The position numbers were made by a program, and so were the translations under genes. The notes beneath the pieces were generated by a model. That model made no database searches. It saw only the letters and a program-made list of their open reading frames with translations, and was not told where the DNA came from. 64,000 nt of DNA, taken from contig JAIPJM010000010.1 in assembly GCA_021734255.1 (NCBI GenBank), positions 1 to 64,000 on the forward strand, written 5' to 3'. This DNA comes from Fidelibacterota bacterium. GTDB lineage: Bacteria; Fidelibacterota; UBA8477; JABMPR01. Positions 1-64,000 of this stretch are shown here, piece after piece. Within the stretch, counting starts at the first letter, position 1. Each line of letters begins with the position of its first letter.

Positions 1-64
1 GCGCTTCCAATGCTACCTTTGCTTTGAATTTAGGGCTGTGGTTACGTCTTTTTCTCTTTGTCAT
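1..64 (-). CDS. IS3-family transposase OrfA, N-terminal fragment (cut by window edge)
   Basis: The minus strand has an ATG at 64-62 preceded by AGAAGGAGG, a strong Shine-Dalgarno. The visible 21 residues begin MTKRKRRNHSPKFKAKVALE. The basic start followed by the SPKFKAKVALEA-type motif is the classic beginning of the helix-turn-helix OrfA of IS3/IS911-type elements, which binds the terminal repeats and is fused by frameshifting to the DDE-catalytic OrfB. Only this start is in the window. Identification rests on the conserved N-terminal motif and on the matching terminal repeat just upstream. Confidence 0.8.
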   Translation of the reverse strand, partial: MTKRKRRNHSPKFKAKVALEA

Positions 65-134
65 GGTGTCCTCCTTCTGGACTCATATTAATCCGGAGTT
101 CACACCTAAGCCACTGTCCAGTTTTTGGGGTCCA
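1..134 (-). mobile_element. Left end of an IS3-family insertion sequence (partial)
   Basis: On the minus strand the element appears to begin at position 134 with TGGACCCCAAAAACTGGACA, the usual form of an IS3-family terminal inverted repeat of the IS2/IS51-like type (5'-TG start, C-rich block, then an A-rich stretch and TGGACA). About 70 bases inside it is a strong ribosome binding site and the start of a typical orfA. The rest lies outside the window. The usher reading frame enters the element without a stop, so the insertion looks to have happened inside that gene. The exact terminus and any target duplication cannot be confirmed without the other end. Confidence 0.75.
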
Positions 135-1688
135 CCTCTTATCCTCATCAGGTAGTTGTGACCAGGAGAAGGTGCTCCTACCCGTAAAGTTCATGCCCTT
201 GTAACTAAAAGGATAAAAATAGCTGGACGTGAGTTGGTGGATATAGCCCCGGACATTATATAGACTTTGCGCATTATAGTAGGTATAGTCACTGTTGAAT
301 GATGACCCATTGGCAGCCGTTCGTCTGATCGTCAACTTGTAGTATTTGCTTAGCACGGCATCCAGTCCCACAAGAACACCACTGGCTAGTCGGGAGGAAA
401 GTTTGCTGTAGAATACCGGTTGATCCTGATTATTCCCTTCAACATACTCAACACCGATGCCACCGGTTAGCCAGTTTTTCAGACCCATTGAAACAACACC
501 AGAAAAAACTTCGTGTTGCTCGTTCCAGGGCAAACTTGAGGAAGTCAGACGACCGGCCCCGACCTGGTATCTCACCTCTTTAACCGGTAAAAAATTAAAG
601 GGGATCTGTATTCTTCGATCAAGCTCAATAACCCGCCCCTGTCTGGCAAATATCCTGATCTTAAAGTCGGATTGTCCATAACTCAGGGGGATCATAAACC
701 GGTAATAGCCCACATCATCTGATTTGATCACATCCACCAGACGATTGTCCTGATAGAGTTCAATTTCAGCTTCAGGTTCTGTCAGTCCATCCAGAACATA
801 GGAATCATAGGTCCGTTTTGGGACCAGGGGTTCATTGGTCGCCTGAACACCCAGGTAGGTCTGATTCAATAGCCCGATGGTGCTCTGTTGACCGACAGTA
901 GCTGATGAGAACCAGGGCCGGGATTCATCGACATAGCGCCACCTAAAATTTGAGGCAGACAGACGTCCTGTGGTCCGGTTAACAGTAGAGAGGATACTTC
1001 CTTGCACATCACCAAATGCCAATTCCCCGCCTAAACCAATGTTCATGTTTACGTACCGGTTATTCTCAGAAATGGCAGTGTAAGCGGAATAATCGATGAA
1101 TGCGCCATCGGCACGACTGGGTTGTCTCCCCAGGAGCAGATCATAATTTTCATCCGAGACAACGGGATTATATCTCTGTCTGAGCTCCTCTTTATGGCGT
1201 CTGGTGTAGCGGGCGATGATGGGCAGATCCTGGGGTGCTTCTAATCTGATCGTCAGACGTGAAATATCAACATCCACGCCCAGTCCAAAAATTTCCCTGA
1301 ATAATTTTGGACTGATATAGTAGTCGATCTCCTTCACACGGAAGTCATGTGCGTTCAGTGTCCAGACCTGGTCACCAAGCTCTGCATAAAACCGAGAGAA
1401 ATCGATGTGGTAACGATTATCCTCTTTTAAGTAGTTCCCCTCAATTGAGAAACTGCTGGGATCCAGTTCATAATTAATGGCGAAGATATCGAAGAGTTCT
1501 GTCAGGGGTAGGAAGAATGTTTCACCATCATAGTAGGCGACGATGATCTCATCGATGATTCCATTGTAGCGGAGGGAGAGATACACTTCCTCTTCATACG
1601 TCTCAACCGTATCTTTTTGGAACCAGAAACCTCCAAAAAGCTGACTAGAGAGAAGAAAAAATAGAAGGAAATACTTACTTGTTGACAC
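42..1688 (-). CDS. Fimbrial usher-like outer membrane protein, C-terminally truncated by IS insertion
   Basis: The protein has a signal peptide (residues 1 to about 19), an N-terminal domain, and a beta-rich middle. Residues about 290-360 hold a plug-like Ig fold of the type found in ushers and carboxypeptidase-regulatory domains (for example AEIELYQDNRLVD, then GYYRFMIPLSYG), followed by barrel strands. Ushers form the outer membrane pore that assembles chaperone-delivered pilins. It starts directly at the stop of the PapD-like chaperone gene (shared position 1688), as expected for a chaperone-usher pair. Genuine usher sequence ends around residue 518 (position about 135); the last 30 residues are read from IS3 DNA. 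Ushers are normally about 800 residues, so roughly the last third is missing here and the protein is probably non-functional as written. Confidence 0.7.
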   Translation of the reverse strand: MSTSKYFLLFFLLSSQLFGGFWFQKDTVETYEEEVYLSLRYNGIIDEIIVAYYDGETFFLPLTELFDIFAINYELDPSSFSIEGNYLKEDNRYHIDFSRFYAELGDQVWTLNAHDFRVKEIDYYISPKLFREIFGLGVDVDISRLTIRLEAPQDLPIIARYTRRHKEELRQRYNPVVSDENYDLLLGRQPSRADGAFIDYSAYTAISENNRYVNMNIGLGGELAFGDVQGSILSTVNRTTGRLSASNFRWRYVDESRPWFSSATVGQQSTIGLLNQTYLGVQATNEPLVPKRTYDSYVLDGLTEPEAEIELYQDNRLVDVIKSDDVGYYRFMIPLSYGQSDFKIRIFARQGRVIELDRRIQIPFNFLPVKEVRYQVGAGRLTSSSLPWNEQHEVFSGVVSMGLKNWLTGGIGVEYVEGNNQDQPVFYSKLSSRLASGVLVGLDAVLSKYYKLTIRRTAANGSSFNSDYTYYNAQSLYNVRGYIHQLTSSYFYPFSYKGMNFTGRSTFSWSQLPDEDKRWTPKTGQWLRCELRINMSPEGGHHDKEKKT

Positions 1689-2512
1689 TAAAGTTTAGTA
1701 AAGGAACCCTTTGCGGTCACCGTTTCAATAGGAATGATATCAGAATCAGGGACATCGGCTCGTCCACTAAAGAAACTGATCTCATAATCGTAACTACCCA
1801 TGGGGAGATCAGTGGCATCAAAATCGATCCGGTGCCACCCATCATTGAAGATAGATATATATATACGTTCATTCTTGACGATATCCCCCAGAACATCGTA
1901 CACTTTTACAGCCATGGTTCCCAGGAATGGTGAATTACCCAACTTCTCATAGCCCGCAATAATGCGTACGGATTCATCACTCACGACTGGTCGAACATCG
2001 GTGATCTCTATTCCGCAATCCAGTTCCCCGTGTTTATAGTAAACAGATGTGATCTGGTTGAACTGAAGGTTGATCTGGGCTGTAATTCCCCCGGGTTGTG
2101 TATCACCGATTGATGGGCTGATCGCACTGGACGTGGTGATCATGCGAGTCCAGTAAGTACCTGAGTCCAGGCCACGTGGTGCTTTTGCCGTAATACGTAT
2201 TGTCTGCCGTGCACCTGCTTCCAGGATAAAACTCTTGGGAAAGCCCCTGATCCACCCGGCAGCCGAATGCTCCTGGCCCGGAATGGTATCACCATATGTC
2301 ATGGTCATATTCCCATTTTCATCGGTGATCGGATATCCGAACTCCCACCGCAATTTCACTTCCTGGGCTGTGGCAGAGGTATTCATAATAAGCAGCGTCT
2401 CAAATCGACGTTTACTGTCAATAAACAAAGATGTCGGAGAAATGGTTACTTGTGCAAAAATGTTTGCAGTAAAAACCAAGATCAACAGGACTATAATAAG
2501 TTTCTTGTTCAT
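1688..2512 (-). CDS. PapD-like periplasmic pilus chaperone
   Basis: 274 residues with a clear signal peptide (MNKKLIIVLLILVFTANIFA, then Q). The start of the mature protein (TISPTSLFIDSKRRFETLL) and the region around residues 100-125 (AGARQTIRITAKAPRGLDSGTYW) match the two characteristic stretches of PapD-type chaperones: the N-terminal strand carrying the conserved phrase about resisting denaturation, and the strand leading to the basic cleft. Its expected job is to hold pilin subunits in the periplasm by donor-strand complementation and pass them to the usher encoded immediately downstream. It is somewhat longer than enterobacterial PapD (about 220). The pilins it serves are most likely the three DUF4402-type proteins upstream. 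The call is by motif and context. Confidence 0.75.
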   Translation of the reverse strand: MNKKLIIVLLILVFTANIFAQVTISPTSLFIDSKRRFETLLIMNTSATAQEVKLRWEFGYPITDENGNMTMTYGDTIPGQEHSAAGWIRGFPKSFILEAGARQTIRITAKAPRGLDSGTYWTRMITTSSAISPSIGDTQPGGITAQINLQFNQITSVYYKHGELDCGIEITDVRPVVSDESVRIIAGYEKLGNSPFLGTMAVKVYDVLGDIVKNERIYISIFNDGWHRIDFDATDLPMGSYDYEISFFSGRADVPDSDIIPIETVTAKGSFTKL

Positions 2513-2617
2513 CGAATTAGACTCACTCTCATATTGTTATCCAAACTTAATAGACAATGGCATAATATATTAATGAAAAAATGGCTTAAAACCATGGACT
2601 TAGTGAGAAACAGAGCC

Positions 2618-2647
2618 AAAAAAAAGACCGCGATATACGCGGTCTTT
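2618..2647 (-). terminator. Rho-independent terminator after the DUF4402 pilin gene
   Basis: On the minus strand, GACCGCG (2644-2638) pairs perfectly with CGCGGTC (2632-2626) around a 5-base loop and is followed by eight T residues (2625-2618). It lies 22 bases past the stop codon of the DUF4402 gene. It should insulate that gene from the chaperone-usher genes further downstream, or attenuate read-through into them. Confidence 0.85.
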
Positions 2648-2669
2648 CTAGAGTATTTAACCGAAGATG

Positions 2670-3188
2670 TTAGTTATAAACAACATTCACTTCGATATCG
2701 CCACCACCATTAGTCACATTGTCAGAGGCATATGTACCAGACGGCTGTGATGTCAATGTACCGAGGTTTCCACCCAACCAGAGCTTATGTGTGGATCCAC
2801 CCAAGGTTACGGGATTTGAAATAGCGATCGCAGAAGCCTGTGTCGTTGCATGTTGTTTCAGATCTGCGGTAAACGTCATTGTGTTCGTACCATCACCAAG
2901 CGTGGTCGTTGCCGACGTCAAGGTAATATTTACGCCTGCACCACTCTGACCTGTGATCGTAAATTCACCAACGGTTGGTGTATTTACATCAGTATGGCTT
3001 ACACCAGTTGGATCAATGATCGGTGTTGATGTAGCGGAGATATTTCCAAAATCAACATCTGAAACTTTGGCGATACTCAGTGCAGCCTGCACAACAGCAT
3101 CAACAACTGCTGTGGCTGATTCCTGTGCAAACGCACCGCTGGATAAGCCTAAAGTTAATACGATTGTTATGATTACCATTTTCTTCAT
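2670..3188 (-). CDS. DUF4402-domain pilin-like protein (probable major subunit)
   Basis: 172 residues using the ATG at 3188, which is preceded by GAGGGAAG and begins a clean signal peptide (MKKMVIITIVLTLGLSSGA, then FA-Q). A longer in-frame start at 3227 would put 13 polar residues before it and is unlikely. The mature protein has the DUF4402 pattern: DVDFGNISA near the start, GEFTITGQSGAGVNITLTSA in the middle, and a C-terminal strand ending VNVVYN. DUF4402 proteins are commonly encoded beside PapD-like chaperones and ushers and are thought to be fibre subunits. It has its own upstream spacer and a strong terminator, so it is an independent, probably highly expressed unit. That is why I suspect it is the major subunit; this is inference. 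Confidence 0.75.
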   Translation of the reverse strand: MKKMVIITIVLTLGLSSGAFAQESATAVVDAVVQAALSIAKVSDVDFGNISATSTPIIDPTGVSHTDVNTPTVGEFTITGQSGAGVNITLTSATTTLGDGTNTMTFTADLKQHATTQASAIAISNPVTLGGSTHKLWLGGNLGTLTSQPSGTYASDNVTNGGGDIEVNVVYN

Positions 3189-3486
3189 TTTACTTCCCTC
3201 ATTCCCTTTGTTATTCCAATTTTCCAATTTTCTTCTCTCTCTTCACTTCCAATATAGAATTGGATTCGGTTTTCTCAATAAACTATCAATCAATAGTACA
3301 AATGGCATGCCAAAGACTAAAACAACTTATAATATATTGATAATATTGAGATTATATCCATCTAGCTTCATCTATTTTCAGTCCGAACAGTCATAATAAT
3401 ATTACAACATCCTTAATAAACGACAACTAATTGTGACAAAAAGGGTCCAACCAGCGAAGCGAAACGATTTTTCTACCATCCTTGAA

Positions 3487-4035
3487 TTAATCATAGATGA
3501 CTTCTAGATCGACATCTGCCGAGTAGGTACCGGCGTCAATATTGCCAACATTCAAGGTTCCATAGATATACAGATAAGCAGTCGCTTCTGCTGGCGTGTG
3601 ATGTGAACTCGGAGGCGTGGGCGGTGCACCGGCCGGTCCAGATTCACGTTCTCGCATCTGGAAACGGGCGGTGCCACCCGTGCTGGTCACAGCCTGGTTG
3701 ATGTCATTGACGCCCTTATTCGCATACGCAAAATTCAGGGTGAATGGGATCACATCTGAGGAAGCACCCGTATGGATCAGGTTGGCCGGTGCGGTAAGCG
3801 TCACGATAACATCCATTTCTTCATTCCCGGTGATGGCGAACACCCCCATGCCAGCATCCCCAAGATTGATCTCAGTCAATCCCGTACCAGAAATGATGGT
3901 CCCAAAATCCATGTCTTGATCCTTGGTCGCATTCAGGCTGCTGGAGACGTGCACACTGAAGGTGATTACCTGGGCAAGCGTGCTATTCACCAGAATTGCG
4001 AGTGCAATGATCAAATATGTCAAGTGCTTAAGCAT
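3487..4035 (-). CDS. DUF4402-type pilin-like protein
   Basis: 182 residues with a signal peptide (to about residue 21, STLA-Q). The pattern matches the neighbouring DUF4402 proteins: DMDFGTIISGTG near residue 42, GMGVFAITGNEEMDVIVTL in the middle, and a C-terminal AGTYSADVDLEVIYD strand. Its ATG (4035-4033) shares a base with the stop of the preceding gene (4035), so the two are translationally coupled in the adhesin operon. The likely role is a minor subunit or adaptor of the same surface fibre. Annotation is by pattern; no closer function can be given. Confidence 0.7.
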   Translation of the reverse strand: MLKHLTYLIIALAILVNSTLAQVITFSVHVSSSLNATKDQDMDFGTIISGTGLTEINLGDAGMGVFAITGNEEMDVIVTLTAPANLIHTGASSDVIPFTLNFAYANKGVNDINQAVTSTGGTARFQMRERESGPAGAPPTPPSSHHTPAEATAYLYIYGTLNVGNIDAGTYSADVDLEVIYD

Positions 4036-4532
4036 CAGTTATAGTCTACCTCAATTACAAAATCTCCATCATAAGAACCAGGCACCAGGTCCTTTAAACT
4101 GAATTCACACCCAATCCATAAATAATACGTACCAATACTGCTCAAGTTGACCGTCATTGGATTGGTGGTGAATATCTCTGAGGCACTTTGATTGTTCTCG
4201 CCATTCCCACTGATGTTGTAATACACATTCAATGGAATATCCGATGCAAAATTTGTCATCTCAACATGTGCTGTGAAGGCGATCTGAGCACTGGCATTTT
4301 TCTGCCCTGATATGAGGATCAACCCTGCTCCCTGGTCACTTCTGGGATCCAGTCTGAGCATGTCCTCCGTGGGAATGATCATGCCAACATCGATATTGGA
4401 CAAGGTGACCATTTCGATATAGTCCTCAACAGTCGCGGTAATGCGAGCAGTTACGGTAGGTGAATCCGACTGAGCAAGACCCAGTGTCGAAAATAAAACT
4501 AAAAGTAATAATATGTTGACTGTTCTAATCAT
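4035..4532 (-). CDS. DUF4402-type pilin-like protein
   Basis: 165 residues with a signal peptide (to about residue 20, LGLA-Q). The mature part follows the DUF4402 layout: VTLSNIDVGMIIPTED where the family has its VDFG-type motif, GAGLILISGQKNASAQIAF in the middle, and a C-terminal GSYDGDFVIEVDYN strand. It is more divergent at the first motif than its two neighbours. The start codon overlaps the stop of the giant adhesin gene (4-base ATGA overlap), which strongly suggests co-translation with the adhesin. A tip or anchor role linking adhesin and fibre is possible but is only inference. Confidence 0.65.
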   Translation of the reverse strand: MIRTVNILLLLVLFSTLGLAQSDSPTVTARITATVEDYIEMVTLSNIDVGMIIPTEDMLRLDPRSDQGAGLILISGQKNASAQIAFTAHVEMTNFASDIPLNVYYNISGNGENNQSASEIFTTNPMTVNLSSIGTYYLWIGCEFSLKDLVPGSYDGDFVIEVDYN

Positions 4533-7500
4533 CGTAAAAGAATCATCTTCCTGGTAAAACTTTTGTTACCAATCTGCAAACGACAAAAATACAATCCACT
4601 ACTCTGCTCTGCCCCAGACCAGTGAACCGAATACTTCCCTGCCGGATAGGTCTCATTTTCAACCACGTGTTCGATCTCCCTGCCAAGCATATCATATATT
4701 ACAAGATCCACTGCTCCCTCCACAGGCAGGTAAAATGGAATGGTGGTCCCATTATTGAAAGGATTGGGGAAATTTTGGTCAAGTCCAAAGGTTCTCGGTA
4801 TTTCCGGAAATGCATTACCTGGATCGATACGCAGGAGAAAGCGTGGGGATTCTGTTCCTGACTTCTTTAAAATGTTAAATGCCTGGGTATCAAGTAGTTG
4901 TCTGGCAGGACGAAGGCTATTCAAGGGTCTAGCCAGTGATCCATCCAGATCAAATTCATAGTAGGAGTCAGCCAAAAGATCGATCTGATCGCCTGTTTCC
5001 TGATCGATGAGGTAAACAGACCATTCCTCGTGAAGGGCATCTATTCTTGGCCAGCTAAGCCTGAATGTACCGCTTAAAGGCGTGGTTTCCGAATACCCGC
5101 CAACATAGACTGGCAACTCGATAGGTAACCCAAATCGATAGGGCTGGTTCTGAATGGCGAGCAAATGATCATCAATACTTTCTGTATACAGCTCCAGATA
5201 GGTTTCTGTCGGCGGTACCAGATAGTGGGCGTCAAGGCGATCTTTACGCATGGACCCATCCTCTGTGAACTGGATGTGTGTCGTCGCTCCCAGGGTGTCA
5301 GACTCTAAGAGCAACATGATCTGCGGCATAGCTGAGCTTGGCTTATAGAATGCCCCCCCCGTTGTCTTGGCCGTTTTGGGTACCTTGAGGATCGGGCTTG
5401 TAGTATTGGCTTTCACCCAGAATCCCTGGAAGGGCATGATCAGTCCATTCCCCAATGATCCAGTGCTACCATTCCAGGTGAGATACGCACCTTCACCGGA
5501 ATTGGCGGTCACGTCCCAAACGTAGATCACATTATCCACATTCCTTTTTGTCCACCCCGCATGATCCCAATCAATGGTGGCACAGAAGGGGTTACCAATG
5601 AGATTCCAACCTGTGTCAGCTAACGCTGTGTAGGTGACCCCAAAATCAAATTCACCACCAGTTCCTTCTGCCTCAGTTCCAGCCGCATCAATCGTTACCG
5701 GGAGGGATTGAGAATAAGCTGCTTCACCAGGGATGGAGCCAAAGACGTAGACAAAAAGACCCCGGCCAGGTACGGTTACATCTGTTGTGGTATCCGGCTT
5801 TCTCCACCGCTGATTATCTGTTCCTGCATAGGTCTCATCATACCAGAGCACAGACGGACTGCCTGAGGCTGAATCCGAGCCCCCATATCCCTGAGAGAAA
5901 ATCTCATCAAACATATCACCGTAGGTCGAGGCCACCGGCGAGGCCAGCAGACGCCAGCCCGTCCCTCCGGTAATCTCACGTTGGGCTTGAATCGTTCCGG
6001 ATAAAACATTTTTTGTATTCGCCAGGAGCGATTTACCTGACTCCAGAATAAGACTACCGCTCTTTAATGTGAGTGTATCCGTGATGGTGATATTATCAGC
6101 GACTTCCACACCAGTGGAATTATCTATTGTCACATTGGTGAAGGTCAGTGGACTGGTTATATATTGACGTGAGCTACCGTCGAATTCCACATATTTAATA
6201 TTACTGGAGGCAATACCCATATTACCCCCAATGCGCAACGTATCGGTTCCACTACCATTCAGGTCACCCCCACCCAAAATATCACCATTTACGTCAAATA
6301 CGATCCCACCAGAGAGGCTTAGATCCGCTCCAGATTCGATGGTGAGTGAAGAGATCTCCACGCTATCCGTAGAGATTATGGGGTACCGGGTTCCGTCTGC
6401 AGGCGTGCCAGGAATGAGAATAGCATCTGAACTAATGGGCACTGTCCCTGCATCCCAGTTTACCAGGGTATCCCAGCGTGTTGTATAGGGCAGCGCCCCA
6501 GGATCACTCTCCCAGATATTGGTATAGGCGTTAAAATTTACTGTGGCGTTGTCTGTCATGGCATTCCCATTCAAAACACCAGTGATGACCGCCTGGACGA
6601 TGGAGGATGAGGACTGTAGTTCCTGTGAATAGGTCCCATCGCCATTATCAACAACTGCCCCCAAGAGGGTTCCGGCTGTGCTGATCAAATTCACCGTCTC
6701 ACCGCCTGTTGCATGGTTATTTCCTCCGGCATCCTTGACCTGCACTGTGATCGTTGACGTGCTGACAGCATCATTCTCAAGAACTGTCGGATTTGCAGTG
6801 ATCGTAGAAGTCTCCTCACTGGCAGGTCCTGAAACAATGGAAAAGGTATTACTGACCCCTGCAATTTGACCTGAGGTATCGGTAGCGGTTATTGTGAAAC
6901 TGCCAATGGTATTGATCGAAACGGTATCCGGCGACAAGACACCTTTTGTAAAAATTGGAGTGTCACCACCACCCGTACTCAACGTACCTGAAGAAGTCAG
7001 AGTTACCGTACTGAGAAAATTCGTATCGACTGAAGCTGTGCCATCCACCGCTGAGATCTTGATATTGAAGGGTACACCAGCTGTTTGAGTGAGGATATTC
7101 CCCCCACTGACCTTCTCCACCAAAAATGTTGTATATTGTCCAGGATTTGTAATGGTGATCGTATCACTGAATGCCGTATCCAATCCGGTACTGGTTGCCG
7201 CCAAAACAAAGGTACCGGAGGTATCAATGGCCAGATCAGTGAAAGCAACCTGTCCGTACGCATCGGTAACAAGACTTGAATCTCCCTCAAGACCTGCAGC
7301 GGCCGGAATCTCATATACCAGGTTCATATTAATGGTTGTCCCAGATGCTTCGATGGTGTTCCCATTGGCATCTTGGATCTCTGCTGTGATCGTGGGCGTC
7401 AGTGCTTCGTGTTTTGTGCCACTTGTCGGCGGATCTTGATTGTATATCACTGCTGAGGGGCTTCCAGCAATCATGGTGAGAGTCCCATAATTGGTAAGAT

Positions 7501-10500
7501 CCCCACCACCTGTTGTTCCAATATTCGTAATATTGCCCGCATTGGGTATGATCCCTGTTGTTGGCCGAACGCGTAGCCCGCTGACAATGATCTCCCCCGG
7601 GGCACTTGATGCGTTGGAAGCTGCTGTGATAGTAAATGTTACGCTTGTATCATCACGGGTTGTATAAGTGCAGTTGAGTGTTGTTGAGGCTCCATATGCA
7701 GGCTGCACGGTTATAACCGGATCTGCACCGCCGATATCCCACTCAAATCCATCAGGAACTCGTAGTACACCTGTTCCACTGACAGCCAACTGCCCGGCAT
7801 AATCCTCTGTTACGCGGGGGCCCGTTAGCGTTGTCCAGTTTGTTGTACCTGCATCATCAGCGGAGATCGCTTCACCACCTGTCGCAGGTTCAAGTAGACG
7901 CACACTGATGGCATATTTATCGGAAATATAGTCTTCGACCTGAATACGTTCAGCGTCCAACAAGTGGCGACCATAAAGGATGACCTCAGTGATCATCCCA
8001 TCCCAGGTCCCCTCTGGACCTTCACCCAGCATTACGGTTAAAGCGTTGGAAATGGTGCCTGTTGGAGGAGATCCGGCATAGGACACACTATTGAGTACAC
8101 CATCAATGTATATACGCCAGGTATCACCGCTTTTCCAGTCCAGACAAACAACCTGAGGATCAACCGATTGCATGCTATGGTGACTTTCCATCTCGTTGGC
8201 AGCCACATCGCTGAGGACGGCAGTTTTGATCACATCCAGCTCAGTGCTGTTATCACCTACGGCATCATAGCGCAGGGAGAAATATCGATCGCCGGGATTG
8301 TTGGTCTCCACCATCCAGAATCCATTGTCGGTGGACGTCACATCCGATTCCAGGACGAAAAAGATCGTAAATTCCGTCAGTCCGTTGATGTAAGTGGAGC
8401 CATCGGCATCTTCCATATCCGTATTGGCAACCACCCATTCCAGAGAGCTTTCATTATTGAGACTGGTGACACTGGATCTGAACACTGGTTTTTTCACACC
8501 AGCCAGGAAGTCCCGCCCATTCCCGCTCTGGTCTTTCCACAATTCAACATCATCGCCATCTATGGCTTCAATGGTTCCAGCTACATCAGTGTAGACACCC
8601 GAAGTGGAATTCAACCACAGGTCTAGGTTTGAGATGGTGGCAGGAATTCCTGAGGCGATCAGGCGATAGACCGACGTACTGGCAACCTGACCATCATCGT
8701 AGGCAATGAACGTTAGTGTCCTTGTGGGTGTATGGGAATTCACTGCCACATTTTCATAGATCACCGAGCGTATAGCGCTTTGGTACACGCTTAGTGATTT
8801 CAAACCGGCAATAACCAGCTTACCAACCCCTCTGTACCAGGTTCCGCCGAGCCCATAAATGGCAGAATATCCAAGACTGTCCTCATTGACAAAATAGTTG
8901 CTGGTTATTTGTATGGTGAGGCTATCTAGCTTTGTATCATCACCGTCTAAGACAAGGATCGAGTCAGTGATGGATATGGCACCATCCCCTTCGTTGTACA
9001 CGATGACCGATTCTTCCAAATCAGCTAAAACAGGCGCATCATTCACTGCAGTGACAGATAGGTCGCGAGTCTGAGTATTACTGTGAGCCTCTCCATCACT
9101 CACTTTGAATTCGATGGTTCGAACAGCCATATCATCTGGGTCAGGATTCAAGTTGTCGTAGGTCACTGATCGCAATGCGCTCTGGTATTCAGCAACCGAG
9201 GCACTGCCGACCAGGAGGAGTTCACCAGAAACACTACTCCAGGTTGAGGTGATCCCATAAACTGAAGTGAAATCCAGAAAATCCTCACCATTCACATAAT
9301 TATTTGAGATAGTCACCCAGGCCGTATCAAGATAATAGTCATCTGCATCACTGATAGCCAGGGTGCTGGTGATAATGGTTTCTGGGTCGCCATCCGTATA
9401 GGCAATGGTCGTTCCTTCAATACTGCCCAATACCGGTGGACTATTGGTGGCACCAATCGTGATGTCTCGTGTCACTATGTTACTATAACCATCACCATCA
9501 CTCACGGAAAAGCTTACCGTTCGGGTCAATGTATCGGGTGAACTATTTATATTCTGGTATTTCACCTCTTGCAAAGCCGAGGAGTAATCCGCTAAACTGG
9601 CATTCCCTGTAAGCTTCATCAATCCCAGACCACCATAGTAAGTCCCGGTTATCCCGTAGTTGTTCGCAAAGATCAGCGTATCCTCAGAACGGAGGAAATT
9701 TGCAGTAAGCTCAATTTTTGCACTGTCCAAATTGAACTCGCTGTAGTCGTGACAGGTCAAGCTGTTTGTCATTATAGTTGCTGGGTCGTCTGCCTGATAC
9801 GAAAGGGCGATGGTCTCAATATCTGTCAGAGTAGGCAGCTCATTGGTCGTGCCTACCGTGAGAAAAGTTCCAGGCGAGGACATATTGGCATATTCTGTTG
9901 CGATCCAATCAGGTGTTACCGCGACACTGCAGATCCTGACCTCGTCTATGAATCCATTCCAGGAGCTGGTGGGACCATCTTTGGAGCCTTTACCGATAAG
10001 CAGTTTTGTATTCTTGCTGGTCAGACCTAATTTGCTGTTCGCCCAGCTATAATTATCATATCCGCCGTTGATATAAAATCTTGTTGTATCGCTTTCAACA
10101 TGCGTCAGAACCAGGTACTGCCAGGTCGTATCCGCTGAAGCATTGCTGGATTCATGTCTCAGTTTGTTGTTGTTACCTGTATTCATGGAGGTACGGTAAA
10201 CATTGGTTCCGCCCCCCCTTTCTCCAGCAGCATCCTGGCGGATCATGAGGGCAGCATCGGCTCCATCCGGATCATCGCCATAGATCAAACCCATGTCAGA
10301 ATTAAGCACATTGGCTCTAGCCCAGAGCGAAACCGTTAAGCTATCCAGGTCATTCAGATAATTTCCTGCATTTACTTCCTCCAGATCGTCACCATTGCCA
10401 TCAAATTCACGACAGGCCCCGATCATACCGGAATCACTGGTTGCCGTGTTGCGATTCAGCAAGGTATTCGAGCCCGAGGAGGCATCTGTCAGATCTTCAA

Positions 10501-10981
10501 GGTGCCACACACCCAGGTAATTATCATTCCAGGTGGTGGTATCTGATTGGTCAGCATAGACCCCCGTCTTCCCGTAGTACAGATAGATCGTGCTATCCAC
10601 AGCAGGTGAAAGGGTGGGCATGCGTACCCAAAATAGGATCTCACCAGTAGTTGAGCTGTAATCCTCTAACTCAAAATCTAACAATGTGGTACCGTCGGAT
10701 TGCGTGAACAGGATGTCGTATCCTGAGGGGTTCTCTACACCACCTCCATTTGAGGTAGAGCGTAGCATGGTGTCTGTCAGGCTAACCATGACAGGAAAAT
10801 TCAGATGAGCAGAGGCACCGCTGATCTGGGAACTTTCCAGGGTGATCAATTTGCGATATTCATAGCCGACCGGCTGCGCTGACACGTTGACCGCAATGGT
10901 GCAAAAAATGATCAGCGCAGCTATCGCTCTGCGATTTTTGATCACATCTCTTTTTGCATCAACCTGCATTTCTATCCCCAT
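4529..10981 (-). CDS. Giant multidomain surface adhesin with T9SS C-terminal sorting domain
   Basis: 2150 residues. In order: signal segment (about 18-36), DUF2341 domain (about 40-130, ending in the YLYYGKTG motif), LamG/concanavalin-like domain (about 150-375), three tandem repeats of about 130 residues (about 385-775, each with a DxDD-type acidic stretch and a YQSALRSVxYxN-type end, cadherin-like), a second LamG-like domain (about 785-990), several Ig/Big-like domains including a Big_1-type one near 1400-1500, a beta-helical stretch, and a C-terminal Por-type T9SS sorting domain (FGLDQNFPNPFNNGTTIPF through GLYFCRLQIGNKSF). T9SS substrates cross the outer membrane and are attached to the surface. 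Domain content suggests carbohydrate or surface binding. It begins an operon with the two pilin-like genes. Confidence 0.8.
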   Translation of the reverse strand: MGIEMQVDAKRDVIKNRRAIAALIIFCTIAVNVSAQPVGYEYRKLITLESSQISGASAHLNFPVMVSLTDTMLRSTSNGGGVENPSGYDILFTQSDGTTLLDFELEDYSSTTGEILFWVRMPTLSPAVDSTIYLYYGKTGVYADQSDTTTWNDNYLGVWHLEDLTDASSGSNTLLNRNTATSDSGMIGACREFDGNGDDLEEVNAGNYLNDLDSLTVSLWARANVLNSDMGLIYGDDPDGADAALMIRQDAAGERGGGTNVYRTSMNTGNNNKLRHESSNASADTTWQYLVLTHVESDTTRFYINGGYDNYSWANSKLGLTSKNTKLLIGKGSKDGPTSSWNGFIDEVRICSVAVTPDWIATEYANMSSPGTFLTVGTTNELPTLTDIETIALSYQADDPATIMTNSLTCHDYSEFNLDSAKIELTANFLRSEDTLIFANNYGITGTYYGGLGLMKLTGNASLADYSSALQEVKYQNINSSPDTLTRTVSFSVSDGDGYSNIVTRDITIGATNSPPVLGSIEGTTIAYTDGDPETIITSTLAISDADDYYLDTAWVTISNNYVNGEDFLDFTSVYGITSTWSSVSGELLLVGSASVAEYQSALRSVTYDNLNPDPDDMAVRTIEFKVSDGEAHSNTQTRDLSVTAVNDAPVLADLEESVIVYNEGDGAISITDSILVLDGDDTKLDSLTIQITSNYFVNEDSLGYSAIYGLGGTWYRGVGKLVIAGLKSLSVYQSAIRSVIYENVAVNSHTPTRTLTFIAYDDGQVASTSVYRLIASGIPATISNLDLWLNSTSGVYTDVAGTIEAIDGDDVELWKDQSGNGRDFLAGVKKPVFRSSVTSLNNESSLEWVVANTDMEDADGSTYINGLTEFTIFFVLESDVTSTDNGFWMVETNNPGDRYFSLRYDAVGDNSTELDVIKTAVLSDVAANEMESHHSMQSVDPQVVCLDWKSGDTWRIYIDGVLNSVSYAGSPPTGTISNALTVMLGEGPEGTWDGMITEVILYGRHLLDAERIQVEDYISDKYAISVRLLEPATGGEAISADDAGTTNWTTLTGPRVTEDYAGQLAVSGTGVLRVPDGFEWDIGGADPVITVQPAYGASTTLNCTYTTRDDTSVTFTITAASNASSAPGEIIVSGLRVRPTTGIIPNAGNITNIGTTGGGDLTNYGTLTMIAGSPSAVIYNQDPPTSGTKHEALTPTITAEIQDANGNTIEASGTTINMNLVYEIPAAAGLEGDSSLVTDAYGQVAFTDLAIDTSGTFVLAATSTGLDTAFSDTITITNPGQYTTFLVEKVSGGNILTQTAGVPFNIKISAVDGTASVDTNFLSTVTLTSSGTLSTGGGDTPIFTKGVLSPDTVSINTIGSFTITATDTSGQIAGVSNTFSIVSGPASEETSTITANPTVLENDAVSTSTITVQVKDAGGNNHATGGETVNLISTAGTLLGAVVDNGDGTYSQELQSSSSIVQAVITGVLNGNAMTDNATVNFNAYTNIWESDPGALPYTTRWDTLVNWDAGTVPISSDAILIPGTPADGTRYPIISTDSVEISSLTIESGADLSLSGGIVFDVNGDILGGGDLNGSGTDTLRIGGNMGIASSNIKYVEFDGSSRQYITSPLTFTNVTIDNSTGVEVADNITITDTLTLKSGSLILESGKSLLANTKNVLSGTIQAQREITGGTGWRLLASPVASTYGDMFDEIFSQGYGGSDSASGSPSVLWYDETYAGTDNQRWRKPDTTTDVTVPGRGLFVYVFGSIPGEAAYSQSLPVTIDAAGTEAEGTGGEFDFGVTYTALADTGWNLIGNPFCATIDWDHAGWTKRNVDNVIYVWDVTANSGEGAYLTWNGSTGSLGNGLIMPFQGFWVKANTTSPILKVPKTAKTTGGAFYKPSSAMPQIMLLLESDTLGATTHIQFTEDGSMRKDRLDAHYLVPPTETYLELYTESIDDHLLAIQNQPYRFGLPIELPVYVGGYSETTPLSGTFRLSWPRIDALHEEWSVYLIDQETGDQIDLLADSYYEFDLDGSLARPLNSLRPARQLLDTQAFNILKKSGTESPRFLLRIDPGNAFPEIPRTFGLDQNFPNPFNNGTTIPFYLPVEGAVDLVIYDMLGREIEHVVENETYPAGKYSVHWSGAEQSSGLYFCRLQIGNKSFTRKMILLR

Positions 10982-11919
10982 TGCCCCTATTTTAGTTGCC
11001 TGTCCTGACAGCCTTTAATATACAACATATATGCGATTTGGTAACTTCAAGATGCATGCCAAGAATTGTTCGGGGCAAGCATCACGATCTCCGCAATATT
11101 TAAAAACCATCATGTAATACACTCTTACCCTAATATTATCATCGATTTATATTCTTTCATATTTATTGGTGACAATATTCGTAATTGATATTTCTCACAT
11201 TGATTCAGAAGGGTCACCTTTTTCCTCCCTGGACGGTAAAAACTTCTGGGAGCAAGGTATAAATATTTCTGGGACATTTCCACCTGTAGAGTTTTGATAA
11301 TTGTTTGTTCAGAAGTGTTGAAAGTATCGGTCACAATTGGGTAATTGACAATGGGTTACCGTAGGAATATGGAAATGAAGAGTGCCAAAAACCCAAAGAT
11401 GACCAATATTCAATGCAAGGCATGTCTGCAAAAATCGGGGGAATTGCTCCCCACATGGTCCCATAAGCTCTTCATCCAAAAAACGCTTTATGCCCTGCAT
11501 TCAGTTTAAGCATAACTGCCTACTAATAGGTCAAGATACGTGCCACTCTATGACCGGGTCTCTCATTCCTGCGAATACCGTGCAGTAAACCCCTGATCTC
11601 CATACAATATTGCATGCTATATAATATTGTTTTTATTAAGTATATGAGATTAACAAAAAATCCGCAATAAATTTCCAAAAGCCACTGATGCATAAGCCGG
11701 GATGACTCCGTTTCCCCGGAGCAACAGGGCCGAATCAGAAAAATGTGACATATCTGTCTTGATTATGTGACATAAAAAGCAGTTTGGGGGTTTTTGGGTT
11801 TATGAGTTGGGAGTTTATGAGTTTGGGAAATTGGTGTTTTGCATTTTGCCTTAAAAGCTGTAGCTGTGGGAAATGCTACCCAACTTTTTTAATTTTTCAT
11901 TTTGAACTTTTAATTAGGA
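10982..11919. other. 938-base intergenic region, no convincing gene
   Basis: The short open frames here (minus strand 11125-11334 and 11309-11500, plus strand 11784-11981) have no signal peptide, recognisable motif or good ribosome binding site, and I regard them as chance. Visible contents are AT-rich sequence just upstream of the adhesin gene, which must hold its promoter, a structured GC-rich segment at 11685-11738, and a G/T-rich low-complexity stretch around 11780-11845 with repeats of the type TTTATGAGTT. Confidence 0.5.
11685..11738. other. Possible structured RNA or nested inverted repeat
   Basis: The outer arms CTGAT (11685-11689) and ATCAG (11734-11738) enclose a GC-rich core with an inner hairpin CTCCG/CGGAG (11706-11710 and 11717-11721). 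The core contrasts sharply with the AT-rich surroundings. The shape is that of a small aptamer or leader RNA. The sequence does not match any riboswitch consensus I could recall (GEMM, cobalamin, TPP, ykkC), and strand is undecided. On the minus strand it would lie in the long upstream region of the adhesin gene. Confidence 0.3.
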
Positions 11920-12849
11920 TCAGTAGAGTTCTTCCCAACGGAGGATCTGCTTCGGCCAGTCATAACTTTCCAGCGTGCTGAACCCCTTCGGCCAGATCGA
12001 ATAATATTCGGGGTATTCATCATCCAGAAAATCCACATTGGCAATCACAGCTATATCCCTTCCAACAATCGGTCCGCTCAAAGCACTCCTGCCGATACGA
12101 ATACTCCCCATTGAGAAAATTGGTCCCAAAACACTATCGATTCTACTCAGGTTCGTTTCATTGATATATATCGTCGACGTAGAATCAGTGAACACAAGTG
12201 CAGGATATATCGTTGAATCGGTTCTGGCGGATTTAATGGTGTTACTCTGGCGAAATTCCACCTCCCCGCCACCACTGAATACCATGGTGGTGTTCTCCAC
12301 GTTAATATTTTGAAATTTATTTGCTGTACCAGTGAATACAATTATCCCTTCGATCAGATCACCCGCTTGAAATATTCTTGCATTGTCCGGATAGATTGTA
12401 TCTGCCATAGCGAACCAATAGGACTCATCAGCGATGGGTAAAAAATTAAAATTATCCCTGGGACGATTATCAGATTCATAGGAAGTTGAGTAACTATATG
12501 TTAGAATTTCATATTGGGAGGACATAACATGATTAAAGTGGTGATCCCGCTCCAGGTAGATCTTGAAACCCGCTGTGTCACCACCAGCGTGACCCACAGA
12601 CACAGTTAATGATACTTCAGCAGAGTCAAACGTGCTTACCAGATCACCCTGAGTATAGGTACCAAGAGAATCTGCACCAGAATTGATCTTCCAGAGCGCA
12701 ATATTGACAGCAGATTCAGCCTCGATCTTATGTTCAATGGTTCGAGCGGCCTCGTCTGTACCCAGGTTCACCAGGAATGCCAGGTTCAGGACACCGAGAC
12801 CGGTGATGCTGAAAACTACCGCTGTGATCATGATGGCTACGATATACAT
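11920..12849 (-). CDS. PilX-like minor pilin/prepilin-associated protein
   Basis: I chose the ATG at 12849 (309 residues), 4 bases after the stop of the preceding prepilin gene and with AGGA upstream. This puts the hydrophobic segment (MYIVAIMITAVVFSITGLGV) at the very N-terminus, as in PilX-type proteins. A TTG start at 12906 is less likely. After the membrane segment come an amphipathic helix (AARTIEHKIEAESAVNIALW) and a beta-rich domain. The C-terminal half has SGPIVGRDI and ends in SYDWPKQILRWEE. Both features recur in the 308-residue protein at 15698-16624, so the two are paralogues. It probably forms part of a type IV pilus or secretion pseudopilus with the two prepilins upstream. No canonical GFTLxE cleavage site is seen. 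Confidence 0.6.
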   Translation of the reverse strand: MYIVAIMITAVVFSITGLGVLNLAFLVNLGTDEAARTIEHKIEAESAVNIALWKINSGADSLGTYTQGDLVSTFDSAEVSLTVSVGHAGGDTAGFKIYLERDHHFNHVMSSQYEILTYSYSTSYESDNRPRDNFNFLPIADESYWFAMADTIYPDNARIFQAGDLIEGIIVFTGTANKFQNINVENTTMVFSGGGEVEFRQSNTIKSARTDSTIYPALVFTDSTSTIYINETNLSRIDSVLGPIFSMGSIRIGRSALSGPIVGRDIAVIANVDFLDDEYPEYYSIWPKGFSTLESYDWPKQILRWEELY

Positions 12850-12853
12850 AGCA

Positions 12854-13354
12854 TTAATTCCTGATACTGACAGTCCACGTAAGATCAAGGGTGTCAGTAC
12901 TTTCAACTAATTGAATATCTACATCCAGCATGTCAGTATTATTTCCGGCATAGGATGTGAATAGGATCGAAGCTACATCGGAGTCAATTGGATAGTGTTG
13001 CAGACTGTCTATCTCCCAGACCAATTGAGATGAGATCACCTCCACGTGGTCCACCGTATTATCAATTCGCATTGCTCTCATTACAGTGCCAGAGCTTGAA
13101 GGTGTCCCAGCATTCTCAGCCGTCGAATCAGCATATATTTTCAGTGAGTCGCTGATTTGTAGGGTCAGGTTTGATCGTATATATTGGTCAATGATCAGTG
13201 CATCTTGACTGAGCTGCGACCTTATGACCGTATTATTATACATTGTCCGGGTATATAATAGCATGGAACCATATCCGATCGCTACAATTCCAGCAATAAC
13301 AAGTGCGATCATTATCTCTGGTAAGGTGGTGCCTGTTGAGCCCTTCCTTTTCAT
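12854..13354 (-). CDS. Type IV prepilin-like protein
   Basis: 166 residues from the ATG at 13354, which overlaps the upstream stop (TGATG). The N-terminus MKRKGSTGTTLPEIMIALVI is a prepilin leader: basic leader, Gly before the cleavage point, then a TLPEIMIALVIAGIVAIGYG hydrophobic helix with Glu at mature position 5. This is the substrate signature of prepilin peptidase PilD. The rest is a short beta domain without recognisable subclass. It is translationally coupled to its neighbours, so the three genes (13818 to 11920) form one minor-pilin operon. A PilW/GspJ-like role is possible, but the length is short for PilW. Confidence 0.75.
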   Translation of the reverse strand: MKRKGSTGTTLPEIMIALVIAGIVAIGYGSMLLYTRTMYNNTVIRSQLSQDALIIDQYIRSNLTLQISDSLKIYADSTAENAGTPSSSGTVMRAMRIDNTVDHVEVISSQLVWEIDSLQHYPIDSDVASILFTSYAGNNTDMLDVDIQLVESTDTLDLTWTVSIRN

Positions 13355-13818
13355 CAGAAGTTCCAACTCGTATCATCGGATAGATAGGCTGTCACGCTAT
13401 CACTTTTGTTATTTGTAGTGAACCATGAAATGTACATCTGGATCTTATAGTAGTCGGGTTGAGTCCCATCTGCCGGGTAATATCCATCTGTCGAGTCATC
13501 AATGGCCGATACTATGGTTGTTCGATAGGCTTGAATATTGTTAATGATCAGCGAAGTATTTGTTTCCACCAAACTATCCTGAAGTGAGCTTGTGCCAAAA
13601 TCGATCGCCTGCTCCATCCTGGAGGCCATGTTCATCCAGGCCAATTGTTTCCTGATACCCCTGTCTATATCCCAGCGTGAATACACCATATATTGGGCAG
13701 TTCCCAGTGCAATTATTGCCAATAGTGTGATGGCAAAGATGATCTCGATCAAGGTAAATCCACCCCGCTTTTTTAAACGAGCCGAACGGTCCGGTCTTTT
13801 TCCAGTTTCTCTGGCCAT
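13354..13818 (-). CDS. Type IV prepilin-like protein with N-methylation motif
   Basis: 154 residues. The leader is long and basic (residues 1-19), followed by the canonical GGFTLIEIIFAITLLAIIAL motif: cleavage after the second Gly, Phe as the mature N-terminus, and Glu5. Such proteins are inserted in the inner membrane, cut and N-methylated by PilD, and assembled into pili or type II secretion pseudopili. The remaining globular part is about 110 residues, so it is a minor pilin-type subunit. It is first in a three-gene operon that continues with another prepilin and the PilX-like protein. No core pilus machinery genes (pilB, pilC, pilQ) are in this window. Confidence 0.8.
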   Translation of the reverse strand: MARETGKRPDRSARLKKRGGFTLIEIIFAITLLAIIALGTAQYMVYSRWDIDRGIRKQLAWMNMASRMEQAIDFGTSSLQDSLVETNTSLIINNIQAYRTTIVSAIDDSTDGYYPADGTQPDYYKIQMYISWFTTNNKSDSVTAYLSDDTSWNF

Positions 13819-13924
13819 TTTGGTGATCTGCGTTATTCCAATCCTCTGCCCTAAAGCCTTTTAATCTAATGAATTGATAATTCAGAAGTAATCGCAAAAT
13901 TTGGCAGAAGGAATTGCAAGCTTA

Positions 13925-14668
13925 CTAGATATTAAATCCCAACTCCTTGATGATCCTCCCCGCCTCAGGTCGAAGCGGTCGGCTCAGGTTGCGCGCTACC
14001 GGTTCTGACCAGGCATGCTCACTGATATTCTTGCCCAGGGAATCATAATGCTCAGCCATTTTCAGATCATGGAGGTCCATGAAAGCACTGATGTCTTTTT
14101 GTTTATAAGTCTCAGAATGGATGACCAACTCCTTTGGTAATCTGGGCTTCTGGGTTGGGATGTGCTCCTCCACCGGCCAGCCAATACACATGCCGAAGAC
14201 CGGGTAAACCCCGTGGGGAAGTTTGAGTAGCTCGGCCACTTCTTTCAGATTATTTCTCACAGCTCCGATCATCACGGCACCAAGCTTGAACGATTCTACA
14301 GCTGTTTGGATAGACATGCCTACCAGAGCGGCATCAACCGTGGAGATCAGGAATGTTTCCAGATTATTGGTCATTTCCAGTCCATACATTTCGCAAACCT
14401 GTTCGGAACGATGCAGGTCCGGACAGAGGGCCAGAAAAACGGGACAGTCGATAATGTGTTGCTGACCCCCGGCAAGGGCGGCGATCTTTTGCTTCTTCTC
14501 AGGATCCTTGACCACAATGATACTATAGGTCTGGAGGTTACTGCTGGTGGGTGAACGCCGACCCGCTTCCAGTATGGTCTCTAGCATTTCATCCCCGATG
14601 GGGTCATGCTTGAAGGAGCGAACGGTCACATGCTTCAATTGGGTATCAATGACAGGGTTTGACAGCAT
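13925..14668 (-). CDS. NfsA-like FMN-dependent NADPH nitroreductase
   Basis: 247 residues, the typical size of the NfsA/FRP group. Conserved features are the N-terminal HVTVRSF motif, the FMN-binding RRSPTSSNLQTYS region (residues about 37-49), GMSIQTAVESFKLGAVMIG in the dimer/FMN region, and the VYPVFGMCIGWP motif typical of NfsA. Expected reaction: two-electron reduction of nitro compounds, quinones or flavin with NADPH in the cytoplasm. Four bases separate it from the upstream YdjC-type gene, so they are probably co-transcribed. The two pilin-related groups flank this pair, but no functional link is apparent. Confidence 0.85.
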   Translation of the reverse strand: MLSNPVIDTQLKHVTVRSFKHDPIGDEMLETILEAGRRSPTSSNLQTYSIIVVKDPEKKQKIAALAGGQQHIIDCPVFLALCPDLHRSEQVCEMYGLEMTNNLETFLISTVDAALVGMSIQTAVESFKLGAVMIGAVRNNLKEVAELLKLPHGVYPVFGMCIGWPVEEHIPTQKPRLPKELVIHSETYKQKDISAFMDLHDLKMAEHYDSLGKNISEHAWSEPVARNLSRPLRPEAGRIIKELGFNI

Positions 14669-14672
14669 TGTT

Positions 14673-15563
14673 TCAGTCCTCCAGTGGCGGTCTTTTCATG
14701 TCCTCAAGTCCCACCATGTCAATGAGCTGCCTATAAGTGATTGGCGTCAGGTTATTGTCCTTGATTGCCTGCCGAAAATCAGCAGATGAGACAGCATTCA
14801 GTTCGCTTTGTCTGTGTTTACTCATTTCTTTCAAGCCGAATGTGTTCAGATCTTCCATTGCCTGCATCTCAGGTGTATCCAGGGCAACGTGCACAACCTG
14901 GAGATTATAACCAGGTTCCAGTCTGCCAACATTGCTGATGAGTGAATCCAGCTTGGCATCGTGACTGGGGGCATAGGTGCTGCTGGCCGATCTTTCTCCG
15001 AAGTAATACATCATGCCCAGATCATACTCGGCAGCCAGGTTTTCCACCACCTCTCTGGTTTCGATGGTCTGGACGGCTGCACCCATGTGATAATCAACAT
15101 AGTCGATCTTGATCCCGCTATTGACAGCCCGCTCGATCTGCGTTCGCAACTCCAGTTCGATCTCTTCCAATTTGGGCTCCTGAGCGTAAAGCAGTGAACG
15201 AGCAGGCAGGAAATAACCATGTTCATCCACCAGACTGGGTACTGCATCCTTGCCAGCAATGGGACCCCAACGATAATTCTTCCACTCGGCATTCAGCGTG
15301 AGGTGGATTCCGACACTGACTTCTGGATGTTCCTTAAGGATATCCACAGCCTCCTGATACCAGGGGCAGGCGAACATGACGGATGTGGAGACCGGCAAGC
15401 CTGTTTCAATGACCTGTTTTACGGCCATATTGACGCCGTGGGACATGCCCATATCATCCAGTCGAATTAAATAATACTTTGTGTCAGATTGGTTCCTACT
15501 CATGCCAGTGCTCGTTGAGCCCATGGCTAGCAAGATGATCATGATGCCGATCCTGATATGCAT
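14673..15563 (-). CDS. YdjC/ChbG-family carbohydrate deacetylase, exported
   Basis: 296 residues from the ATG at 15563, which follows AGAGGAG; a GTG eight codons earlier is less likely. There is a signal-type N-terminus (MHIRIGIMIILLAMGSTSTG). The family motifs are RLDDMGMSHG (metal-binding Asp-Asp), VSVGIHLTLN (metal-binding His), and DYVDYHMGA (second His region). YdjC-fold enzymes remove acetyl groups from diacetylchitobiose or similar N-acetyl sugars in a metal-dependent manner. The cytoplasmic ChbG lacks a signal peptide, whereas this one appears exported. The substrate is unknown. Confidence 0.8.
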   Translation of the reverse strand: MHIRIGIMIILLAMGSTSTGMSRNQSDTKYYLIRLDDMGMSHGVNMAVKQVIETGLPVSTSVMFACPWYQEAVDILKEHPEVSVGIHLTLNAEWKNYRWGPIAGKDAVPSLVDEHGYFLPARSLLYAQEPKLEEIELELRTQIERAVNSGIKIDYVDYHMGAAVQTIETREVVENLAAEYDLGMMYYFGERSASSTYAPSHDAKLDSLISNVGRLEPGYNLQVVHVALDTPEMQAMEDLNTFGLKEMSKHRQSELNAVSSADFRQAIKDNNLTPITYRQLIDMVGLEDMKRPPLED

Positions 15564-15697
15564 ATCTACTCCTCTTAGAGAATTCACTCACATTTTCAGG
15601 CACAATATATGAACATGACCTATAAAGACCATGTTCTTATATAGTACAGACTAACCGATTGTGTTTACGTGGAGTCGAACGCTAAACCTTATGGGGA

Positions 15698-16624
15698 TTA
15701 TCCGCTACGTTTCTTTTGCCATTTGGTGGTGTTCCAACGATCAATGCTCTTATCCCAGTCATATGAATCCTCTTCACCAAATCCTGAATTCCATGTGAAC
15801 TGAGCCTCTTCCTGGATCTTGATAAATTCAATATCTTCATCAAGACTGATAACATTGCCGATGACGGGACCAGTCATTGTTGCAGATTCAAGATTGATCT
15901 GACCGGTTGTGTAGATCGATCCAGTTATGACGTTCGAGGCATAAACAGTAAAATCAGTACTCAGGTTGTCCACTACAAGTGCCGGGAGTGCATCAATGCT
16001 ATCTAAGGGTGTGGGCGCAGAGATCGTGGTATTGATGATCGTAATGTCATTACCCATGAAGTATAAGGTTGAGTTGGTAAATGTGCGGCTATCAATTTCC
16101 AGATTGTTACCGATAAATACGTGGATTCCCTCTTTGGCCAGATCTGATTCTTGCCAGGAGTTCTGATTACCATGATGGATAGCGACTGCATTATTAAAAA
16201 AGTATGTCGCATCAATTTCAGGCATGGTTTTAAATTTATGGTTCTTAGTACCATTTTCCTGGCCGTATGCATGACCATTGGTTTGAAGATCATTGGGAGT
16301 GGAAATGTGCTGCTCAAAAGGATTAAGCGCATCCATGGTTATTTCAGTTGCAATCTGATAACCCATGGTGTCGACAGCAACAGTCAGGGTTTGTGTAACA
16401 GCATCCCAGCGGGTAATTACAGTAGAGGATGAATCGGTCACAAGTGAATCAGCGCCATTATTTAATTTCCATAAGGCTTCGTTAAGGGTAGACTCAAATG
16501 CAAACTGCGCTTTAATATTTTTTGAAGTTTCCAGGGAGATGGTTCTGGAGCTGTAGGAGATGTCCAGAACGGCGACACCGGTAAAGGAGAGAACGAGGAA
16601 GATGGTGATCACGCTTACTAACAT
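15698..16624 (-). CDS. PilX-like protein, paralogue of the one at 11920-12849
   Basis: 308 residues from the ATG at 16624 (AAAAGGG upstream); the longer frame opens with TTG at 16657. N-terminus: MLVSVITIFLVLSFTGVAVL, then an amphipathic helix with the same NEALWKLNNGADSL phrase found as NIALWKINSGADSL in the paralogue. The C-terminal half is beta-rich with TGPVIGNVI and ends in DSYDWDKSIDRWN, again matching the paralogue. Nearly equal lengths (308 and 309) support the start choice for both. It is a single-gene unit with a probable promoter upstream. Pilus or pseudopilus involvement is inferred from the paralogue's operon. Confidence 0.6.
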   Translation of the reverse strand: MLVSVITIFLVLSFTGVAVLDISYSSRTISLETSKNIKAQFAFESTLNEALWKLNNGADSLVTDSSSTVITRWDAVTQTLTVAVDTMGYQIATEITMDALNPFEQHISTPNDLQTNGHAYGQENGTKNHKFKTMPEIDATYFFNNAVAIHHGNQNSWQESDLAKEGIHVFIGNNLEIDSRTFTNSTLYFMGNDITIINTTISAPTPLDSIDALPALVVDNLSTDFTVYASNVITGSIYTTGQINLESATMTGPVIGNVISLDEDIEFIKIQEEAQFTWNSGFGEEDSYDWDKSIDRWNTTKWQKKRSG

Positions 16625-16729
16625 ATACAACCCTTTTAGTTGTATCCCTACTTCCAATTAACCCTGCCAACATTAGTTCAAACGATGTGCCACAATTGTT
16701 TATTTCTATAATGTACTGTTAATATTTTA

Positions 16730-16758
16730 CTTATAAATGTCTTATAATTATTGCTCAA
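16730..16758 (-). promoter_or_regulatory. Candidate promoter for the PilX-like gene at 15698-16624
   Basis: Minus strand: TTGAGC (16758-16753), 17-base spacer, TATAAG (16735-16730). This is 4/6 and 5/6 against the sigma-70 consensus, in a very AT-rich gap, and would give a leader of roughly 100 bases. FCB bacteria often use other promoter sequences, so this is tentative. Confidence 0.35.
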
Positions 16759-16902
16759 TAAAATACGTCTTATTATTTTGACATAATATCATATTCTGAG
16801 AGTCTAGTGTCTCTATTATACGACATATTCCATGCATAACTGAATATGTCACATTTATATTACTAACCTATACTCTTGTTTATAATGTTTTAATGCCGGA
16901 TG

Positions 16903-18156
16903 CTACTTGAGTAGGAGGAGTTTTAATGCATCCTTTGGTCTGGAATTATGGAGCAAGCGACAGATATACATCCCACTAGGTAATGTCTGCCCAGCAGCAT
17001 CTAATGCCTGCCAGGATAGCTGGTACAGACCAGGTTCAGCATAGTCCTGGCGGAAAGATGTTACCCTCTCCCCCCGTAGATTGTAGACGTTCATCTCCAG
17101 TGTGCCAGGGATTTGCAGATCAATTTGAATTTTTGTCGATCGATTGAAGGGGTTGGGATAGCTACCAATGAGTCGAGCCTCTCGTGGAGTTGTTCCAACC
17201 TTGAACCCGTCGATACTCACCGGGTGGCCATATATATACTCGTAGGATCCATTTAGGAGTGCTGCTGCCGTGGTATCAAAGGCTGATGCCAGCATACTGT
17301 TATTATCTTCGTAAGTCAGTGCCATCACATCCTCATGATGATTCAACCACCACCAGGATTCCGGATAGCGTAAAGGCGTACCCGCTGTCCAGGTAACGCT
17401 GTAATACCAGGGTTCGATGCCATGGGGATAGAAAGAGCGGACCTCTCCTATATACCGTTTCTCAAAATCAAAATACAAAGGGGAGGTACCAGCTTGGTCA
17501 TGACAAACGAAAAATCGTGTCCCACTTATTGAAGAGTGCATGTTCAGAGCCACATCTACCGGCGTTTCAGAATTCATGAGTTCCACAAATCTGTTGCGGA
17601 GCACCTGGACCTCAGGTTCGAGGACGGTTGAATACCAGTTACTTTCGATGTCTACATAATTTGCATTCTGTCTCGGGTATTCCAGTTCAACCCCGTCCGG
17701 GTTGTACATGGGTATGATGTGGAAAATCAGATTATCCCGTAGGTGCCGACCCAAGCTAGACTGGGACAGCAGGATTTTGATCATCTCCCTGGTCACCCAC
17801 CAGGCCTGCACTTCGTTGGGGTGGGTTCGGGCGTGAACATACACAACCGGTTTAATCCCAGTTGTTGTAGAGTCCGGTCCGGTGATGGTCATCTCCCAGA
17901 GTGTTCTGCCCTGGACACTGGTGCCCAGGGAATCCAGCCTGACATAGGGGCTCTGAGCCCAACGTTCCAGATCTATTAGAAGACTATCATATCCATAACC
18001 CCAGTGGTCGCCCAGAACCTGGAGAGAAAGTCTGGAGAGGCTATGATCCAGGATCCCGCACTTATCGAATTCATCATCGTAATCATCCGCCATCAAGGAA
18101 ACAGGTCCCATCAACACGAATAGAATGACTCTATATATTTTATATTGAATGATCAC
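16903..18156 (-). CDS. Secreted M14 zinc carboxypeptidase with T9SS sorting domain
   Basis: 417 residues. After the signal peptide (to about residue 23) comes an M14 catalytic domain: VYVHARTHPNEVQAWW supplies the zinc-binding His and Glu (HxxE), then NPDGVELEYPRQNANYVD (substrate-carboxylate region), LNMHSS (third zinc ligand), and ALTYEDNNS (catalytic Glu). Residues about 335-417 are a T9SS type A sorting domain (GSYPNPFNRSTKIQI to GMYICRLLH). It probably digests peptides at or beyond the cell surface. The start is a GTG at 18156 without an obvious ribosome binding site, so the exact N-terminus is uncertain. It is transcribed divergently from the DUF2878 operon. Confidence 0.85.
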   Translation of the reverse strand: MIIQYKIYRVILFVLMGPVSLMADDYDDEFDKCGILDHSLSRLSLQVLGDHWGYGYDSLLIDLERWAQSPYVRLDSLGTSVQGRTLWEMTITGPDSTTTGIKPVVYVHARTHPNEVQAWWVTREMIKILLSQSSLGRHLRDNLIFHIIPMYNPDGVELEYPRQNANYVDIESNWYSTVLEPEVQVLRNRFVELMNSETPVDVALNMHSSISGTRFFVCHDQAGTSPLYFDFEKRYIGEVRSFYPHGIEPWYYSVTWTAGTPLRYPESWWWLNHHEDVMALTYEDNNSMLASAFDTTAAALLNGSYEYIYGHPVSIDGFKVGTTPREARLIGSYPNPFNRSTKIQIDLQIPGTLEMNVYNLRGERVTSFRQDYAEPGLYQLSWQALDAAGQTLPSGMYICRLLHNSRPKDALKLLLLK

Positions 18157-18252
18157 AATTAAAAGATACAGCCCTCCCTACCTGGATGACAGCTGTATCT
18201 AGGAATCGAGACGAGCGAATTAACTTAATATCGCGCATAACGCGCTTTTTAC

Positions 18253-18280
18253 TTGACATCGCTATTTTGTGATTTAATAT
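18253..18280 (+). promoter_or_regulatory. Candidate promoter of the DUF2878-START-DUF1295-lipocalin operon
   Basis: Plus strand: TTGACA (18253-18258), 16-base spacer, TAATAT (18275-18280), 44 bases before the first start codon. The -35 is a perfect sigma-70 match and the -10 is 4/6. I see no ECF-type (GGAAC/GTC) promoter, so RpoE-style control is not supported here by sequence. Confidence 0.35.
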
Positions 18281-18323
18281 GGTGTTAGTGACAAATGAAC
18301 CGAAAATTGAAAGTTGAAGAAAT

Positions 18324-18851
18324 ATGAAAAATAAAACAAAAATTGCATTCAATGCCATCGGGTTCCAGCTCGGATGGTGGCTAAGCGTACTGGGTGTGAT
18401 TATAAATGTACCCCTTCTGGGACCGATCTATATGTTGATCTTTTTGGGTGTGCACTACCAGATCTTCCAGAATCAGAAGGAACTCATTCTGATCCTTATT
18501 GCCGGTGTCGGTGGAACTTTCTTGGATAGTCTGTACACTCGAAGTGGTATGCTCTCTTTTCGAGGAGGTTACGAACACATCTGGCTTGCTCCTCTGTGGA
18601 TCACTGCTATGTGGACCGGTTTTACAGCCACATTGAACCATGCGCTTAAATGGTTGGATGGCAGACCTATCCTGGGCTTTCTCATGGGCGCGATCTTTGG
18701 CCCCCTCTCCTATTATTCTGGTCAGAAATTAGGTGTTATCAATATTGAGTGGAGCTGGATACCAGCTTCTCTGGTCCTGGCACTGGTTTGGGGAAGCGCC
18801 ATTGTAGGCTTATATGAGATCAATAAACGGTTGGGAGTGGTTGAATCATGA
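18324..18851 (+). CDS. DUF2878 family integral membrane protein
   Basis: 175 residues, with about five hydrophobic helices covering most of the length. Characteristic features are FQLGWWLSVLG at the start, GGTFLDSLYTRSGMLSF in the middle, and PLWITAMWTGFTATLNHAL, which fit DUF2878. The function is unknown. It is first in a four-gene plus-strand operon whose members also occur together, with others, in photo-oxidative-stress clusters of proteobacteria. Its stop overlaps the ATG of the next gene by 4 bases. Confidence 0.7.
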   Translation: MKNKTKIAFNAIGFQLGWWLSVLGVIINVPLLGPIYMLIFLGVHYQIFQNQKELILILIAGVGGTFLDSLYTRSGMLSFRGGYEHIWLAPLWITAMWTGFTATLNHALKWLDGRPILGFLMGAIFGPLSYYSGQKLGVINIEWSWIPASLVLALVWGSAIVGLYEINKRLGVVES

Positions 18852-19516
18852 AAAGAACCATCCTAATAACAGCGCTTGCCAGCTTGATCCTGGCAAATAC
18901 TGAAATCCAGAATCACCTGCTGAGCGAAGACGGGTGGACGGTAGTGGAACAGGTTGAGGGTGGGTATACCATCAGTCAAAATGCCATCCCGGGTTATAGC
19001 ATGGATGCGATCCAGGTTTCAGTTGATGTACGTTCGACCCCCGATCTCCTCCTGGATGTGATTCACGACATAGAAAATTACGAGAAGTTTCTGACTAGTG
19101 CTAAATCCATTGATTTCGAAACGGTGAAAAAGCAGGATAAAATTATCATCGGCTACCAGCACATCAATGTGCCTTATTTCAGTAATCGTCACTATCTCTA
19201 TCGTTTTGATCTTGATGTCCTCCAGCTGAATGAGCGTATGGTCACTGGCTGGGAACTCATTCCCATCGCAGATGAATACACCAGCTTTATTGAATTGATG
19301 AATTCTGCCTATGATGGACCCATCTACCTGGAGGAGGGAGTTGGACGCTTTGTAATTGACCCTATCGATAACAGCCGTGTTCGACTATCTTATCGATTAT
19401 ACATGGATATTGGCGGATGGATCCCTGGCTCACTGGTTGAAAAGAGCAATAAAGTAGGTGTCCTCAACCTGGTAAGAGACCTGGTCATTGAGGCCGAAAA
19501 AAGGAGTAAGATATAA
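18848..19516 (+). CDS. START/SRPBCC-domain protein, probably periplasmic
   Basis: 222 residues with a short signal-like N-terminus (to about residue 17). The body reads as a START/SRPBCC helix-grip fold: the first helix and strand at about 40-70 (SVDVRSTPDLLLDVIHDIENY), the long middle sheet (YFSNRHYLYRFDLDV), and an amphipathic C-terminal helix (SNKVGVLNLVRDLVIEAEKR). Proteins of this fold bind lipids or other hydrophobic ligands in an internal cavity. Overlap with both neighbours (18848-18851; 19516) indicates translational coupling. The lipid-related neighbours suggest a lipid ligand; this is inference. Confidence 0.65.
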   Translation: MKRTILITALASLILANTEIQNHLLSEDGWTVVEQVEGGYTISQNAIPGYSMDAIQVSVDVRSTPDLLLDVIHDIENYEKFLTSAKSIDFETVKKQDKIIIGYQHINVPYFSNRHYLYRFDLDVLQLNERMVTGWELIPIADEYTSFIELMNSAYDGPIYLEEGVGRFVIDPIDNSRVRLSYRLYMDIGGWIPGSLVEKSNKVGVLNLVRDLVIEAEKRSKI

Positions 19517-20286
19517 TGGATGTGGGAATGATCTTTCTTTATGGTGGGCTGGCTATCTGGCTCTATGTAACGGCGATCTGGATCCTTTCTCTGCTCATTA
19601 AACGAGCAGATATCATGGATACATTCTGGGGATTGGGCTTTATCCTGAGTAGTCAGGTATACGCCTATTATCTCCCCCAACGCTCCCTGGCGGCTAGTAT
19701 CCTACTGTCACTGGTGATATTGTGGGGGCTTCGTCTCGCCGTCTACATCGGCGCGCGTGCTTGGGGCCAGTCTGAAGATGCACGCTACCTCAAGTGGAGA
19801 AATGAAAATGGACCGCGCTGGTGGTGGTTCAGCTACCTGAAGGTGTTTCTGCTTCAGGGCGTCTTCATGTGGATCGTTTCCTATGTACTGCTGATGGCCC
19901 AAGTGAATGCAAGTATGAACGTGTTCAGTTACATCGGTCTTGGCTTATTTACGGTCGGTTTTCTCTTCGAATCCGTCGGTGACTGCCAGATGTGGGCTTT
20001 TAAACGTAAACCAGAAAATAAGGGGAAAGTGCTGGATAGTGGCTTCTGGAAATATACCCGACACCCGAACTATTTTGGCGAAAGCCTCCTCTGGTGGGGC
20101 TTTGGTTTCTTCGCACTCTCTGGAGGACACTGGTACGCGTTGATCTCGCCCCTCATCATGCATTGGTTACTACTGAAAGTTTCCGGTGTTGCCATGCTGG
20201 ATAAATTGCTCACGGATACCAAACCAGAGTACCGGGAATATATCAGGACCACCAGTGCCTTCCTGCCCTGGCTCAAGAAAGGATGA
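19516..20286 (+). CDS. DUF1295 family membrane protein (steroid 5-alpha-reductase-like)
   Basis: 256 residues with seven or so membrane helices. Signature features of DUF1295: MDTFWGLGF near residue 35, WGLRLAVYI, RWWWFSYLKVFLLQG, and the C-terminal YTRHPNYFGESLLWWG motif shared with steroid reductases and isoprenylcysteine methyltransferases, which use it for cofactor binding. A lipid-modifying oxidoreductase is therefore plausible, but the reaction is not established. It starts on the last base of the preceding stop and is followed at once by a lipocalin gene. Confidence 0.8.
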   Translation: MDVGMIFLYGGLAIWLYVTAIWILSLLIKRADIMDTFWGLGFILSSQVYAYYLPQRSLAASILLSLVILWGLRLAVYIGARAWGQSEDARYLKWRNENGPRWWWFSYLKVFLLQGVFMWIVSYVLLMAQVNASMNVFSYIGLGLFTVGFLFESVGDCQMWAFKRKPENKGKVLDSGFWKYTRHPNYFGESLLWWGFGFFALSGGHWYALISPLIMHWLLLKVSGVAMLDKLLTDTKPEYREYIRTTSAFLPWLKKG

Positions 20287-20295
20287 GTGTTCGGC

Positions 20296-20832
20296 ATGAA
20301 ACGGTGGATATATGTAATTGCTATTATTGTAATGAATACCTGGCTTTTCAGCTGCCAGGGAGGTGAAGAAATGAAAGCGGTCAAAGATCTCGATCTAGAC
20401 AGGTTTATGGGTGACTGGCATGTCATCGCCAACATTCCTACCTTTATTGAAAAGAATACAAGGAACAATCTGGAATCCTATCGACTCAGCGACGATGGTA
20501 ATGTGGACATTACCTTTTCGGTGACGACCCAGGACAATGAGAGAAAACAATATCATGCAAAAGGCTTTGTCCTGGATCAGGACCAGCCCTCCCGCTGGAA
20601 AGTGCAATTTTTCTGGCCGCTCAAGTTTCCCTTTTATGTTATTGAACTGGATGAGGAGTATAGCTATACAGTCATTGGATTGCCGAGCCGCAAGTATGTC
20701 TGGATCATGGCCAGAGAGCCCCATCTGGACGAAACCATTTATCAGGACATTCTTGTACGACTCGCAGATATTGGTTATAATGTAAATAATATTCAAAAAG
20801 TGCCATTCACGGCTGATAAAAAGAAGGGTTAG
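20296..20832 (+). CDS. Lipocalin family lipoprotein (Blc-like)
   Basis: 178 residues from the ATG at 20296, which has AAAGGATGAG upstream; an in-frame GTG lies three codons earlier. The N-terminus MKRWIYVIAIIVMNTWLFSC carries a lipobox (LFSC), so the protein should be lipidated and membrane anchored. The lipocalin fold is shown by the first motif DRFMGDWHVIANIP (G-x-W) and the Blc-type YVWIMAREPHLDE stretch near the end. Bacterial Blc-like lipocalins bind fatty acids or lysophospholipids. It is the last gene of the DUF2878/START/DUF1295 operon. Confidence 0.85.
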   Translation: MKRWIYVIAIIVMNTWLFSCQGGEEMKAVKDLDLDRFMGDWHVIANIPTFIEKNTRNNLESYRLSDDGNVDITFSVTTQDNERKQYHAKGFVLDQDQPSRWKVQFFWPLKFPFYVIELDEEYSYTVIGLPSRKYVWIMAREPHLDETIYQDILVRLADIGYNVNNIQKVPFTADKKKG

Positions 20833-20835
20833 CTC

Positions 20836-21684
20836 ATGCAGAAAATAGCACTTGTTGTGGACAGTCTGGCAGATCTTCCACCAGATGTCATCGCTGAACA
20901 CAATATCCACACCATCCCAATACGGATACGCTTTGGGACCGATGAGTATACGGACAGAGTGGATCTGGATACGGCTCGTTTTTACTTGAAGCTGGCGGCC
21001 GGTGGAGAGTTCCCCAAAACGTCCCAACCACCACCGGGAGATTTCATCAAATTGTATGAATCCCTCCTGGACGAATATGATCATATCCTATCCCTCCACA
21101 TATCAAGCCAACTCTCTGGCACTTATTCCACGGCAGTCAGCGCAGCAGAACGTGTCAGCCCCAGTCGTATTACCGTGGTCGACACTAAATCTGGCGGTCT
21201 GGCAGAGGGTATTATTGCGGTTCGAGCCGCCGAGTTGATCGAGCAAGGCAAAAGCCTGGAAGAGGTCCTGAGTGACATTCAGACACTTGTGGCAAATAGA
21301 AGGATCTACATCGTTTTCAAGAGTCTTGATTACATCGTCAAAGGGGGTCGATTAAACGCAAAAGTAGGCAGCCTGCTGACAAAACTGAAGCTGATGCCCC
21401 TGATCACGTATAAACCTGATGGGTCTCTCGGCCGCGCTGGGATTGTGAAAAATAATGATCAAACCATCCCCAAACTTATCGATCGTGTGATCAGGGAATT
21501 GGGTGATCGATCACCAACTGAGATCGGTGTCATGCATGCTGCAGCCCTTCGAGAAGGGAAGGAACTACAGACAGCACTTGAAACAGCATTCCCAACGGCA
21601 AGACATATGATGACGGAGATCGGCCCGGGAATTGGCAGCTATGCCGGTCCTGGCACATTGGCCATCGTTTATTTCACCCAATAA
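20836..21684 (+). CDS. DegV family fatty-acid-binding protein
   Basis: 282 residues, the normal DegV size. Motifs: VVDSLADLPP at the N-terminus, KTSQPPPGDF with the lipid head-group-contacting Thr/Ser, SSQLSGTYSTA, DTKSGGLAEG, and the C-terminal GPGIGSYAGPGTLAIVYF. In Gram-positive bacteria such proteins (FakB) present a bound fatty acid to the kinase FakA; no fakA is present here, so the partner is unknown. It lies 3 bases after the lipocalin gene, and both bind lipids, which argues for one operon. Confidence 0.88.
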   Translation: MQKIALVVDSLADLPPDVIAEHNIHTIPIRIRFGTDEYTDRVDLDTARFYLKLAAGGEFPKTSQPPPGDFIKLYESLLDEYDHILSLHISSQLSGTYSTAVSAAERVSPSRITVVDTKSGGLAEGIIAVRAAELIEQGKSLEEVLSDIQTLVANRRIYIVFKSLDYIVKGGRLNAKVGSLLTKLKLMPLITYKPDGSLGRAGIVKNNDQTIPKLIDRVIRELGDRSPTEIGVMHAAALREGKELQTALETAFPTARHMMTEIGPGIGSYAGPGTLAIVYFTQ

Positions 21685-21777
21685 TTCTGACCTTTCAAAT
21701 TCGATGGGGTTTGTTTGAGCGTCTGCTCTGCATTATTTTCATTTTTTGACAAACCCTCATGAATGAATGGATTTAAA

Positions 21778-22695
21778 ATGATAAGAAATCTTCTCCTCGC
21801 CGCCGTTCTACTCATTTTTCAGGCTTGCAGCACAACCATCCCGGTACAGAATTCAGAGACCTCAGCATATGAAAAACAGATCCTGGACTGGCATGAGAGC
21901 AGAAATGATAGGCTGAACCAGGCCGACGGCTGGCTTACGCTTTCCGGACTGTTCTGGTTGGAGCAGGGAGAAAATCGGATCGGTGGTGGAAACAATAACG
22001 ACCTGGTCTTTCCTGGAGAAAACATCCCCAATAGACTGGGATCATTGTACCTCACAGGTGATAGTGTTCATTTCACTGCGGCACCGGGTGTAGAGATCAC
22101 CCTTAACGATAGCGTCGTTATGGAAGCTGGATTGTCCAGTGACCTGAGTGGGGAACCGGATATCCTGGCATGGGGCAGTTTGACTTGGTACGTGATCCAG
22201 CGGGGGGACCGAATTGGTATCCGGCTGAAGGACACGCTCAACCCGAACTATGTCAATTTTAAACCAACCGAACTCTTTCCCATCGATTCCAACTGGAGGA
22301 TTCCTGCCCACCTTGAACCATTTGACACGGCGACCACAGTTGGCATTATCAATGTTCTAGGCGATGAAAGTCCCAGCACAACTCCCGGGATCCTTCATTT
22401 TGAGATCAATGGAACACCACAGAGCCTGACTCCGCTGGGAGATCCAGGTGATGAGCGATATTTCATAATTCTTGGAGATGCCACGAATGGAATCAGCACC
22501 TATGGAGCAGGACGTTTCCTGGTCATCCCTGCGGTGGATGAGAACGGGCAGACCGTTATCGATTTCAATAGATCCTATAACATGCCCTGCGTATTTTCAC
22601 CCTACGCCACCTGTCCACTCCCGCCACCTGAAAATATTCTTGATGTTGCTATCGAAGCCGGGGAAAAGGATTACAAGCTGGCAGGTATGCACTAG
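21778..22695 (+). CDS. DUF1684 family lipoprotein
   Basis: 305 residues from the ATG at 21778; an ATG at 21763 adds five residues. The signal peptide MIRNLLLAAVLLIFQACS ends in a lipobox (FQAC). The body matches DUF1684: WHESRNDRLNQADGWL, SGLFWLEQGENRIGG, YVIQRGDRIGIRLKD, and the C-terminal FNRSYNMPCVFSPYATCPLP motif with conserved Asn, Pro and Cys. The family is widespread and uncharacterised. A 78-base gap separates it from DegV, so it may have its own promoter. Confidence 0.85.
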   Translation: MIRNLLLAAVLLIFQACSTTIPVQNSETSAYEKQILDWHESRNDRLNQADGWLTLSGLFWLEQGENRIGGGNNNDLVFPGENIPNRLGSLYLTGDSVHFTAAPGVEITLNDSVVMEAGLSSDLSGEPDILAWGSLTWYVIQRGDRIGIRLKDTLNPNYVNFKPTELFPIDSNWRIPAHLEPFDTATTVGIINVLGDESPSTTPGILHFEINGTPQSLTPLGDPGDERYFIILGDATNGISTYGAGRFLVIPAVDENGQTVIDFNRSYNMPCVFSPYATCPLPPPENILDVAIEAGEKDYKLAGMH

Positions 22696-22750
22696 TTCTC
22701 AAACCTCCTAAACCCTGTCCCTATCTAATCACAAAAGCCCTTACTAAAAC

Positions 22751-22774
22751 AAAAAAGGCTCCCGGGTGGGAACC
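22751..22774 (-). terminator. Hairpin with T-run (minus strand)
   Basis: GGCTCCC (22757-22763) and GGGAACC (22768-22774) form a 7-base stem with one mismatch around GGGT, and the minus strand then reads TTTTTT (22756-22751). It would stop transcripts coming leftwards out of the island. Confidence 0.5.
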
Positions 22775-22813
22775 TCTATTATTTGCGGAGCCTGTCCCGA
22801 GCTTGCCGAGGGA

Positions 22814-22826
22814 GAGGAGAGATTTG
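22814..22826 (+). other. Candidate left attachment-site core of the genomic island
   Basis: GAGGAGAGATTTG is repeated exactly, in the same orientation, at 42120-42132 inside the tRNA-Asn gene where the serine recombinase ends. Flanking sequence differs on both sides. Its position between the last core gene (DUF1684 lipoprotein) and the first island gene fits an attachment site. Purine richness makes the match less decisive than its length suggests. Confidence 0.5.
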
Positions 22827-22870
22827 GCTGCGAGCTTCGCTCTATGATCTTTCGCATCTGCCCCTCAGTA

Positions 22871-22909
22871 AACAAGAAAGCCTCCCCGAAAAGGGAGGCT
22901 TTCTTGTTT
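22871..22909. terminator. Strong bidirectional hairpin terminator
   Basis: AACAAGAAAGCCTCCC (22871-22886) and GGGAGGCTTTCTTGTT (22893-22908) form a perfect 16-base stem with a 6-base loop; the stem's own T-rich arm gives U-rich ends on both strands. In an excised circle it would lie directly downstream of the serine recombinase gene. Confidence 0.75.
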
Positions 22910-23228
22910 GCTCCCAAGAGGTCGTAGTAATGCGAACACCATTTCAATCAGGGTGAAATTGTCTTTGGTCAGCCTAAACAATTCATTGTCTATCAAGAGG
23001 ATTGACGACTCCAGGGGGTGTGTGCTCTGGGCGACTCTCCCGTGTTCCTATATCCGTCCCAAGCACAAGGAGAAGGTTACTACCCCTTCCAGGCCCGAAG
23101 TAAAGGCTAGACGAGCTCAGGAATTCAGAGCATTGATGCTCAAGTATGGGTGGACACGGGCAGAGCTTTCAAGGCAACTGGGAGTAAGTCGAGCTTGGGT
23201 AACGAGAGTTCTTAAAAAATCCGAGTAA
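22908..23228 (+). CDS. Small HTH protein or remnant
   Basis: Only the last 40 residues or so are recognisable: RAQEFRALMLKYGWTRAELS followed by RQLGVSRAWVTRVLKK is a clear helix-turn-helix of the type seen in short proteins next to recombinases. The open frame starts with a TTG inside the terminator hairpin, and the first 60 residues look non-coding, so the real gene is shorter or this is a decayed copy. It is the first recognisable sequence inside the island's left end. Confidence 0.4.
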   Translation: MLPRGRSNANTISIRVKLSLVSLNNSLSIKRIDDSRGCVLWATLPCSYIRPKHKEKVTTPSRPEVKARRAQEFRALMLKYGWTRAELSRQLGVSRAWVTRVLKKSE

Positions 23229-23324
23229 ATTGACAAAGAATATAATTCTTTAAAATTTATTAGGACATAGGTTTAGGTATGTTGGGACTCTGAAAATGAG
23301 CATTAAAGTCGTCTGAAGCGCTAC

Positions 23325-26300
23325 TCACTTCCACTTCGAAAGAGTTTGTTTGAGTCCAATTACAGATTCTGGCGCATCATCACCAAGTTCATCTAAGATT
23401 GAGTTGACTCGCTCTTTCAGATCTAATTTAGTTTCCTTAGGGATGGATTTAAGTATTTGGGGACAATCAGTTCCAACCAAACGACCAAAAAAGTCAAGTT
23501 CGGCAGGTTCCTGGCGCTCGAAAATATTCCTGCCCATTCTGCGAACGATGTCCTCGGCTTTTTCTTTGTAGATTTCACAATTGAATAAATCTCTTGGCAG
23601 TTCATCAACAACTCGCATCAACGCTCCATCTGATTCGATTAAATAATCACGAATGTCCTTGACCAACAACTTCTTCTGATTTCCTTCTAAGCTGTTATAC
23701 AGCAAGTCAATTTCATCCTTATCAATATTGATTTGACGGATATCATGTTGCTCGATCCGGTCCATGATTGCATCTCTCATTGGTGCCCGGAGTACAGTGT
23801 TCACTCCCCTTTCTATGAGAATTGAGATTAAATGAAGCTCTTGGCTATCATCAGCAATAATTTCAAGCCATTCAGATTTCTCCAGTGTTGAAATATACCC
23901 CTTTATGAAGGCAAGGAACGGTTTGGAGGTAAACGCTCCCAGTTCTAATATTTCGAGATATAGAGGAATATCATCAGGATCAAATCCGTCTTCTATGATC
24001 CATTCTTCAAGGTCGCTGTCTTTAACTAAAGCGCCAATTAATCTGTTGTATACATCCTCATCGAGTAGGTCATTTAGATACTTATAGTGCACCATGAATA
24101 ATTCTGAAGTAAAGACACCTCCAGACCATTCATTCTCACAGAAGGCTGTTATAATCAGATTTCTACTTATTGTGTTAGCGTCAGAAAGAGCAGTTTTTAT
24201 TATTTCCTGTGCATAGCCCATACTTTCAGCCAAGTCTACAACACCTTGCAAAATTTCTTTATTATTCAGGGCAGTTGCATAGGTATTTCTTCCCGCAGGA
24301 GATTGCCCACGGTTTTGGCCTTGATTTGTACGTGGATCGAGTCGCATAACAAGCAGTAGAAGAGTTGTTATCTCATCTAATTTCTGCTCGTATGCGATCT
24401 GAATAAAATGATATACGTTTCCACCTTTTACCCATTCTATAAGTCGAGTATCGGTTGACCACTTAATGATACCCAGTCTAAAAAAATTATCAATGCAACC
24501 CATGTATGCTTCTACGACATTTGCGTCCATTTGTGACGTGTTTAATCGCTCGGCGAGATGGGCTTCAAATTGTGACCAGTCAAATTCGGTATTGTATTGG
24601 TAGAGACAATTGATGATTGTTGAGTAGTTAAGTTTCACCGTTTCAGATTTAATATCCTTGATCAGCGCTTCAACAATCTCATCATCTGAGGATGGGGGTT
24701 TAAGACAATCGGTGCAGAACGTACCTTCTGGCTCCTTCAATAAACTCATAATCTGCAAATAATCAGTTGCCGTCTTTCCCAGCACCAATTTGCTCCTAAA
24801 GTCTTCTCCCCGCTCCGCAATTAGTCGTGTTATTAGATTCTGAGTCCCCTGCACCCAAGTTTCTAAATTGTCTACTAAATTTCCATCATCATCAACAGTT
24901 ACATGTGAAAGTACCTGAATAAGGTTTTCGATGGCCAGTGTATTGTCTTTTGAAAGCAGTGTCTCGTATCCTATCAATCCTTTCTGCGATAGTATGGGAA
25001 AGGTATCTATTTGGGATAGTGCGATTTGAAGCTGGCTTTCCCATCTTCTAATGCGTGGTTCATAAATTGCTTCAACTGCCTGAAGTACGTAAGCAGCAAC
25101 TCCAATGATGTCTGGATCAGATTTTATCCACTCATTTAACATGTTTTCAAATACTTGATCAATCAGGCTATCCGTCCCTGGGAAGGCTGCGAGAGCTTCG
25201 AGATCAACTAAGGAACCAGATTGAATAGCTGATCTGATAGCCTCATAATTTAGAGCCTGAATTGCATTATCTGGCTTAATATTGAAATGCAAAGCAGCGA
25301 GACTATGAATGTATTTTTCACTAAGATACTGCACCTTATGCTGCTCAGGGATTTCGTTAATAAATGTCTTGATTGGACCTTCATGAAATAAAATATGATA
25401 CACTTGATCTTTAATGGGAATTTCCCTCTGCCACTGCGAAATTGATAGTCCCAATCGATTGATGAATTGAACAATCTTCCTGGGAGCTAAATCGTTATCA
25501 GATTTCTTGTCGTGATCATAAGCCCGTACAATGTCATATGCTTCTTCCTCCGAGAGTCCTGAGAATGCCAGTGATAATTTCTCTTTCATAAACTCGACCC
25601 AGCGAGAGAGAACCGGTTCTGGGATTGAGAAGACAATATCGAATGTTTTCTCAATGAACGAGTCAGCCAGATATTTATTCCTCTCCTCTAAATTCTTAAT
25701 CTTAACCTGCCTATCGTTGGCATTTGCTCTTTCCATTAAATAGTCTTCATTAGTTTGAAACTCCTGCCCCCACCATTTCCGAACACTTTGTTCTGCAAAT
25801 GGAACTACGAGCCAGACATATGGAATTGTTGATTTTCTATTTGAATCAAATTCTTGCGATATCATTGAGCGCATCGTCGCCCAAAGAAGCTTGGCTTCAT
25901 CTCTTTCTACTCGGTCCAGGTTATCAATTACCAACACAATTTTTGACTTCGTTTCTACATGTACTTGTTCCATCAGGAGTAGGAAGGCTTCTTCAAATTC
26001 GATTGAGGTTGGTTCTGGGGTTTGGAGGGTAACTGTATCCTCCACCTGGCTTTCTTCCATCAGATAGGGTCCGGTGTCCTTAAAACAACCTACTATCCCC
26101 TTCGTGATTGCTATTGCAAATGGTAAACTCATCAGGATCACTCCCAGCCATTCACCTGGTGTGAAACCTTGTTGATTCTGTCCAAGTATTCCATCGTAAG
26201 ATTTTGCGAAAAATGCGATGCCGACTGGTAGCAATAAAGTACTGAAGCTTAATACCCGACCCCATCCAGTGAGCACTGGTGTCCGCTTTGTCTTAGTTGT

Positions 26301-26672
26301 AATCAGTTTTCTTGATAACTCATTACGCTTATCTTCCCAAAATTTCTTTTTGAGTGGAATATCTTTTTCGAAGAAAAAGTCGATTAATTTCTCTAAAAAT
26401 GTCCGTTTTAGAGGATCGCCCCGATGAGCCCATGTATCGAACTCGAAAACGAGCGTGTCCTCTGCAAGAGTAATTAATTTTTTCTTTACCAATTGAATAA
26501 TTGTACTTTTTCCAGTTCCCCATGACCCTACTAATGCGATGGACTTTCCATTCTCGTCGTTTGAGATAGTGTTGGCAATGCTATCAGCAATGCGAGCGTG
26601 CCCACCAAACAGGTCATTGTCCGTCGGTACATCAGAAAGGTATTTAATAACTATGCGGTTTTTATCAGCCAT
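23325..26672 (-). CDS. KAP-family P-loop NTPase
   Basis: 1115 residues. Walker A is VGSWGTGKSTII (residues about 48-59). A FEFDTWAHRGD motif follows. Two hydrophobic segments (about 138-160 and 178-200) are inserted between Walker A and Walker B. Walker B is KIVLVIDNLDRV (about 258-269). This is the hallmark layout of KAP NTPases: membrane-anchored STAND-like ATPases often found in mobile and defence islands. The remaining 750 residues are alpha-helical and lack a recognisable effector domain. It is transcribed alone. A role in phage defence or plasmid control is suggested by context only. Confidence 0.8.
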   Translation of the reverse strand: MADKNRIVIKYLSDVPTDNDLFGGHARIADSIANTISNDENGKSIALVGSWGTGKSTIIQLVKKKLITLAEDTLVFEFDTWAHRGDPLKRTFLEKLIDFFFEKDIPLKKKFWEDKRNELSRKLITTKTKRTPVLTGWGRVLSFSTLLLPVGIAFFAKSYDGILGQNQQGFTPGEWLGVILMSLPFAIAITKGIVGCFKDTGPYLMEESQVEDTVTLQTPEPTSIEFEEAFLLLMEQVHVETKSKIVLVIDNLDRVERDEAKLLWATMRSMISQEFDSNRKSTIPYVWLVVPFAEQSVRKWWGQEFQTNEDYLMERANANDRQVKIKNLEERNKYLADSFIEKTFDIVFSIPEPVLSRWVEFMKEKLSLAFSGLSEEEAYDIVRAYDHDKKSDNDLAPRKIVQFINRLGLSISQWQREIPIKDQVYHILFHEGPIKTFINEIPEQHKVQYLSEKYIHSLAALHFNIKPDNAIQALNYEAIRSAIQSGSLVDLEALAAFPGTDSLIDQVFENMLNEWIKSDPDIIGVAAYVLQAVEAIYEPRIRRWESQLQIALSQIDTFPILSQKGLIGYETLLSKDNTLAIENLIQVLSHVTVDDDGNLVDNLETWVQGTQNLITRLIAERGEDFRSKLVLGKTATDYLQIMSLLKEPEGTFCTDCLKPPSSDDEIVEALIKDIKSETVKLNYSTIINCLYQYNTEFDWSQFEAHLAERLNTSQMDANVVEAYMGCIDNFFRLGIIKWSTDTRLIEWVKGGNVYHFIQIAYEQKLDEITTLLLLVMRLDPRTNQGQNRGQSPAGRNTYATALNNKEILQGVVDLAESMGYAQEIIKTALSDANTISRNLIITAFCENEWSGGVFTSELFMVHYKYLNDLLDEDVYNRLIGALVKDSDLEEWIIEDGFDPDDIPLYLEILELGAFTSKPFLAFIKGYISTLEKSEWLEIIADDSQELHLISILIERGVNTVLRAPMRDAIMDRIEQHDIRQINIDKDEIDLLYNSLEGNQKKLLVKDIRDYLIESDGALMRVVDELPRDLFNCEIYKEKAEDIVRRMGRNIFERQEPAELDFFGRLVGTDCPQILKSIPKETKLDLKERVNSILDELGDDAPESVIGLKQTLSKWK

Positions 26673-26897
26673 AAGTAAATAGACTCCTGAATGTTTCGAT
26701 TATCTAAAAATTGGGTCGCAGGTGTTTATTCTCTCAGGGAAACAACTACCTGAAAGTACCTCTAGCGAAAATCCTTATAAATACTTCTTTGCGACTATTT
26801 CATGTACCGTAATGCAGGAACTTATCAATAGGTGCATTTATTCAAAGGTGAAAAATGTAGTCGATAGTCGGTTTTCTGTTTTCAGCCTTGCACTGAT

Positions 26898-27995
26898 CTA
26901 ATCGGAAAAGGGTCCAGTTTGATGCCGCATAATTTGTGATTCGATTTGTTCCACCTGGGCTTTCGCCCAATTTACCCAAGCCAAGCCATTCTCACTGCTG
27001 TTCATTGCTTCAACTGCCGAAATGAACTTTCGTGTTAATTCACAATTATGCCAAGTCTGAGCACCCTCGAACAGTCGATCTACTCTCTCGGTCTCCATCT
27101 GCCGTACTCTGGCCTCTACCCTTTCTTTTTCTGCTCGGGCCTGATACTCTTTCTCCCACTCTTCCTTCTCTTGGCGCCTGATCTTCTCATTCTCCGAGAT
27201 TTTTACCAGCAGGATTATGAATTCGTTTAACCTGTCCTCGATCTTCTTAACCTTGCCATCGGATATCACACTTTGTCCAGGGTAATAGTTCTTGATCCTG
27301 AGTGACAACTTCCCAGTTGGAACGAAGGCATACTGATTGGCATGTCGGCTCGTTTTGCGTTCAGGATTAGGTATTCGCTTCGATGATTCAAAGATATCGA
27401 AGGTGATCTCCTCACCGTGCACCTCCACAGATGTATAGCTTCCATATCCCTTCCGAGCAGTAACTGGATGACCACGTTTCTCGACTGCCTTAACCAGTGC
27501 ATCCATGATCCGAAGAGCCCTGCCAAAGCTTTCATCACCCACTGAGACTTCAAGACCGGGAGGTAGGTTGTGATATTCATGATAGTTTCGACTATTATAC
27601 ATATCATGACGCTGCTTCGTCTGTTTAACCAGAGGATGAGCATTCCTGAGTACACGCTTGACAACGACCTTATTCACCTCCCTGCTCTCAAACTCCTTCT
27701 GCTGTTCAATTAGCTCTGTAGTCGGACTCAGGTTCTTATCAACAGCACCCTTGATGGTGTATGTTTCCTGCCCACCTGGGCTCATAGGTGGCAGCTTGAT
27801 TTGCCTAACTCTCTTCCCATGTTGTTTCTTTGCCCAATAACCCAATCCTGGTTTTGGCACCTTGAGTTTCTTGCAGATCTTGCTTACAGCAACATCGGAG
27901 ATTCCAAGCTGCTTGGCAACCTTGGTGACAGGTTGTGCCCATACGCGGCCATATAATTCATCCCGTGTGATAGTTTTCTCTTCAGTCATATACAA
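26898..27995 (-). CDS. Uncharacterised protein with N-terminal HTH
   Basis: 365 residues. Residues about 10-60 read as a helix-turn-helix with a characteristic tail: ELYGRVWAQPVTKVAKQLG, then ISDVAVSKICKKL, then PGLGYWAKKQHGK. This N-terminal pattern recurs in hypothetical proteins of phages and genomic islands. The middle is mixed alpha/beta (about 140-240). The C-terminal third is a charged coiled coil (about 250-320, rich in Glu, Lys and Arg). It lies between the KAP gene (same strand) and a divergent replication-type gene. DNA binding is likely; anything further is unknown. Confidence 0.55.
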   Translation of the reverse strand: MYMTEEKTITRDELYGRVWAQPVTKVAKQLGISDVAVSKICKKLKVPKPGLGYWAKKQHGKRVRQIKLPPMSPGGQETYTIKGAVDKNLSPTTELIEQQKEFESREVNKVVVKRVLRNAHPLVKQTKQRHDMYNSRNYHEYHNLPPGLEVSVGDESFGRALRIMDALVKAVEKRGHPVTARKGYGSYTSVEVHGEEITFDIFESSKRIPNPERKTSRHANQYAFVPTGKLSLRIKNYYPGQSVISDGKVKKIEDRLNEFIILLVKISENEKIRRQEKEEWEKEYQARAEKERVEARVRQMETERVDRLFEGAQTWHNCELTRKFISAVEAMNSSENGLAWVNWAKAQVEQIESQIMRHQTGPFSD

Positions 27996-28211
27996 ACTTC
28001 TCCTATACTCATTGACATTGAATTTGACACCCTTTTTCTATATGTCCAAAAATCATACCCCCCTGTCCATTTTTCGTACGGGAGTCACGTATTTTTTACT
28101 GTATGTTACGTAGTTATTACGGTATATTAACCGCATATTTTACGCATCTAGTTCCGCAATAATTACTGCTGATAACAAAGGTGCATATAAACATAGAGTT
28201 TTTTTAATAAA

Positions 28212-28225
28212 GGCATATATATGCC
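28212..28225. promoter_or_regulatory. Perfect palindrome, candidate operator
   Basis: GGCATATATATGCC is a perfect 14-base palindrome in the AT-rich divergent region between the HTH protein gene (ends its start at 27995, minus) and the replication-type HTH gene (plus, start near 28264). It could bind a dimeric repressor; either neighbour encodes a possible one. Confidence 0.3.
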
Positions 28226-28263
28226 CAATTTTCTTCAACCAACAGGTAGCCAAGGAGATTCCC

Positions 28264-28959
28264 ATTAAAGAACGAGAGAAAAATCTGAACCTTGAATATA
28301 AGGAGAGCATTGTTGCTCATGGTTTCCTCCAGATTCCTAACAGGATTGCACAATCTAAGTTACTGAGCCTGTCAGCGAAATTAGTGTATGGATGCCTTTT
28401 ATCCTTTATCAGAGAGGATGGTCAAGGAAAGTGCTTCGCAAGGAAGAAAACCATAGCCTTGAAAACTGGCCTATCGGAAAAAACGGTAGAAAACGCATTG
28501 ATCAAATTGCGTGATTACGATTTAATTGACTGGGATTCTTCACCTGGACGAAGCAATCACTACTACTTGGACTCAGACACATTGGTGTTTGCGGAGGCTG
28601 AAAAGAAAATCGAGACATGGAGAGAAACCGATGAGGATTCCTTACTAAGATACATTGGAAGTGTTTTGTATGTTGACCCCTCGATTAGAGAACTGGTCAG
28701 GCATTGGGATAGGCTCAGGCTTGGCTACCAAAGGGAATTGACTTTGCCTCCATGGAATTCTGACGATGTTGATCGCATGAAAGCAATACTGGATCGCTTT
28801 AAGGATAATTCCATAATATTCCTAAACACAGTATGCTATGAATGGGGAGAACTACGAAAGGAGTACAGGAGGCCAAATGAGCCATTTCCTCCTCTTGAAC
28901 TTATTTCAAAGGCTTCATTCAAGCCTGCTCTTGTAAAGGGCCTCTTGAAGTCTACATAG
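28264..28959 (+). CDS. Replication-initiator-like winged HTH protein, possible ATT start
   Basis: The obvious start (GTG 28384) would delete the first part of a familiar domain. Reading upstream in frame gives GFLQIPNRIAQSKLLSLSAK followed by LVYGCLLSFIREDG, the usual opening of phage and plasmid replication-type winged helices, then RKKTIALKTGLSEKTVENAL as the HTH. The frame is open back to a stop at 28111, with no ATG, GTG or TTG before residue GTG 28384. AAGGAG at 28252-28257 is six bases before an ATT codon at 28264, which I propose as the start (231 residues). The C-terminal 100 residues are unassigned. The role is probably replication or its control in the island. Confidence 0.55.
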   Translation: MKEREKNLNLEYKESIVAHGFLQIPNRIAQSKLLSLSAKLVYGCLLSFIREDGQGKCFARKKTIALKTGLSEKTVENALIKLRDYDLIDWDSSPGRSNHYYLDSDTLVFAEAEKKIETWRETDEDSLLRYIGSVLYVDPSIRELVRHWDRLRLGYQRELTLPPWNSDDVDRMKAILDRFKDNSIIFLNTVCYEWGELRKEYRRPNEPFPPLELISKASFKPALVKGLLKST

Positions 28960-29422
28960 AATTTACTCAGAACTTGGTGATAACTTGAATGCTAAAGGGA
29001 GTAACCTCACCGGTCATATCTATAGCATCCTCCTCTTCCCTAATTATCACATATATTTAAATAATTATTACTTGTTATTTAGTAGATATTTTTATTAGCA
29101 TGAATATGCAATCCAGTTGCAATCGTTGTTTTTCTATATGTCAGACTTCATAATTGGGTGAGCACAGCTCTTAATACTTTAATCTATTTATCTATTCACA
29201 CGATTTTTTCGCGAGTATTCGCTGCTCTAGCCCATTCAATCCAAAATCAATACTACCATCAACCTAAACCAGTCCAACGCCGTATATTGACTTTACTGAA
29301 TTTGCTCAGGTGGACTCATCCTAACGGCGTTATCCGAAAACCAGACGGGCTACCTGAATTTTGATTCAGCTATCAATGTCATACGCTACAGCGATTGCCG
29401 TATTCTGTTAATATGAAATGAT
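28960..29422. other. Intergenic region without a convincing gene
   Basis: 463 AT-rich bases between the convergent replication-type HTH gene and hsdM. A 68-codon plus-strand frame (29158-29364) has no good ribosome binding site or motif. I see no clear terminator hairpin with a T-run for either gene. Confidence 0.4.
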
Positions 29423-30907
29423 CTATTCGGTGGTGTTGAGGTTCGCCAATACAGCCCTGAAGCTCTCTAGCCCTGCTTCAATATTCTCAATGATCTCTTC
29501 TGCCAGCACATCAGGCTCAGGCAGGTTATCAAGATCAGTCAGAGATTTATCCTTTAACCAGAAGATGTCCAAACTGGTCTTATCCCTGGCAACGATTTCA
29601 TCGTAGCTGTATTTACGCCAGCGTCCTTCCGGATTCTTTTCCTCATCCCATGTCTCAGTTCGTTTGAAGCGATTCGCAGGGTTGTAGCAGTCGATGAAGT
29701 CCTGAAGGTGTTCCAGGCGCATAGGCATTTTCTTAAGCGTGTGATGAATGTTGGTTCGATAATCGTAAAACCAGATTTCCTTGGTCCAGGGTTCCTTTTG
29801 GGCAGGCTTGTTGTCAAAGAAAATGACATTGGCTTTCACGCCCTGCGCATAGAAGATGCCTGTCGGTAGACGAAGGATAGTGTGCAATTCGGTCATTTGC
29901 ATGAGTTGCTTGCGAACCACCTCGCCAGAGCCCCCTTCAAAGAGCACGTTGTCAGGGACAACCACCGCTGCACGCCCCGTTGATTTTAACAGACTGCGGA
30001 TATGTTGTACAAAGTTAAGCTGCTTATTGGAAGTGGTGGTCCAGAAGTCCTGACGGTTATAGGTCAGATCATCCTTCTGCTGTTCTCCTTCTTCGTTGGT
30101 AAAGGTCATACTGCTTTTTTTACCGAAGGGCGGATTAGCCAACACAATGTCAACCGTGGTGCTGGGAGTGGCAACCAGGGCATCATTGGAGCTGATGGGA
30201 CTTTCTCCATCCATCTCACCAATATTGTGCAGAAACATGTTCATGAGGCACAGACGGCGTGTATTAGCAACAATCTCATTCCCCATGAAGGTCTCATGCT
30301 TGAGGAAGGCTTTCTGCTTCTGGTTAAGCTTGTAGTTCTTAACAAGGAAATCATAGGATGCCAGGAAGAATCCACCGGTTCCGCAGGCAGGATCACCAAT
30401 CACCTGCTCGGGTTCAGGTCGCATGCATTCGACCATGGCAGAAATTAAAGATCGAGGGGTGAAATACTGACCGGCTCCTGATTTTGTATCTTCAGCATTC
30501 TTTTCCAGCAGTCCTTCATAGATACTGCCCTTAGTGTCGGCTCCAAGGATAACCCAATCCGTTTCATCTACCATGCTGATCAGTCTGGCAAGCTTGGCGG
30601 GATCTTGGATTTTATTCTGTGACTTGGTGAAGATTTGCCCCAGCATACCAGGATATGTTCCAAGCTCACGTAGTAATGTTGCATATTGAATTTCCAACTC
30701 GGCACCTTTTCGAGAAGTGAGGCTTTTCCAGTTAAAATTCGCAGGGACTCCAACATCTCGGTTGTATGGCTCTCGACTATATTCGTCAGCCATTTTCAAG
30801 AATATCAGGTAGGTTAACTGTTCCAGGTAGTCACCGTATCCAACTCCGTCGTCGCGCAAGGTTGTGCAGTAACTCCAAACTTTTGAAACAATCGCATCCG
30901 CATTCAT
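29423..30907 (-). CDS. hsdM: Type I restriction-modification DNA methyltransferase subunit
   Basis: 494 residues, normal for HsdM. The N-terminal helical domain (about 1-130) is followed by the methylase core. Motif I is GDPACGTGGFFLASYDF (S-adenosylmethionine binding) and motif IV is VLANPPFGKKS, the NPPF form of N6-adenine methylases. It modifies adenine in the site recognised by HsdS. Its ATG overlaps the hsdS stop region by 4 bases (30904-30907), giving the order hsdR, hsdS, hsdM on the minus strand. All motifs look intact, so the enzyme should be active. Confidence 0.93.
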   Translation of the reverse strand: MNADAIVSKVWSYCTTLRDDGVGYGDYLEQLTYLIFLKMADEYSREPYNRDVGVPANFNWKSLTSRKGAELEIQYATLLRELGTYPGMLGQIFTKSQNKIQDPAKLARLISMVDETDWVILGADTKGSIYEGLLEKNAEDTKSGAGQYFTPRSLISAMVECMRPEPEQVIGDPACGTGGFFLASYDFLVKNYKLNQKQKAFLKHETFMGNEIVANTRRLCLMNMFLHNIGEMDGESPISSNDALVATPSTTVDIVLANPPFGKKSSMTFTNEEGEQQKDDLTYNRQDFWTTTSNKQLNFVQHIRSLLKSTGRAAVVVPDNVLFEGGSGEVVRKQLMQMTELHTILRLPTGIFYAQGVKANVIFFDNKPAQKEPWTKEIWFYDYRTNIHHTLKKMPMRLEHLQDFIDCYNPANRFKRTETWDEEKNPEGRWRKYSYDEIVARDKTSLDIFWLKDKSLTDLDNLPEPDVLAEEIIENIEAGLESFRAVLANLNTTE

Positions 30908-32409
30908 TTATTTTTTGTCCTTGTTCGCTTAACATCATGTTTAGTGGAAGCGATCCGCCTTACAAGATCACTCGCAGGCTCATCTTGAGGGTCCTGTTTT
31001 ATTAACCTCCCAGAAAACGCTTCTTTTAAAATTGATTGACGCATTGCTTCATTTTTTTTCAATGCATAATCAATCTCCTGACTGATTCGATTGACCTCGG
31101 AAAAGCCTTCATCCAAAACATTAACAATTTCTTGTTGCTCGCCCCTACTACATAGGGCAATGGGCATTTCTCTAAGTGTTGCGAGATTAATTCCAGTATA
31201 TGCGACCCCTCTTAATCTTTGTTTGAACCAATTCTCGATAATTGGACTGGCGATGTAATATTGTAGATATTCACTCATGATCGAATCAACGGTATCAATC
31301 ACTGCCACTTCCCTCGAAATGTTGTATCCTTCACAAGAATCTGGAACTACAGAAACGCCACCAAGAGTTCCGCGTATCGTCACAATGACCTCGCCACCTT
31401 TAAGAAGTGTTCTCCGGTAATGATCTGAAATAGCTGGCGAAATAGGTTTGACATATTCCAAGTCCAGGAACAATTTTCGTACATTGCTTGATCGTAATGT
31501 TGGAACACCGCCAAATTCATCCTTTCCAAGCTTGATTACACCGTACGAGATGGGTCTATCATGTCTAACAAGATCATTAATATTAACATATACCCACTCA
31601 GTGGGGAGTTCGGGTAAAGCCTCATCAGAAAGGGCTTCTACTCTTGGCGAATCCTTAAATTTGTTTTTCTTTGTACTCTGAAATGTTGAATTGTGTTTCA
31701 GCTCTGCATTGATCTTGGAGCGAGACTGCCGTATGTCTTCTAAAATATCTGTTGGTACTCTACTCCCATTAGCATTAGTACTTCTCCATTTTCCAGATAA
31801 ATGTCCGGCGAAGGCATGCTTCAGGATTGCTTGGCGGTACACCTCCAACTGCTTGCGGGCAGTGTTTAGGCTTTCAATGCCATTGTCCAATTCTGAGAAC
31901 AGTTCTTCGATTTTGGCAACGATGCGAACCTGTTCATTAGTTGGAGGTACTGGAATTGGTAACTTGCTGAATGCTGTACCTGAAATTTCTTTAAATGTAG
32001 TTCCCGTAGCTCTCTCTTCAGCCAACTGCTTAGCTGACTTCAAATAATAGAACACAAATTCATTGAAGACACCTTTGTAAGGAACAAGACTTTTGAATCC
32101 TTGGTTAGTACACATTGGATGTGAACTTATCACAACATAACCAATGGGTGCTCTTGAGGAAAAATGCACACTTCCAGGAGGCATTAGCTTCGCTGAACTA
32201 TGCTGCAAGCCAGCCTCAGAGATACTCTTCGCTCCTTTGGCTATTGTCTTGTGCTTGTACTTGGTTAAATCTGCCGGTGAAATCCAATTTATTTCACCCC
32301 CCCAGTATTCTTCAACTTTCGTTGATGGGGTTCCACCAGAAACAACATCACCGAGCTTTTTTAACTCTGTCCACTCCCAACTCCTGGGTGTTTTCCAGAG
32401 CTCATTCAT
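30904..32409 (-). CDS. hsdS: Type I restriction-modification specificity subunit
   Basis: 501 residues. There are two target-recognition domains (about 8-165 and 265-430), each followed by a conserved helical spacer: EQVRIVAKIEELFSELDNGI (about 170-190, continuing to RQAILKHAFAGHLSGKW), and a matching C-terminal one with QQEIVNVLDEGFSEVNRI then RQSILKEAFSGRL. This is a complete two-domain HsdS that should recognise a bipartite site. It overlaps hsdM by 4 bases and starts at the last base of the hsdR stop region (32409). I saw no second hsdS fragment or inverted repeat that would allow shuffling. Confidence 0.92.
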   Translation of the reverse strand: MNELWKTPRSWEWTELKKLGDVVSGGTPSTKVEEYWGGEINWISPADLTKYKHKTIAKGAKSISEAGLQHSSAKLMPPGSVHFSSRAPIGYVVISSHPMCTNQGFKSLVPYKGVFNEFVFYYLKSAKQLAEERATGTTFKEISGTAFSKLPIPVPPTNEQVRIVAKIEELFSELDNGIESLNTARKQLEVYRQAILKHAFAGHLSGKWRSTNANGSRVPTDILEDIRQSRSKINAELKHNSTFQSTKKNKFKDSPRVEALSDEALPELPTEWVYVNINDLVRHDRPISYGVIKLGKDEFGGVPTLRSSNVRKLFLDLEYVKPISPAISDHYRRTLLKGGEVIVTIRGTLGGVSVVPDSCEGYNISREVAVIDTVDSIMSEYLQYYIASPIIENWFKQRLRGVAYTGINLATLREMPIALCSRGEQQEIVNVLDEGFSEVNRISQEIDYALKKNEAMRQSILKEAFSGRLIKQDPQDEPASDLVRRIASTKHDVKRTRTKNK

Positions 32410-35240
32410 TACGCAACCAGAGCCTCATTCATCTCCTTCAGAAGTCCATCCATACCTGTGCCAAACAGGGTATATATTTTACCCATCCCGCCATGGGCAT
32501 CGAATGGTGCCATATCAAGATCATCCCTTTCGATATGGAATGAACTTGCAATATGATCACGGATCATCTGGAGCCATTTCATTTGTTCCTCATTGAACTT
32601 TACACCTGCTCCTGCATGATACTTCAAGATCCAGTCTTGAAAGTTACGACGAACTGTTGAATCATAGCTCGTCAGTTTCTCATCCAAGCCACACACTCTC
32701 CGGATCATGGCCACCAGAGCAGTGAGCTCATTGATTGGCTGCTTGCCTTCGTAATGCTCCAGCTGTGAGTATGCTTGCCAGATACGCATGGGAGCCAGAG
32801 CCGGCTTGTCTGTTTTTAACCTGTCTGCAATGTCACGAATCATCTTAAATGTTATATCACGCCGCCGATGGGGCTGGTCAAAATAAATCTGTAAGGCTTC
32901 GATCTCATCCTTATGATCCTGCAAATACTGCGTGAATTCCTGTGTCAATTCAGTGGCTTTTTCAGTCGAGGTAGAATCCCATTCGGCACGGGTCAGCTCA
33001 TCCAAGGTCTCATGGTCAATTTTCTGATTTTTGTCTCGTCTGATGGTGTCGATAGTATCCACCACATCCCCAGTAAAAACACTAGCAAATTCTTTGACAA
33101 ATTCTTCCTGGGCCTCATTGCGAAGGTCATCACCAGGATTCTGCCCCTCTGACAGATCAGCCATTTCCAAAGCCCGTTTTTCAATTCTGTCGGGATCAAT
33201 GGCATCAAACAATCCCTGAACAATGGTTTGTAATGGAACACCCTCCGTCACACGCTCAATCTTTGCCTTGTCCCCATCATCGAGCTGTTTATTCAAGCGA
33301 GCCAAACGACCTGCCAATGAGCTCACCGTGTCGGCATCGCTTACCCCCATCATCACGCCCATCATGAGATCTTTTAAAGGAACTCCAGGCTTGGTGATCA
33401 AGGGCCGGCTACTTGTCTTCAAGGACTTGGTGACACCAATGGCATCCACAATCACGTAATGGGTTTTGGCACTGGCAGATGAGGGTGTCACCTTCTTTAA
33501 ATCGTCATGGTCCAAAGTTCTGGTTCCGCGACCTTTCATCTGCTCGAAATAGTTCCGGCTCTTCACATCTCGCATGAACAGCAGACACTCCAGTGGCTTC
33601 ACATCCGTCCCGGTGGCAATCATGTCCACTGTGACAGCAATCCTTGGATTATAGTTGTTCCTGAATTGCGACAACACCGTGTTGGGGTCTTCAGCTTCGT
33701 CGATCACATTCCCATCATTGTCATACCAGCCTTTAGCGGTTTTGTATGTCACCTTCTTGCAAAACGCATTGTCCTCGGCAAACTCTTCACGAACAGTCTG
33801 GATAATGTCATCGGCATGGCTATCTGTCTTGGCAAAGATCAAGGTTTTAGGGACTTCTTCTCTGCCTGGAAAAATGTCCGGTAAGCTATTCTTGAATGCT
33901 TTAACCACTGTCCTGATCTGGTCAGGGTTGACGATATCCTTATCAAGCTGCTTGCGGTTGTAGGCTTCATCTTCATCCTGGAGCTCCCAGGTTTTCCTGC
34001 GGGTGACGCGCTCACGTAATTCAACGGCTTGCTGGGCTTTGATCGTGCCACCTTGCCTGCTCACCTTGCTATCAATGATAAATACTTCATTGCCGACATT
34101 GACACCATCGGCAACGGCCTGTTCATGGGAGTAGTCACTCACCACGTTCTTTTTGAAGAAGCCATAGGTTCTACTATCAGGCGTTGCGGTAAGGCCAATG
34201 AGATAGGCATCGAAGTAATCAAGCACTTGTCGCCACAGGTTATAGATGGATCTGTGACATTCATCGATGACAATGAAATCGAAAAACTCGATGGGAACCT
34301 TTTCGTTGTACTCAACAGGTACAGGCAACTTTGGTTTGGTCATCTGCTCTGCTGGGTTCATCTCTTCAAGGCTATCATCCAGATTTTCGCCCTTCAAGAT
34401 GGCATACATACGCTGGATCGTACTGATGCATACTTGGGCATCTTTGGGTACATGGGAGGACTTCAAACGCTGCACAGCGTATAATTCAGTGAACTTGCGC
34501 GTATCGTCTGTTGGGGTGAAGTTGAGCATTTCCTGTTCAGCTTGCTTCCCCAGATTCTTTGTATCCACAAGAAACAGGATGCGCTTGCCCTTGGCATGTT
34601 TCAGTATGCGATACATGGCGGTGATAGCCGTATAGGTCTTCCCTGCGCCAGTTGCCATTTGAATCAATGCTCTGGGGCGATCTTCTCTCAGGGATTGCTC
34701 CAATTTGGTTATAGCAGCCTCTTGACAGTCTCTCAAGCCTAAAGCCCGTGCTGGGAGCCCATCTGGATTTAGCAAGGGCGTGTTGGCCAATCTGGCTCTC
34801 AGAGAAGTCCGAAGATCGAGTGACTCTTTAAATGTTTCCGGACGATGAAATGTGAAGACCTCCCGAGACCTGGGTTTGGGATCTCTACCGTCCGTGAAGC
34901 GGGTGATCACACCTGTACTTTCATACAAGAATGGGAGCGGCTCTTTATTATTCACCCACTTTAGCTTCGCAGAAGCATAACCTTCGGTCTGATCCTCAAC
35001 AGTGGTAATATTTTGTCCCGCTTCTTCGCGTTTTGCCTCAACCACACCGACAGCTTTTTTATCGACGAATAGCACATAGTCAGCAGGTCCCACATCAGTC
35101 TGATACTCCCTCACTGCTTGACCAAGACCTTCATTCAAGTTGATATGCTTCTTGTCCTGAACTGACCAGCCAGCGAAGCGGAGCATCCGATCAATTTCAT
35201 TGCGGGCAATTTGTTCGGGAGTTTGGTTAGCCATCATCAT
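32409..35240 (-). CDS. hsdR: Type I restriction endonuclease/translocase subunit
   Basis: 943 residues from the first of three consecutive ATGs at 35240 (AGAGGCAA upstream); a longer frame to 35300 is unlikely. The N-terminal nuclease domain has DYVLFVDKKAVGVVEAKREE, the PD-(D/E)XK core (E-x-K). The SF2 translocase follows with Walker A QMATGAGKTYTAI, DEAD-box IDECHRS and motif VI-like MKGRGTRTLD. The C-terminal helical region binds the methylase. The sequence resembles the EcoEI/type IB-like branch. Together with hsdS and hsdM it makes a full ATP-dependent restriction system. Confidence 0.92.
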   Translation of the reverse strand: MMMANQTPEQIARNEIDRMLRFAGWSVQDKKHINLNEGLGQAVREYQTDVGPADYVLFVDKKAVGVVEAKREEAGQNITTVEDQTEGYASAKLKWVNNKEPLPFLYESTGVITRFTDGRDPKPRSREVFTFHRPETFKESLDLRTSLRARLANTPLLNPDGLPARALGLRDCQEAAITKLEQSLREDRPRALIQMATGAGKTYTAITAMYRILKHAKGKRILFLVDTKNLGKQAEQEMLNFTPTDDTRKFTELYAVQRLKSSHVPKDAQVCISTIQRMYAILKGENLDDSLEEMNPAEQMTKPKLPVPVEYNEKVPIEFFDFIVIDECHRSIYNLWRQVLDYFDAYLIGLTATPDSRTYGFFKKNVVSDYSHEQAVADGVNVGNEVFIIDSKVSRQGGTIKAQQAVELRERVTRRKTWELQDEDEAYNRKQLDKDIVNPDQIRTVVKAFKNSLPDIFPGREEVPKTLIFAKTDSHADDIIQTVREEFAEDNAFCKKVTYKTAKGWYDNDGNVIDEAEDPNTVLSQFRNNYNPRIAVTVDMIATGTDVKPLECLLFMRDVKSRNYFEQMKGRGTRTLDHDDLKKVTPSSASAKTHYVIVDAIGVTKSLKTSSRPLITKPGVPLKDLMMGVMMGVSDADTVSSLAGRLARLNKQLDDGDKAKIERVTEGVPLQTIVQGLFDAIDPDRIEKRALEMADLSEGQNPGDDLRNEAQEEFVKEFASVFTGDVVDTIDTIRRDKNQKIDHETLDELTRAEWDSTSTEKATELTQEFTQYLQDHKDEIEALQIYFDQPHRRRDITFKMIRDIADRLKTDKPALAPMRIWQAYSQLEHYEGKQPINELTALVAMIRRVCGLDEKLTSYDSTVRRNFQDWILKYHAGAGVKFNEEQMKWLQMIRDHIASSFHIERDDLDMAPFDAHGGMGKIYTLFGTGMDGLLKEMNEALVA

Positions 35241-35271
35241 GGGGTTGCCTCTTAAAGATTCTCTACAGGGA

Positions 35272-36162
35272 TCACAGCACGTCTGAATGGGACTGTTCAA
35301 TGAGCCCTAACACATATTCCAGGTCTGATTCATTCTTCAGATACACTCTACGATCCATGGTCCAGTTATAACCTTCAGGGATCTTATCAACCCTGCCCTT
35401 GGGATCTTCGTAGTCAATGGGCCTCAAATGGATTTTCAACTGATTCTTGCCGATATGGACTTCAGCGAAGTTCTTTGAAACACGGAAAGCCACATAGAAT
35501 GCCGTAGCCTTCTCTATAATATTTTCATCCATTTCAATGATCCTGGATCGAAGCTCGCCGAATAAATCTTTAATAACCGGACTTGCTTTGGCTAATAGGT
35601 CGTCAACGGTTGTCTCTGACTGAATTCTCCCAGGTTGCGATGCACTCACTTGTGTTGATTTCTGTTCACGAACTCCTACCTGTTCTAGGCTGAAGATACC
35701 TTCTTGGTACAGCCTGTATTTCAGCAACTCAATGCGCATAGGGACAACTTCAACTGTATCAATGTCGAATTTGCTGTAGGATTCAGCGATACAGACCACC
35801 CTGGGATTTTTCCAATCAATCTTAATGGTCTTGGCAATGTCCTCACCCAACCGCTTGATCAATAGCATTTCGAAGAATTCGATCTTTTGAGCCTGTAGCC
35901 AGCGGAGATATGAAAGCCCTTGATTGATTACATTGTCATTCTTGTTGCGCTTGTATTCAATGATCACAGGCGCACCGGAAGAATCAACGGCGAGGGTGTC
36001 AATTCGGCCACCAAAGGTCGTCGTGTATTCAGTTGCCAGGAAATGCATATCTAACACTTCCAGCAGGTTCTCTTCAACTAAGGTCTGTAAGTCCTTTTCT
36101 TTCTTAATCGAAACTGTTGAGAGCTTATGTAGTTTTTTGCCATGAGTTTTGAATATAGGCAT
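35272..36162 (-). CDS. PD-(D/E)XK nuclease-like protein with DUF5655 domain
   Basis: 296 residues from the ATG at 36162 (MPIFKTHGKKL), preceded by AGGGGTGG; the frame extends to 36255 without a good start. The N-terminal part (about 20-130) has TTFGGRIDTLAVDSSGAPV followed by IIEYKRNKN: D...E-x-K spacing typical of restriction-fold nucleases, plus a conserved Gly-Gly-Arg-Ile-Asp-like motif of NucS/DUF91-type domains. The C-terminal 100 residues (IEKATAFYVAFRVSKNFAEV, then HIGKNQLKIHLRP) match DUF5655. It lies 31 bases upstream of hsdR on the same strand and is probably part of the same operon. Whether it works with the R-M complex is unknown. Confidence 0.75.
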   Translation of the reverse strand: MPIFKTHGKKLHKLSTVSIKKEKDLQTLVEENLLEVLDMHFLATEYTTTFGGRIDTLAVDSSGAPVIIEYKRNKNDNVINQGLSYLRWLQAQKIEFFEMLLIKRLGEDIAKTIKIDWKNPRVVCIAESYSKFDIDTVEVVPMRIELLKYRLYQEGIFSLEQVGVREQKSTQVSASQPGRIQSETTVDDLLAKASPVIKDLFGELRSRIIEMDENIIEKATAFYVAFRVSKNFAEVHIGKNQLKIHLRPIDYEDPKGRVDKIPEGYNWTMDRRVYLKNESDLEYVLGLIEQSHSDVL

Positions 36163-36555
36163 ACTGCCACCCCTGAAAATTTTAACCACTGCTAAAACAA
36201 AAATAAAGTACCTGCGTATTGGTCGGCGAAGGGAGCTGCAAAGCAGCAAGCACAAGGGCCAACATAATCTTACGGCAAGTCTTTGAATATGACCTGATGA
36301 TGAGAGAATTCCAAGTCTGACGCAATTAATTGCATGCTAACAATCAATTTGCCCCTTGATATGCTAAACCTGGATTGGACGAAACTTTGCTTTTCCGAAT
36401 CCAATGCTATTCGTAAGTACCTGTAACGCATTAACTTGCATCCATTCTGATCATCCCTATTTTCCCTCATAACTAATCATACATGCAATTATCTGCATCC
36501 TATAGCACCCCAAAAATATTCAACCCTAAAACCCTCAACAAAAGGAGACGAGGCT
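36163..36555. other. Divergent intergenic region
   Basis: 393 bases between the DUF5655 gene (minus) and the 301-residue unknown (plus). Promoters for both the restriction operon and the recombinase pair must lie here. The 66-codon minus-strand frame at 36270-36470 has no motif or ribosome binding site. TGCATGCTAA and GCATCC-type words recur, but no clear operator is visible. Confidence 0.4.
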
Positions 36556-37461
36556 ATGCTTAAACAAAGAGACAATCACTATTTAACAGATCGAAGGCTG
36601 CTTATCAGCAATCTTCAGAAAACGATCCGAAGGCAACAAACTGAAAGGGCTGTACGCACAGCTCTATGTCTTCTTGAGCACCATCCCAGGCATGTTATTC
36701 GGAGGTTACCAATCATCATGGTCGAGGACACCATCCTGCATCCTAAGCTTCCCCTTGTGATCGAACTCATGGTAAATGAATCGGAGGGAAAGGAAATCAA
36801 CAGCAGGGATGCCGATGAATTCTTGTCCATCGTCAGGGATCTCTGTGGGACCAAAGAAAAGGACTTGCCTGATGATTCCCTGATTGCCATTCGTCCTGAA
36901 ATTAAGCCACAGGACCACATGGGTGAATTTGCCACCACTCTGACCCAAGCCCTAAGAACAAGAAAACGTTTTGGCGGAATGAAATTCGACATGGGCATGT
37001 TGAGTCGCTTTGCGGACCATTGGGAGGTGCGATTCACCCATGATGAGCTTGAATGGTATGAATTCTTAGCCAGCCATTATCCAGAACGTGACCGTATAGA
37101 TTACACGACTATTTCTCCCTTGCAGGAATCAGACATCCTGGTTGAATCGGTGGATCATCACTGTAGCCCTATCGCAAACATTCTGAATAAGAAAAATGAG
37201 TTCCGGCATGAGATTCAGTCACGGTTCCAAGACCAACGGCCATTGGATGTAATCAAAGACTTTCTATGGTGTGTGAGAAGTTCATGGAATCCAAGACCCG
37301 TATTCTGGGATTCAAATTATGAAACGAATTTCCTCAAACGCCATGGCTGGCCAACGGATCAGAAATACCTGGAATTGAATGAACACATGGGAATCGAAAT
37401 AGACAATATCAGCAGGTGGTATATAACCAAAAAGCATAAGGAGCATCAGATCGGAAAATGA
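36556..37461 (+). CDS. Uncharacterised protein coupled to a tyrosine recombinase
   Basis: 301 residues; ATG at 36556 with AGGAG upstream. No signal peptide or membrane segment. The N-terminal 90 residues contain AVRTALCLLEHHPRHVIRRL followed by PIIMVEDTILHPKLPLVIEL. The helix / RRL-IIMVED / hydrophobic helix pattern resembles the C-terminal collar domains of clamp-loader-like AAA+ proteins (MgsA/RarA type), but no ATPase domain is present. The rest (about 120-301) is charged and mixed. Its stop overlaps the recombinase ATG (ATGA at 37458-37461), so the two proteins are made together. It may be a partner or regulator of the recombinase; this is inference. Confidence 0.5.
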   Translation: MLKQRDNHYLTDRRLLISNLQKTIRRQQTERAVRTALCLLEHHPRHVIRRLPIIMVEDTILHPKLPLVIELMVNESEGKEINSRDADEFLSIVRDLCGTKEKDLPDDSLIAIRPEIKPQDHMGEFATTLTQALRTRKRFGGMKFDMGMLSRFADHWEVRFTHDELEWYEFLASHYPERDRIDYTTISPLQESDILVESVDHHCSPIANILNKKNEFRHEIQSRFQDQRPLDVIKDFLWCVRSSWNPRPVFWDSNYETNFLKRHGWPTDQKYLELNEHMGIEIDNISRWYITKKHKEHQIGK

Positions 37462-38075
37462 ATTCTAATTGGACCATAGACCGCACCAAATTCATGACCC
37501 CTACCCAGGTATCCCTTCTACGCAGAACTGCGGAGGATTTAGCTATTATAGGCGAAAAACGGGGTTTGCTCATTCCACCCAGGAACTGGATGATCATAGA
37601 TCTTGCACTCAGCACAGGACTGAGGGTTTTTGAAATCTCAAACCTAAAGGAACAGGACCTATATCTCGGGAACGGAGAGTTTGAACTTATCGTGACAAAG
37701 GGCAAGGGTAACAAGCGACGCACCGTATACTTTGATCCCAGCTTGAAAAGTCATTTGAAGAAATATATCAGATGGAAGCACTCCCAAGGCAAGCAGGACG
37801 AATACTTATTTTTCTCAAAGCATAACCCCAGGATGTGTGTAGAGGCTTTTGAGCGAGTATTCAACAAGCTACGGGATCAGGCAGGGCTGCCATCGCATTT
37901 CACGTTCCATAGCCAGCGGCATAGCTATGCGACAATACTTTATGGGAAAACGAGGGATCTGAGGTTAGTCCAAAGGCAACTGGGTCATAGCTCACCAACC
38001 GTCACAACTATATATGCAAATATTATGAATGATCGACTTACCGAGGTGTTTACATCTGATATCTTTAGCAAATAG
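37458..38075 (+). CDS. Minimal tyrosine recombinase (catalytic domain only)
   Basis: 205 residues, about 100 shorter than Xer/integrase proteins, because the N-terminal SAM-like core-binding domain is absent. All catalytic residues are present: Arg in STGLRVFEIS, Lys in TKGKGNKRR, His and Arg in FHSQRHSYAT, His in LGHSS, and Tyr in TTIYANIM. It should therefore be able to cut and rejoin DNA, but needs DNA-binding help, which the coupled upstream protein might supply. It is not the integrase expected to have inserted the island at the tRNA (that is the serine recombinase). A DNA-inversion role or an older element remnant are alternatives. Confidence 0.8.
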   Translation: MNSNWTIDRTKFMTPTQVSLLRRTAEDLAIIGEKRGLLIPPRNWMIIDLALSTGLRVFEISNLKEQDLYLGNGEFELIVTKGKGNKRRTVYFDPSLKSHLKKYIRWKHSQGKQDEYLFFSKHNPRMCVEAFERVFNKLRDQAGLPSHFTFHSQRHSYATILYGKTRDLRLVQRQLGHSSPTVTTIYANIMNDRLTEVFTSDIFSK

Positions 38076-38250
38076 ACTCCTCGGCTCAGCAATACGAGCA
38101 CTCATATTTCTTGAATTAGCAATATTCGACTTCCCAACATAATATTTTGCTATTTATTTTCATTTTTCTTATTATTATCTATCATGTATCAGTCATTATG
38201 AATTTTTATTTCATTTATTCTATATTCAGCATGAGTGTAAGGAGAGACAA

Positions 38251-39516
38251 ATGCTAATCGAATACAATTTCGAAAATTTCAAATCTTTCAAGGGTATGAA
38301 CACATTTTCCATGGTCGGAGTGCCTTCATTTAAAGAGCATGAGCCGGACAACATTATTAGTATGGAAAAATTCAAGCTGCTTAAATCAGCCGTCATCTAT
38401 GGTAACAATGCAAGTGGTAAGAGCAACTTTACTGACGGGATTGCTGCTATGAAAAAGCTTGTGCTTAATTCCTTTCGTGATGCTCTACTTGAAGAGGACA
38501 ATGATTCGGACTCTGAACGTTCAATAACTGTCGACAAATTTTTACTCAGCACTGATTCTGAGGACCAGCCAACACATTTTGAGATCAAATTTTTGTGTTG
38601 TAAAGCCAAGTTCAGATATGGCTTCGAAATCTTAAATGGTCAAATATCGTCAGAATGGTTGTACAGTACGCAGAAAATTAAAGAAGTTCCTCTTTTCGTG
38701 CGTGAAGGGAAAAAATTTTCAATTAACAAATCATCTTTCGGCGAAGGAGAGAATCTTGAGAAGAAGACAAGGTCCAATGTACTTTTTCTCAGCCTCGTCG
38801 CCCAATTAAATGGAAAAAAGTCAAGTAGTATCATAGATTGGTTTAAACAACTTAACCTGATCAGTGGTCTTATGGATGAAGGATATGGCGGTTATACTTT
38901 GTTCAAGCTCAGGCAGGATGTTGAGTTCAGAAAATGGGTATCACTAATTCTTCCTACTCTCGAAATATCTAACATTACAGTCGATGAACTTGAAGGGAAA
39001 AGTGATAATAAAAAGAAGCAGATTAAATTCCAGGTATCTACTTGGCACAATAAATATGATAGCCAAAACATTATTGTGGATAGTGTCCCCTTTGATTTTG
39101 CCTCACAGGAATCTGAAGGAACAAAACGATTTATTTTTCTGCTGGGTCCAATCTATGATACACTCAGAAATGGCAAAATTTTGTTGATTGATGAATTCGA
39201 TTCCAGACTCCACCCCCACTTGCTGCAGAAACTTACAGAAATGTTTCATCGGACAAACAAATTCAATTCCCAACTGATTTATACGTCTCATCATGCATCC
39301 CTTCTTGATAAAGATTTATTCAGGCGGGATCAAATATGGTTTTCAGAGAAGGACCAATTTGGCATTTCCTCGATGTATTCCTTGGCTGATTTTAAAAGCA
39401 CAGATGTGAGAAATACATCATCCTTTTCAAAAAATTACCTTAAAGGCAAATATGGAGCAATTTCTTACTTCGATATCAAAGACGAATTGATTAATGAGCT
39501 CTATGAAAATGTCTAA
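38251..39516 (+). CDS. AAA15/ABC-type ATPase (SMC-like), probable defence component
   Basis: 421 residues; ATG with AAGGAG upstream. The N-terminus MLIEYNFENFKSFKGMNTFS is the standard start of AAA15/AAA21 ATPases. Walker A is IYGNNASGKSNF (about 49-60), the ABC signature-like stretch is ASQESEGTKRF (about 285-295), Walker B is KILLIDEFDSRLHPHL (about 309-324), and the H-loop is YTSHHASLL. No C-terminal Toprim (OLD) domain is present, so the effector must be elsewhere, most likely the small protein whose start overlaps the end of this gene. Comparable ATPases act in AbiL, Septu- and PrrC/RloC-type systems. Confidence 0.8.
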   Translation: MLIEYNFENFKSFKGMNTFSMVGVPSFKEHEPDNIISMEKFKLLKSAVIYGNNASGKSNFTDGIAAMKKLVLNSFRDALLEEDNDSDSERSITVDKFLLSTDSEDQPTHFEIKFLCCKAKFRYGFEILNGQISSEWLYSTQKIKEVPLFVREGKKFSINKSSFGEGENLEKKTRSNVLFLSLVAQLNGKKSSSIIDWFKQLNLISGLMDEGYGGYTLFKLRQDVEFRKWVSLILPTLEISNITVDELEGKSDNKKKQIKFQVSTWHNKYDSQNIIVDSVPFDFASQESEGTKRFIFLLGPIYDTLRNGKILLIDEFDSRLHPHLLQKLTEMFHRTNKFNSQLIYTSHHASLLDKDLFRRDQIWFSEKDQFGISSMYSLADFKSTDVRNTSSFSKNYLKGKYGAISYFDIKDELINELYENV

Positions 39517-39925
39517 GCAGAAAACACCGACCAGAAAGAGAAAAAATCTTGAACAAAGGTCTGGTGAACCAAGAAGACTTGTTGTCTTCAGTTTGCGGTA
39601 TTTTGATGTTAGTCAGGGACAGAGATTTTCAGAGTGGGAGGCAGAGCAGCTTTTAGCTCTTGCTCTGGAGAGGCTTCGACAGGTTTCAAACCTTACAATG
39701 GGGCAGGCCATTAGCGATGGAATAATAAAGGTGTACGGAAATTTCCCACCTTCAAAGAAAACCGAGTTTACGCCTCCAAGATACATCCCAGAAGGGGCTA
39801 AGTGGGCAAGTTGTCATATTCAGGGTGAAGAGGTAATCGCTGGTGTCGTAGAGGACAATATTTTTCACATAGTCTTTCTCGATAAAAACCATGAGTTCTG
39901 GAAATCTAAATTGAAAAACACATAA
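39509..39925 (+). CDS. Small partner protein of the AAA15 ATPase, candidate effector
   Basis: 138 residues from the ATG at 39509, which overlaps the ATPase stop codon (ATGTCTAA); alternative ATGs at 39494 and 39503 are in frame. The N-terminus is very basic (KQKTPTRKRKNLEQR). Then RRLVVFSLRYFDVSQGQRFS, a helical stretch ending RLRQVSNLTMGQAI, and a C-terminal EDNIFHIVFLDKNHEFWKS. It is not RloB and has no Toprim motif. The two end motifs recall small uncharacterised accessory-gene proteins, but I cannot name a family. The basic start and coupling to an SMC-like ATPase suggest a nucleic-acid-acting effector; this is inference. Confidence 0.55.
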   Translation: MSKQKTPTRKRKNLEQRSGEPRRLVVFSLRYFDVSQGQRFSEWEAEQLLALALERLRQVSNLTMGQAISDGIIKVYGNFPPSKKTEFTPPRYIPEGAKWASCHIQGEEVIAGVVEDNIFHIVFLDKNHEFWKSKLKNT

Positions 39926-40153
39926 ACTATTGTCAGCATTGGACAGGTTTTTAGAGCGTCTTCTACACATAATCGACCAACACATGCACTAACCCGTCTG
40001 ATTTTTGGACTTTAGGCGTTCTTCTTCGACCAATACCCTGTCCATAACCTTCCATTCATCATAACAAAGCGAACTCCTTTGTAATTCGATCCGTTCTTTT
40101 CTAAGTTTCCAGGCATTTTGGTAATCAAGTAGCAAAATGGGTTACAGATTTCA

Positions 40154-40564
40154 ATGACTCACAACGAAGAGGTGATCCAGCTAATGAGTTCAAAAAACAT
40201 GGATGAGCAATACTTAAGTCCCCCAGTCGCTGCAAAAATCATCCAACATAACCTTGATGAAATTCTTCAAGCGATCACAGAAGGACATCTCCCCTCGACT
40301 AAATTCCAGGGAACCACTCTGCTTGCATGCCATGACTTGGCAACATTCTACCTGTCCAAACATCCAGAATTCCTCCAGAGTAGTGCTGATGAACACAAAC
40401 ATGGCCGCTACGATTTGATCTCACAGCAAGAGCGTGAATCAAAAGCCATCAAATTGATAGCTGAAAAGCTAAGAGAGCTAGCTCAATTTGAGTTAACTGG
40501 TGACAAGGTTCAGGAGTCGAAGAATTTTAAGGCAAAGCTCAAAGATAAAGTGCCACCTAAATGA
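40154..40564 (+). CDS. Small excisionase-like HTH protein
   Basis: 136 residues. Residues about 20-68 (YLSPPVAAKIIQHNLDEILQ, then AITEGHLPSTKFQGTTLLA, then CHDLATFY) read like a MerR/excisionase-type winged helix: helix-turn-helix, a GxLP-type turn, then a short hairpin. The C-terminal half is charged and helical. It overlaps the serine recombinase start by 4 bases (ATGA), so the two are made together. A recombination directionality factor controlling excision is the natural hypothesis, but serine-integrase directionality factors are diverse and this is not proven. Confidence 0.5.
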   Translation: MTHNEEVIQLMSSKNMDEQYLSPPVAAKIIQHNLDEILQAITEGHLPSTKFQGTTLLACHDLATFYLSKHPEFLQSSADEHKHGRYDLISQQERESKAIKLIAEKLRELAQFELTGDKVQESKNFKAKLKDKVPPK

Positions 40565-42153
40565 CCTCTCCCAAGGAACAGAAGAAGGCAATTATCTATT
40601 GTCGTGTGTCTACACAGGAGCAGGGTGATAGTGGTCTCTCGCTACGCAAACAAGAGGACTTGTGTCGACAATGGTGCGAAGGCAAGGGATATCAGGTGTT
40701 GGACGCTGTTCATGATGTAGAAAGTGGAGGTAGCCTCGATAGACCTGAAATGAAAAACCTTATGTTCATGGCAACTAATCGGAACTTTGATTTATTGGTC
40801 TCGACCAAGCTGGATAGAATTTCCCGAAAATTGACGGACTTTCTCTCTTTGCTTCAGCTTTTTGAGGAAAATGGCTTGGGTCTGGCGACCGTCCTAGATC
40901 CATACGACGACTCAAGTCCAACTGGTAGACTCATGCGTTCAATGATTTTGGTTTTTGCTGAATTTGAACGAGACCAAGGCAGCGAGCGAACTCGACTTGC
41001 AGTGAGCAAGAGAGCTGAGATGGGCGAAGCTCCTGGTGGCATTGCACCGCTTGGTTATGATCGGAAGGACAAGAAATTTATTGTCAACCAAGCCGAAGCA
41101 GAAATCGTTCGATTAATTTTTAATCATTATGTAGCAGGTTCTCCCCCTTCAGAGATTGCCAAAATTTTGAATAAGAAAGGACTCCGGACAAAGCAATATC
41201 CAACAAAAAAAGGGATCAGAGGCGGCCGACGATTTACTGCTAACGCTATTTACAAGGTAGTAATCAATCCAACTTCTGCTGGAATGATTCGTCACCAGGG
41301 TAGATTGCTCAAGGGGCTCCACACTGCCATTATCACACCTGAACAGTACAACAAAGCCCAGATAATCGTCAGCGAAAATGCTCAAAAGAAAAATCTTGGT
41401 CGAAGCAGAATGAACAGACCACTAAATGGTTTGGTCTTTTGCGGTTTGTGTGAAGGCTATTTCAAATATCAATCTGGGACTGGGAAATCTAAAAAGCGTT
41501 ATGACTATTATCGATGTACGCACTCCATTGGAAAGAATGCTACCTGCAACAATCTCCCTATCCCAAGCAGGCATCTTGAGGACATGGTAATTGGGGCAAT
41601 CCAGAGTCTGGTTTCTGACAAGGAATATACTGGAAGGATAGTTAGGGAAGCTACGCAAGTAGATCAGTCAGAGGTTAATAACATCAAGACTGAGCTATCC
41701 GCTGTTCGTCAAACCATTAACTCCGTAGAGACAAAGCAAAAGAATACGGTAATGTTGTTCACTGGCGATGAAGCCCGGATCAAGATTACAAACGAAATCC
41801 TTCATGAGCTTGAAGAGGAATTGACTCAATTACGTTCTTCTGAAGTTATCCTGATCGAGCGACTTGAGAAGCTTCAGCAAAAGGTTCCCAACACGGAAGC
41901 CTTGGTGAGAACATTATCGAAATTCACTGGCTTAGTAGATCAATTAGATCCCGAATCTAAAATGAAATTATTCCATCTCTTCATCTCTGGGATCAAGGTT
42001 TCAATGCCCAAGGATGATCAAGGGCATTCCACGGTGGAAATTAACCTATATGCAGAACCCCCATCAAAAATTGAGTCAATCATTGATGAGGGTTCGCATG
42101 TTTACAATCTATTGCTCCGGAGGAGAGATTTGAACTCCCGACCTGGTGGTTAA
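40561..42153 (+). CDS. Large serine recombinase (site-specific integrase)
   Basis: 530 residues. Catalytic resolvase domain about 8-155: AIIYCRVSTQEQ with the nucleophilic Ser, TKLDRISRKL and FAEFERDQGSERTR. Recombinase domain about 165-300. Zinc ribbon about 305-350 (CGLC ... YRCTHSIGKNATC). A long coiled coil about 370-450 and a C-terminal tail follow. This is the full layout of phiC31/Tn-type large serine integrases. The last 13 residues (LLRRRDLNSRPGG) are translated from the complement of tRNA-Asn, and the stop TAA (42151-42153) overlaps the anticodon complement. The gene therefore crosses the attachment site and its current C-terminus is a product of integration. Confidence 0.9.
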   Translation: MTSPKEQKKAIIYCRVSTQEQGDSGLSLRKQEDLCRQWCEGKGYQVLDAVHDVESGGSLDRPEMKNLMFMATNRNFDLLVSTKLDRISRKLTDFLSLLQLFEENGLGLATVLDPYDDSSPTGRLMRSMILVFAEFERDQGSERTRLAVSKRAEMGEAPGGIAPLGYDRKDKKFIVNQAEAEIVRLIFNHYVAGSPPSEIAKILNKKGLRTKQYPTKKGIRGGRRFTANAIYKVVINPTSAGMIRHQGRLLKGLHTAIITPEQYNKAQIIVSENAQKKNLGRSRMNRPLNGLVFCGLCEGYFKYQSGTGKSKKRYDYYRCTHSIGKNATCNNLPIPSRHLEDMVIGAIQSLVSDKEYTGRIVREATQVDQSEVNNIKTELSAVRQTINSVETKQKNTVMLFTGDEARIKITNEILHELEEELTQLRSSEVILIERLEKLQQKVPNTEALVRTLSKFTGLVDQLDPESKMKLFHLFISGIKVSMPKDDQGHSTVEINLYAEPPSKIESIIDEGSHVYNLLLRRRDLNSRPGG

Positions 42154-42186
42154 CAGCCACTCGCTCTACCACTGAGCTACTCCGGA
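42115..42186 (-). tRNA. tRNA-Asn (anticodon GTT)
   Basis: 72 bases on the minus strand. The acceptor stem TCCGGAG/CTCCGGA is perfect, the D-arm is GCTCAGTGGTAGAGC, the anticodon loop CTGTTAA gives GTT (Asn), the T-arm is GGGAG TTCAAAT CTCTC, and the discriminator is G; CCA is not encoded. The anticodon stem reads AGTGG/CCACC, leaving an A-C mismatch at the 27-43 pair. It is 29 bases downstream of the terminator following the HIT gene. The island is integrated at its 3' half and keeps the gene intact. Confidence 0.92.
42120..42132 (+). other. Candidate right attachment-site core within tRNA-Asn
   Basis: GAGGAGAGATTTG, identical to 22814-22826. It covers the complement of the tRNA T-arm and acceptor 3' strand. 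Tail codons of the serine recombinase cross it. Confidence 0.5.
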
Positions 42187-42192
42187 TCGTAT

Positions 42193-42218
42193 AAAAAAAG
42201 CTCGGCCTGCCACGCCGA
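42193..42218 (-). terminator. Rho-independent terminator after the HIT gene
   Basis: Minus strand: TCGGC (42218-42214), 7-base loop, GCCGA (42206-42202), GC, then seven T (42199-42193). A further inverted repeat TTGAGTT/AACTCAA lies just upstream at 42221-42237. Together they separate the EF-G/HIT side from tRNA-Asn. Confidence 0.7.
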
Positions 42219-42281
42219 AGTTGAGTTAAAAACTCAATGTAGGCGGGCGAAGATAATCCAAGTCATATGGGCTGTCAATCC

Positions 42282-42788
42282 CTACAATATTATTTTTTCA
42301 AAATAGGGCTTCATGGCATCGTAGGTCTCCTGTAAACCCTGAACCAATACTTTCGCATGCCCGGTTATCGGCATAAAATTCGTATCGCCCAGCCACCTTG
42401 GAACAATATGAAAGTGAACGTGATCAGCAATACCAGCACCGGCAACAGCACCCTCGTTCAAACCCAGATTCACCCCTTCAGCTCGGAACTCCTCTTTTAG
42501 CATTCTGATGCAGATCTGACTCAAACGCATGATCTCGGTCAAGGTCTCAACAGGCAGATCTTCCACCTTATCATTATGTTCATAGGGTGCGATCATCAGG
42601 TGACCATTATTATATGGGTACAAATTCATCAGGACACAGGAATATTTTCCACGGTATAACAATAGATTGTCCCTGTCATTCTCAACCGCAGGTTTATCAC
42701 AGAATATGCAACCCTCGATCTTGATGGACTTAATGAACTCCATACGCCATGGAGCCCACATTCTCATTATTTCATGTGAATCAGTCAT
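42282..42788 (-). CDS. HIT family hydrolase/AP4A phosphorylase-like protein
   Basis: 168 residues. An N-terminal CIFCDKP zinc-type pair, the PYNNGHLMIAPYEH region, and the histidine triad HVHFHIVPRW (about residues 124-133) are all present. This long-form HIT protein with WAPWRMEFI at the start matches the group annotated as AP4A phosphorylase or HIT domain protein. It hydrolyses or phosphorolyses dinucleoside polyphosphates or nucleotidyl adducts in the cytoplasm. It lies downstream of the EF-G paralogue with a 111-base gap and has its own terminator. Confidence 0.88.
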   Translation of the reverse strand: MTDSHEIMRMWAPWRMEFIKSIKIEGCIFCDKPAVENDRDNLLLYRGKYSCVLMNLYPYNNGHLMIAPYEHNDKVEDLPVETLTEIMRLSQICIRMLKEEFRAEGVNLGLNEGAVAGAGIADHVHFHIVPRWLGDTNFMPITGHAKVLVQGLQETYDAMKPYFEKIIL

Positions 42789-42899
42789 TTACTAGGGAAT
42801 AAGTTAGACCCTAAGATGGCCTCTGGTCAAGCTCCAACCTTCGCTCAATTAGAATAAGCTAGGCGGACTGTTTACCAGCTTGGGGGTCTAGCTTTGGAT

Positions 42900-44969
42900 C
42901 TATTCTTCTTCTTTAGCAGCCTCGATAGCAGCGATCAATTTGACCTCTTCTTCCTTCGGCATCTCATCGTAATGAGAGAATTTCTGCTTGTGGGAAGCTT
43001 TGCCCTGAGTCAAAGAACGCAGCGTCGAGGAATATTTAAATAGATTTGCCTGGGGAACCTTTGCCTTCAGGACCTGAAAATGTCCCTCAGCATCCATTCC
43101 AAGAATTCGGCCTCGTTTCGCAGTCAGGTCACCCATAACATCACCCATGAAATCTTCAGGAACGAGGATCTCAACCTCAAAAATGGGTTCCAGGAGACAG
43201 GGCTTGGCATCTTTACAGGCATCCCTGAAGGCACCTTTACCAGCGATCTGAAAGGCAATATCCTTTGAATCGACAGGGTGCATTTTACCATCAAAAAAGG
43301 TCGCTTTAATATCAACAATGGGGAAGCCGGCAACAAAGCCTTCCTCTGAGGCCGCGTTGATACCCTTCTGAACAGAAGGTACAAAAACACGATCAACATT
43401 CTGGCCAACCAGAGTCTCCTCGAATACGATGCCTTCACCACGGGGAAGTGGTTCGACGCGGAGCCAAACTTCGGCGAACTGACCGGCACCACCGGATTGC
43501 TTTTTATGACGATATTTTGCTTCGCCATTGGCTTTAATGGTCTCGCGGTAAGCAATTTTTGGTTCAACGAGTTCTACCTGGACCTTGAATCGCTCCTGAA
43601 GTTTATTAAAGGCCACATTGATCTGAAGCTCTCCCTGACCAGAAAGTACCGTTTGATGGAGTTCTGAATCGACTTCGTAGAGCAGTGTGGGATCCTCTTC
43701 ATGCAGCAGTGCCAGCCCAGAACTGATCTTGTCTTCCTCACCCTTTGCCTTGGCAACAACTGCAAACTGAATATTGGGAGCTGGAAATTCTGTCGGTTTC
43801 AGGGTTACTGGATTCTTGGGATGGGACAGTGTATCACCCGTGTGTGAGATCTTGAGCTTCACCGTCGCCCCAATATCACCAGCATTGATGGCGTGTACTT
43901 CATCCCTGTCATGGCCATTCACTGCATAGACATGCCCCAGTCTTTCACTCCCGCTGCGGGTCGGGTTGGCCATATCCATACCAGATGTGATCTGACCGGC
44001 GTACACCCTGAAGAAACTCAGCTCACCCACATGGGCTTCACTGGTAGTTTTAAAGATAAGGGCTGCCGTTTGGTTTACATCATCAGCGTGGAGTTTCGTG
44101 CCATCTTCAGCGATTGCAGCTGGCATATCTGCCGGCGAAGGAAAATATTTTTCGATTATTTCCAGAACACGGGAAACACCAATATTCGGTACACCTGCCG
44201 TACAGAATACAGGAAAGATCTGCTTGTGGATAATGGCTTCTCTCAGACCATGTCTCAGGTCATCCTCTGACAATTCGCCCTGGTCAAAATATTTTTCCAT
44301 CAGGGTTTCGTCTGATTCTGCGACTTGCTCCACCAACTCAGTATACAGGGTCTCAACTTCACTGGCAACTGCTTCAGGAAGATCTTCCATTGTGTATTTA
44401 CCAGTATCATCCTTATAGACCAGGGTCTTTTTTCTGATGATATCAACGACCTTATTGAATCCGATGCCCTCATTGACAGGCAGTTGCAAAGCTGTCACAT
44501 GGTTTCCATATCTTTCTTTCAGGCCATCGAAAGCTGCGTGGAAATCTGATTGTTCCTTGTCCACACCTGTGATCGCGAAAGCTCTTGGGATCCCGTGCTC
44601 TTCACAGAAATGCCGCATATTGTCTGTGCCCATTTCGGGACCATGTGTACTATCTACAACGATAAGACCGGTGTCAGCTACTCGAACAGCGCTTAATGCA
44701 TCACCAACGAAATCAGTAAATCCAGGCGTGTCGAGGATATTCAGTTTGGTATCCTGCCATTCCATAGCTAACAAAGACGTTCCGACTGAACATTGTCTCT
44801 CGATCTCTTCTGGGCGATAATCTGATTTGGTATTTCCCTCTGCGATCGTTCCAATTCTCGTTGACAATCCCGCAGAGTACAACATTGCTTCACTCAGGGC
44901 AGTCTTCCCTGAGGAAGCGTGGCCTACAATGGCAACATTTCGGATATCCTTGGTTAAGTAATCTTTCAT
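42900..44969 (-). CDS. Elongation factor G paralogue (FusA2-like)
   Basis: 689 residues with the five EF-G domains. G1 is AIVGHASSGKTAL and G3 is LDTPGFTDF. The usual G4 NKxD is replaced: AITGVDKEQSDF aligns with the normal VNKMDRExADF, so the Asn and Lys that read guanine are missing. Switch I reads EEIERQCSV instead of ERGITI. Domains III-V end normally, with SHKQKFSHYDEMP at the tail. Such divergent paralogues exist beside canonical fusA in many bacteria, and their role in translation is debated. The nucleotide specificity of this one may be relaxed or lost. Confidence 0.85.
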   Translation of the reverse strand: MKDYLTKDIRNVAIVGHASSGKTALSEAMLYSAGLSTRIGTIAEGNTKSDYRPEEIERQCSVGTSLLAMEWQDTKLNILDTPGFTDFVGDALSAVRVADTGLIVVDSTHGPEMGTDNMRHFCEEHGIPRAFAITGVDKEQSDFHAAFDGLKERYGNHVTALQLPVNEGIGFNKVVDIIRKKTLVYKDDTGKYTMEDLPEAVASEVETLYTELVEQVAESDETLMEKYFDQGELSEDDLRHGLREAIIHKQIFPVFCTAGVPNIGVSRVLEIIEKYFPSPADMPAAIAEDGTKLHADDVNQTAALIFKTTSEAHVGELSFFRVYAGQITSGMDMANPTRSGSERLGHVYAVNGHDRDEVHAINAGDIGATVKLKISHTGDTLSHPKNPVTLKPTEFPAPNIQFAVVAKAKGEEDKISSGLALLHEEDPTLLYEVDSELHQTVLSGQGELQINVAFNKLQERFKVQVELVEPKIAYRETIKANGEAKYRHKKQSGGAGQFAEVWLRVEPLPRGEGIVFEETLVGQNVDRVFVPSVQKGINAASEEGFVAGFPIVDIKATFFDGKMHPVDSKDIAFQIAGKGAFRDACKDAKPCLLEPIFEVEILVPEDFMGDVMGDLTAKRGRILGMDAEGHFQVLKAKVPQANLFKYSSTLRSLTQGKASHKQKFSHYDEMPKEEEVKLIAAIEAAKEEE

Positions 44970-45195
44970 TCCAATCTCCTCGACAAATTTTACTTCTTGA
45001 TCATGTATTTAATAGCGCCCGAAACCAGGGCTTTAGTGCTTGTTTTATAACAGGTTAGAGCAGACATTCAATTCTTATACTAATTTCATATTTTAAGAGC
45101 GTCCAAAAATCCGTCATAATTCACGATTAGCAAGACATTTTTAGCTACCGGCATCCTGCAATCCTTGGTATCTGATCTGAGGGGGATATTGCGGA

Positions 45196-47187
45196 CTAAT
45201 TGCTTTCTGATGTTGAAACTTTCTGCTGAACCGGGATACCAGTATAGCGACTAAGAATGAAGGTGAGATCATCCTCAAATGCTTCACTCCCATTGAATTT
45301 TTCAAGGTCTTCCATGAAGGCTCTGCTTATGTCGTTAACTTGTTTATCCTGGTGTTCTTGGATGACCTGGACCAGCCCACTTTCATCAAAGAGCTGGCCA
45401 GCTTTCCCCACAGTCTCAGTGATACCATCTGTATAAACCAGGATGAGATCATCTGTCCGCAATTGAACCTCACCCATCTCATAGCTAAAGTTCGCATCGA
45501 ACCCCAGGAGTGGACCCCCAACTTCCAGCCTTTCAAACGTCCCATCACTATGGAAAATGAGCGGAGAAGGGTGTCCAGCATTCACGTAGCGGATCACGCC
45601 CTCATCAACATCCATTTTACTGAGAAAAAATGTCAATTGCTCATCCAACTGGGTATCATTGATCAAGTATTTGTTCAGACTACTCATCAGGAACGCAAGG
45701 GTATGACCTTTCTGAGATTCATTAAGATAAGCTGCGTAAAAATTGGACATAATAAGCGCACCGGATATCCCCTTGCCAACGACATCACCAACGGCAAGTG
45801 TAAAAACATCATCACCCCGGCTGGATACATCATAAAAGTCACCACTGATCTTCTTGCAGGGGAGATATTTGATGGCAAATTCAACATCATCATGCCCCGG
45901 TGGGTTGTCCGGCAAGATCGATCGTTGAATTCCCTCTGCTTTATCCATATCTTCACTTAGATCGCTTTGGATATCTGCATGTTTTTCAATACGATAACGT
46001 TCCATAAGAACACCGGCTTGTGTCGCGATGGTCTGGAGGAAATCCAGATCATCATCACTAAAGGCGGCAATGGTATTCGATTCCAGATTCATGGCTCCAT
46101 GGATCTGAGAGCCACCTGCGATCGGTACACACAATTCAGAACGTGAACTCGACTTGCCAGGTATATAATTCTTCTCCCTTCTCACATCAGGGATGTAGAT
46201 CGCCTTCCGGGTTGCGATGCAGCGGCCAACGATGCCCCTACCGATCTTGAGCTTCAAAGGATTCAAACGTCTGGTATTGTAACCTCTGGCTAGAAATTTT
46301 TCAATATTCTCTGTCTCAGCTGATGCCAGGAAGACACCACATGCGTCAAAGGGGACGATCTGGTTTACCTGATCAAGTAATAAATTAAAAATACGGGTTG
46401 TGTTGCGTGTTGCTGCCATCTTGGTCGCGATGAGAGAGAGCGCTTCCTGCTTTCTAGCCTCCAGTTGAATGCGATGGTAGAGCTTCCGTTTTTCAAGTAA
46501 CACGGCCATCTCATCCACCACAAAATTGTACAGTGTGCCAGATCGTCTGGCTTGCATATCCGCAGGTATCTTGTCCAACAGAATAAAGGCGGCAAGATTA
46601 TTGGCAACTTTGAGAGGGATCGCCCAGCGGAAAAGCTTAAACGATTTATAATCCATGGAATCACCATTCACCGGTTCTGGATGAAGATCCTTAACGCTGT
46701 AATTCACATTAATGAGATGGTGAGGATTCTGAGCAAGTTCCTTTAAAATATTATGGTCCTTATCGATACTCAAGCCATCCAGATAGATCGGAACCGGTGC
46801 GATCGAAGACTCAACCTTGAATATGCCCTTACGGCGAACGAAGAGAGCGACTATATCTGATTCAAAAAGGTATTTCAAGCTTGCGGGAATCTTTTCCAAC
46901 ATCTCCCGGTAACTATCAACCTCCCTGAGTTCCTCCAGGATGATATGAAATTGTTCGTTCCGCTCGAAATAGGATCTCGCAACCAACCAGAGCATCAGTT
47001 TCCGACCACTGGATCTGAACGGTTGATAGAGATAGATGACAATGAGGGCAAATACAACGTTTGCTAAAATTGGATGAGCACCGAAACCCAGGAATTGATT
47101 CACCAGATATCCCAGAACGGCGATGATGATCACCAGAATGAGTGTAACCAGGAATTCTTCCCGCTTAAGCACTTGTTTCTCCCTCAA
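45196..47187 (-). CDS. GAF and SpoIIE (PP2C-type) phosphatase, RsbU-like
   Basis: 663 residues. Two N-terminal membrane helices (about 12-55), a first GAF-like domain (about 85-235), a second GAF (about 245-400, with GRGIVGRCIATRKAIYIPDV), and a C-terminal SpoIIE phosphatase domain (about 430-650). The metal-binding motifs are KISGDFYDV, VGDVVGKGISGAL and LVYTDGITE. Such enzymes dephosphorylate anti-anti-sigma factors in partner-switching stress pathways. No RsbV/RsbW-like gene is nearby. It is the last gene of the long minus-strand run and overlaps the preceding 95-residue gene by 23 bases. Confidence 0.85.
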   Translation of the reverse strand: MREKQVLKREEFLVTLILVIIIAVLGYLVNQFLGFGAHPILANVVFALIVIYLYQPFRSSGRKLMLWLVARSYFERNEQFHIILEELREVDSYREMLEKIPASLKYLFESDIVALFVRRKGIFKVESSIAPVPIYLDGLSIDKDHNILKELAQNPHHLINVNYSVKDLHPEPVNGDSMDYKSFKLFRWAIPLKVANNLAAFILLDKIPADMQARRSGTLYNFVVDEMAVLLEKRKLYHRIQLEARKQEALSLIATKMAATRNTTRIFNLLLDQVNQIVPFDACGVFLASAETENIEKFLARGYNTRRLNPLKLKIGRGIVGRCIATRKAIYIPDVRREKNYIPGKSSSRSELCVPIAGGSQIHGAMNLESNTIAAFSDDDLDFLQTIATQAGVLMERYRIEKHADIQSDLSEDMDKAEGIQRSILPDNPPGHDDVEFAIKYLPCKKISGDFYDVSSRGDDVFTLAVGDVVGKGISGALIMSNFYAAYLNESQKGHTLAFLMSSLNKYLINDTQLDEQLTFFLSKMDVDEGVIRYVNAGHPSPLIFHSDGTFERLEVGGPLLGFDANFSYEMGEVQLRTDDLILVYTDGITETVGKAGQLFDESGLVQVIQEHQDKQVNDISRAFMEDLEKFNGSEAFEDDLTFILSRYTGIPVQQKVSTSESN

Positions 47188-47452
47188 TTACATTCTCATC
47201 CGATGCCTGCACTTCTTCAATCATATTACGAATGATCGGTAATACACTGTAGGAGGAAAGATCTTCTGTGGCAAAGATCCGGGAAAAAGCATAATTCTGA
47301 TGGCGCAGCGGCAAGAGTTTATTGATAATGATGACCCGCTCTTCCTTGATACGGCAGGCATCACCCTTGAAATCTCCTTTTTCAAAGCGTATGGTATACC
47401 CCAGCTTATCAGCCAGTTTTTCAAATTCTTCGCGAATTCTTTCTGAATTCAT
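47165..47452 (-). CDS. Conserved small protein of unknown function
   Basis: 95 residues, no signal or membrane segment. The sequence begins SERIREEFEKLADKLGYTIR and continues with FEKGDFKGDACRIKEERVII, then NKLLPLRHQNYAFSRIFA. This reads as an alpha/beta fold of about 80 residues with an acidic tail. It overlaps the GAF-SpoIIE gene by 23 bases and follows the mannose-1-phosphate guanylyltransferase gene by 32, so it is likely co-expressed. I do not recognise a family. Confidence 0.6.
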   Translation of the reverse strand: MNSERIREEFEKLADKLGYTIRFEKGDFKGDACRIKEERVIIINKLLPLRHQNYAFSRIFATEDLSSYSVLPIIRNMIEEVQASDENVIEGETSA

Positions 47453-47484
47453 ATCTGTCTATTTGCTCTCTCTTTGTTCTATTT

Positions 47485-48555
47485 TCACAGGAGCGAGTCT
47501 CTTTTCTCTTTCTCCAGGCCATCGACAACTTCCTTGATACGCTCTGTTTCACCACGATGAATGATAAGGAGTGCATCATCGGTATCGATGACTACCAGAT
47601 CATTCACTCCGACCAGGGCCACGATCTTTCCTTGTGCCGAAACCAGATTATTATTCGCTCCATGATAGATCACATCACCCTGGGAAACGTTCCCATTCTC
47701 ATCTTTATCGTGCATCTCATGGACAGCATCCCAGGATCCGACGTCATTCCAGTTAAAATCAACTTTCACGACATAAACATTTTGGGCTTTCTCCATAATA
47801 CCATAATCAATCGAGATGCTACGAAGCGTTGCCCACTCAACGGTTAATACTGAATTCCATACTGGTTTTCCTATAGCACCTTTGATATTCTCAAGACTAT
47901 CCCAAAGCTCAGGTAGGTGATCCTGAAAACTTTTCATGATGGTATCTACGTGCCACACAAACATACCACTGTTCCAAAGGAAATCACCACTTTTCAGGAA
48001 CATTCTTGCCGTTTGGTAATCGGGCTTCTCAGCAAAAGCTTTTACAGCGAATACCGGTTCATCATCCTTCGCCCGCTCATGGTACTGGATGTAGCCATAT
48101 CCTGTCGCTGGTCGGGTTGGGATCACGCCAAAGGTTACCAGGCCCATCATATCCCGCGCCACCGAAATCCCCTGTTCGATATAGGTTTTGAATGCAGTTA
48201 AATCGCCGATATGATGATCGGCTGGGAATACACCCATCACACCATCTGGGTCTCTTGACTGAACAATGACAGCTGCCAAGCCAATGGCCGGAGCTGTATT
48301 TTTACCCTCAGGTTCAATGATGATATTTGCTTCAGGAATCTCCGGGATCTCTCTCCGAATCCCCTCCTCCTGGTCTGAATTGGTTACGATGAGGATCTGT
48401 TCGGATGCAGTAATTTGCTTCAGACGATCCACCGTCATACGCAGCATACTTTCATCACCAGCAATATTAAGTAATTGTTTTGGGGTTGCCCGTCTACTCC
48501 TGGGCCAGAATCTCTTGCCCACTCCTCCAGCCATGATAACTGCAAAGAAAGACAT
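47485..48555 (-). CDS. manC: Mannose-1-phosphate guanylyltransferase
   Basis: 356 residues. The nucleotidyltransferase start AVIMAGGVGKRFWPRSR is typical (GGxGxRxWP), with PKQLLNI, EPEGKNTAPAIGLAA, FPADHHIGD and KPVWNSVLTVEW-type motifs. It makes GDP-mannose from mannose-1-phosphate and GTP for surface polysaccharides and glycolipids. This is the short form without the C-terminal isomerase of bifunctional AlgA. It sits 39 bases after dapF in the same direction. Confidence 0.88.
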   Translation of the reverse strand: MSFFAVIMAGGVGKRFWPRSRRATPKQLLNIAGDESMLRMTVDRLKQITASEQILIVTNSDQEEGIRREIPEIPEANIIIEPEGKNTAPAIGLAAVIVQSRDPDGVMGVFPADHHIGDLTAFKTYIEQGISVARDMMGLVTFGVIPTRPATGYGYIQYHERAKDDEPVFAVKAFAEKPDYQTARMFLKSGDFLWNSGMFVWHVDTIMKSFQDHLPELWDSLENIKGAIGKPVWNSVLTVEWATLRSISIDYGIMEKAQNVYVVKVDFNWNDVGSWDAVHEMHDKDENGNVSQGDVIYHGANNNLVSAQGKIVALVGVNDLVVIDTDDALLIIHRGETERIKEVVDGLEKEKRDSLL

Positions 48556-48594
48556 CGTTACCTCGTTTCTATTATTTGCATTGATGCTATGAGA

Positions 48595-49353
48595 TCAAGC
48601 GATAAGACCAGAGAAAACTAATGCAGTACTCCCCGTGAGCCAATACCGATTGTCATAAAAATCCACTTTTAAAATCCCGCCCCGAAAGCGCAGGTTTATG
48701 GGCCATTTAAAGCCCCATGTCTGATGTGCGTAAATGGCAACTGCAGTTGCACCGGTACCACAGGCCAATGTTTCCGTATTGACGCCACGTTCCCAGGTTC
48801 TAACAACCAGACCATCCTTGCTTTTGGAGACTATATTCGTATTGGTGCCGGCAGGGTGGCGTTTATGAGCATTCATTTGTTCACCCAGGTCGATCAAGGC
48901 TTCTGCGTCCGCATCAGGTACGGGGACGATCAGGTGCGGTACACCCGTATTTATGAAACCACAACCCGCCCTGGGAACTGTCCAATCGTGCAGCTCATCC
49001 GTCACTTTGATCTCTACGAATATCTGATCATCATTGACCTTAAAGTGGTGAAGTCCATCATCAGCTCTGAATACTCCCTTACTCCTGATCTTTTCAAGCG
49101 AGTGGGCGAATTTCACAAGCGCTCTGGCACCATTTCCGCACATTTCACCTCTGGAGCCATCAGCATTAAAATAATTCATTCTGAATTCCGAATCCTCTGA
49201 GGGTGAGAGCAGTAACACACCATCGGCTCCGATCCCAAATCGTCTATCACAGAACTCGACGATCTTCTTTTCAGCTAGATCGATGCGACCATCCCAGTTA
49301 TCGAATATGATGAAATCATTCCCGGCAGCCACATACTTATCAAACTTAATCAT
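48595..49353 (-). CDS. dapF: Diaminopimelate epimerase
   Basis: 252 residues. The two catalytic cysteines are in EMCGNGARALVKF (Cys about 72) and ACGTGATAVAIYA (Cys about 198). The N-terminal YVAAGNDFIIFDN motif matches the family. It converts LL- to meso-diaminopimelate for lysine and peptidoglycan synthesis. Start is ATG at 49353, overlapping the preceding gene's stop by 8 bases. It is slightly short compared with the usual 270-280 residues but has all key elements. Confidence 0.93.
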   Translation of the reverse strand: MIKFDKYVAAGNDFIIFDNWDGRIDLAEKKIVEFCDRRFGIGADGVLLLSPSEDSEFRMNYFNADGSRGEMCGNGARALVKFAHSLEKIRSKGVFRADDGLHHFKVNDDQIFVEIKVTDELHDWTVPRAGCGFINTGVPHLIVPVPDADAEALIDLGEQMNAHKRHPAGTNTNIVSKSKDGLVVRTWERGVNTETLACGTGATAVAIYAHQTWGFKWPINLRFRGGILKVDFYDNRYWLTGSTALVFSGLIA

Positions 49354-51016
49354 CTTCGGACCTCAATCTCCAGATTCCTATGTCTGTCTCCCAACGTGCT
49401 CTCACGTTAATAGGCTCAGGATAAACCCAGAACTCCTCCGAGCCACCCACAGGTGTCATCTGGTCACTGTCATAGCGTCCATTCCCATTTGCGTCCACAT
49501 AGCCGATAAGCTGATAACTGGTTGCAGGCAGGTCACTTATAAGCAAGCTCGTGCCTGGTCTCAGTTGAAACTTACGGCTATGCGTTCCCCCGCTGAGTGT
49601 GCATTCAAGCACATGGATACCCATATGCATGAGGCGGATGCTTCCCAGTGAGTCAGCGCTTATTATCTGGAGCTTACCGGTCCACAAGGAATCAAGCTCA
49701 TTCTGCTGATATCTGGATCGAATATGTTCGGTCTGAATTTTCCATTGATATGTTTTACCATCCCCGAGTGCTTCAGCTGGCGAGAATAACCAGGACATCG
49801 TGTTGACGACTTCCAGGACACCCGGGATCGGCACTGAATCGTTGCCAGCTGTAAAGACCTGGAACGCGGTATCAGATTCAAAGGTGAATGGTAGATTTGA
49901 TCGAATGATGATCTCATCTGGATCTTCTGGATAATTCAACTGATCATTCTCAAGCCAGGAAATGTTGAATGGGTTCAGTTGGAGGGAATCAACCCGGGCC
50001 TGCTTATCAAGTTGGAGCGTATCGGACGTGAGTCTATATCCACTGGTATCGATGAAGCCAGTGACCCACACCTGGTTCCCTTCAACGAGATCGTCTGAAA
50101 GTGAAAGTAGCATCGCTACCTCATCGCCTTCAACCCTGGAAGCTCCCAGAATGTCTATTTGCTCCGTTTCCTGATGGATATTCAGGGAATCAAGCGTCTC
50201 ATTGGTGTAGCGTAGGTTCGTTCTGATCTGAGCCAATGAATCTGCCAGCATACTGACCTCCAGAAGTTTCACTCTGTCGTTGGGGATCACCTGTGGCCAG
50301 ATCTTTTGCAGTGGGAGCAGGGTATCGTTCCTGGCATACACATTGGCAGTTTTTGGTCTGCCGAAATAATCCCCCGTATTGATCTTCCGGTCCCGATTTC
50401 GATCCCAATGGTAGAAAAGCAGATATTCCTGATCATTGAGGTAGTCCAACTGGAAGCGACCATCATCATCGGGTTGAAATACGTAATCTGCCGGAGTGGC
50501 AACCAGATCAGTCAGGGTAGTCCCCATCTCCCGGTACAGGAAGAGGTTTCCCTGCTCACGAATAATAGCACTTCCGAAAATACGGCCATGTATTTTACCG
50601 CGATTCATCTGTTCCCCTGTGCTGAATGCGAGAACATAGGTTGATTCCAAACCGTTCCCACGCAGATCCTTGGCAGATTTGTCCAGGGTCAGTAAATAGG
50701 TCTCATCTGCTTCCAGTGCTTGTTTGAAGGTCACTTTAACAGACGTCCAACTTGTCTTCAGTTCATACCCATCGACGGGACGCGGCCATACTTGCAGCGA
50801 ATTCTCAACGGAAAGCTTATCCATCTGTTCGCTGAACCTGATCGTAATGTTCGTGCCTTGATCCACCTCGATGGATTCATTCTCCGGATTGCTGTATACC
50901 ACGACAGGTGCCACATCATCCACAGGGCCCCCGCTGATCGCCCGCTCACTGGCACAGTGCGAGACCAGCAGAACTGTCAATGTCATCAATACCAGAGAGG
51001 CCAAGGGTTTATGCAT
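49346..51016 (-). CDS. Ig-like (Big_5/SbsA-type) domain lipoprotein
   Basis: 556 residues from the ATG at 51016 (GGAG upstream); the longer frame adds an implausible leader. Signal peptide MHKPLASLVLMTLTVLLVSH precedes a lipobox Cys (VSHC). The first domain (about 25-130) is a Big_5 Ig-like fold: GGPVDDVAPVVVYSNPENES, NITIRFSEQMDKLSVENS and TYLLTLDKSAKDLRGNGLES. A carboxypeptidase-regulatory-like region and a C-terminal domain with VDANGNGRYDSD follow. This lipoprotein type is common in Bacteroidetes and relatives near housekeeping genes; the function is unknown. The start overlaps the sfsA stop by 8 bases. Confidence 0.75.
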   Translation of the reverse strand: MHKPLASLVLMTLTVLLVSHCASERAISGGPVDDVAPVVVYSNPENESIEVDQGTNITIRFSEQMDKLSVENSLQVWPRPVDGYELKTSWTSVKVTFKQALEADETYLLTLDKSAKDLRGNGLESTYVLAFSTGEQMNRGKIHGRIFGSAIIREQGNLFLYREMGTTLTDLVATPADYVFQPDDDGRFQLDYLNDQEYLLFYHWDRNRDRKINTGDYFGRPKTANVYARNDTLLPLQKIWPQVIPNDRVKLLEVSMLADSLAQIRTNLRYTNETLDSLNIHQETEQIDILGASRVEGDEVAMLLSLSDDLVEGNQVWVTGFIDTSGYRLTSDTLQLDKQARVDSLQLNPFNISWLENDQLNYPEDPDEIIIRSNLPFTFESDTAFQVFTAGNDSVPIPGVLEVVNTMSWLFSPAEALGDGKTYQWKIQTEHIRSRYQQNELDSLWTGKLQIISADSLGSIRLMHMGIHVLECTLSGGTHSRKFQLRPGTSLLISDLPATSYQLIGYVDANGNGRYDSDQMTPVGGSEEFWVYPEPINVRARWETDIGIWRLRSEDD

Positions 51017-51716
51017 GTTGCTCCAGATCAAAGGGAATTGCCTGCCCAAGTTTAATACTGTCCGGCTGAATATGGGAGGTATAGATGTAGAGTTCCACAC
51101 CCATTCGAACTGCCGTCCTCAGTGCCCCAGAGAATTGTGGATCCCTCCCCCAATGAGGTTCGAATAAGACTGCATCTGATCTCTGGACAAGGAAAAGTAC
51201 AGCCGCCGAGCGCTGACTGGTGATGGCGTCTGCCAGGTGAAGCACATGTCTTCGCCCCCTCTCTGTCACAGCATCAGGAAACCTGGCGACCCCATCCTCT
51301 ACCAATGTTGCAGATTTGACCTCTAGCAATTTTTCACGCCCATTTCTTTCAAGGAGGAAATCAAATCTTGAGTTTCCCAATGTGAATTCCTGTTTTTTTA
51401 CCGACCAATCAGATAAGGCTGGAATTCCCTGATGGTCCAGACAAAATCGGATGAATTGATTGGGTAACTGGGAGTTGATGGAGATCAGTTCAGATCCAGA
51501 ATACACCATGACAGTCGCATATTTGGTTTTTCTCTCTGCGCCTGGTTTGGGCTGCACCAGCACCCGAGCACCTGGAAATAGCAGTTCCTTCAAGCGTCCA
51601 GGATCCGGTACATGGGACAAGTGTTCCTCACCATCGATACGTACCTTTGAGAGGAAGCGGTTGGGGCGCTCCAGGAATGTGGCTTCGATAAGATCGCTGG
51701 CCAGCGGCATCCGCAT
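51009..51716 (-). CDS. sfsA: SfsA family nuclease
   Basis: 235 residues, family-typical. Motifs: FLSKVRIDGEEHLSHVPDPG followed by RLKELLFPGARV at the N-terminus, then the nuclease core with SRFDFLLERNGREKLLEVKS (D...E-x-K) and FPDAVTERGRRH. SfsA-type proteins (sugar fermentation stimulation) are now regarded as DNA/RNA-binding nucleases. It lies 4 bases after tgt and overlaps the Ig-like lipoprotein gene. Confidence 0.9.
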   Translation of the reverse strand: MRMPLASDLIEATFLERPNRFLSKVRIDGEEHLSHVPDPGRLKELLFPGARVLVQPKPGAERKTKYATVMVYSGSELISINSQLPNQFIRFCLDHQGIPALSDWSVKKQEFTLGNSRFDFLLERNGREKLLEVKSATLVEDGVARFPDAVTERGRRHVLHLADAITSQRSAAVLFLVQRSDAVLFEPHWGRDPQFSGALRTAVRMGVELYIYTSHIQPDSIKLGQAIPFDLEQHA

Positions 51717-51720
51717 TCTC

Positions 51721-54208
<2,488 letters not shown>

Positions 54209-54230
54209 ATACTTTTACTGGTGTCTTTCT

Positions 54231-55004
54231 TTAAAAAACGAGGACCGCAACAAGATAATCGTTCAGGAGAATGATCGTGGCTGAAAACACGAAGGCAAGA
54301 ATTGCTGCCCGTCCCACACCGCTTGCTCCCCTGGTAGCCTTTAAACCGACCCAGCAACTGATCACACCGATCGATATTCCGAACGAGAGCGCTTTTGCCA
54401 TGCTGGGTATGACATCTTCTGATATCACAAACACTGACTGAAATGAATTGAAGAACATCTGGACACTGATATTAAAAAAGAGATCCCCGATCAGTGCAGC
54501 AGTAAAAAGCGCGATGATATCAGCCACCACCACCATCAGGGGGAGCATAATGGTCATTGCCACAACTCTGGGGGCAACCAGATGACGAATAGGATTGATG
54601 GCCATGACTTCCAGGGCATCGATCTGTTCAGTTACTTTCATCGTCGCTATTTCTGCACCGATAGAAGAGCCGTTTCGGCCAGCCAGAACAAGGGCGGTCA
54701 ATACTGGTCCCATCTCAGACAGTATCCCAACCGCAACTATTTGGCCAAAGAATCGGGGTGGTAAAGTATCTTCCAGTTGATAGGCTCCCTGCCAACCGGC
54801 CACAGCTCCTGCGAATACGGCTATAATTCCAACGAGTGGCAGTGCTTTCACACCAAGCCGATACATCTGTTCATTGTAGAGCGTTCTATCCCGATGGATA
54901 TATCTGATGTATTTGAGTGTACGACCAACCAGAATAGCTATCTCGCCGACACTGGCTATCAGGTCAAGGGCCTTCCTCCCCAGGAGACGGACCAATTTTT
55001 CCAT
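54231..55004 (-). CDS. mlaE: MlaE/YrbE-family ABC transporter permease
   Basis: 257 residues with five membrane helices. The family motifs MGPVLTALVLAGRNGSSIGA, EQIDALEVMAINPIRHLVAP and FGISIGVISCWVGLKATRGA are present. MlaE permeases move phospholipids between membranes with an MlaF ATPase and an MCE-domain MlaD. Neither mlaF nor mlaD is within the window, so they are elsewhere. The start codon coincides with the end of the upstream surface-peptidase gene (shared position 55004). Confidence 0.9.
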   Translation of the reverse strand: MEKLVRLLGRKALDLIASVGEIAILVGRTLKYIRYIHRDRTLYNEQMYRLGVKALPLVGIIAVFAGAVAGWQGAYQLEDTLPPRFFGQIVAVGILSEMGPVLTALVLAGRNGSSIGAEIATMKVTEQIDALEVMAINPIRHLVAPRVVAMTIMLPLMVVVADIIALFTAALIGDLFFNISVQMFFNSFQSVFVISEDVIPSMAKALSFGISIGVISCWVGLKATRGASGVGRAAILAFVFSATIILLNDYLVAVLVF

Positions 55005-58000
55005 TAAAAGTCCAGCCCGAGCGACCAGATATGCTGGCGGTTGTCCCAGAGAGAGTCACTGGACATATCAAAGGCAAGATCATACCGTAGGACGAAAACA
55101 CCCAGGTTCATGCGCATTCCGTATCCAGTCCCCCAATAGGAATTATCCTGATCTTTGAAAAGTGTGGATGCCAGATCATCAGTATCTACCTGGGTGCCAT
55201 CCCAGGTGCGAACCCAGTCGCTGAAGACAAGACCTCGCACGTTGCCAAGAACAAGGGAGATGGGCCATTTCACGGAGAGATATTCGATGAAGGGGAATCT
55301 GAATTCAGCATTGAAGGCTGAGTAATGGTTCCCAACCAAACCAAAGTACGGTTTTCCTCGGACAGGCATGACATATTCAGAAAAGTAAAGATCTTCATAA
55401 TCAGACAAAAAGCTAAGATAGTCGCTATCCAAACGATAATTCAACCAATTAGCCATGCCACCGGCCATGAAATTTTCAGGCGTTCTTCCATGACTGCTGG
55501 CTCCTGAGAATCTCAGGGCGATGGAGTAGTCATGTGCGAACTTGAAATATCTCCTGATATCGGTCCGCACGGTCACAAACTGACGAGCAGACTTTTCCAG
55601 ATAGGGCGATGCTCGCAGTCCAAGCTCTAAGCGCCAACCATCGACAGGATAAAGGCTACCATAGAGTACATTATCAAAGCTCATTTTCATTTCAGGGAGA
55701 ATGTAGGCTCGATTGAATGAGGATTGTTGATCACTCACATTTTGATAAAATGAGATCTGGGTCAAACTCTCATATATGTTCAACCAATTCAAGGTAGCCT
55801 CAACTCGGGTATACTTGGAAAGCGGATAATCCACGCCAAAGAGAGCACCATAATTCCTGAAATTCCATAAGTTCCAATAGTACTGACTGACACTCACATA
55901 TTGGTCTGGGAAGTTGTATAGCATGAGATGGTAATTGGCTCGATTGGGCAAATAATCATACCCTAGAATCAGGTCTGAATTCTCCAGATCCCGATAGAGT
56001 TCAAATCCAAATTGCACCCGGTGGTTGCCCATAATGTCTGAGAAGACCATAAGCGCATTCCCCTGGACCCCGAAAAAGTTACTGTACCCGGCTTGTGCGT
56101 CCACCAGGTCAACAGTGAATTGAGTTTTATACTTCCTGACCTTATAATCACCTGTACTATCCAGACCACTGGTGACCAGGGGTTCCGGCTGATTCCCGGC
56201 AGTTACATTATTATTTTTATCATCATAGGCAAATACATGAGATTGAAAGGGATTTGTCCCCTCACTATCTGGCGCTGGGAGTGAATCAGAATAGGTAAGG
56301 TCCAACTGCAGATTACTCCGCTCCAGGTAGTTAGACAGAGCTGGCAGGTTTCCAAGCGACGGCTTATCCAGTGGGTTATTCATGGTGAAGATGTCCCAGC
56401 CACCTTTTTCGTAACCAGCAAATACCAGTCTTGAGTCGTCCTTGCTCCAGCTGATCTGGAATATCCCGGTCATGATATCTGTGATGGGATATTCTTCGCC
56501 ATCATCAAAATCATGGTAGTAAATGTTCCAGATACCTGTTCGGTCTGATGTGTAGGCTAGCTTATTCACTGTATTGGCATACGAAGGTGAATCTTCATTC
56601 CCCGGTGTATCTGTAATTCTGGTGATCACTCCGGATTCGATGTTGAGCGTATACACGTCTGTGGTCATGAAATCATGTTCCAGCAGAATATCTTTCTCCT
56701 GTCTGGATCCACGCCTGATCGTTCCACTGATGGTGTATTTACCGCGATCAGAGACGAATGCCAGTTCACTCCCGTCTGGAGACCATGCCGGTCTGGTATC
56801 TGAGAATAGATCGTTGGTAACCTGGGTCAACTCTTTTGATTTAATATTATAAATGAACAGATCGCTGGCACCGTCTTGCAGTCCAGAAAAGGCGATCTGT
56901 CTTCCATCCGGTGACCAAGCAGCTGTAAAGATCCCATCCAGCCCTAATTTGTGGGTGTGTTTGGTTTCCTTCTCTGTATCATAAAAAACGAGGGCATCCT
57001 CGTCGCCTGACTTTGCTGCAAAAACAATGTGGCGATTATCCGGCGCCCAGGAAAGTCCAGGACTTAACCATTTCAGTTCTTCCAATTCGGCAGTTCTCTG
57101 ACCAGAGACGATCTTCTTGACACCACTTCCGTCATCAGCTGACATGATGTAGATGTCGGCATAGCCTGATCGATCAGACAGAAAAGCCACTTTACCACCA
57201 CTGGGAGATACTGCGGGGCTAACATTGAAATAGTTCTTGGTTTTACTGTGGTCCGTCAGGCGGTAACCCAGCTCATCCAAATTTTTTCGTCCTTCTATAT
57301 CCGGCCAATAGTCCTTCCTGACAGCAAAATGCCATTTTTCTGTCAGGGTTGTCAGATCCAGGCGCAGCGTATGTTCGATCGCTTTGGGGACATCCTTGAA
57401 ATGCCTGGTTTCATGAAAGATCTCACCGATCCGTTCAACACCGAAGGTCTCTCCAATATACCGAACCACACTCTGCCCACCTTTGTAGGCCATGTAGTAG
57501 TTCAGGTACTGGACGGGTGGCAGGTTTCCATTAATGGCTGCATCACGGATGATCATATCAGCCCGTGAATCCCAGTCCAGAGAGGAATATTCTGCATATC
57601 CTTCTGCCAGCCATAAGGGAATATTGACCCGCATTTTACCTGAGACGATAGATTGTACATTACCGCCAAATATCAGATCATTAACAATAGCATGGGTCAT
57701 TTCGTGATGCAGCACGTGTCTGAACTGCTCATAGCTCCCCTCAAACGGTAGCACGACCCTGTTTTTAAATAGCTCTGTAAATCCGCCGATACCTTCCTGG
57801 AGGTAACCCAGCGTCACATTTGTCTGCTGAAAATCATTGTGGGAATTGTATACCAGTATGGAGATCCGCTTGGTTAACTGCCAATTCAGCTGGTAGGATA
57901 TCTGATTATAGGATTGCTCAGCAACGTAGGCGGCATAGTGCGCGATGGATTCGCCACCGTCGTAAAAGTAGACGTCAAAGTGGGGTGTCTGTATGTAAGA

Positions 58001-58120
58001 CCACTCCATCCCCTTGTATTGGACCTTGTTTTTGCCATATTTGGCATGAGCAGATTCTGCCACGGCTGTGAGCGTGAGCAGGGTGATAAGGATCGTATTT
58101 ATGACATTTTTAAACTTCAT
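55004..58120 (-). CDS. Peptidase MA-like / TolB-type propeller / beta-barrel fusion protein
   Basis: 1038 residues with a signal peptide (to about 26). Residues about 40-270 are a gluzincin peptidase: HHEMTHAIVND gives HExxH, and PLWLAEGYAEY gives the third ligand Glu. Residues about 300-600 hold repeated PD40/TolB-type propeller blades (VSPSGGKVAFLSDRSGYADI, SPDGRQIAFSG, WSPDGSELAFVSD). Residues about 650-1038 are a strand-rich C-terminal region ending in an aromatic residue (WSLGLDF), as in outer membrane barrels of the surface-antigen type. It is probably outer membrane located with a periplasmic or surface protease and propeller. It heads the long minus-strand run and overlaps mlaE. Confidence 0.75.
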   Translation of the reverse strand: MKFKNVINTILITLLTLTAVAESAHAKYGKNKVQYKGMEWSYIQTPHFDVYFYDGGESIAHYAAYVAEQSYNQISYQLNWQLTKRISILVYNSHNDFQQTNVTLGYLQEGIGGFTELFKNRVVLPFEGSYEQFRHVLHHEMTHAIVNDLIFGGNVQSIVSGKMRVNIPLWLAEGYAEYSSLDWDSRADMIIRDAAINGNLPPVQYLNYYMAYKGGQSVVRYIGETFGVERIGEIFHETRHFKDVPKAIEHTLRLDLTTLTEKWHFAVRKDYWPDIEGRKNLDELGYRLTDHSKTKNYFNVSPAVSPSGGKVAFLSDRSGYADIYIMSADDGSGVKKIVSGQRTAELEELKWLSPGLSWAPDNRHIVFAAKSGDEDALVFYDTEKETKHTHKLGLDGIFTAAWSPDGRQIAFSGLQDGASDLFIYNIKSKELTQVTNDLFSDTRPAWSPDGSELAFVSDRGKYTISGTIRRGSRQEKDILLEHDFMTTDVYTLNIESGVITRITDTPGNEDSPSYANTVNKLAYTSDRTGIWNIYYHDFDDGEEYPITDIMTGIFQISWSKDDSRLVFAGYEKGGWDIFTMNNPLDKPSLGNLPALSNYLERSNLQLDLTYSDSLPAPDSEGTNPFQSHVFAYDDKNNNVTAGNQPEPLVTSGLDSTGDYKVRKYKTQFTVDLVDAQAGYSNFFGVQGNALMVFSDIMGNHRVQFGFELYRDLENSDLILGYDYLPNRANYHLMLYNFPDQYVSVSQYYWNLWNFRNYGALFGVDYPLSKYTRVEATLNWLNIYESLTQISFYQNVSDQQSSFNRAYILPEMKMSFDNVLYGSLYPVDGWRLELGLRASPYLEKSARQFVTVRTDIRRYFKFAHDYSIALRFSGASSHGRTPENFMAGGMANWLNYRLDSDYLSFLSDYEDLYFSEYVMPVRGKPYFGLVGNHYSAFNAEFRFPFIEYLSVKWPISLVLGNVRGLVFSDWVRTWDGTQVDTDDLASTLFKDQDNSYWGTGYGMRMNLGVFVLRYDLAFDMSSDSLWDNRQHIWSLGLDF

Positions 58121-58299
58121 TTAAATATCAATGCTCTTAATGCTATCAAGTTCCAATAATTCCAATCAAGTTAAATCCTGGGGTGAGACATGTCAAACGC
58201 TCAAAAAGTTAAGTATTCACACAATTTTGGGCGTGCTGGAAATCTCGTGAGAACAAGATTTGACGTTTCAGATAAGACTATCCTGCTTATTTTCGGCTC

Positions 58300-59070
58300 A
58301 TGACTGAGAGAGCTTATTTCATATCGGATGTACACCTGCATCTCATCGTTGATGATGTAGAGCGGGAACGTCGGAAGGAATTATTCGCACTGATGGACCA
58401 GATAAAGGAGGAGCAGGCTACCCTTTTTATCGTTGGCGACTGGTTCGACTTTTATTTTGAATATGGTGAAGTGGTCTCTCAGGTCTACCATGATGTATAT
58501 ACCAAGATGAGTCAACTTGTCCAGGCCGGGATCACGATCCATTATTTTGCCGGGAATCATGATTACTGGATCGGTAAGTTCATGTCGGAGCATATCGGAG
58601 TGACCGTCCACCTGGACCCTGAGACCATGGAATTTGGGGGTAAAAAGATCTTTTTTCACCATGGGGATGGTCTGGATGAAGATGATGTCGGATATCGCCG
58701 CTTGAAAACGGTGATCCGCCACCCCCTGTTCATCTGGGCGTTTAGATGGCTGTTGCATCCGAATATTGGTCACTGGGTCGCAAAACAGCTCTCAAAACAC
58801 AGCCGCAGGAAGTATGCTGGTGAAACTCGGCAATATCTCCTGAATGCCATTCGAAAGAACTACTCCCTGGCCGAGGAAAAGTTTTCAGAAGGAGTGGATT
58901 TTATGATCACGGGCCATATCCACTATCCAAAGATCAAGTCAATCGATGAACATGTCTTTTTAACCATCGGCGATTTTATCAATTATTTCACCTATGGGTA
59001 TTTCGATGGACTGAATCTATCACTTAAACAATGGCCTGTTAATCAGTTGGAACAAAGGGAATTACCTTGA
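58300..59070 (+). CDS. lpxH: UDP-2,3-diacylglucosamine diphosphatase-like metallophosphatase
   Basis: 256 residues with all five metallophosphatase motifs: YFISDVHL, GDWFDFYFE, GNHDYWIG, FFHHGDGLD and GHIHYP. The arrangement and length fit LpxH, which removes UMP from UDP-diacylglucosamine in lipid A synthesis. The ATG at 58300 opens a plus-strand unit divergent from the big peptidase gene. There is no strong Shine-Dalgarno. Confidence 0.85.
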   Translation: MTERAYFISDVHLHLIVDDVERERRKELFALMDQIKEEQATLFIVGDWFDFYFEYGEVVSQVYHDVYTKMSQLVQAGITIHYFAGNHDYWIGKFMSEHIGVTVHLDPETMEFGGKKIFFHHGDGLDEDDVGYRRLKTVIRHPLFIWAFRWLLHPNIGHWVAKQLSKHSRRKYAGETRQYLLNAIRKNYSLAEEKFSEGVDFMITGHIHYPKIKSIDEHVFLTIGDFINYFTYGYFDGLNLSLKQWPVNQLEQRELP

Positions 59071-59129
59071 CTTCAAGCTGAATTATCGATAAACTGATTT
59101 GATAAATTTTACGGTCTTTTTAGCGAATT

Positions 59130-60254
59130 ATGAAATTGATGGACTTCAAAATGAAGCAAATAATTAGAATTGGTTCAGTCGTACTTTTCAGCGGGCTTTT
59201 CCTGATTTCATTTATTGCCTGTGTATCTTCAGGCCCTGTTTCTCAAGCCACTGTACAGGAAAACTACAGCGATTATCGAGAGGGGAACAAGAAGGCATTG
59301 AATAATCTGATCGCCTATTACCGGGATACCACAATACCCCTGGAAGTACGCCAGAAAGCCCTGGAATACGTAATAGAATCCGGTGACCCTGTGGGATTGC
59401 AAGCGGTACGCAACTCCTTGAAAGATGCCGACGATCTGGACTACTCCCTGTTCAGAACAGGATTGACAGCCCTGAGCAAAACGAAAGATCCAGAAAACAT
59501 CAAAACGATTTTGCAAGCGATGGCAAGCAGCCGATCTAGCTATGTGGCTGTCAGAAACGAGATGTTCACCATTATTGAAGACCAGGTAGACGCCCGGTCA
59601 GTTGCCCTGGTCCTAAAACTTTATGCAGACGCTCAGGAGGACTACGCCGCATTTCTGCAGAGTCTGACGCTGACTCTGGGAAAAATGGATGATGAGCGGG
59701 TTGTCCCCATTCTCATGTCCATCGCGAGCAATAAAAAGATCGACGTGAGTATTCGTAATCTGGCAGTGGAGATCCTGGCCACTAAAAATGATCCCGCTGT
59801 TGCACGCTTGCTGGCTGATATGATCAACAACCCGGCCACCCAGGATCAGGTAAAAACCTATGCCATCTCCATCATGGATGAAATGAAGGATGCCCGACTG
59901 ATCTCCAGTATGATCGATGCACTCCACAATGAGCAGCAGTCTTACTATTCAATGGTTGACGCCATCACACGCTCGCTTGGTGATTTTGATGATCCTGAGC
60001 TTAAGGTCGCCATGATCAAGATCGCCAGGGACGATGAAATGCCCAGTCGCTTTCGCAAGCGGGCGATCAAATCACTGGCAAAATTCAAGGATCCCATCAT
60101 TGCTGACCAGTTGATCAAGATCCTGGACAATCCAGACAATTTTATTTTCTATAAGGATATCCACGACCTGGTCGCTGAATTGGACAGTCATGATCTCAAT
60201 AAAAAACTCCAGCACACGGCACGCATGACACAAGCGAATTGGGAGCGTGAATAA
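59130..60254 (+). CDS. HEAT-repeat lipoprotein
   Basis: 374 residues (or 367 from the in-frame ATG at 59151). A lipobox Cys ends the signal peptide (FLISFIAC). From about residue 55 onward the protein is made of alpha-helical pairs of 30-40 residues, each with D-P/D-x-R and L-G/L-K-type turns (IPLEVRQKALEYVIESGDPV, SIRNLAVEILATKNDPAVAR, PSRFRKRAIKSLAKFKDPII), i.e. HEAT/PBS-lyase-like repeats. These are protein-binding scaffolds; the partner is unknown. Its stop overlaps the next start (TAATG), so the next gene is coupled. Confidence 0.75.
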   Translation: MKLMDFKMKQIIRIGSVVLFSGLFLISFIACVSSGPVSQATVQENYSDYREGNKKALNNLIAYYRDTTIPLEVRQKALEYVIESGDPVGLQAVRNSLKDADDLDYSLFRTGLTALSKTKDPENIKTILQAMASSRSSYVAVRNEMFTIIEDQVDARSVALVLKLYADAQEDYAAFLQSLTLTLGKMDDERVVPILMSIASNKKIDVSIRNLAVEILATKNDPAVARLLADMINNPATQDQVKTYAISIMDEMKDARLISSMIDALHNEQQSYYSMVDAITRSLGDFDDPELKVAMIKIARDDEMPSRFRKRAIKSLAKFKDPIIADQLIKILDNPDNFIFYKDIHDLVAELDSHDLNKKLQHTARMTQANWERE

Positions 60255-61000
60255 TGAGAACACTTAAGCTATCACTGATTCTGCTGACCCTTTTATTGCT
60301 AACACTTTCCGCCCAGGATGAAAAGCAAGAGGGACGAGAATTCTTCGAACCAGAGCTCCGGGTTGAGGATACCGATAGGGTTGTTGATGAATTGCGAGAA
60401 GAGGTTCGTCAGATCCAGAATGAAATGGATCGTATGCGGACTCAAATGCGCGAGTATGACGACCTGAGTGCTCCCAGGATCCGGAAAGAGATCAAGCGTC
60501 TGATAAATTTCCCGGAAGAGATCAGTGAGATCATTCTGAAAAATGGTACCGTTGTTCAGGGGAAGATCATTTCAGAGGATATTGACAAGATCGTTGTGCA
60601 AACGAATATCGGTACGCTCTCCATCGTCCAGGAAAACATCAAGGAATTGAAGCCCTTTGATAACCTGCATGCTGATGTCATTATTGACGGTGATTTCGAA
60701 GATCAGCGACACTCGGATCGGCGGGTTTTTATCGGCCGTGTAAAAAATATTGGTATACGGAGAGCCGACTTTGTCCGCGTGAGCTTCAGACTACATAATC
60801 GCAGAACCAGCATCCTGGCGCATGATTCATCCTTTGTTGAAGGCGAGACCTATAATTTTTATTCCGGTGTTGTGAGTGAAAGCTCCCTCTCTCCTGGCGA
60901 ATCATCTGATTTCAGGGTAGAGGTGGAGATGCCGGATGGCGTGGACACGAAAAGTATTTCCTACGTCACCTACAAAGTCCTTTTCGACGAATACAATTAG
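60254..61000 (+). CDS. Exported coiled-coil protein with Sm-like and FxLYD-like segments
   Basis: 248 residues with a signal peptide (MRTLKLSLILLTLLLLTLSA). A coiled coil spans about 38-70 (DELREEVRQIQNEMDRMRTQ). A small beta domain (about 90-130; EIILKNGTVVQGKIISEDID) looks Sm-like. The C-terminal 100 residues (VFIGRVKNIGIRRADFVRVS, then FRLHNRR) resemble an FxLYD/Ig-like domain. It is translationally coupled to the HEAT lipoprotein, so they may form one periplasmic complex. No family name can be given with confidence. Confidence 0.6.
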   Translation: MRTLKLSLILLTLLLLTLSAQDEKQEGREFFEPELRVEDTDRVVDELREEVRQIQNEMDRMRTQMREYDDLSAPRIRKEIKRLINFPEEISEIILKNGTVVQGKIISEDIDKIVVQTNIGTLSIVQENIKELKPFDNLHADVIIDGDFEDQRHSDRRVFIGRVKNIGIRRADFVRVSFRLHNRRTSILAHDSSFVEGETYNFYSGVVSESSLSPGESSDFRVEVEMPDGVDTKSISYVTYKVLFDEYN

Positions 61001-61087
61001 AGGGGTTTTCCCCTACTCCCAAATGATGGGAGAGCATTTGTCGATGATGGATCACCTTGAATAATCACCTAACTTGTAGATAGAGTA

Positions 61088-62068
61088 ATGAGCAATAAGG
61101 ACCAGAAACTGGATAAGGATAAGGATAAGACCCCTAGTCCTGATGTAAAAGCCAGCGACACAATTAAGTCTGTTCTCAGTAAGGTTGAGAAAAGAGTAAC
61201 ATCCACTGACGGCAAGGCCGGTATGGATGAACTCAAATATGCTCTGAAGAAGAAACAAAAAGAGCGGATCGTTAATGCGGCACTTAAAAAATATCAGTAT
61301 AGCGAAGAGCTAAAACCGTATCAGGCCGAACTCATCAAACTGCAGAAACACCTTGAAGCTGTTGAGAAAAAAATGATCATCCTCTTTGACGGGAGAGATG
61401 CTTCTGGTAAAGGTGGGGCCCTGCGACGGATCACGCGCTATATGAATGAGAAAAGATACCGTGTGGAGGTCCCTGGAAAACCCACCAATAGACAACGTAG
61501 CGAACTACATATGAAACGTTATATCGAGCGATTCCCGACTGTTGGTGAGATCGTCATGTTTGACAGAAGCTGGTATAACCGGGCACTGGTGGAGCCTGTC
61601 ATGGGGTTCTGTACAGACAAACAATACAAAGATTTCCTCAGTTCCGTTAATTCCTTCGAACATAATTTCGTCGCAGATGGTAATACCTTCCTCCTGAAGC
61701 TGTACTTTTCTGTTTCCAAGGAAGAACAGAGTCGCCGATTCGAGCGTCGCAAGAACGACCCGCTCCGTCAATGGAAATTGAGTGAGGTCGATCTACAGGC
61801 ACAGGATCTCTGGGATGATTTCACCGAAAAGAAATTCAGGCTGCTCCAGCGTACGAACTCAAAGGAAGCGCCCTGGTTCATCATCCGATCGGACAACAAA
61901 CATCTGGCTCGCCTGGAAACAATGAAATTGATTCTGAACACGGTGCATTATAGAGGCAGAAGCCGCTCATTAGACTTCAAGCTGAATGAGGATATCGTGA
62001 TCACTGGGGATCGAGAATTAAAGATCATGGAACGCCAACGTCGCAAACACGGTCGTTTTATTGGATAA
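61088..62068 (+). CDS. Polyphosphate kinase 2 (PPK2) family protein
   Basis: 326 residues. A lysine- and aspartate-rich N-terminal extension (about 1-65) precedes the PPK2 kinase core: Walker A FDGRDASGKGGALRRIT, the lid/Walker B region GEIVMFDRSWYNRALVEPVMG, FYFSVSKEEQ-like SRRFERRKNDPLRQWKLSE and APWFIIRSDNKH. PPK2 enzymes transfer phosphate between polyphosphate and nucleotides. This single-domain form fits PPK2 class I. It is immediately followed by a paralogue. Confidence 0.9.
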   Translation: MSNKDQKLDKDKDKTPSPDVKASDTIKSVLSKVEKRVTSTDGKAGMDELKYALKKKQKERIVNAALKKYQYSEELKPYQAELIKLQKHLEAVEKKMIILFDGRDASGKGGALRRITRYMNEKRYRVEVPGKPTNRQRSELHMKRYIERFPTVGEIVMFDRSWYNRALVEPVMGFCTDKQYKDFLSSVNSFEHNFVADGNTFLLKLYFSVSKEEQSRRFERRKNDPLRQWKLSEVDLQAQDLWDDFTEKKFRLLQRTNSKEAPWFIIRSDNKHLARLETMKLILNTVHYRGRSRSLDFKLNEDIVITGDRELKIMERQRRKHGRFIG

Positions 62069-62082
62069 GACAGGAAAATGTG

Positions 62083-63057
62083 ATGAATAAAAAGCCAAGT
62101 ACCCAAGCGAAGAAAGCTACCCAAAATGAAGCGGGAAAGGCTGAGGCCGTCAACGCCAAGAAGACGAACAAAACTGCGTCGGCGAAAAAAGACAAGATCA
62201 ACTTGCATGAGGGGACTGCATCTAAGAATCTGGGCAAAGCAGACACCAAAGGTCGTGTTGCCGTCCGTGTTAAGAAAAAAACCATCGACTACGAGGTAGA
62301 ACTAAAGCGCCTACAGATTGAACTGCTCAAGTTTCAGAATCATGTGAAGGAAACAGGGGCAAGAATGCTGCTCATTTTCGAAGGTCGGGACGCTGCTGGC
62401 AAGGGTGGAACCATCAAGCGTATCACTGAGCACCTGAATCCTCGTGGCGCTCGCGTCGTTGCTCTGGAAAAACCCAGCGACAGAGAACGCAGCCAATGGT
62501 ACTTTCAGCGCTATATCCAACACCTACCCACCGCAGGCGAGATCGTACTTTTTGACAGGAGTTGGTACAATAGAGCCATGGTTGAACCCATTATGGGATT
62601 CTGTACCGATGAACAGAATAAGCGTTTCCTGAAAGATGTGCCCCTGTTTGAGCAGATGCTGGTGAAGGATGGGATAAAATTGTTCAAATTCTATTTTTCC
62701 GTCTCAAAAGAGGTCCAGCTCAAACGCTTCAAAGCAAGGAAGAAAGACCCCCTCAAACAGTACAAGATCTCTCCGGTTGACATGGAAGCCCAAAACCTGT
62801 GGGACCAGTATTCAGTTAAGAAATTTCAGATGATATCGGAGACCAATCGTACCGTAGCGCCGTGGACGATCGTGCGGTCAGATGTAAAGAAGCTGGCGCG
62901 TGTGAATACGATCAAGTACATTCTAAAAGGCATGACATATCCAGGTAAGCTGGAAGCAAAATACTTCAAGACAGATCCAAGCATCATCATATCCGGTATT
63001 GATGAGTTGAAGCTGATGGAGGATCTGCTCATGACACCGGGGAAATTACCAGGTTAG
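62083..63057 (+). CDS. Polyphosphate kinase 2 (PPK2) family protein, second copy
   Basis: 324 residues from the ATG at 62083, with AGGA upstream; a GTG one codon earlier is in frame. The N-terminal 70 residues are very rich in Lys and Ala (KKATQNEAGKAEAVNAKKTN), recalling histone H1-like tails. The core has FEGRDAAGKGGTIKRIT, GEIVLFDRSWYNRAMVEPIM, SKEVQLKRFKARKKDPLKQY and APWTIVRSDVKK. It is closely similar to the upstream PPK2, so the pair arose by tandem duplication. The different tails and lid residues may mean different nucleotides or directions. Confidence 0.9.
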   Translation: MNKKPSTQAKKATQNEAGKAEAVNAKKTNKTASAKKDKINLHEGTASKNLGKADTKGRVAVRVKKKTIDYEVELKRLQIELLKFQNHVKETGARMLLIFEGRDAAGKGGTIKRITEHLNPRGARVVALEKPSDRERSQWYFQRYIQHLPTAGEIVLFDRSWYNRAMVEPIMGFCTDEQNKRFLKDVPLFEQMLVKDGIKLFKFYFSVSKEVQLKRFKARKKDPLKQYKISPVDMEAQNLWDQYSVKKFQMISETNRTVAPWTIVRSDVKKLARVNTIKYILKGMTYPGKLEAKYFKTDPSIIISGIDELKLMEDLLMTPGKLPG

Positions 63058-63069
63058 ACTAATTGCTAC

Positions 63070-63102
63070 AAAAAAAGGGGCTGAATTTCAACCCCTTTTT
63101 TT
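63070..63102. terminator. Bidirectional terminator between ppk2 and the TonB-dependent receptor
   Basis: GGGG (63077-63080) pairs with CCCC (63092-63095), extended by TGA/TCA, flanked by A7 on the left and T7 on the right, so it works on both strands for the convergent genes. Confidence 0.8.
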
Positions 63103-63117
63103 ATTTCATGCAAGGCA

Positions 63118-64000
63118 TCAAAATAAGAATTCAACGTTCAATGTCGGTGTGAATGGTAAGAGGTCAAAGGTTCTGTCCTTCAGCGTATTCACAACCCAAC
63201 TGGCATCGCTGTATTCACCTTCACCTCGGGTGGCATTTGTGATGTTTATGAGTCTAAGACTGATACGGCCATCGACTTTTTCCCAGGCAACATCCCGGTA
63301 AAAGGAAAGATCGATACGGTGGTAAGGAGAAGAGCGATCCCAAGTGGTATTATCCTTCAGGTAATGTTTTCCGGATGCCAGAGCGAAGTCCAACCTGTAG
63401 CCAGTCAATTCCTTATACTTTCCATCAACAATGAGATGCAATTCATGATCACGATGACCGGGCATATTGATCTCAGTACCCTGGGTATCTGTAACATTTG
63501 CCTTGCTGAAACGATAGCTCAATTTGCTTCTGATACCAGGTGTGAGCTTTTCAACAGATAGTTCGATACCGCTGACCGAGCCATCATCATATTTCATCAG
63601 CCACTGATCCTGTGCACTGAAATCACCACCCCAGCTGCTATCCATAATGGCAACATACTTCAGCTTATTCACAAATACTTCAGCTGAAAAATCATATCCA
63701 ACAACAGGCATGAATCTTCCCCCCAGGCCAATGCTCATCACTTCTGGTATTTCATGGGTGTTATCCACGGGGACCAACATATCAAAAAGAGCCATACCCA
63801 GGCTATTCGAAAGGGATGTTTCCCGTACCAGATGACTGGTCTGGATCAACGAAAAGTGAGCGTTATAGATGTTCGATGGCACCCAACTCACCAGAATAGC
63901 TGGATTGAGCCTTGCATTGTCTGCGAAAGTAGAATGAACGAACTGAAAACCCAAGTCTGTGGCGATGTTGTAGGGCAGCGTGTAGCGATACCCTGCTTTG
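63118..64000 (-). CDS. TonB-dependent receptor, C-terminal barrel fragment (cut by window edge)
   Basis: The frame stays open to the right edge (reading from position 63999 it begins KAGYRYTLPYNIATDLGFQF), so the apparent start at 63954 (TTG) is not real. About 294 residues of barrel strands end in the outer-membrane signature FTPTLNVEFLF with a terminal Phe. Typical strand pairs (VMSIGLGGRFMPVVGYDFSA, SGIELSVEKLTPGIRSKLSY, YHRIDLSFYRD) and ISLRLINITNATRG near the end match TonB-dependent/OmpA-like receptors of Bacteroidetes-type bacteria. The ligand cannot be inferred. It converges on the ppk2 pair. Confidence 0.8.
   Translation of the reverse strand, partial: KAGYRYTLPYNIATDLGFQFVHSTFADNARLNPAILVSWVPSNIYNAHFSLIQTSHLVRETSLSNSLGMALFDMLVPVDNTHEIPEVMSIGLGGRFMPVVGYDFSAEVFVNKLKYVAIMDSSWGGDFSAQDQWLMKYDDGSVSGIELSVEKLTPGIRSKLSYRFSKANVTDTQGTEINMPGHRDHELHLIVDGKYKELTGYRLDFALASGKHYLKDNTTWDRSSPYHRIDLSFYRDVAWEKVDGRISLRLINITNATRGEGEYSDASWVVNTLKDRTFDLLPFTPTLNVEFLF

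Follow-up and report, generated by a model that had tools for sequence, protein, structure and literature searches.

In Porphyromonas gingivalis, the type V Mfa1 fimbria carries a T9SS-exported tip or accessory protein, Mfa5 (PMC7835359, PMC5954841), and in Pseudomonas aeruginosa, the CupB chaperone-usher cluster encodes a TpsA-like protein, CupB5, the secretion of which requires the POTRA-bearing P-usher CupB3 (PMC3031594). The locus described here resembles both systems in part. It is located in a 64-kb window (the whole stretch of DNA that was analyzed) that makes up the first part of a contig of 85 kb, from the metagenome-assembled genome of an uncultured marine bacterium, and the relatives found are Candidatus Neomarinimicrobiota. 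On the minus strand throughout, six genes follow each other in the order adhesin-D1-D2-D3-chaperone-usher, that is, a giant adhesin with a T9SS tail, three DUF4402 pilins, a periplasmic chaperone and an usher. The presence of all these components in one locus, as proposed in the original prediction, is borne out by domain matches, predicted folds and the conserved gene order. The accompanying claim that a T9SS adhesin next to chaperone-usher genes is unusual holds to the extent that our literature search found no description of T9SS in combination with chaperone-usher pili, nor of DUF4402 or ushers in Neomarinimicrobiota, but a T9SS protein in a fimbria does have a precedent in Mfa5 (PMC7835359, PMC5954841).

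Like Mfa5, the adhesin combines an N-terminal signal with a C-terminal T9SS domain, and the pilus subunits take another export route; the joining of the protein to the fibre is, in the present case, what we infer. There are also differences: Mfa5 is encoded in a transcript of its own and has a VWA domain, whereas no VWA domain is found among the Pfam matches of the adhesin, the partners of which are the DUF4402 proteins, the chaperone and the usher, which places it outside the Mfa5 type. Furthermore, the Mfa1 fimbria is built of lipoprotein-derived subunits that are processed by gingipains, apparently without a chaperone or usher. What the locus shares with CupB is the presence, within a chaperone-usher cluster, of a large adhesin with the signal of another secretion pathway, but that signal is here a T9SS tail, and the locus is not of the CupB type either, given that no POTRA domain was detected in any usher scanned and no TPS domain among the Pfam matches of the adhesin. 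The predicted folds of D3 and the chaperone are nearest to those of the archaic and alternative pili Csu and CFA/I, and of Caf1. Unlike in these systems, the pilins are DUF4402 proteins with sequence similarity below detection, none of them is a two-domain tip adhesin, and the T9SS protein comes first in the cluster. The adhesin also recalls the T9SS adhesins of Bacteroidota, such as SprB, which are likewise giant passengers of many domains and carry their T9SS signal at the C-terminus; those proteins are not known from chaperone-usher loci, whereas the adhesin described here was found only together with pilus genes.

The adhesin-like surface protein (positions 4529..10981, minus strand; 2150 aa) has orthologues in 18 genomes. 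From the N-terminus to the C-terminus, it consists of a signal peptide, a DUF2341 domain, a LamG domain, cadherin-like repeats, a second LamG domain, an Invasin_D3 region, a conserved stem (residues ∼1480-2050) and the T9SS tail, with Pfam matches to DUF2341, two Laminin_G_3 domains, two Invasin_D3 stretches and, at the C-terminus, Por_Secre_tail, the T9SS type A sorting domain (positions 4541..4771, minus strand, residues 2071-2147; E = 1.4e-7). In a comparison of all ORFs of the genome, about 55 other, unrelated ORFs have a match to the final ∼90 residues, whereas the other ∼2050 residues match nothing else, which is the behavior of a sorting tail. A tail that can be exchanged between unrelated passengers, together with a T9SS in the genome, is what is found in T9SS type A cargo. 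The Por_Secre_tail profile detects 69 copies in this genome, SprA (735 bits) and PorU (674 bits) are both present, and every orthologue of the adhesin, including those in distant families, has an intact tail. Judging from the tail and the machinery genes, the assignment of the adhesin as predicted T9SS cargo is solid. The co-occurrence of adhesin and T9SS adds no information, given that nearly every genome of the phylum has SprA (94 of the 94 good genomes).

An alternative is that the adhesin leaves the cell through the usher, with the T9SS tail being vestigial or used differently. The precedent is CupB5, a large adhesin of a foreign type that is exported by the usher of its own cluster, CupB3 (PMC3031594). 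The lack of POTRA domains in the ushers scanned, the uniformly intact tail shared with so many unrelated proteins, and the presence of SprA and PorU all speak against this route, which we regard as improbable.

The three pilin genes follow immediately. D1 (positions 4035..4532, minus strand; 165 aa) starts in an ATGA overlap with the adhesin gene and overlaps D2 (positions 3487..4035, minus strand; 182 aa) by one base; D3 (positions 2670..3188, minus strand; 172 aa) starts with the ATG at 3188. The DUF4402 profile recognizes D3 (38.3 bits, E = 2.6e-9) and D2 (30.9 bits) over the curated cut-off and D1 below it (17.9 bits), and the D3 profile matches both D1 (E = 1.5e-15) and D2 (E = 4.6e-7). 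A penultimate tyrosine is invariant in all three proteins, and a glycine at position -14 from the C-terminus is invariant in D1 and D2. These two residues are classical hallmarks of chaperone-usher subunits. A literature search on these hallmarks returned no paper. Each of the three proteins contains, after the signal peptide, an alternating hydrophobic stretch that resembles a donor strand. The AlphaFold model of D3 (pLDDT 84) is a beta-sandwich that begins at residue 38, with residues 21-37 loose and not folded into the domain, and the 21 best PDB matches in a Foldseek search are all chaperone-usher subunits, with Caf1 at the top and CsuA/B and CfaB also present. An incomplete Ig fold, a candidate N-terminal donor strand and a penultimate tyrosine thus come together as they do in pilins, with donor-strand exchange as a prediction. 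Assembly of D1-D3 by the chaperone-usher pathway appears well supported by the modeled fold and these motifs. As the D3 gene is separate and is followed by a terminator-like hairpin, D3 is probably the major pilin.

The chaperone (positions 1688..2512, minus strand; 274 aa) has no sequence match to PapD. Its AlphaFold model (pLDDT 78) has two Ig domains, as PapD-like chaperones do, and retrieves CfaA, CsuC, EcpB, FimC and PapD in Foldseek, with E-values from 1e-8 to 1e-5; dozens of chaperone-usher chaperones are among the best PDB matches, along with WxLIP proteins at equal E-values. The chaperone is therefore PapD-like in its predicted fold only. The usher gene begins with a GTG at 1688 that overlaps the chaperone stop codon by one base (TAGTG), and its 5' part occupies positions 135..1688 of the minus strand. 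The assignment as an outer-membrane usher comes from an orthologue, L037, which matches PF00577 (Usher) with 39.5 bits against a cut-off of 27.1; a second orthologue, L036, yields a weak match, so that the cut-off is passed in L037 alone. Profile searches with the chaperone and the usher against the PDB returned nothing useful, and hhalign comparisons with Escherichia coli FimC and FimD, respectively, were negative, so these two assignments are supported by the predicted fold, the Pfam match and the gene context. Accordingly, of the PapD-like chaperone and usher that had been predicted initially, the fold and the Pfam match in an orthologue were recovered, whereas a PapD match by sequence was not and the usher gene itself is interrupted in this genome.

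It could be argued that the DUF4402 proteins are not pilins at all: they may be beta-sandwich proteins, soluble or on the cell surface, that act as partners of the adhesin, and the chaperone-like and usher-like proteins may have a different role in export. Pfam gives no function for DUF4402, only one usher orthologue passes the Pfam cut-off, and the chaperone model is equally close to WxLIP. Nevertheless, the predicted fold of D3 matches chaperone-usher subunits specifically, the penultimate tyrosine and the N-terminal hydrophobic stretch point the same way, and the chaperone and usher adjoin the pilins; this explanation is, in our estimate, very improbable.

The same gene order was found in 14 genomes of the genus and in 4 genomes of three other families (f6, f11 and f18), and every locus read within the genus follows it as far as the contig reaches. 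A DUF4402 search of the class yielded matches in 15 genus genomes, 14 of them over the family cut-off. A search of 245 genomes of the phylum with an usher profile recovered 18 of the 19 genus genomes, along with 5 genomes from three other families; the single genus genome without a match is 63% complete. The full adhesin stem (>800 bits) is present in 19 of the 245 genomes, with D1 adjoining in 18; in the 19th, G018, the adhesin locus is cut by a contig end and the pilus genes are on another contig of that genome. No full adhesin was found in the other 226 genomes, and no full-length adhesin without a pilus locus among the 245. Thus, the search for the same gene order in relatives, which the original prediction had suggested as a check, shows the adhesin beside the pilins in 21 loci of 18 genomes from four families, always where the contig permits judgement (contig ends prevent it in three genus genomes, G006, G016 and G019); relatives in which the adhesin is never near the pilins, the observation named there as counterevidence, were not encountered in the 245 genomes.

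Because much of the gene order is shared within a single genus anyway, agreement among the genus loci says little against chance adjacency or residual synteny without functional meaning. However, the six-gene order persists in three other families, with proteins that are only 36-59% identical and with flanks that, apart from isolated weak matches, are unrelated to those in the genus, so that it is the block itself that is conserved; moreover, modules within it have been swapped between lineages while the order was kept. This explanation is largely refuted, and we assign it a negligible probability. The close junction between adhesin and D1 is likewise retained, with the ATGA overlap present in f11 and in the majority of genus loci, and the adhesin nearly abutting D1 elsewhere. 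In f18, an additional ORF of 561-577 aa is inserted between D2 and D3; the one copy scanned encodes a hybrid regulator of the sensor-kinase/AraC type.

Conservation as a block does not amount to a single operon. A strong terminator-like hairpin with a T-run (positions 2621..2649, minus strand) separates D3 from the chaperone in 18 of 18 loci, and in each of these, none of the 20 shuffled sequences reached its score; a standard terminator scan misses this hairpin, the likely reason being that its stem includes the T-run. It is followed, 30-65 nt before the chaperone start, by a promoter-like element, TGG...TTAATAT (positions 2567..2594, minus strand), that is present in all 15 genus loci tested, with TTATTAT in one of them. 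The hairpin and the promoter-like motif split the pilins from the chaperone-usher pair, so the original notion of one and the same operon does not hold in its simple form. The region probably comprises two or three transcription units, likely adhesin-D1-D2, D3 and chaperone-usher.

Within the genus, the history of the adhesin differs from that of the pilus genes. When loci are compared in pairs, the divergences in D1, D2, D3, chaperone and usher correlate with each other at 0.87-0.97, whereas for the 12 adhesins compared in this one genus, the divergence of the head shows r of about 0 with all of them. The adhesin columns after ∼1800 track the downstream aldo-keto reductase gene (0.71-0.83) and not so much the usher (0.37-0.40). 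The same mosaic is apparent in individual comparisons. Relative to the window, locus L038 is mostly 75-87% identical in the adhesin head (64% in one stretch), 53% in the tail and 40% in the usher. L032 and L027 have about 55% identity in the head, but stretches close to the end reach 84-90%; L035 and L027 share adhesins that are 84% alike and ushers that are 46% alike. As judged from these alignments, the adhesin head and the pilus block are exchanged independently between lineages at a fixed place. The head, which takes up roughly the first 1700-1950 residues, forms a cassette that can be exchanged, and the end of the stem stays with the strain together with the T9SS tail. Co-divergence therefore failed as a sign of contact between adhesin and pilus, and the independent exchange argues for a swappable head and against tight co-evolution. 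The stem was also considered as a dedicated pilus-binding domain and rejected: a stem profile search of the phylum revealed weaker, partial matches in ordinary T9SS proteins of other families that have no pilus genes.

These observations bear on the possibility that the locus encodes two separate adhesion systems, a T9SS adhesin and a chaperone-usher pilus, that are co-expressed, useful under the same conditions and never in contact. This scenario is favored by the separate exchange of head and pilus block and by the break that the terminator-like hairpin and the promoter-like motif make, and the T9SS tail of the adhesin could anchor it as it does other T9SS cargo. Yet no full adhesin without pilus genes was detected in the 245 genomes, the adhesin overlaps D1 instead of being loosely adjacent to it, and the order is kept across families where the flanks are not. 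We consider two such unconnected systems a reasonable, if less than even, possibility.

The most economical reading is that two export routes across the outer membrane supply a single surface apparatus, a proposition that we regard as evenly balanced. Under this reading, the chaperone would hold the three DUF4402 pilins, and the usher would polymerize them into a fibre by donor-strand exchange. The adhesin would cross the outer membrane by the T9SS, through the SprA pore, with PorU cutting or anchoring its tail, and translational coupling to D1 may set its amount. Having reached the surface separately, it would most likely attach at the tip or base of the pilus or be anchored beside it as a binding head, presumably for a ligand, and adhesin and pilus would thus be physically joined in a hybrid structure. 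More tentatively, the binding head may be this separately T9SS-exported giant protein rather than a tip subunit exported by the usher, docked, for example, via the spare donor strand of a pilin, at an interface that tolerates exchange of heads between lineages. If the two are joined, this would be a pilus built from two outer-membrane export systems, an indication that chaperone-usher fibres can carry adhesins delivered by the T9SS, and the known range of both systems would extend to Neomarinimicrobiota, an uncultured phylum; with head and pilus block exchanged independently, the locus would be a natural experiment on adhesin swapping.

The usher gene of this particular genome is disrupted. 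Intact ushers of the relatives are ∼866 aa long, whereas the usher frame in the window is 548 aa, with only the first ∼517 usher residues, and runs into the IS3-like terminal repeat TGGACCCCAAAAACTGGACA at 118-134. The end of the IS3-like element (positions 1..134, minus strand) also includes the start of OrfA, at 64-2, and reaches the end of the contig. Usher residues 517-866 are encoded elsewhere in the assembly, at one end of contig C49; this contig, too, terminates in an IS, with a similar terminal repeat (5 mismatches in 20 positions).

The adhesins beside the pilus block (three DUF4402-type pilins, chaperone and usher) are mosaic proteins, as can be seen in columns ~1700-2000 of their alignment at three loci (L038, L035 and L032). 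The adhesin heads, that is, about the first 1700-1950 residues, have been swapped between lineages, with the tail going with the flanking gene, and the pilus block has been swapped independently of the head.

The match figures are identical for two loci from different metagenome-assembled genomes, L027 (G012) and L028 (G011), and G011 carries a second adhesin copy on contig C25, a combination that possibly reflects cross-contamination or a near-identical strain. The adhesin frame of G015 comes in two pieces (L030, 5142-11624), the result of a frameshift, a stop or an assembly error. In the source genome, the usher gene is interrupted by an IS3-like element (window 1-134 and the end of contig G000:C49, L099), at which the assembly is also broken; the two ends of this element are inverted repeats with 5 mismatches in 20.

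In other families of the phylum with the same gene order, the f6 usher (L089, 3356-6736) carries a C-terminal SPOR domain, possibly an anchor to peptidoglycan, and in f18, an ORF of 561-577 amino acids lies between the second and third pilins (L090, 3138-4871; L120, 9587-11272), the L090 copy being a sensor kinase/response regulator/AraC hybrid.

Upstream of the adhesin, window positions 11920-13818 and 15698-16657 hold a pair of N_methyl genes (type IV/II pseudopilin-like), along with genes for two proteins, 307 and 319 amino acids long, that resemble PilX by eye. In many loci of the genus, comparable genes lie ahead of the adhesin, but none were seen in the distant families. Elsewhere in the window, the product of 16903-18156 looks like a carboxypeptidase by eye and bears a T9SS tail that scores weakly (24.3 bits). 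A P-loop (KAP-like) NTPase of 1115 amino acids, encoded at 23325-26672, weakly matches PifA and QatA, which are defence proteins.
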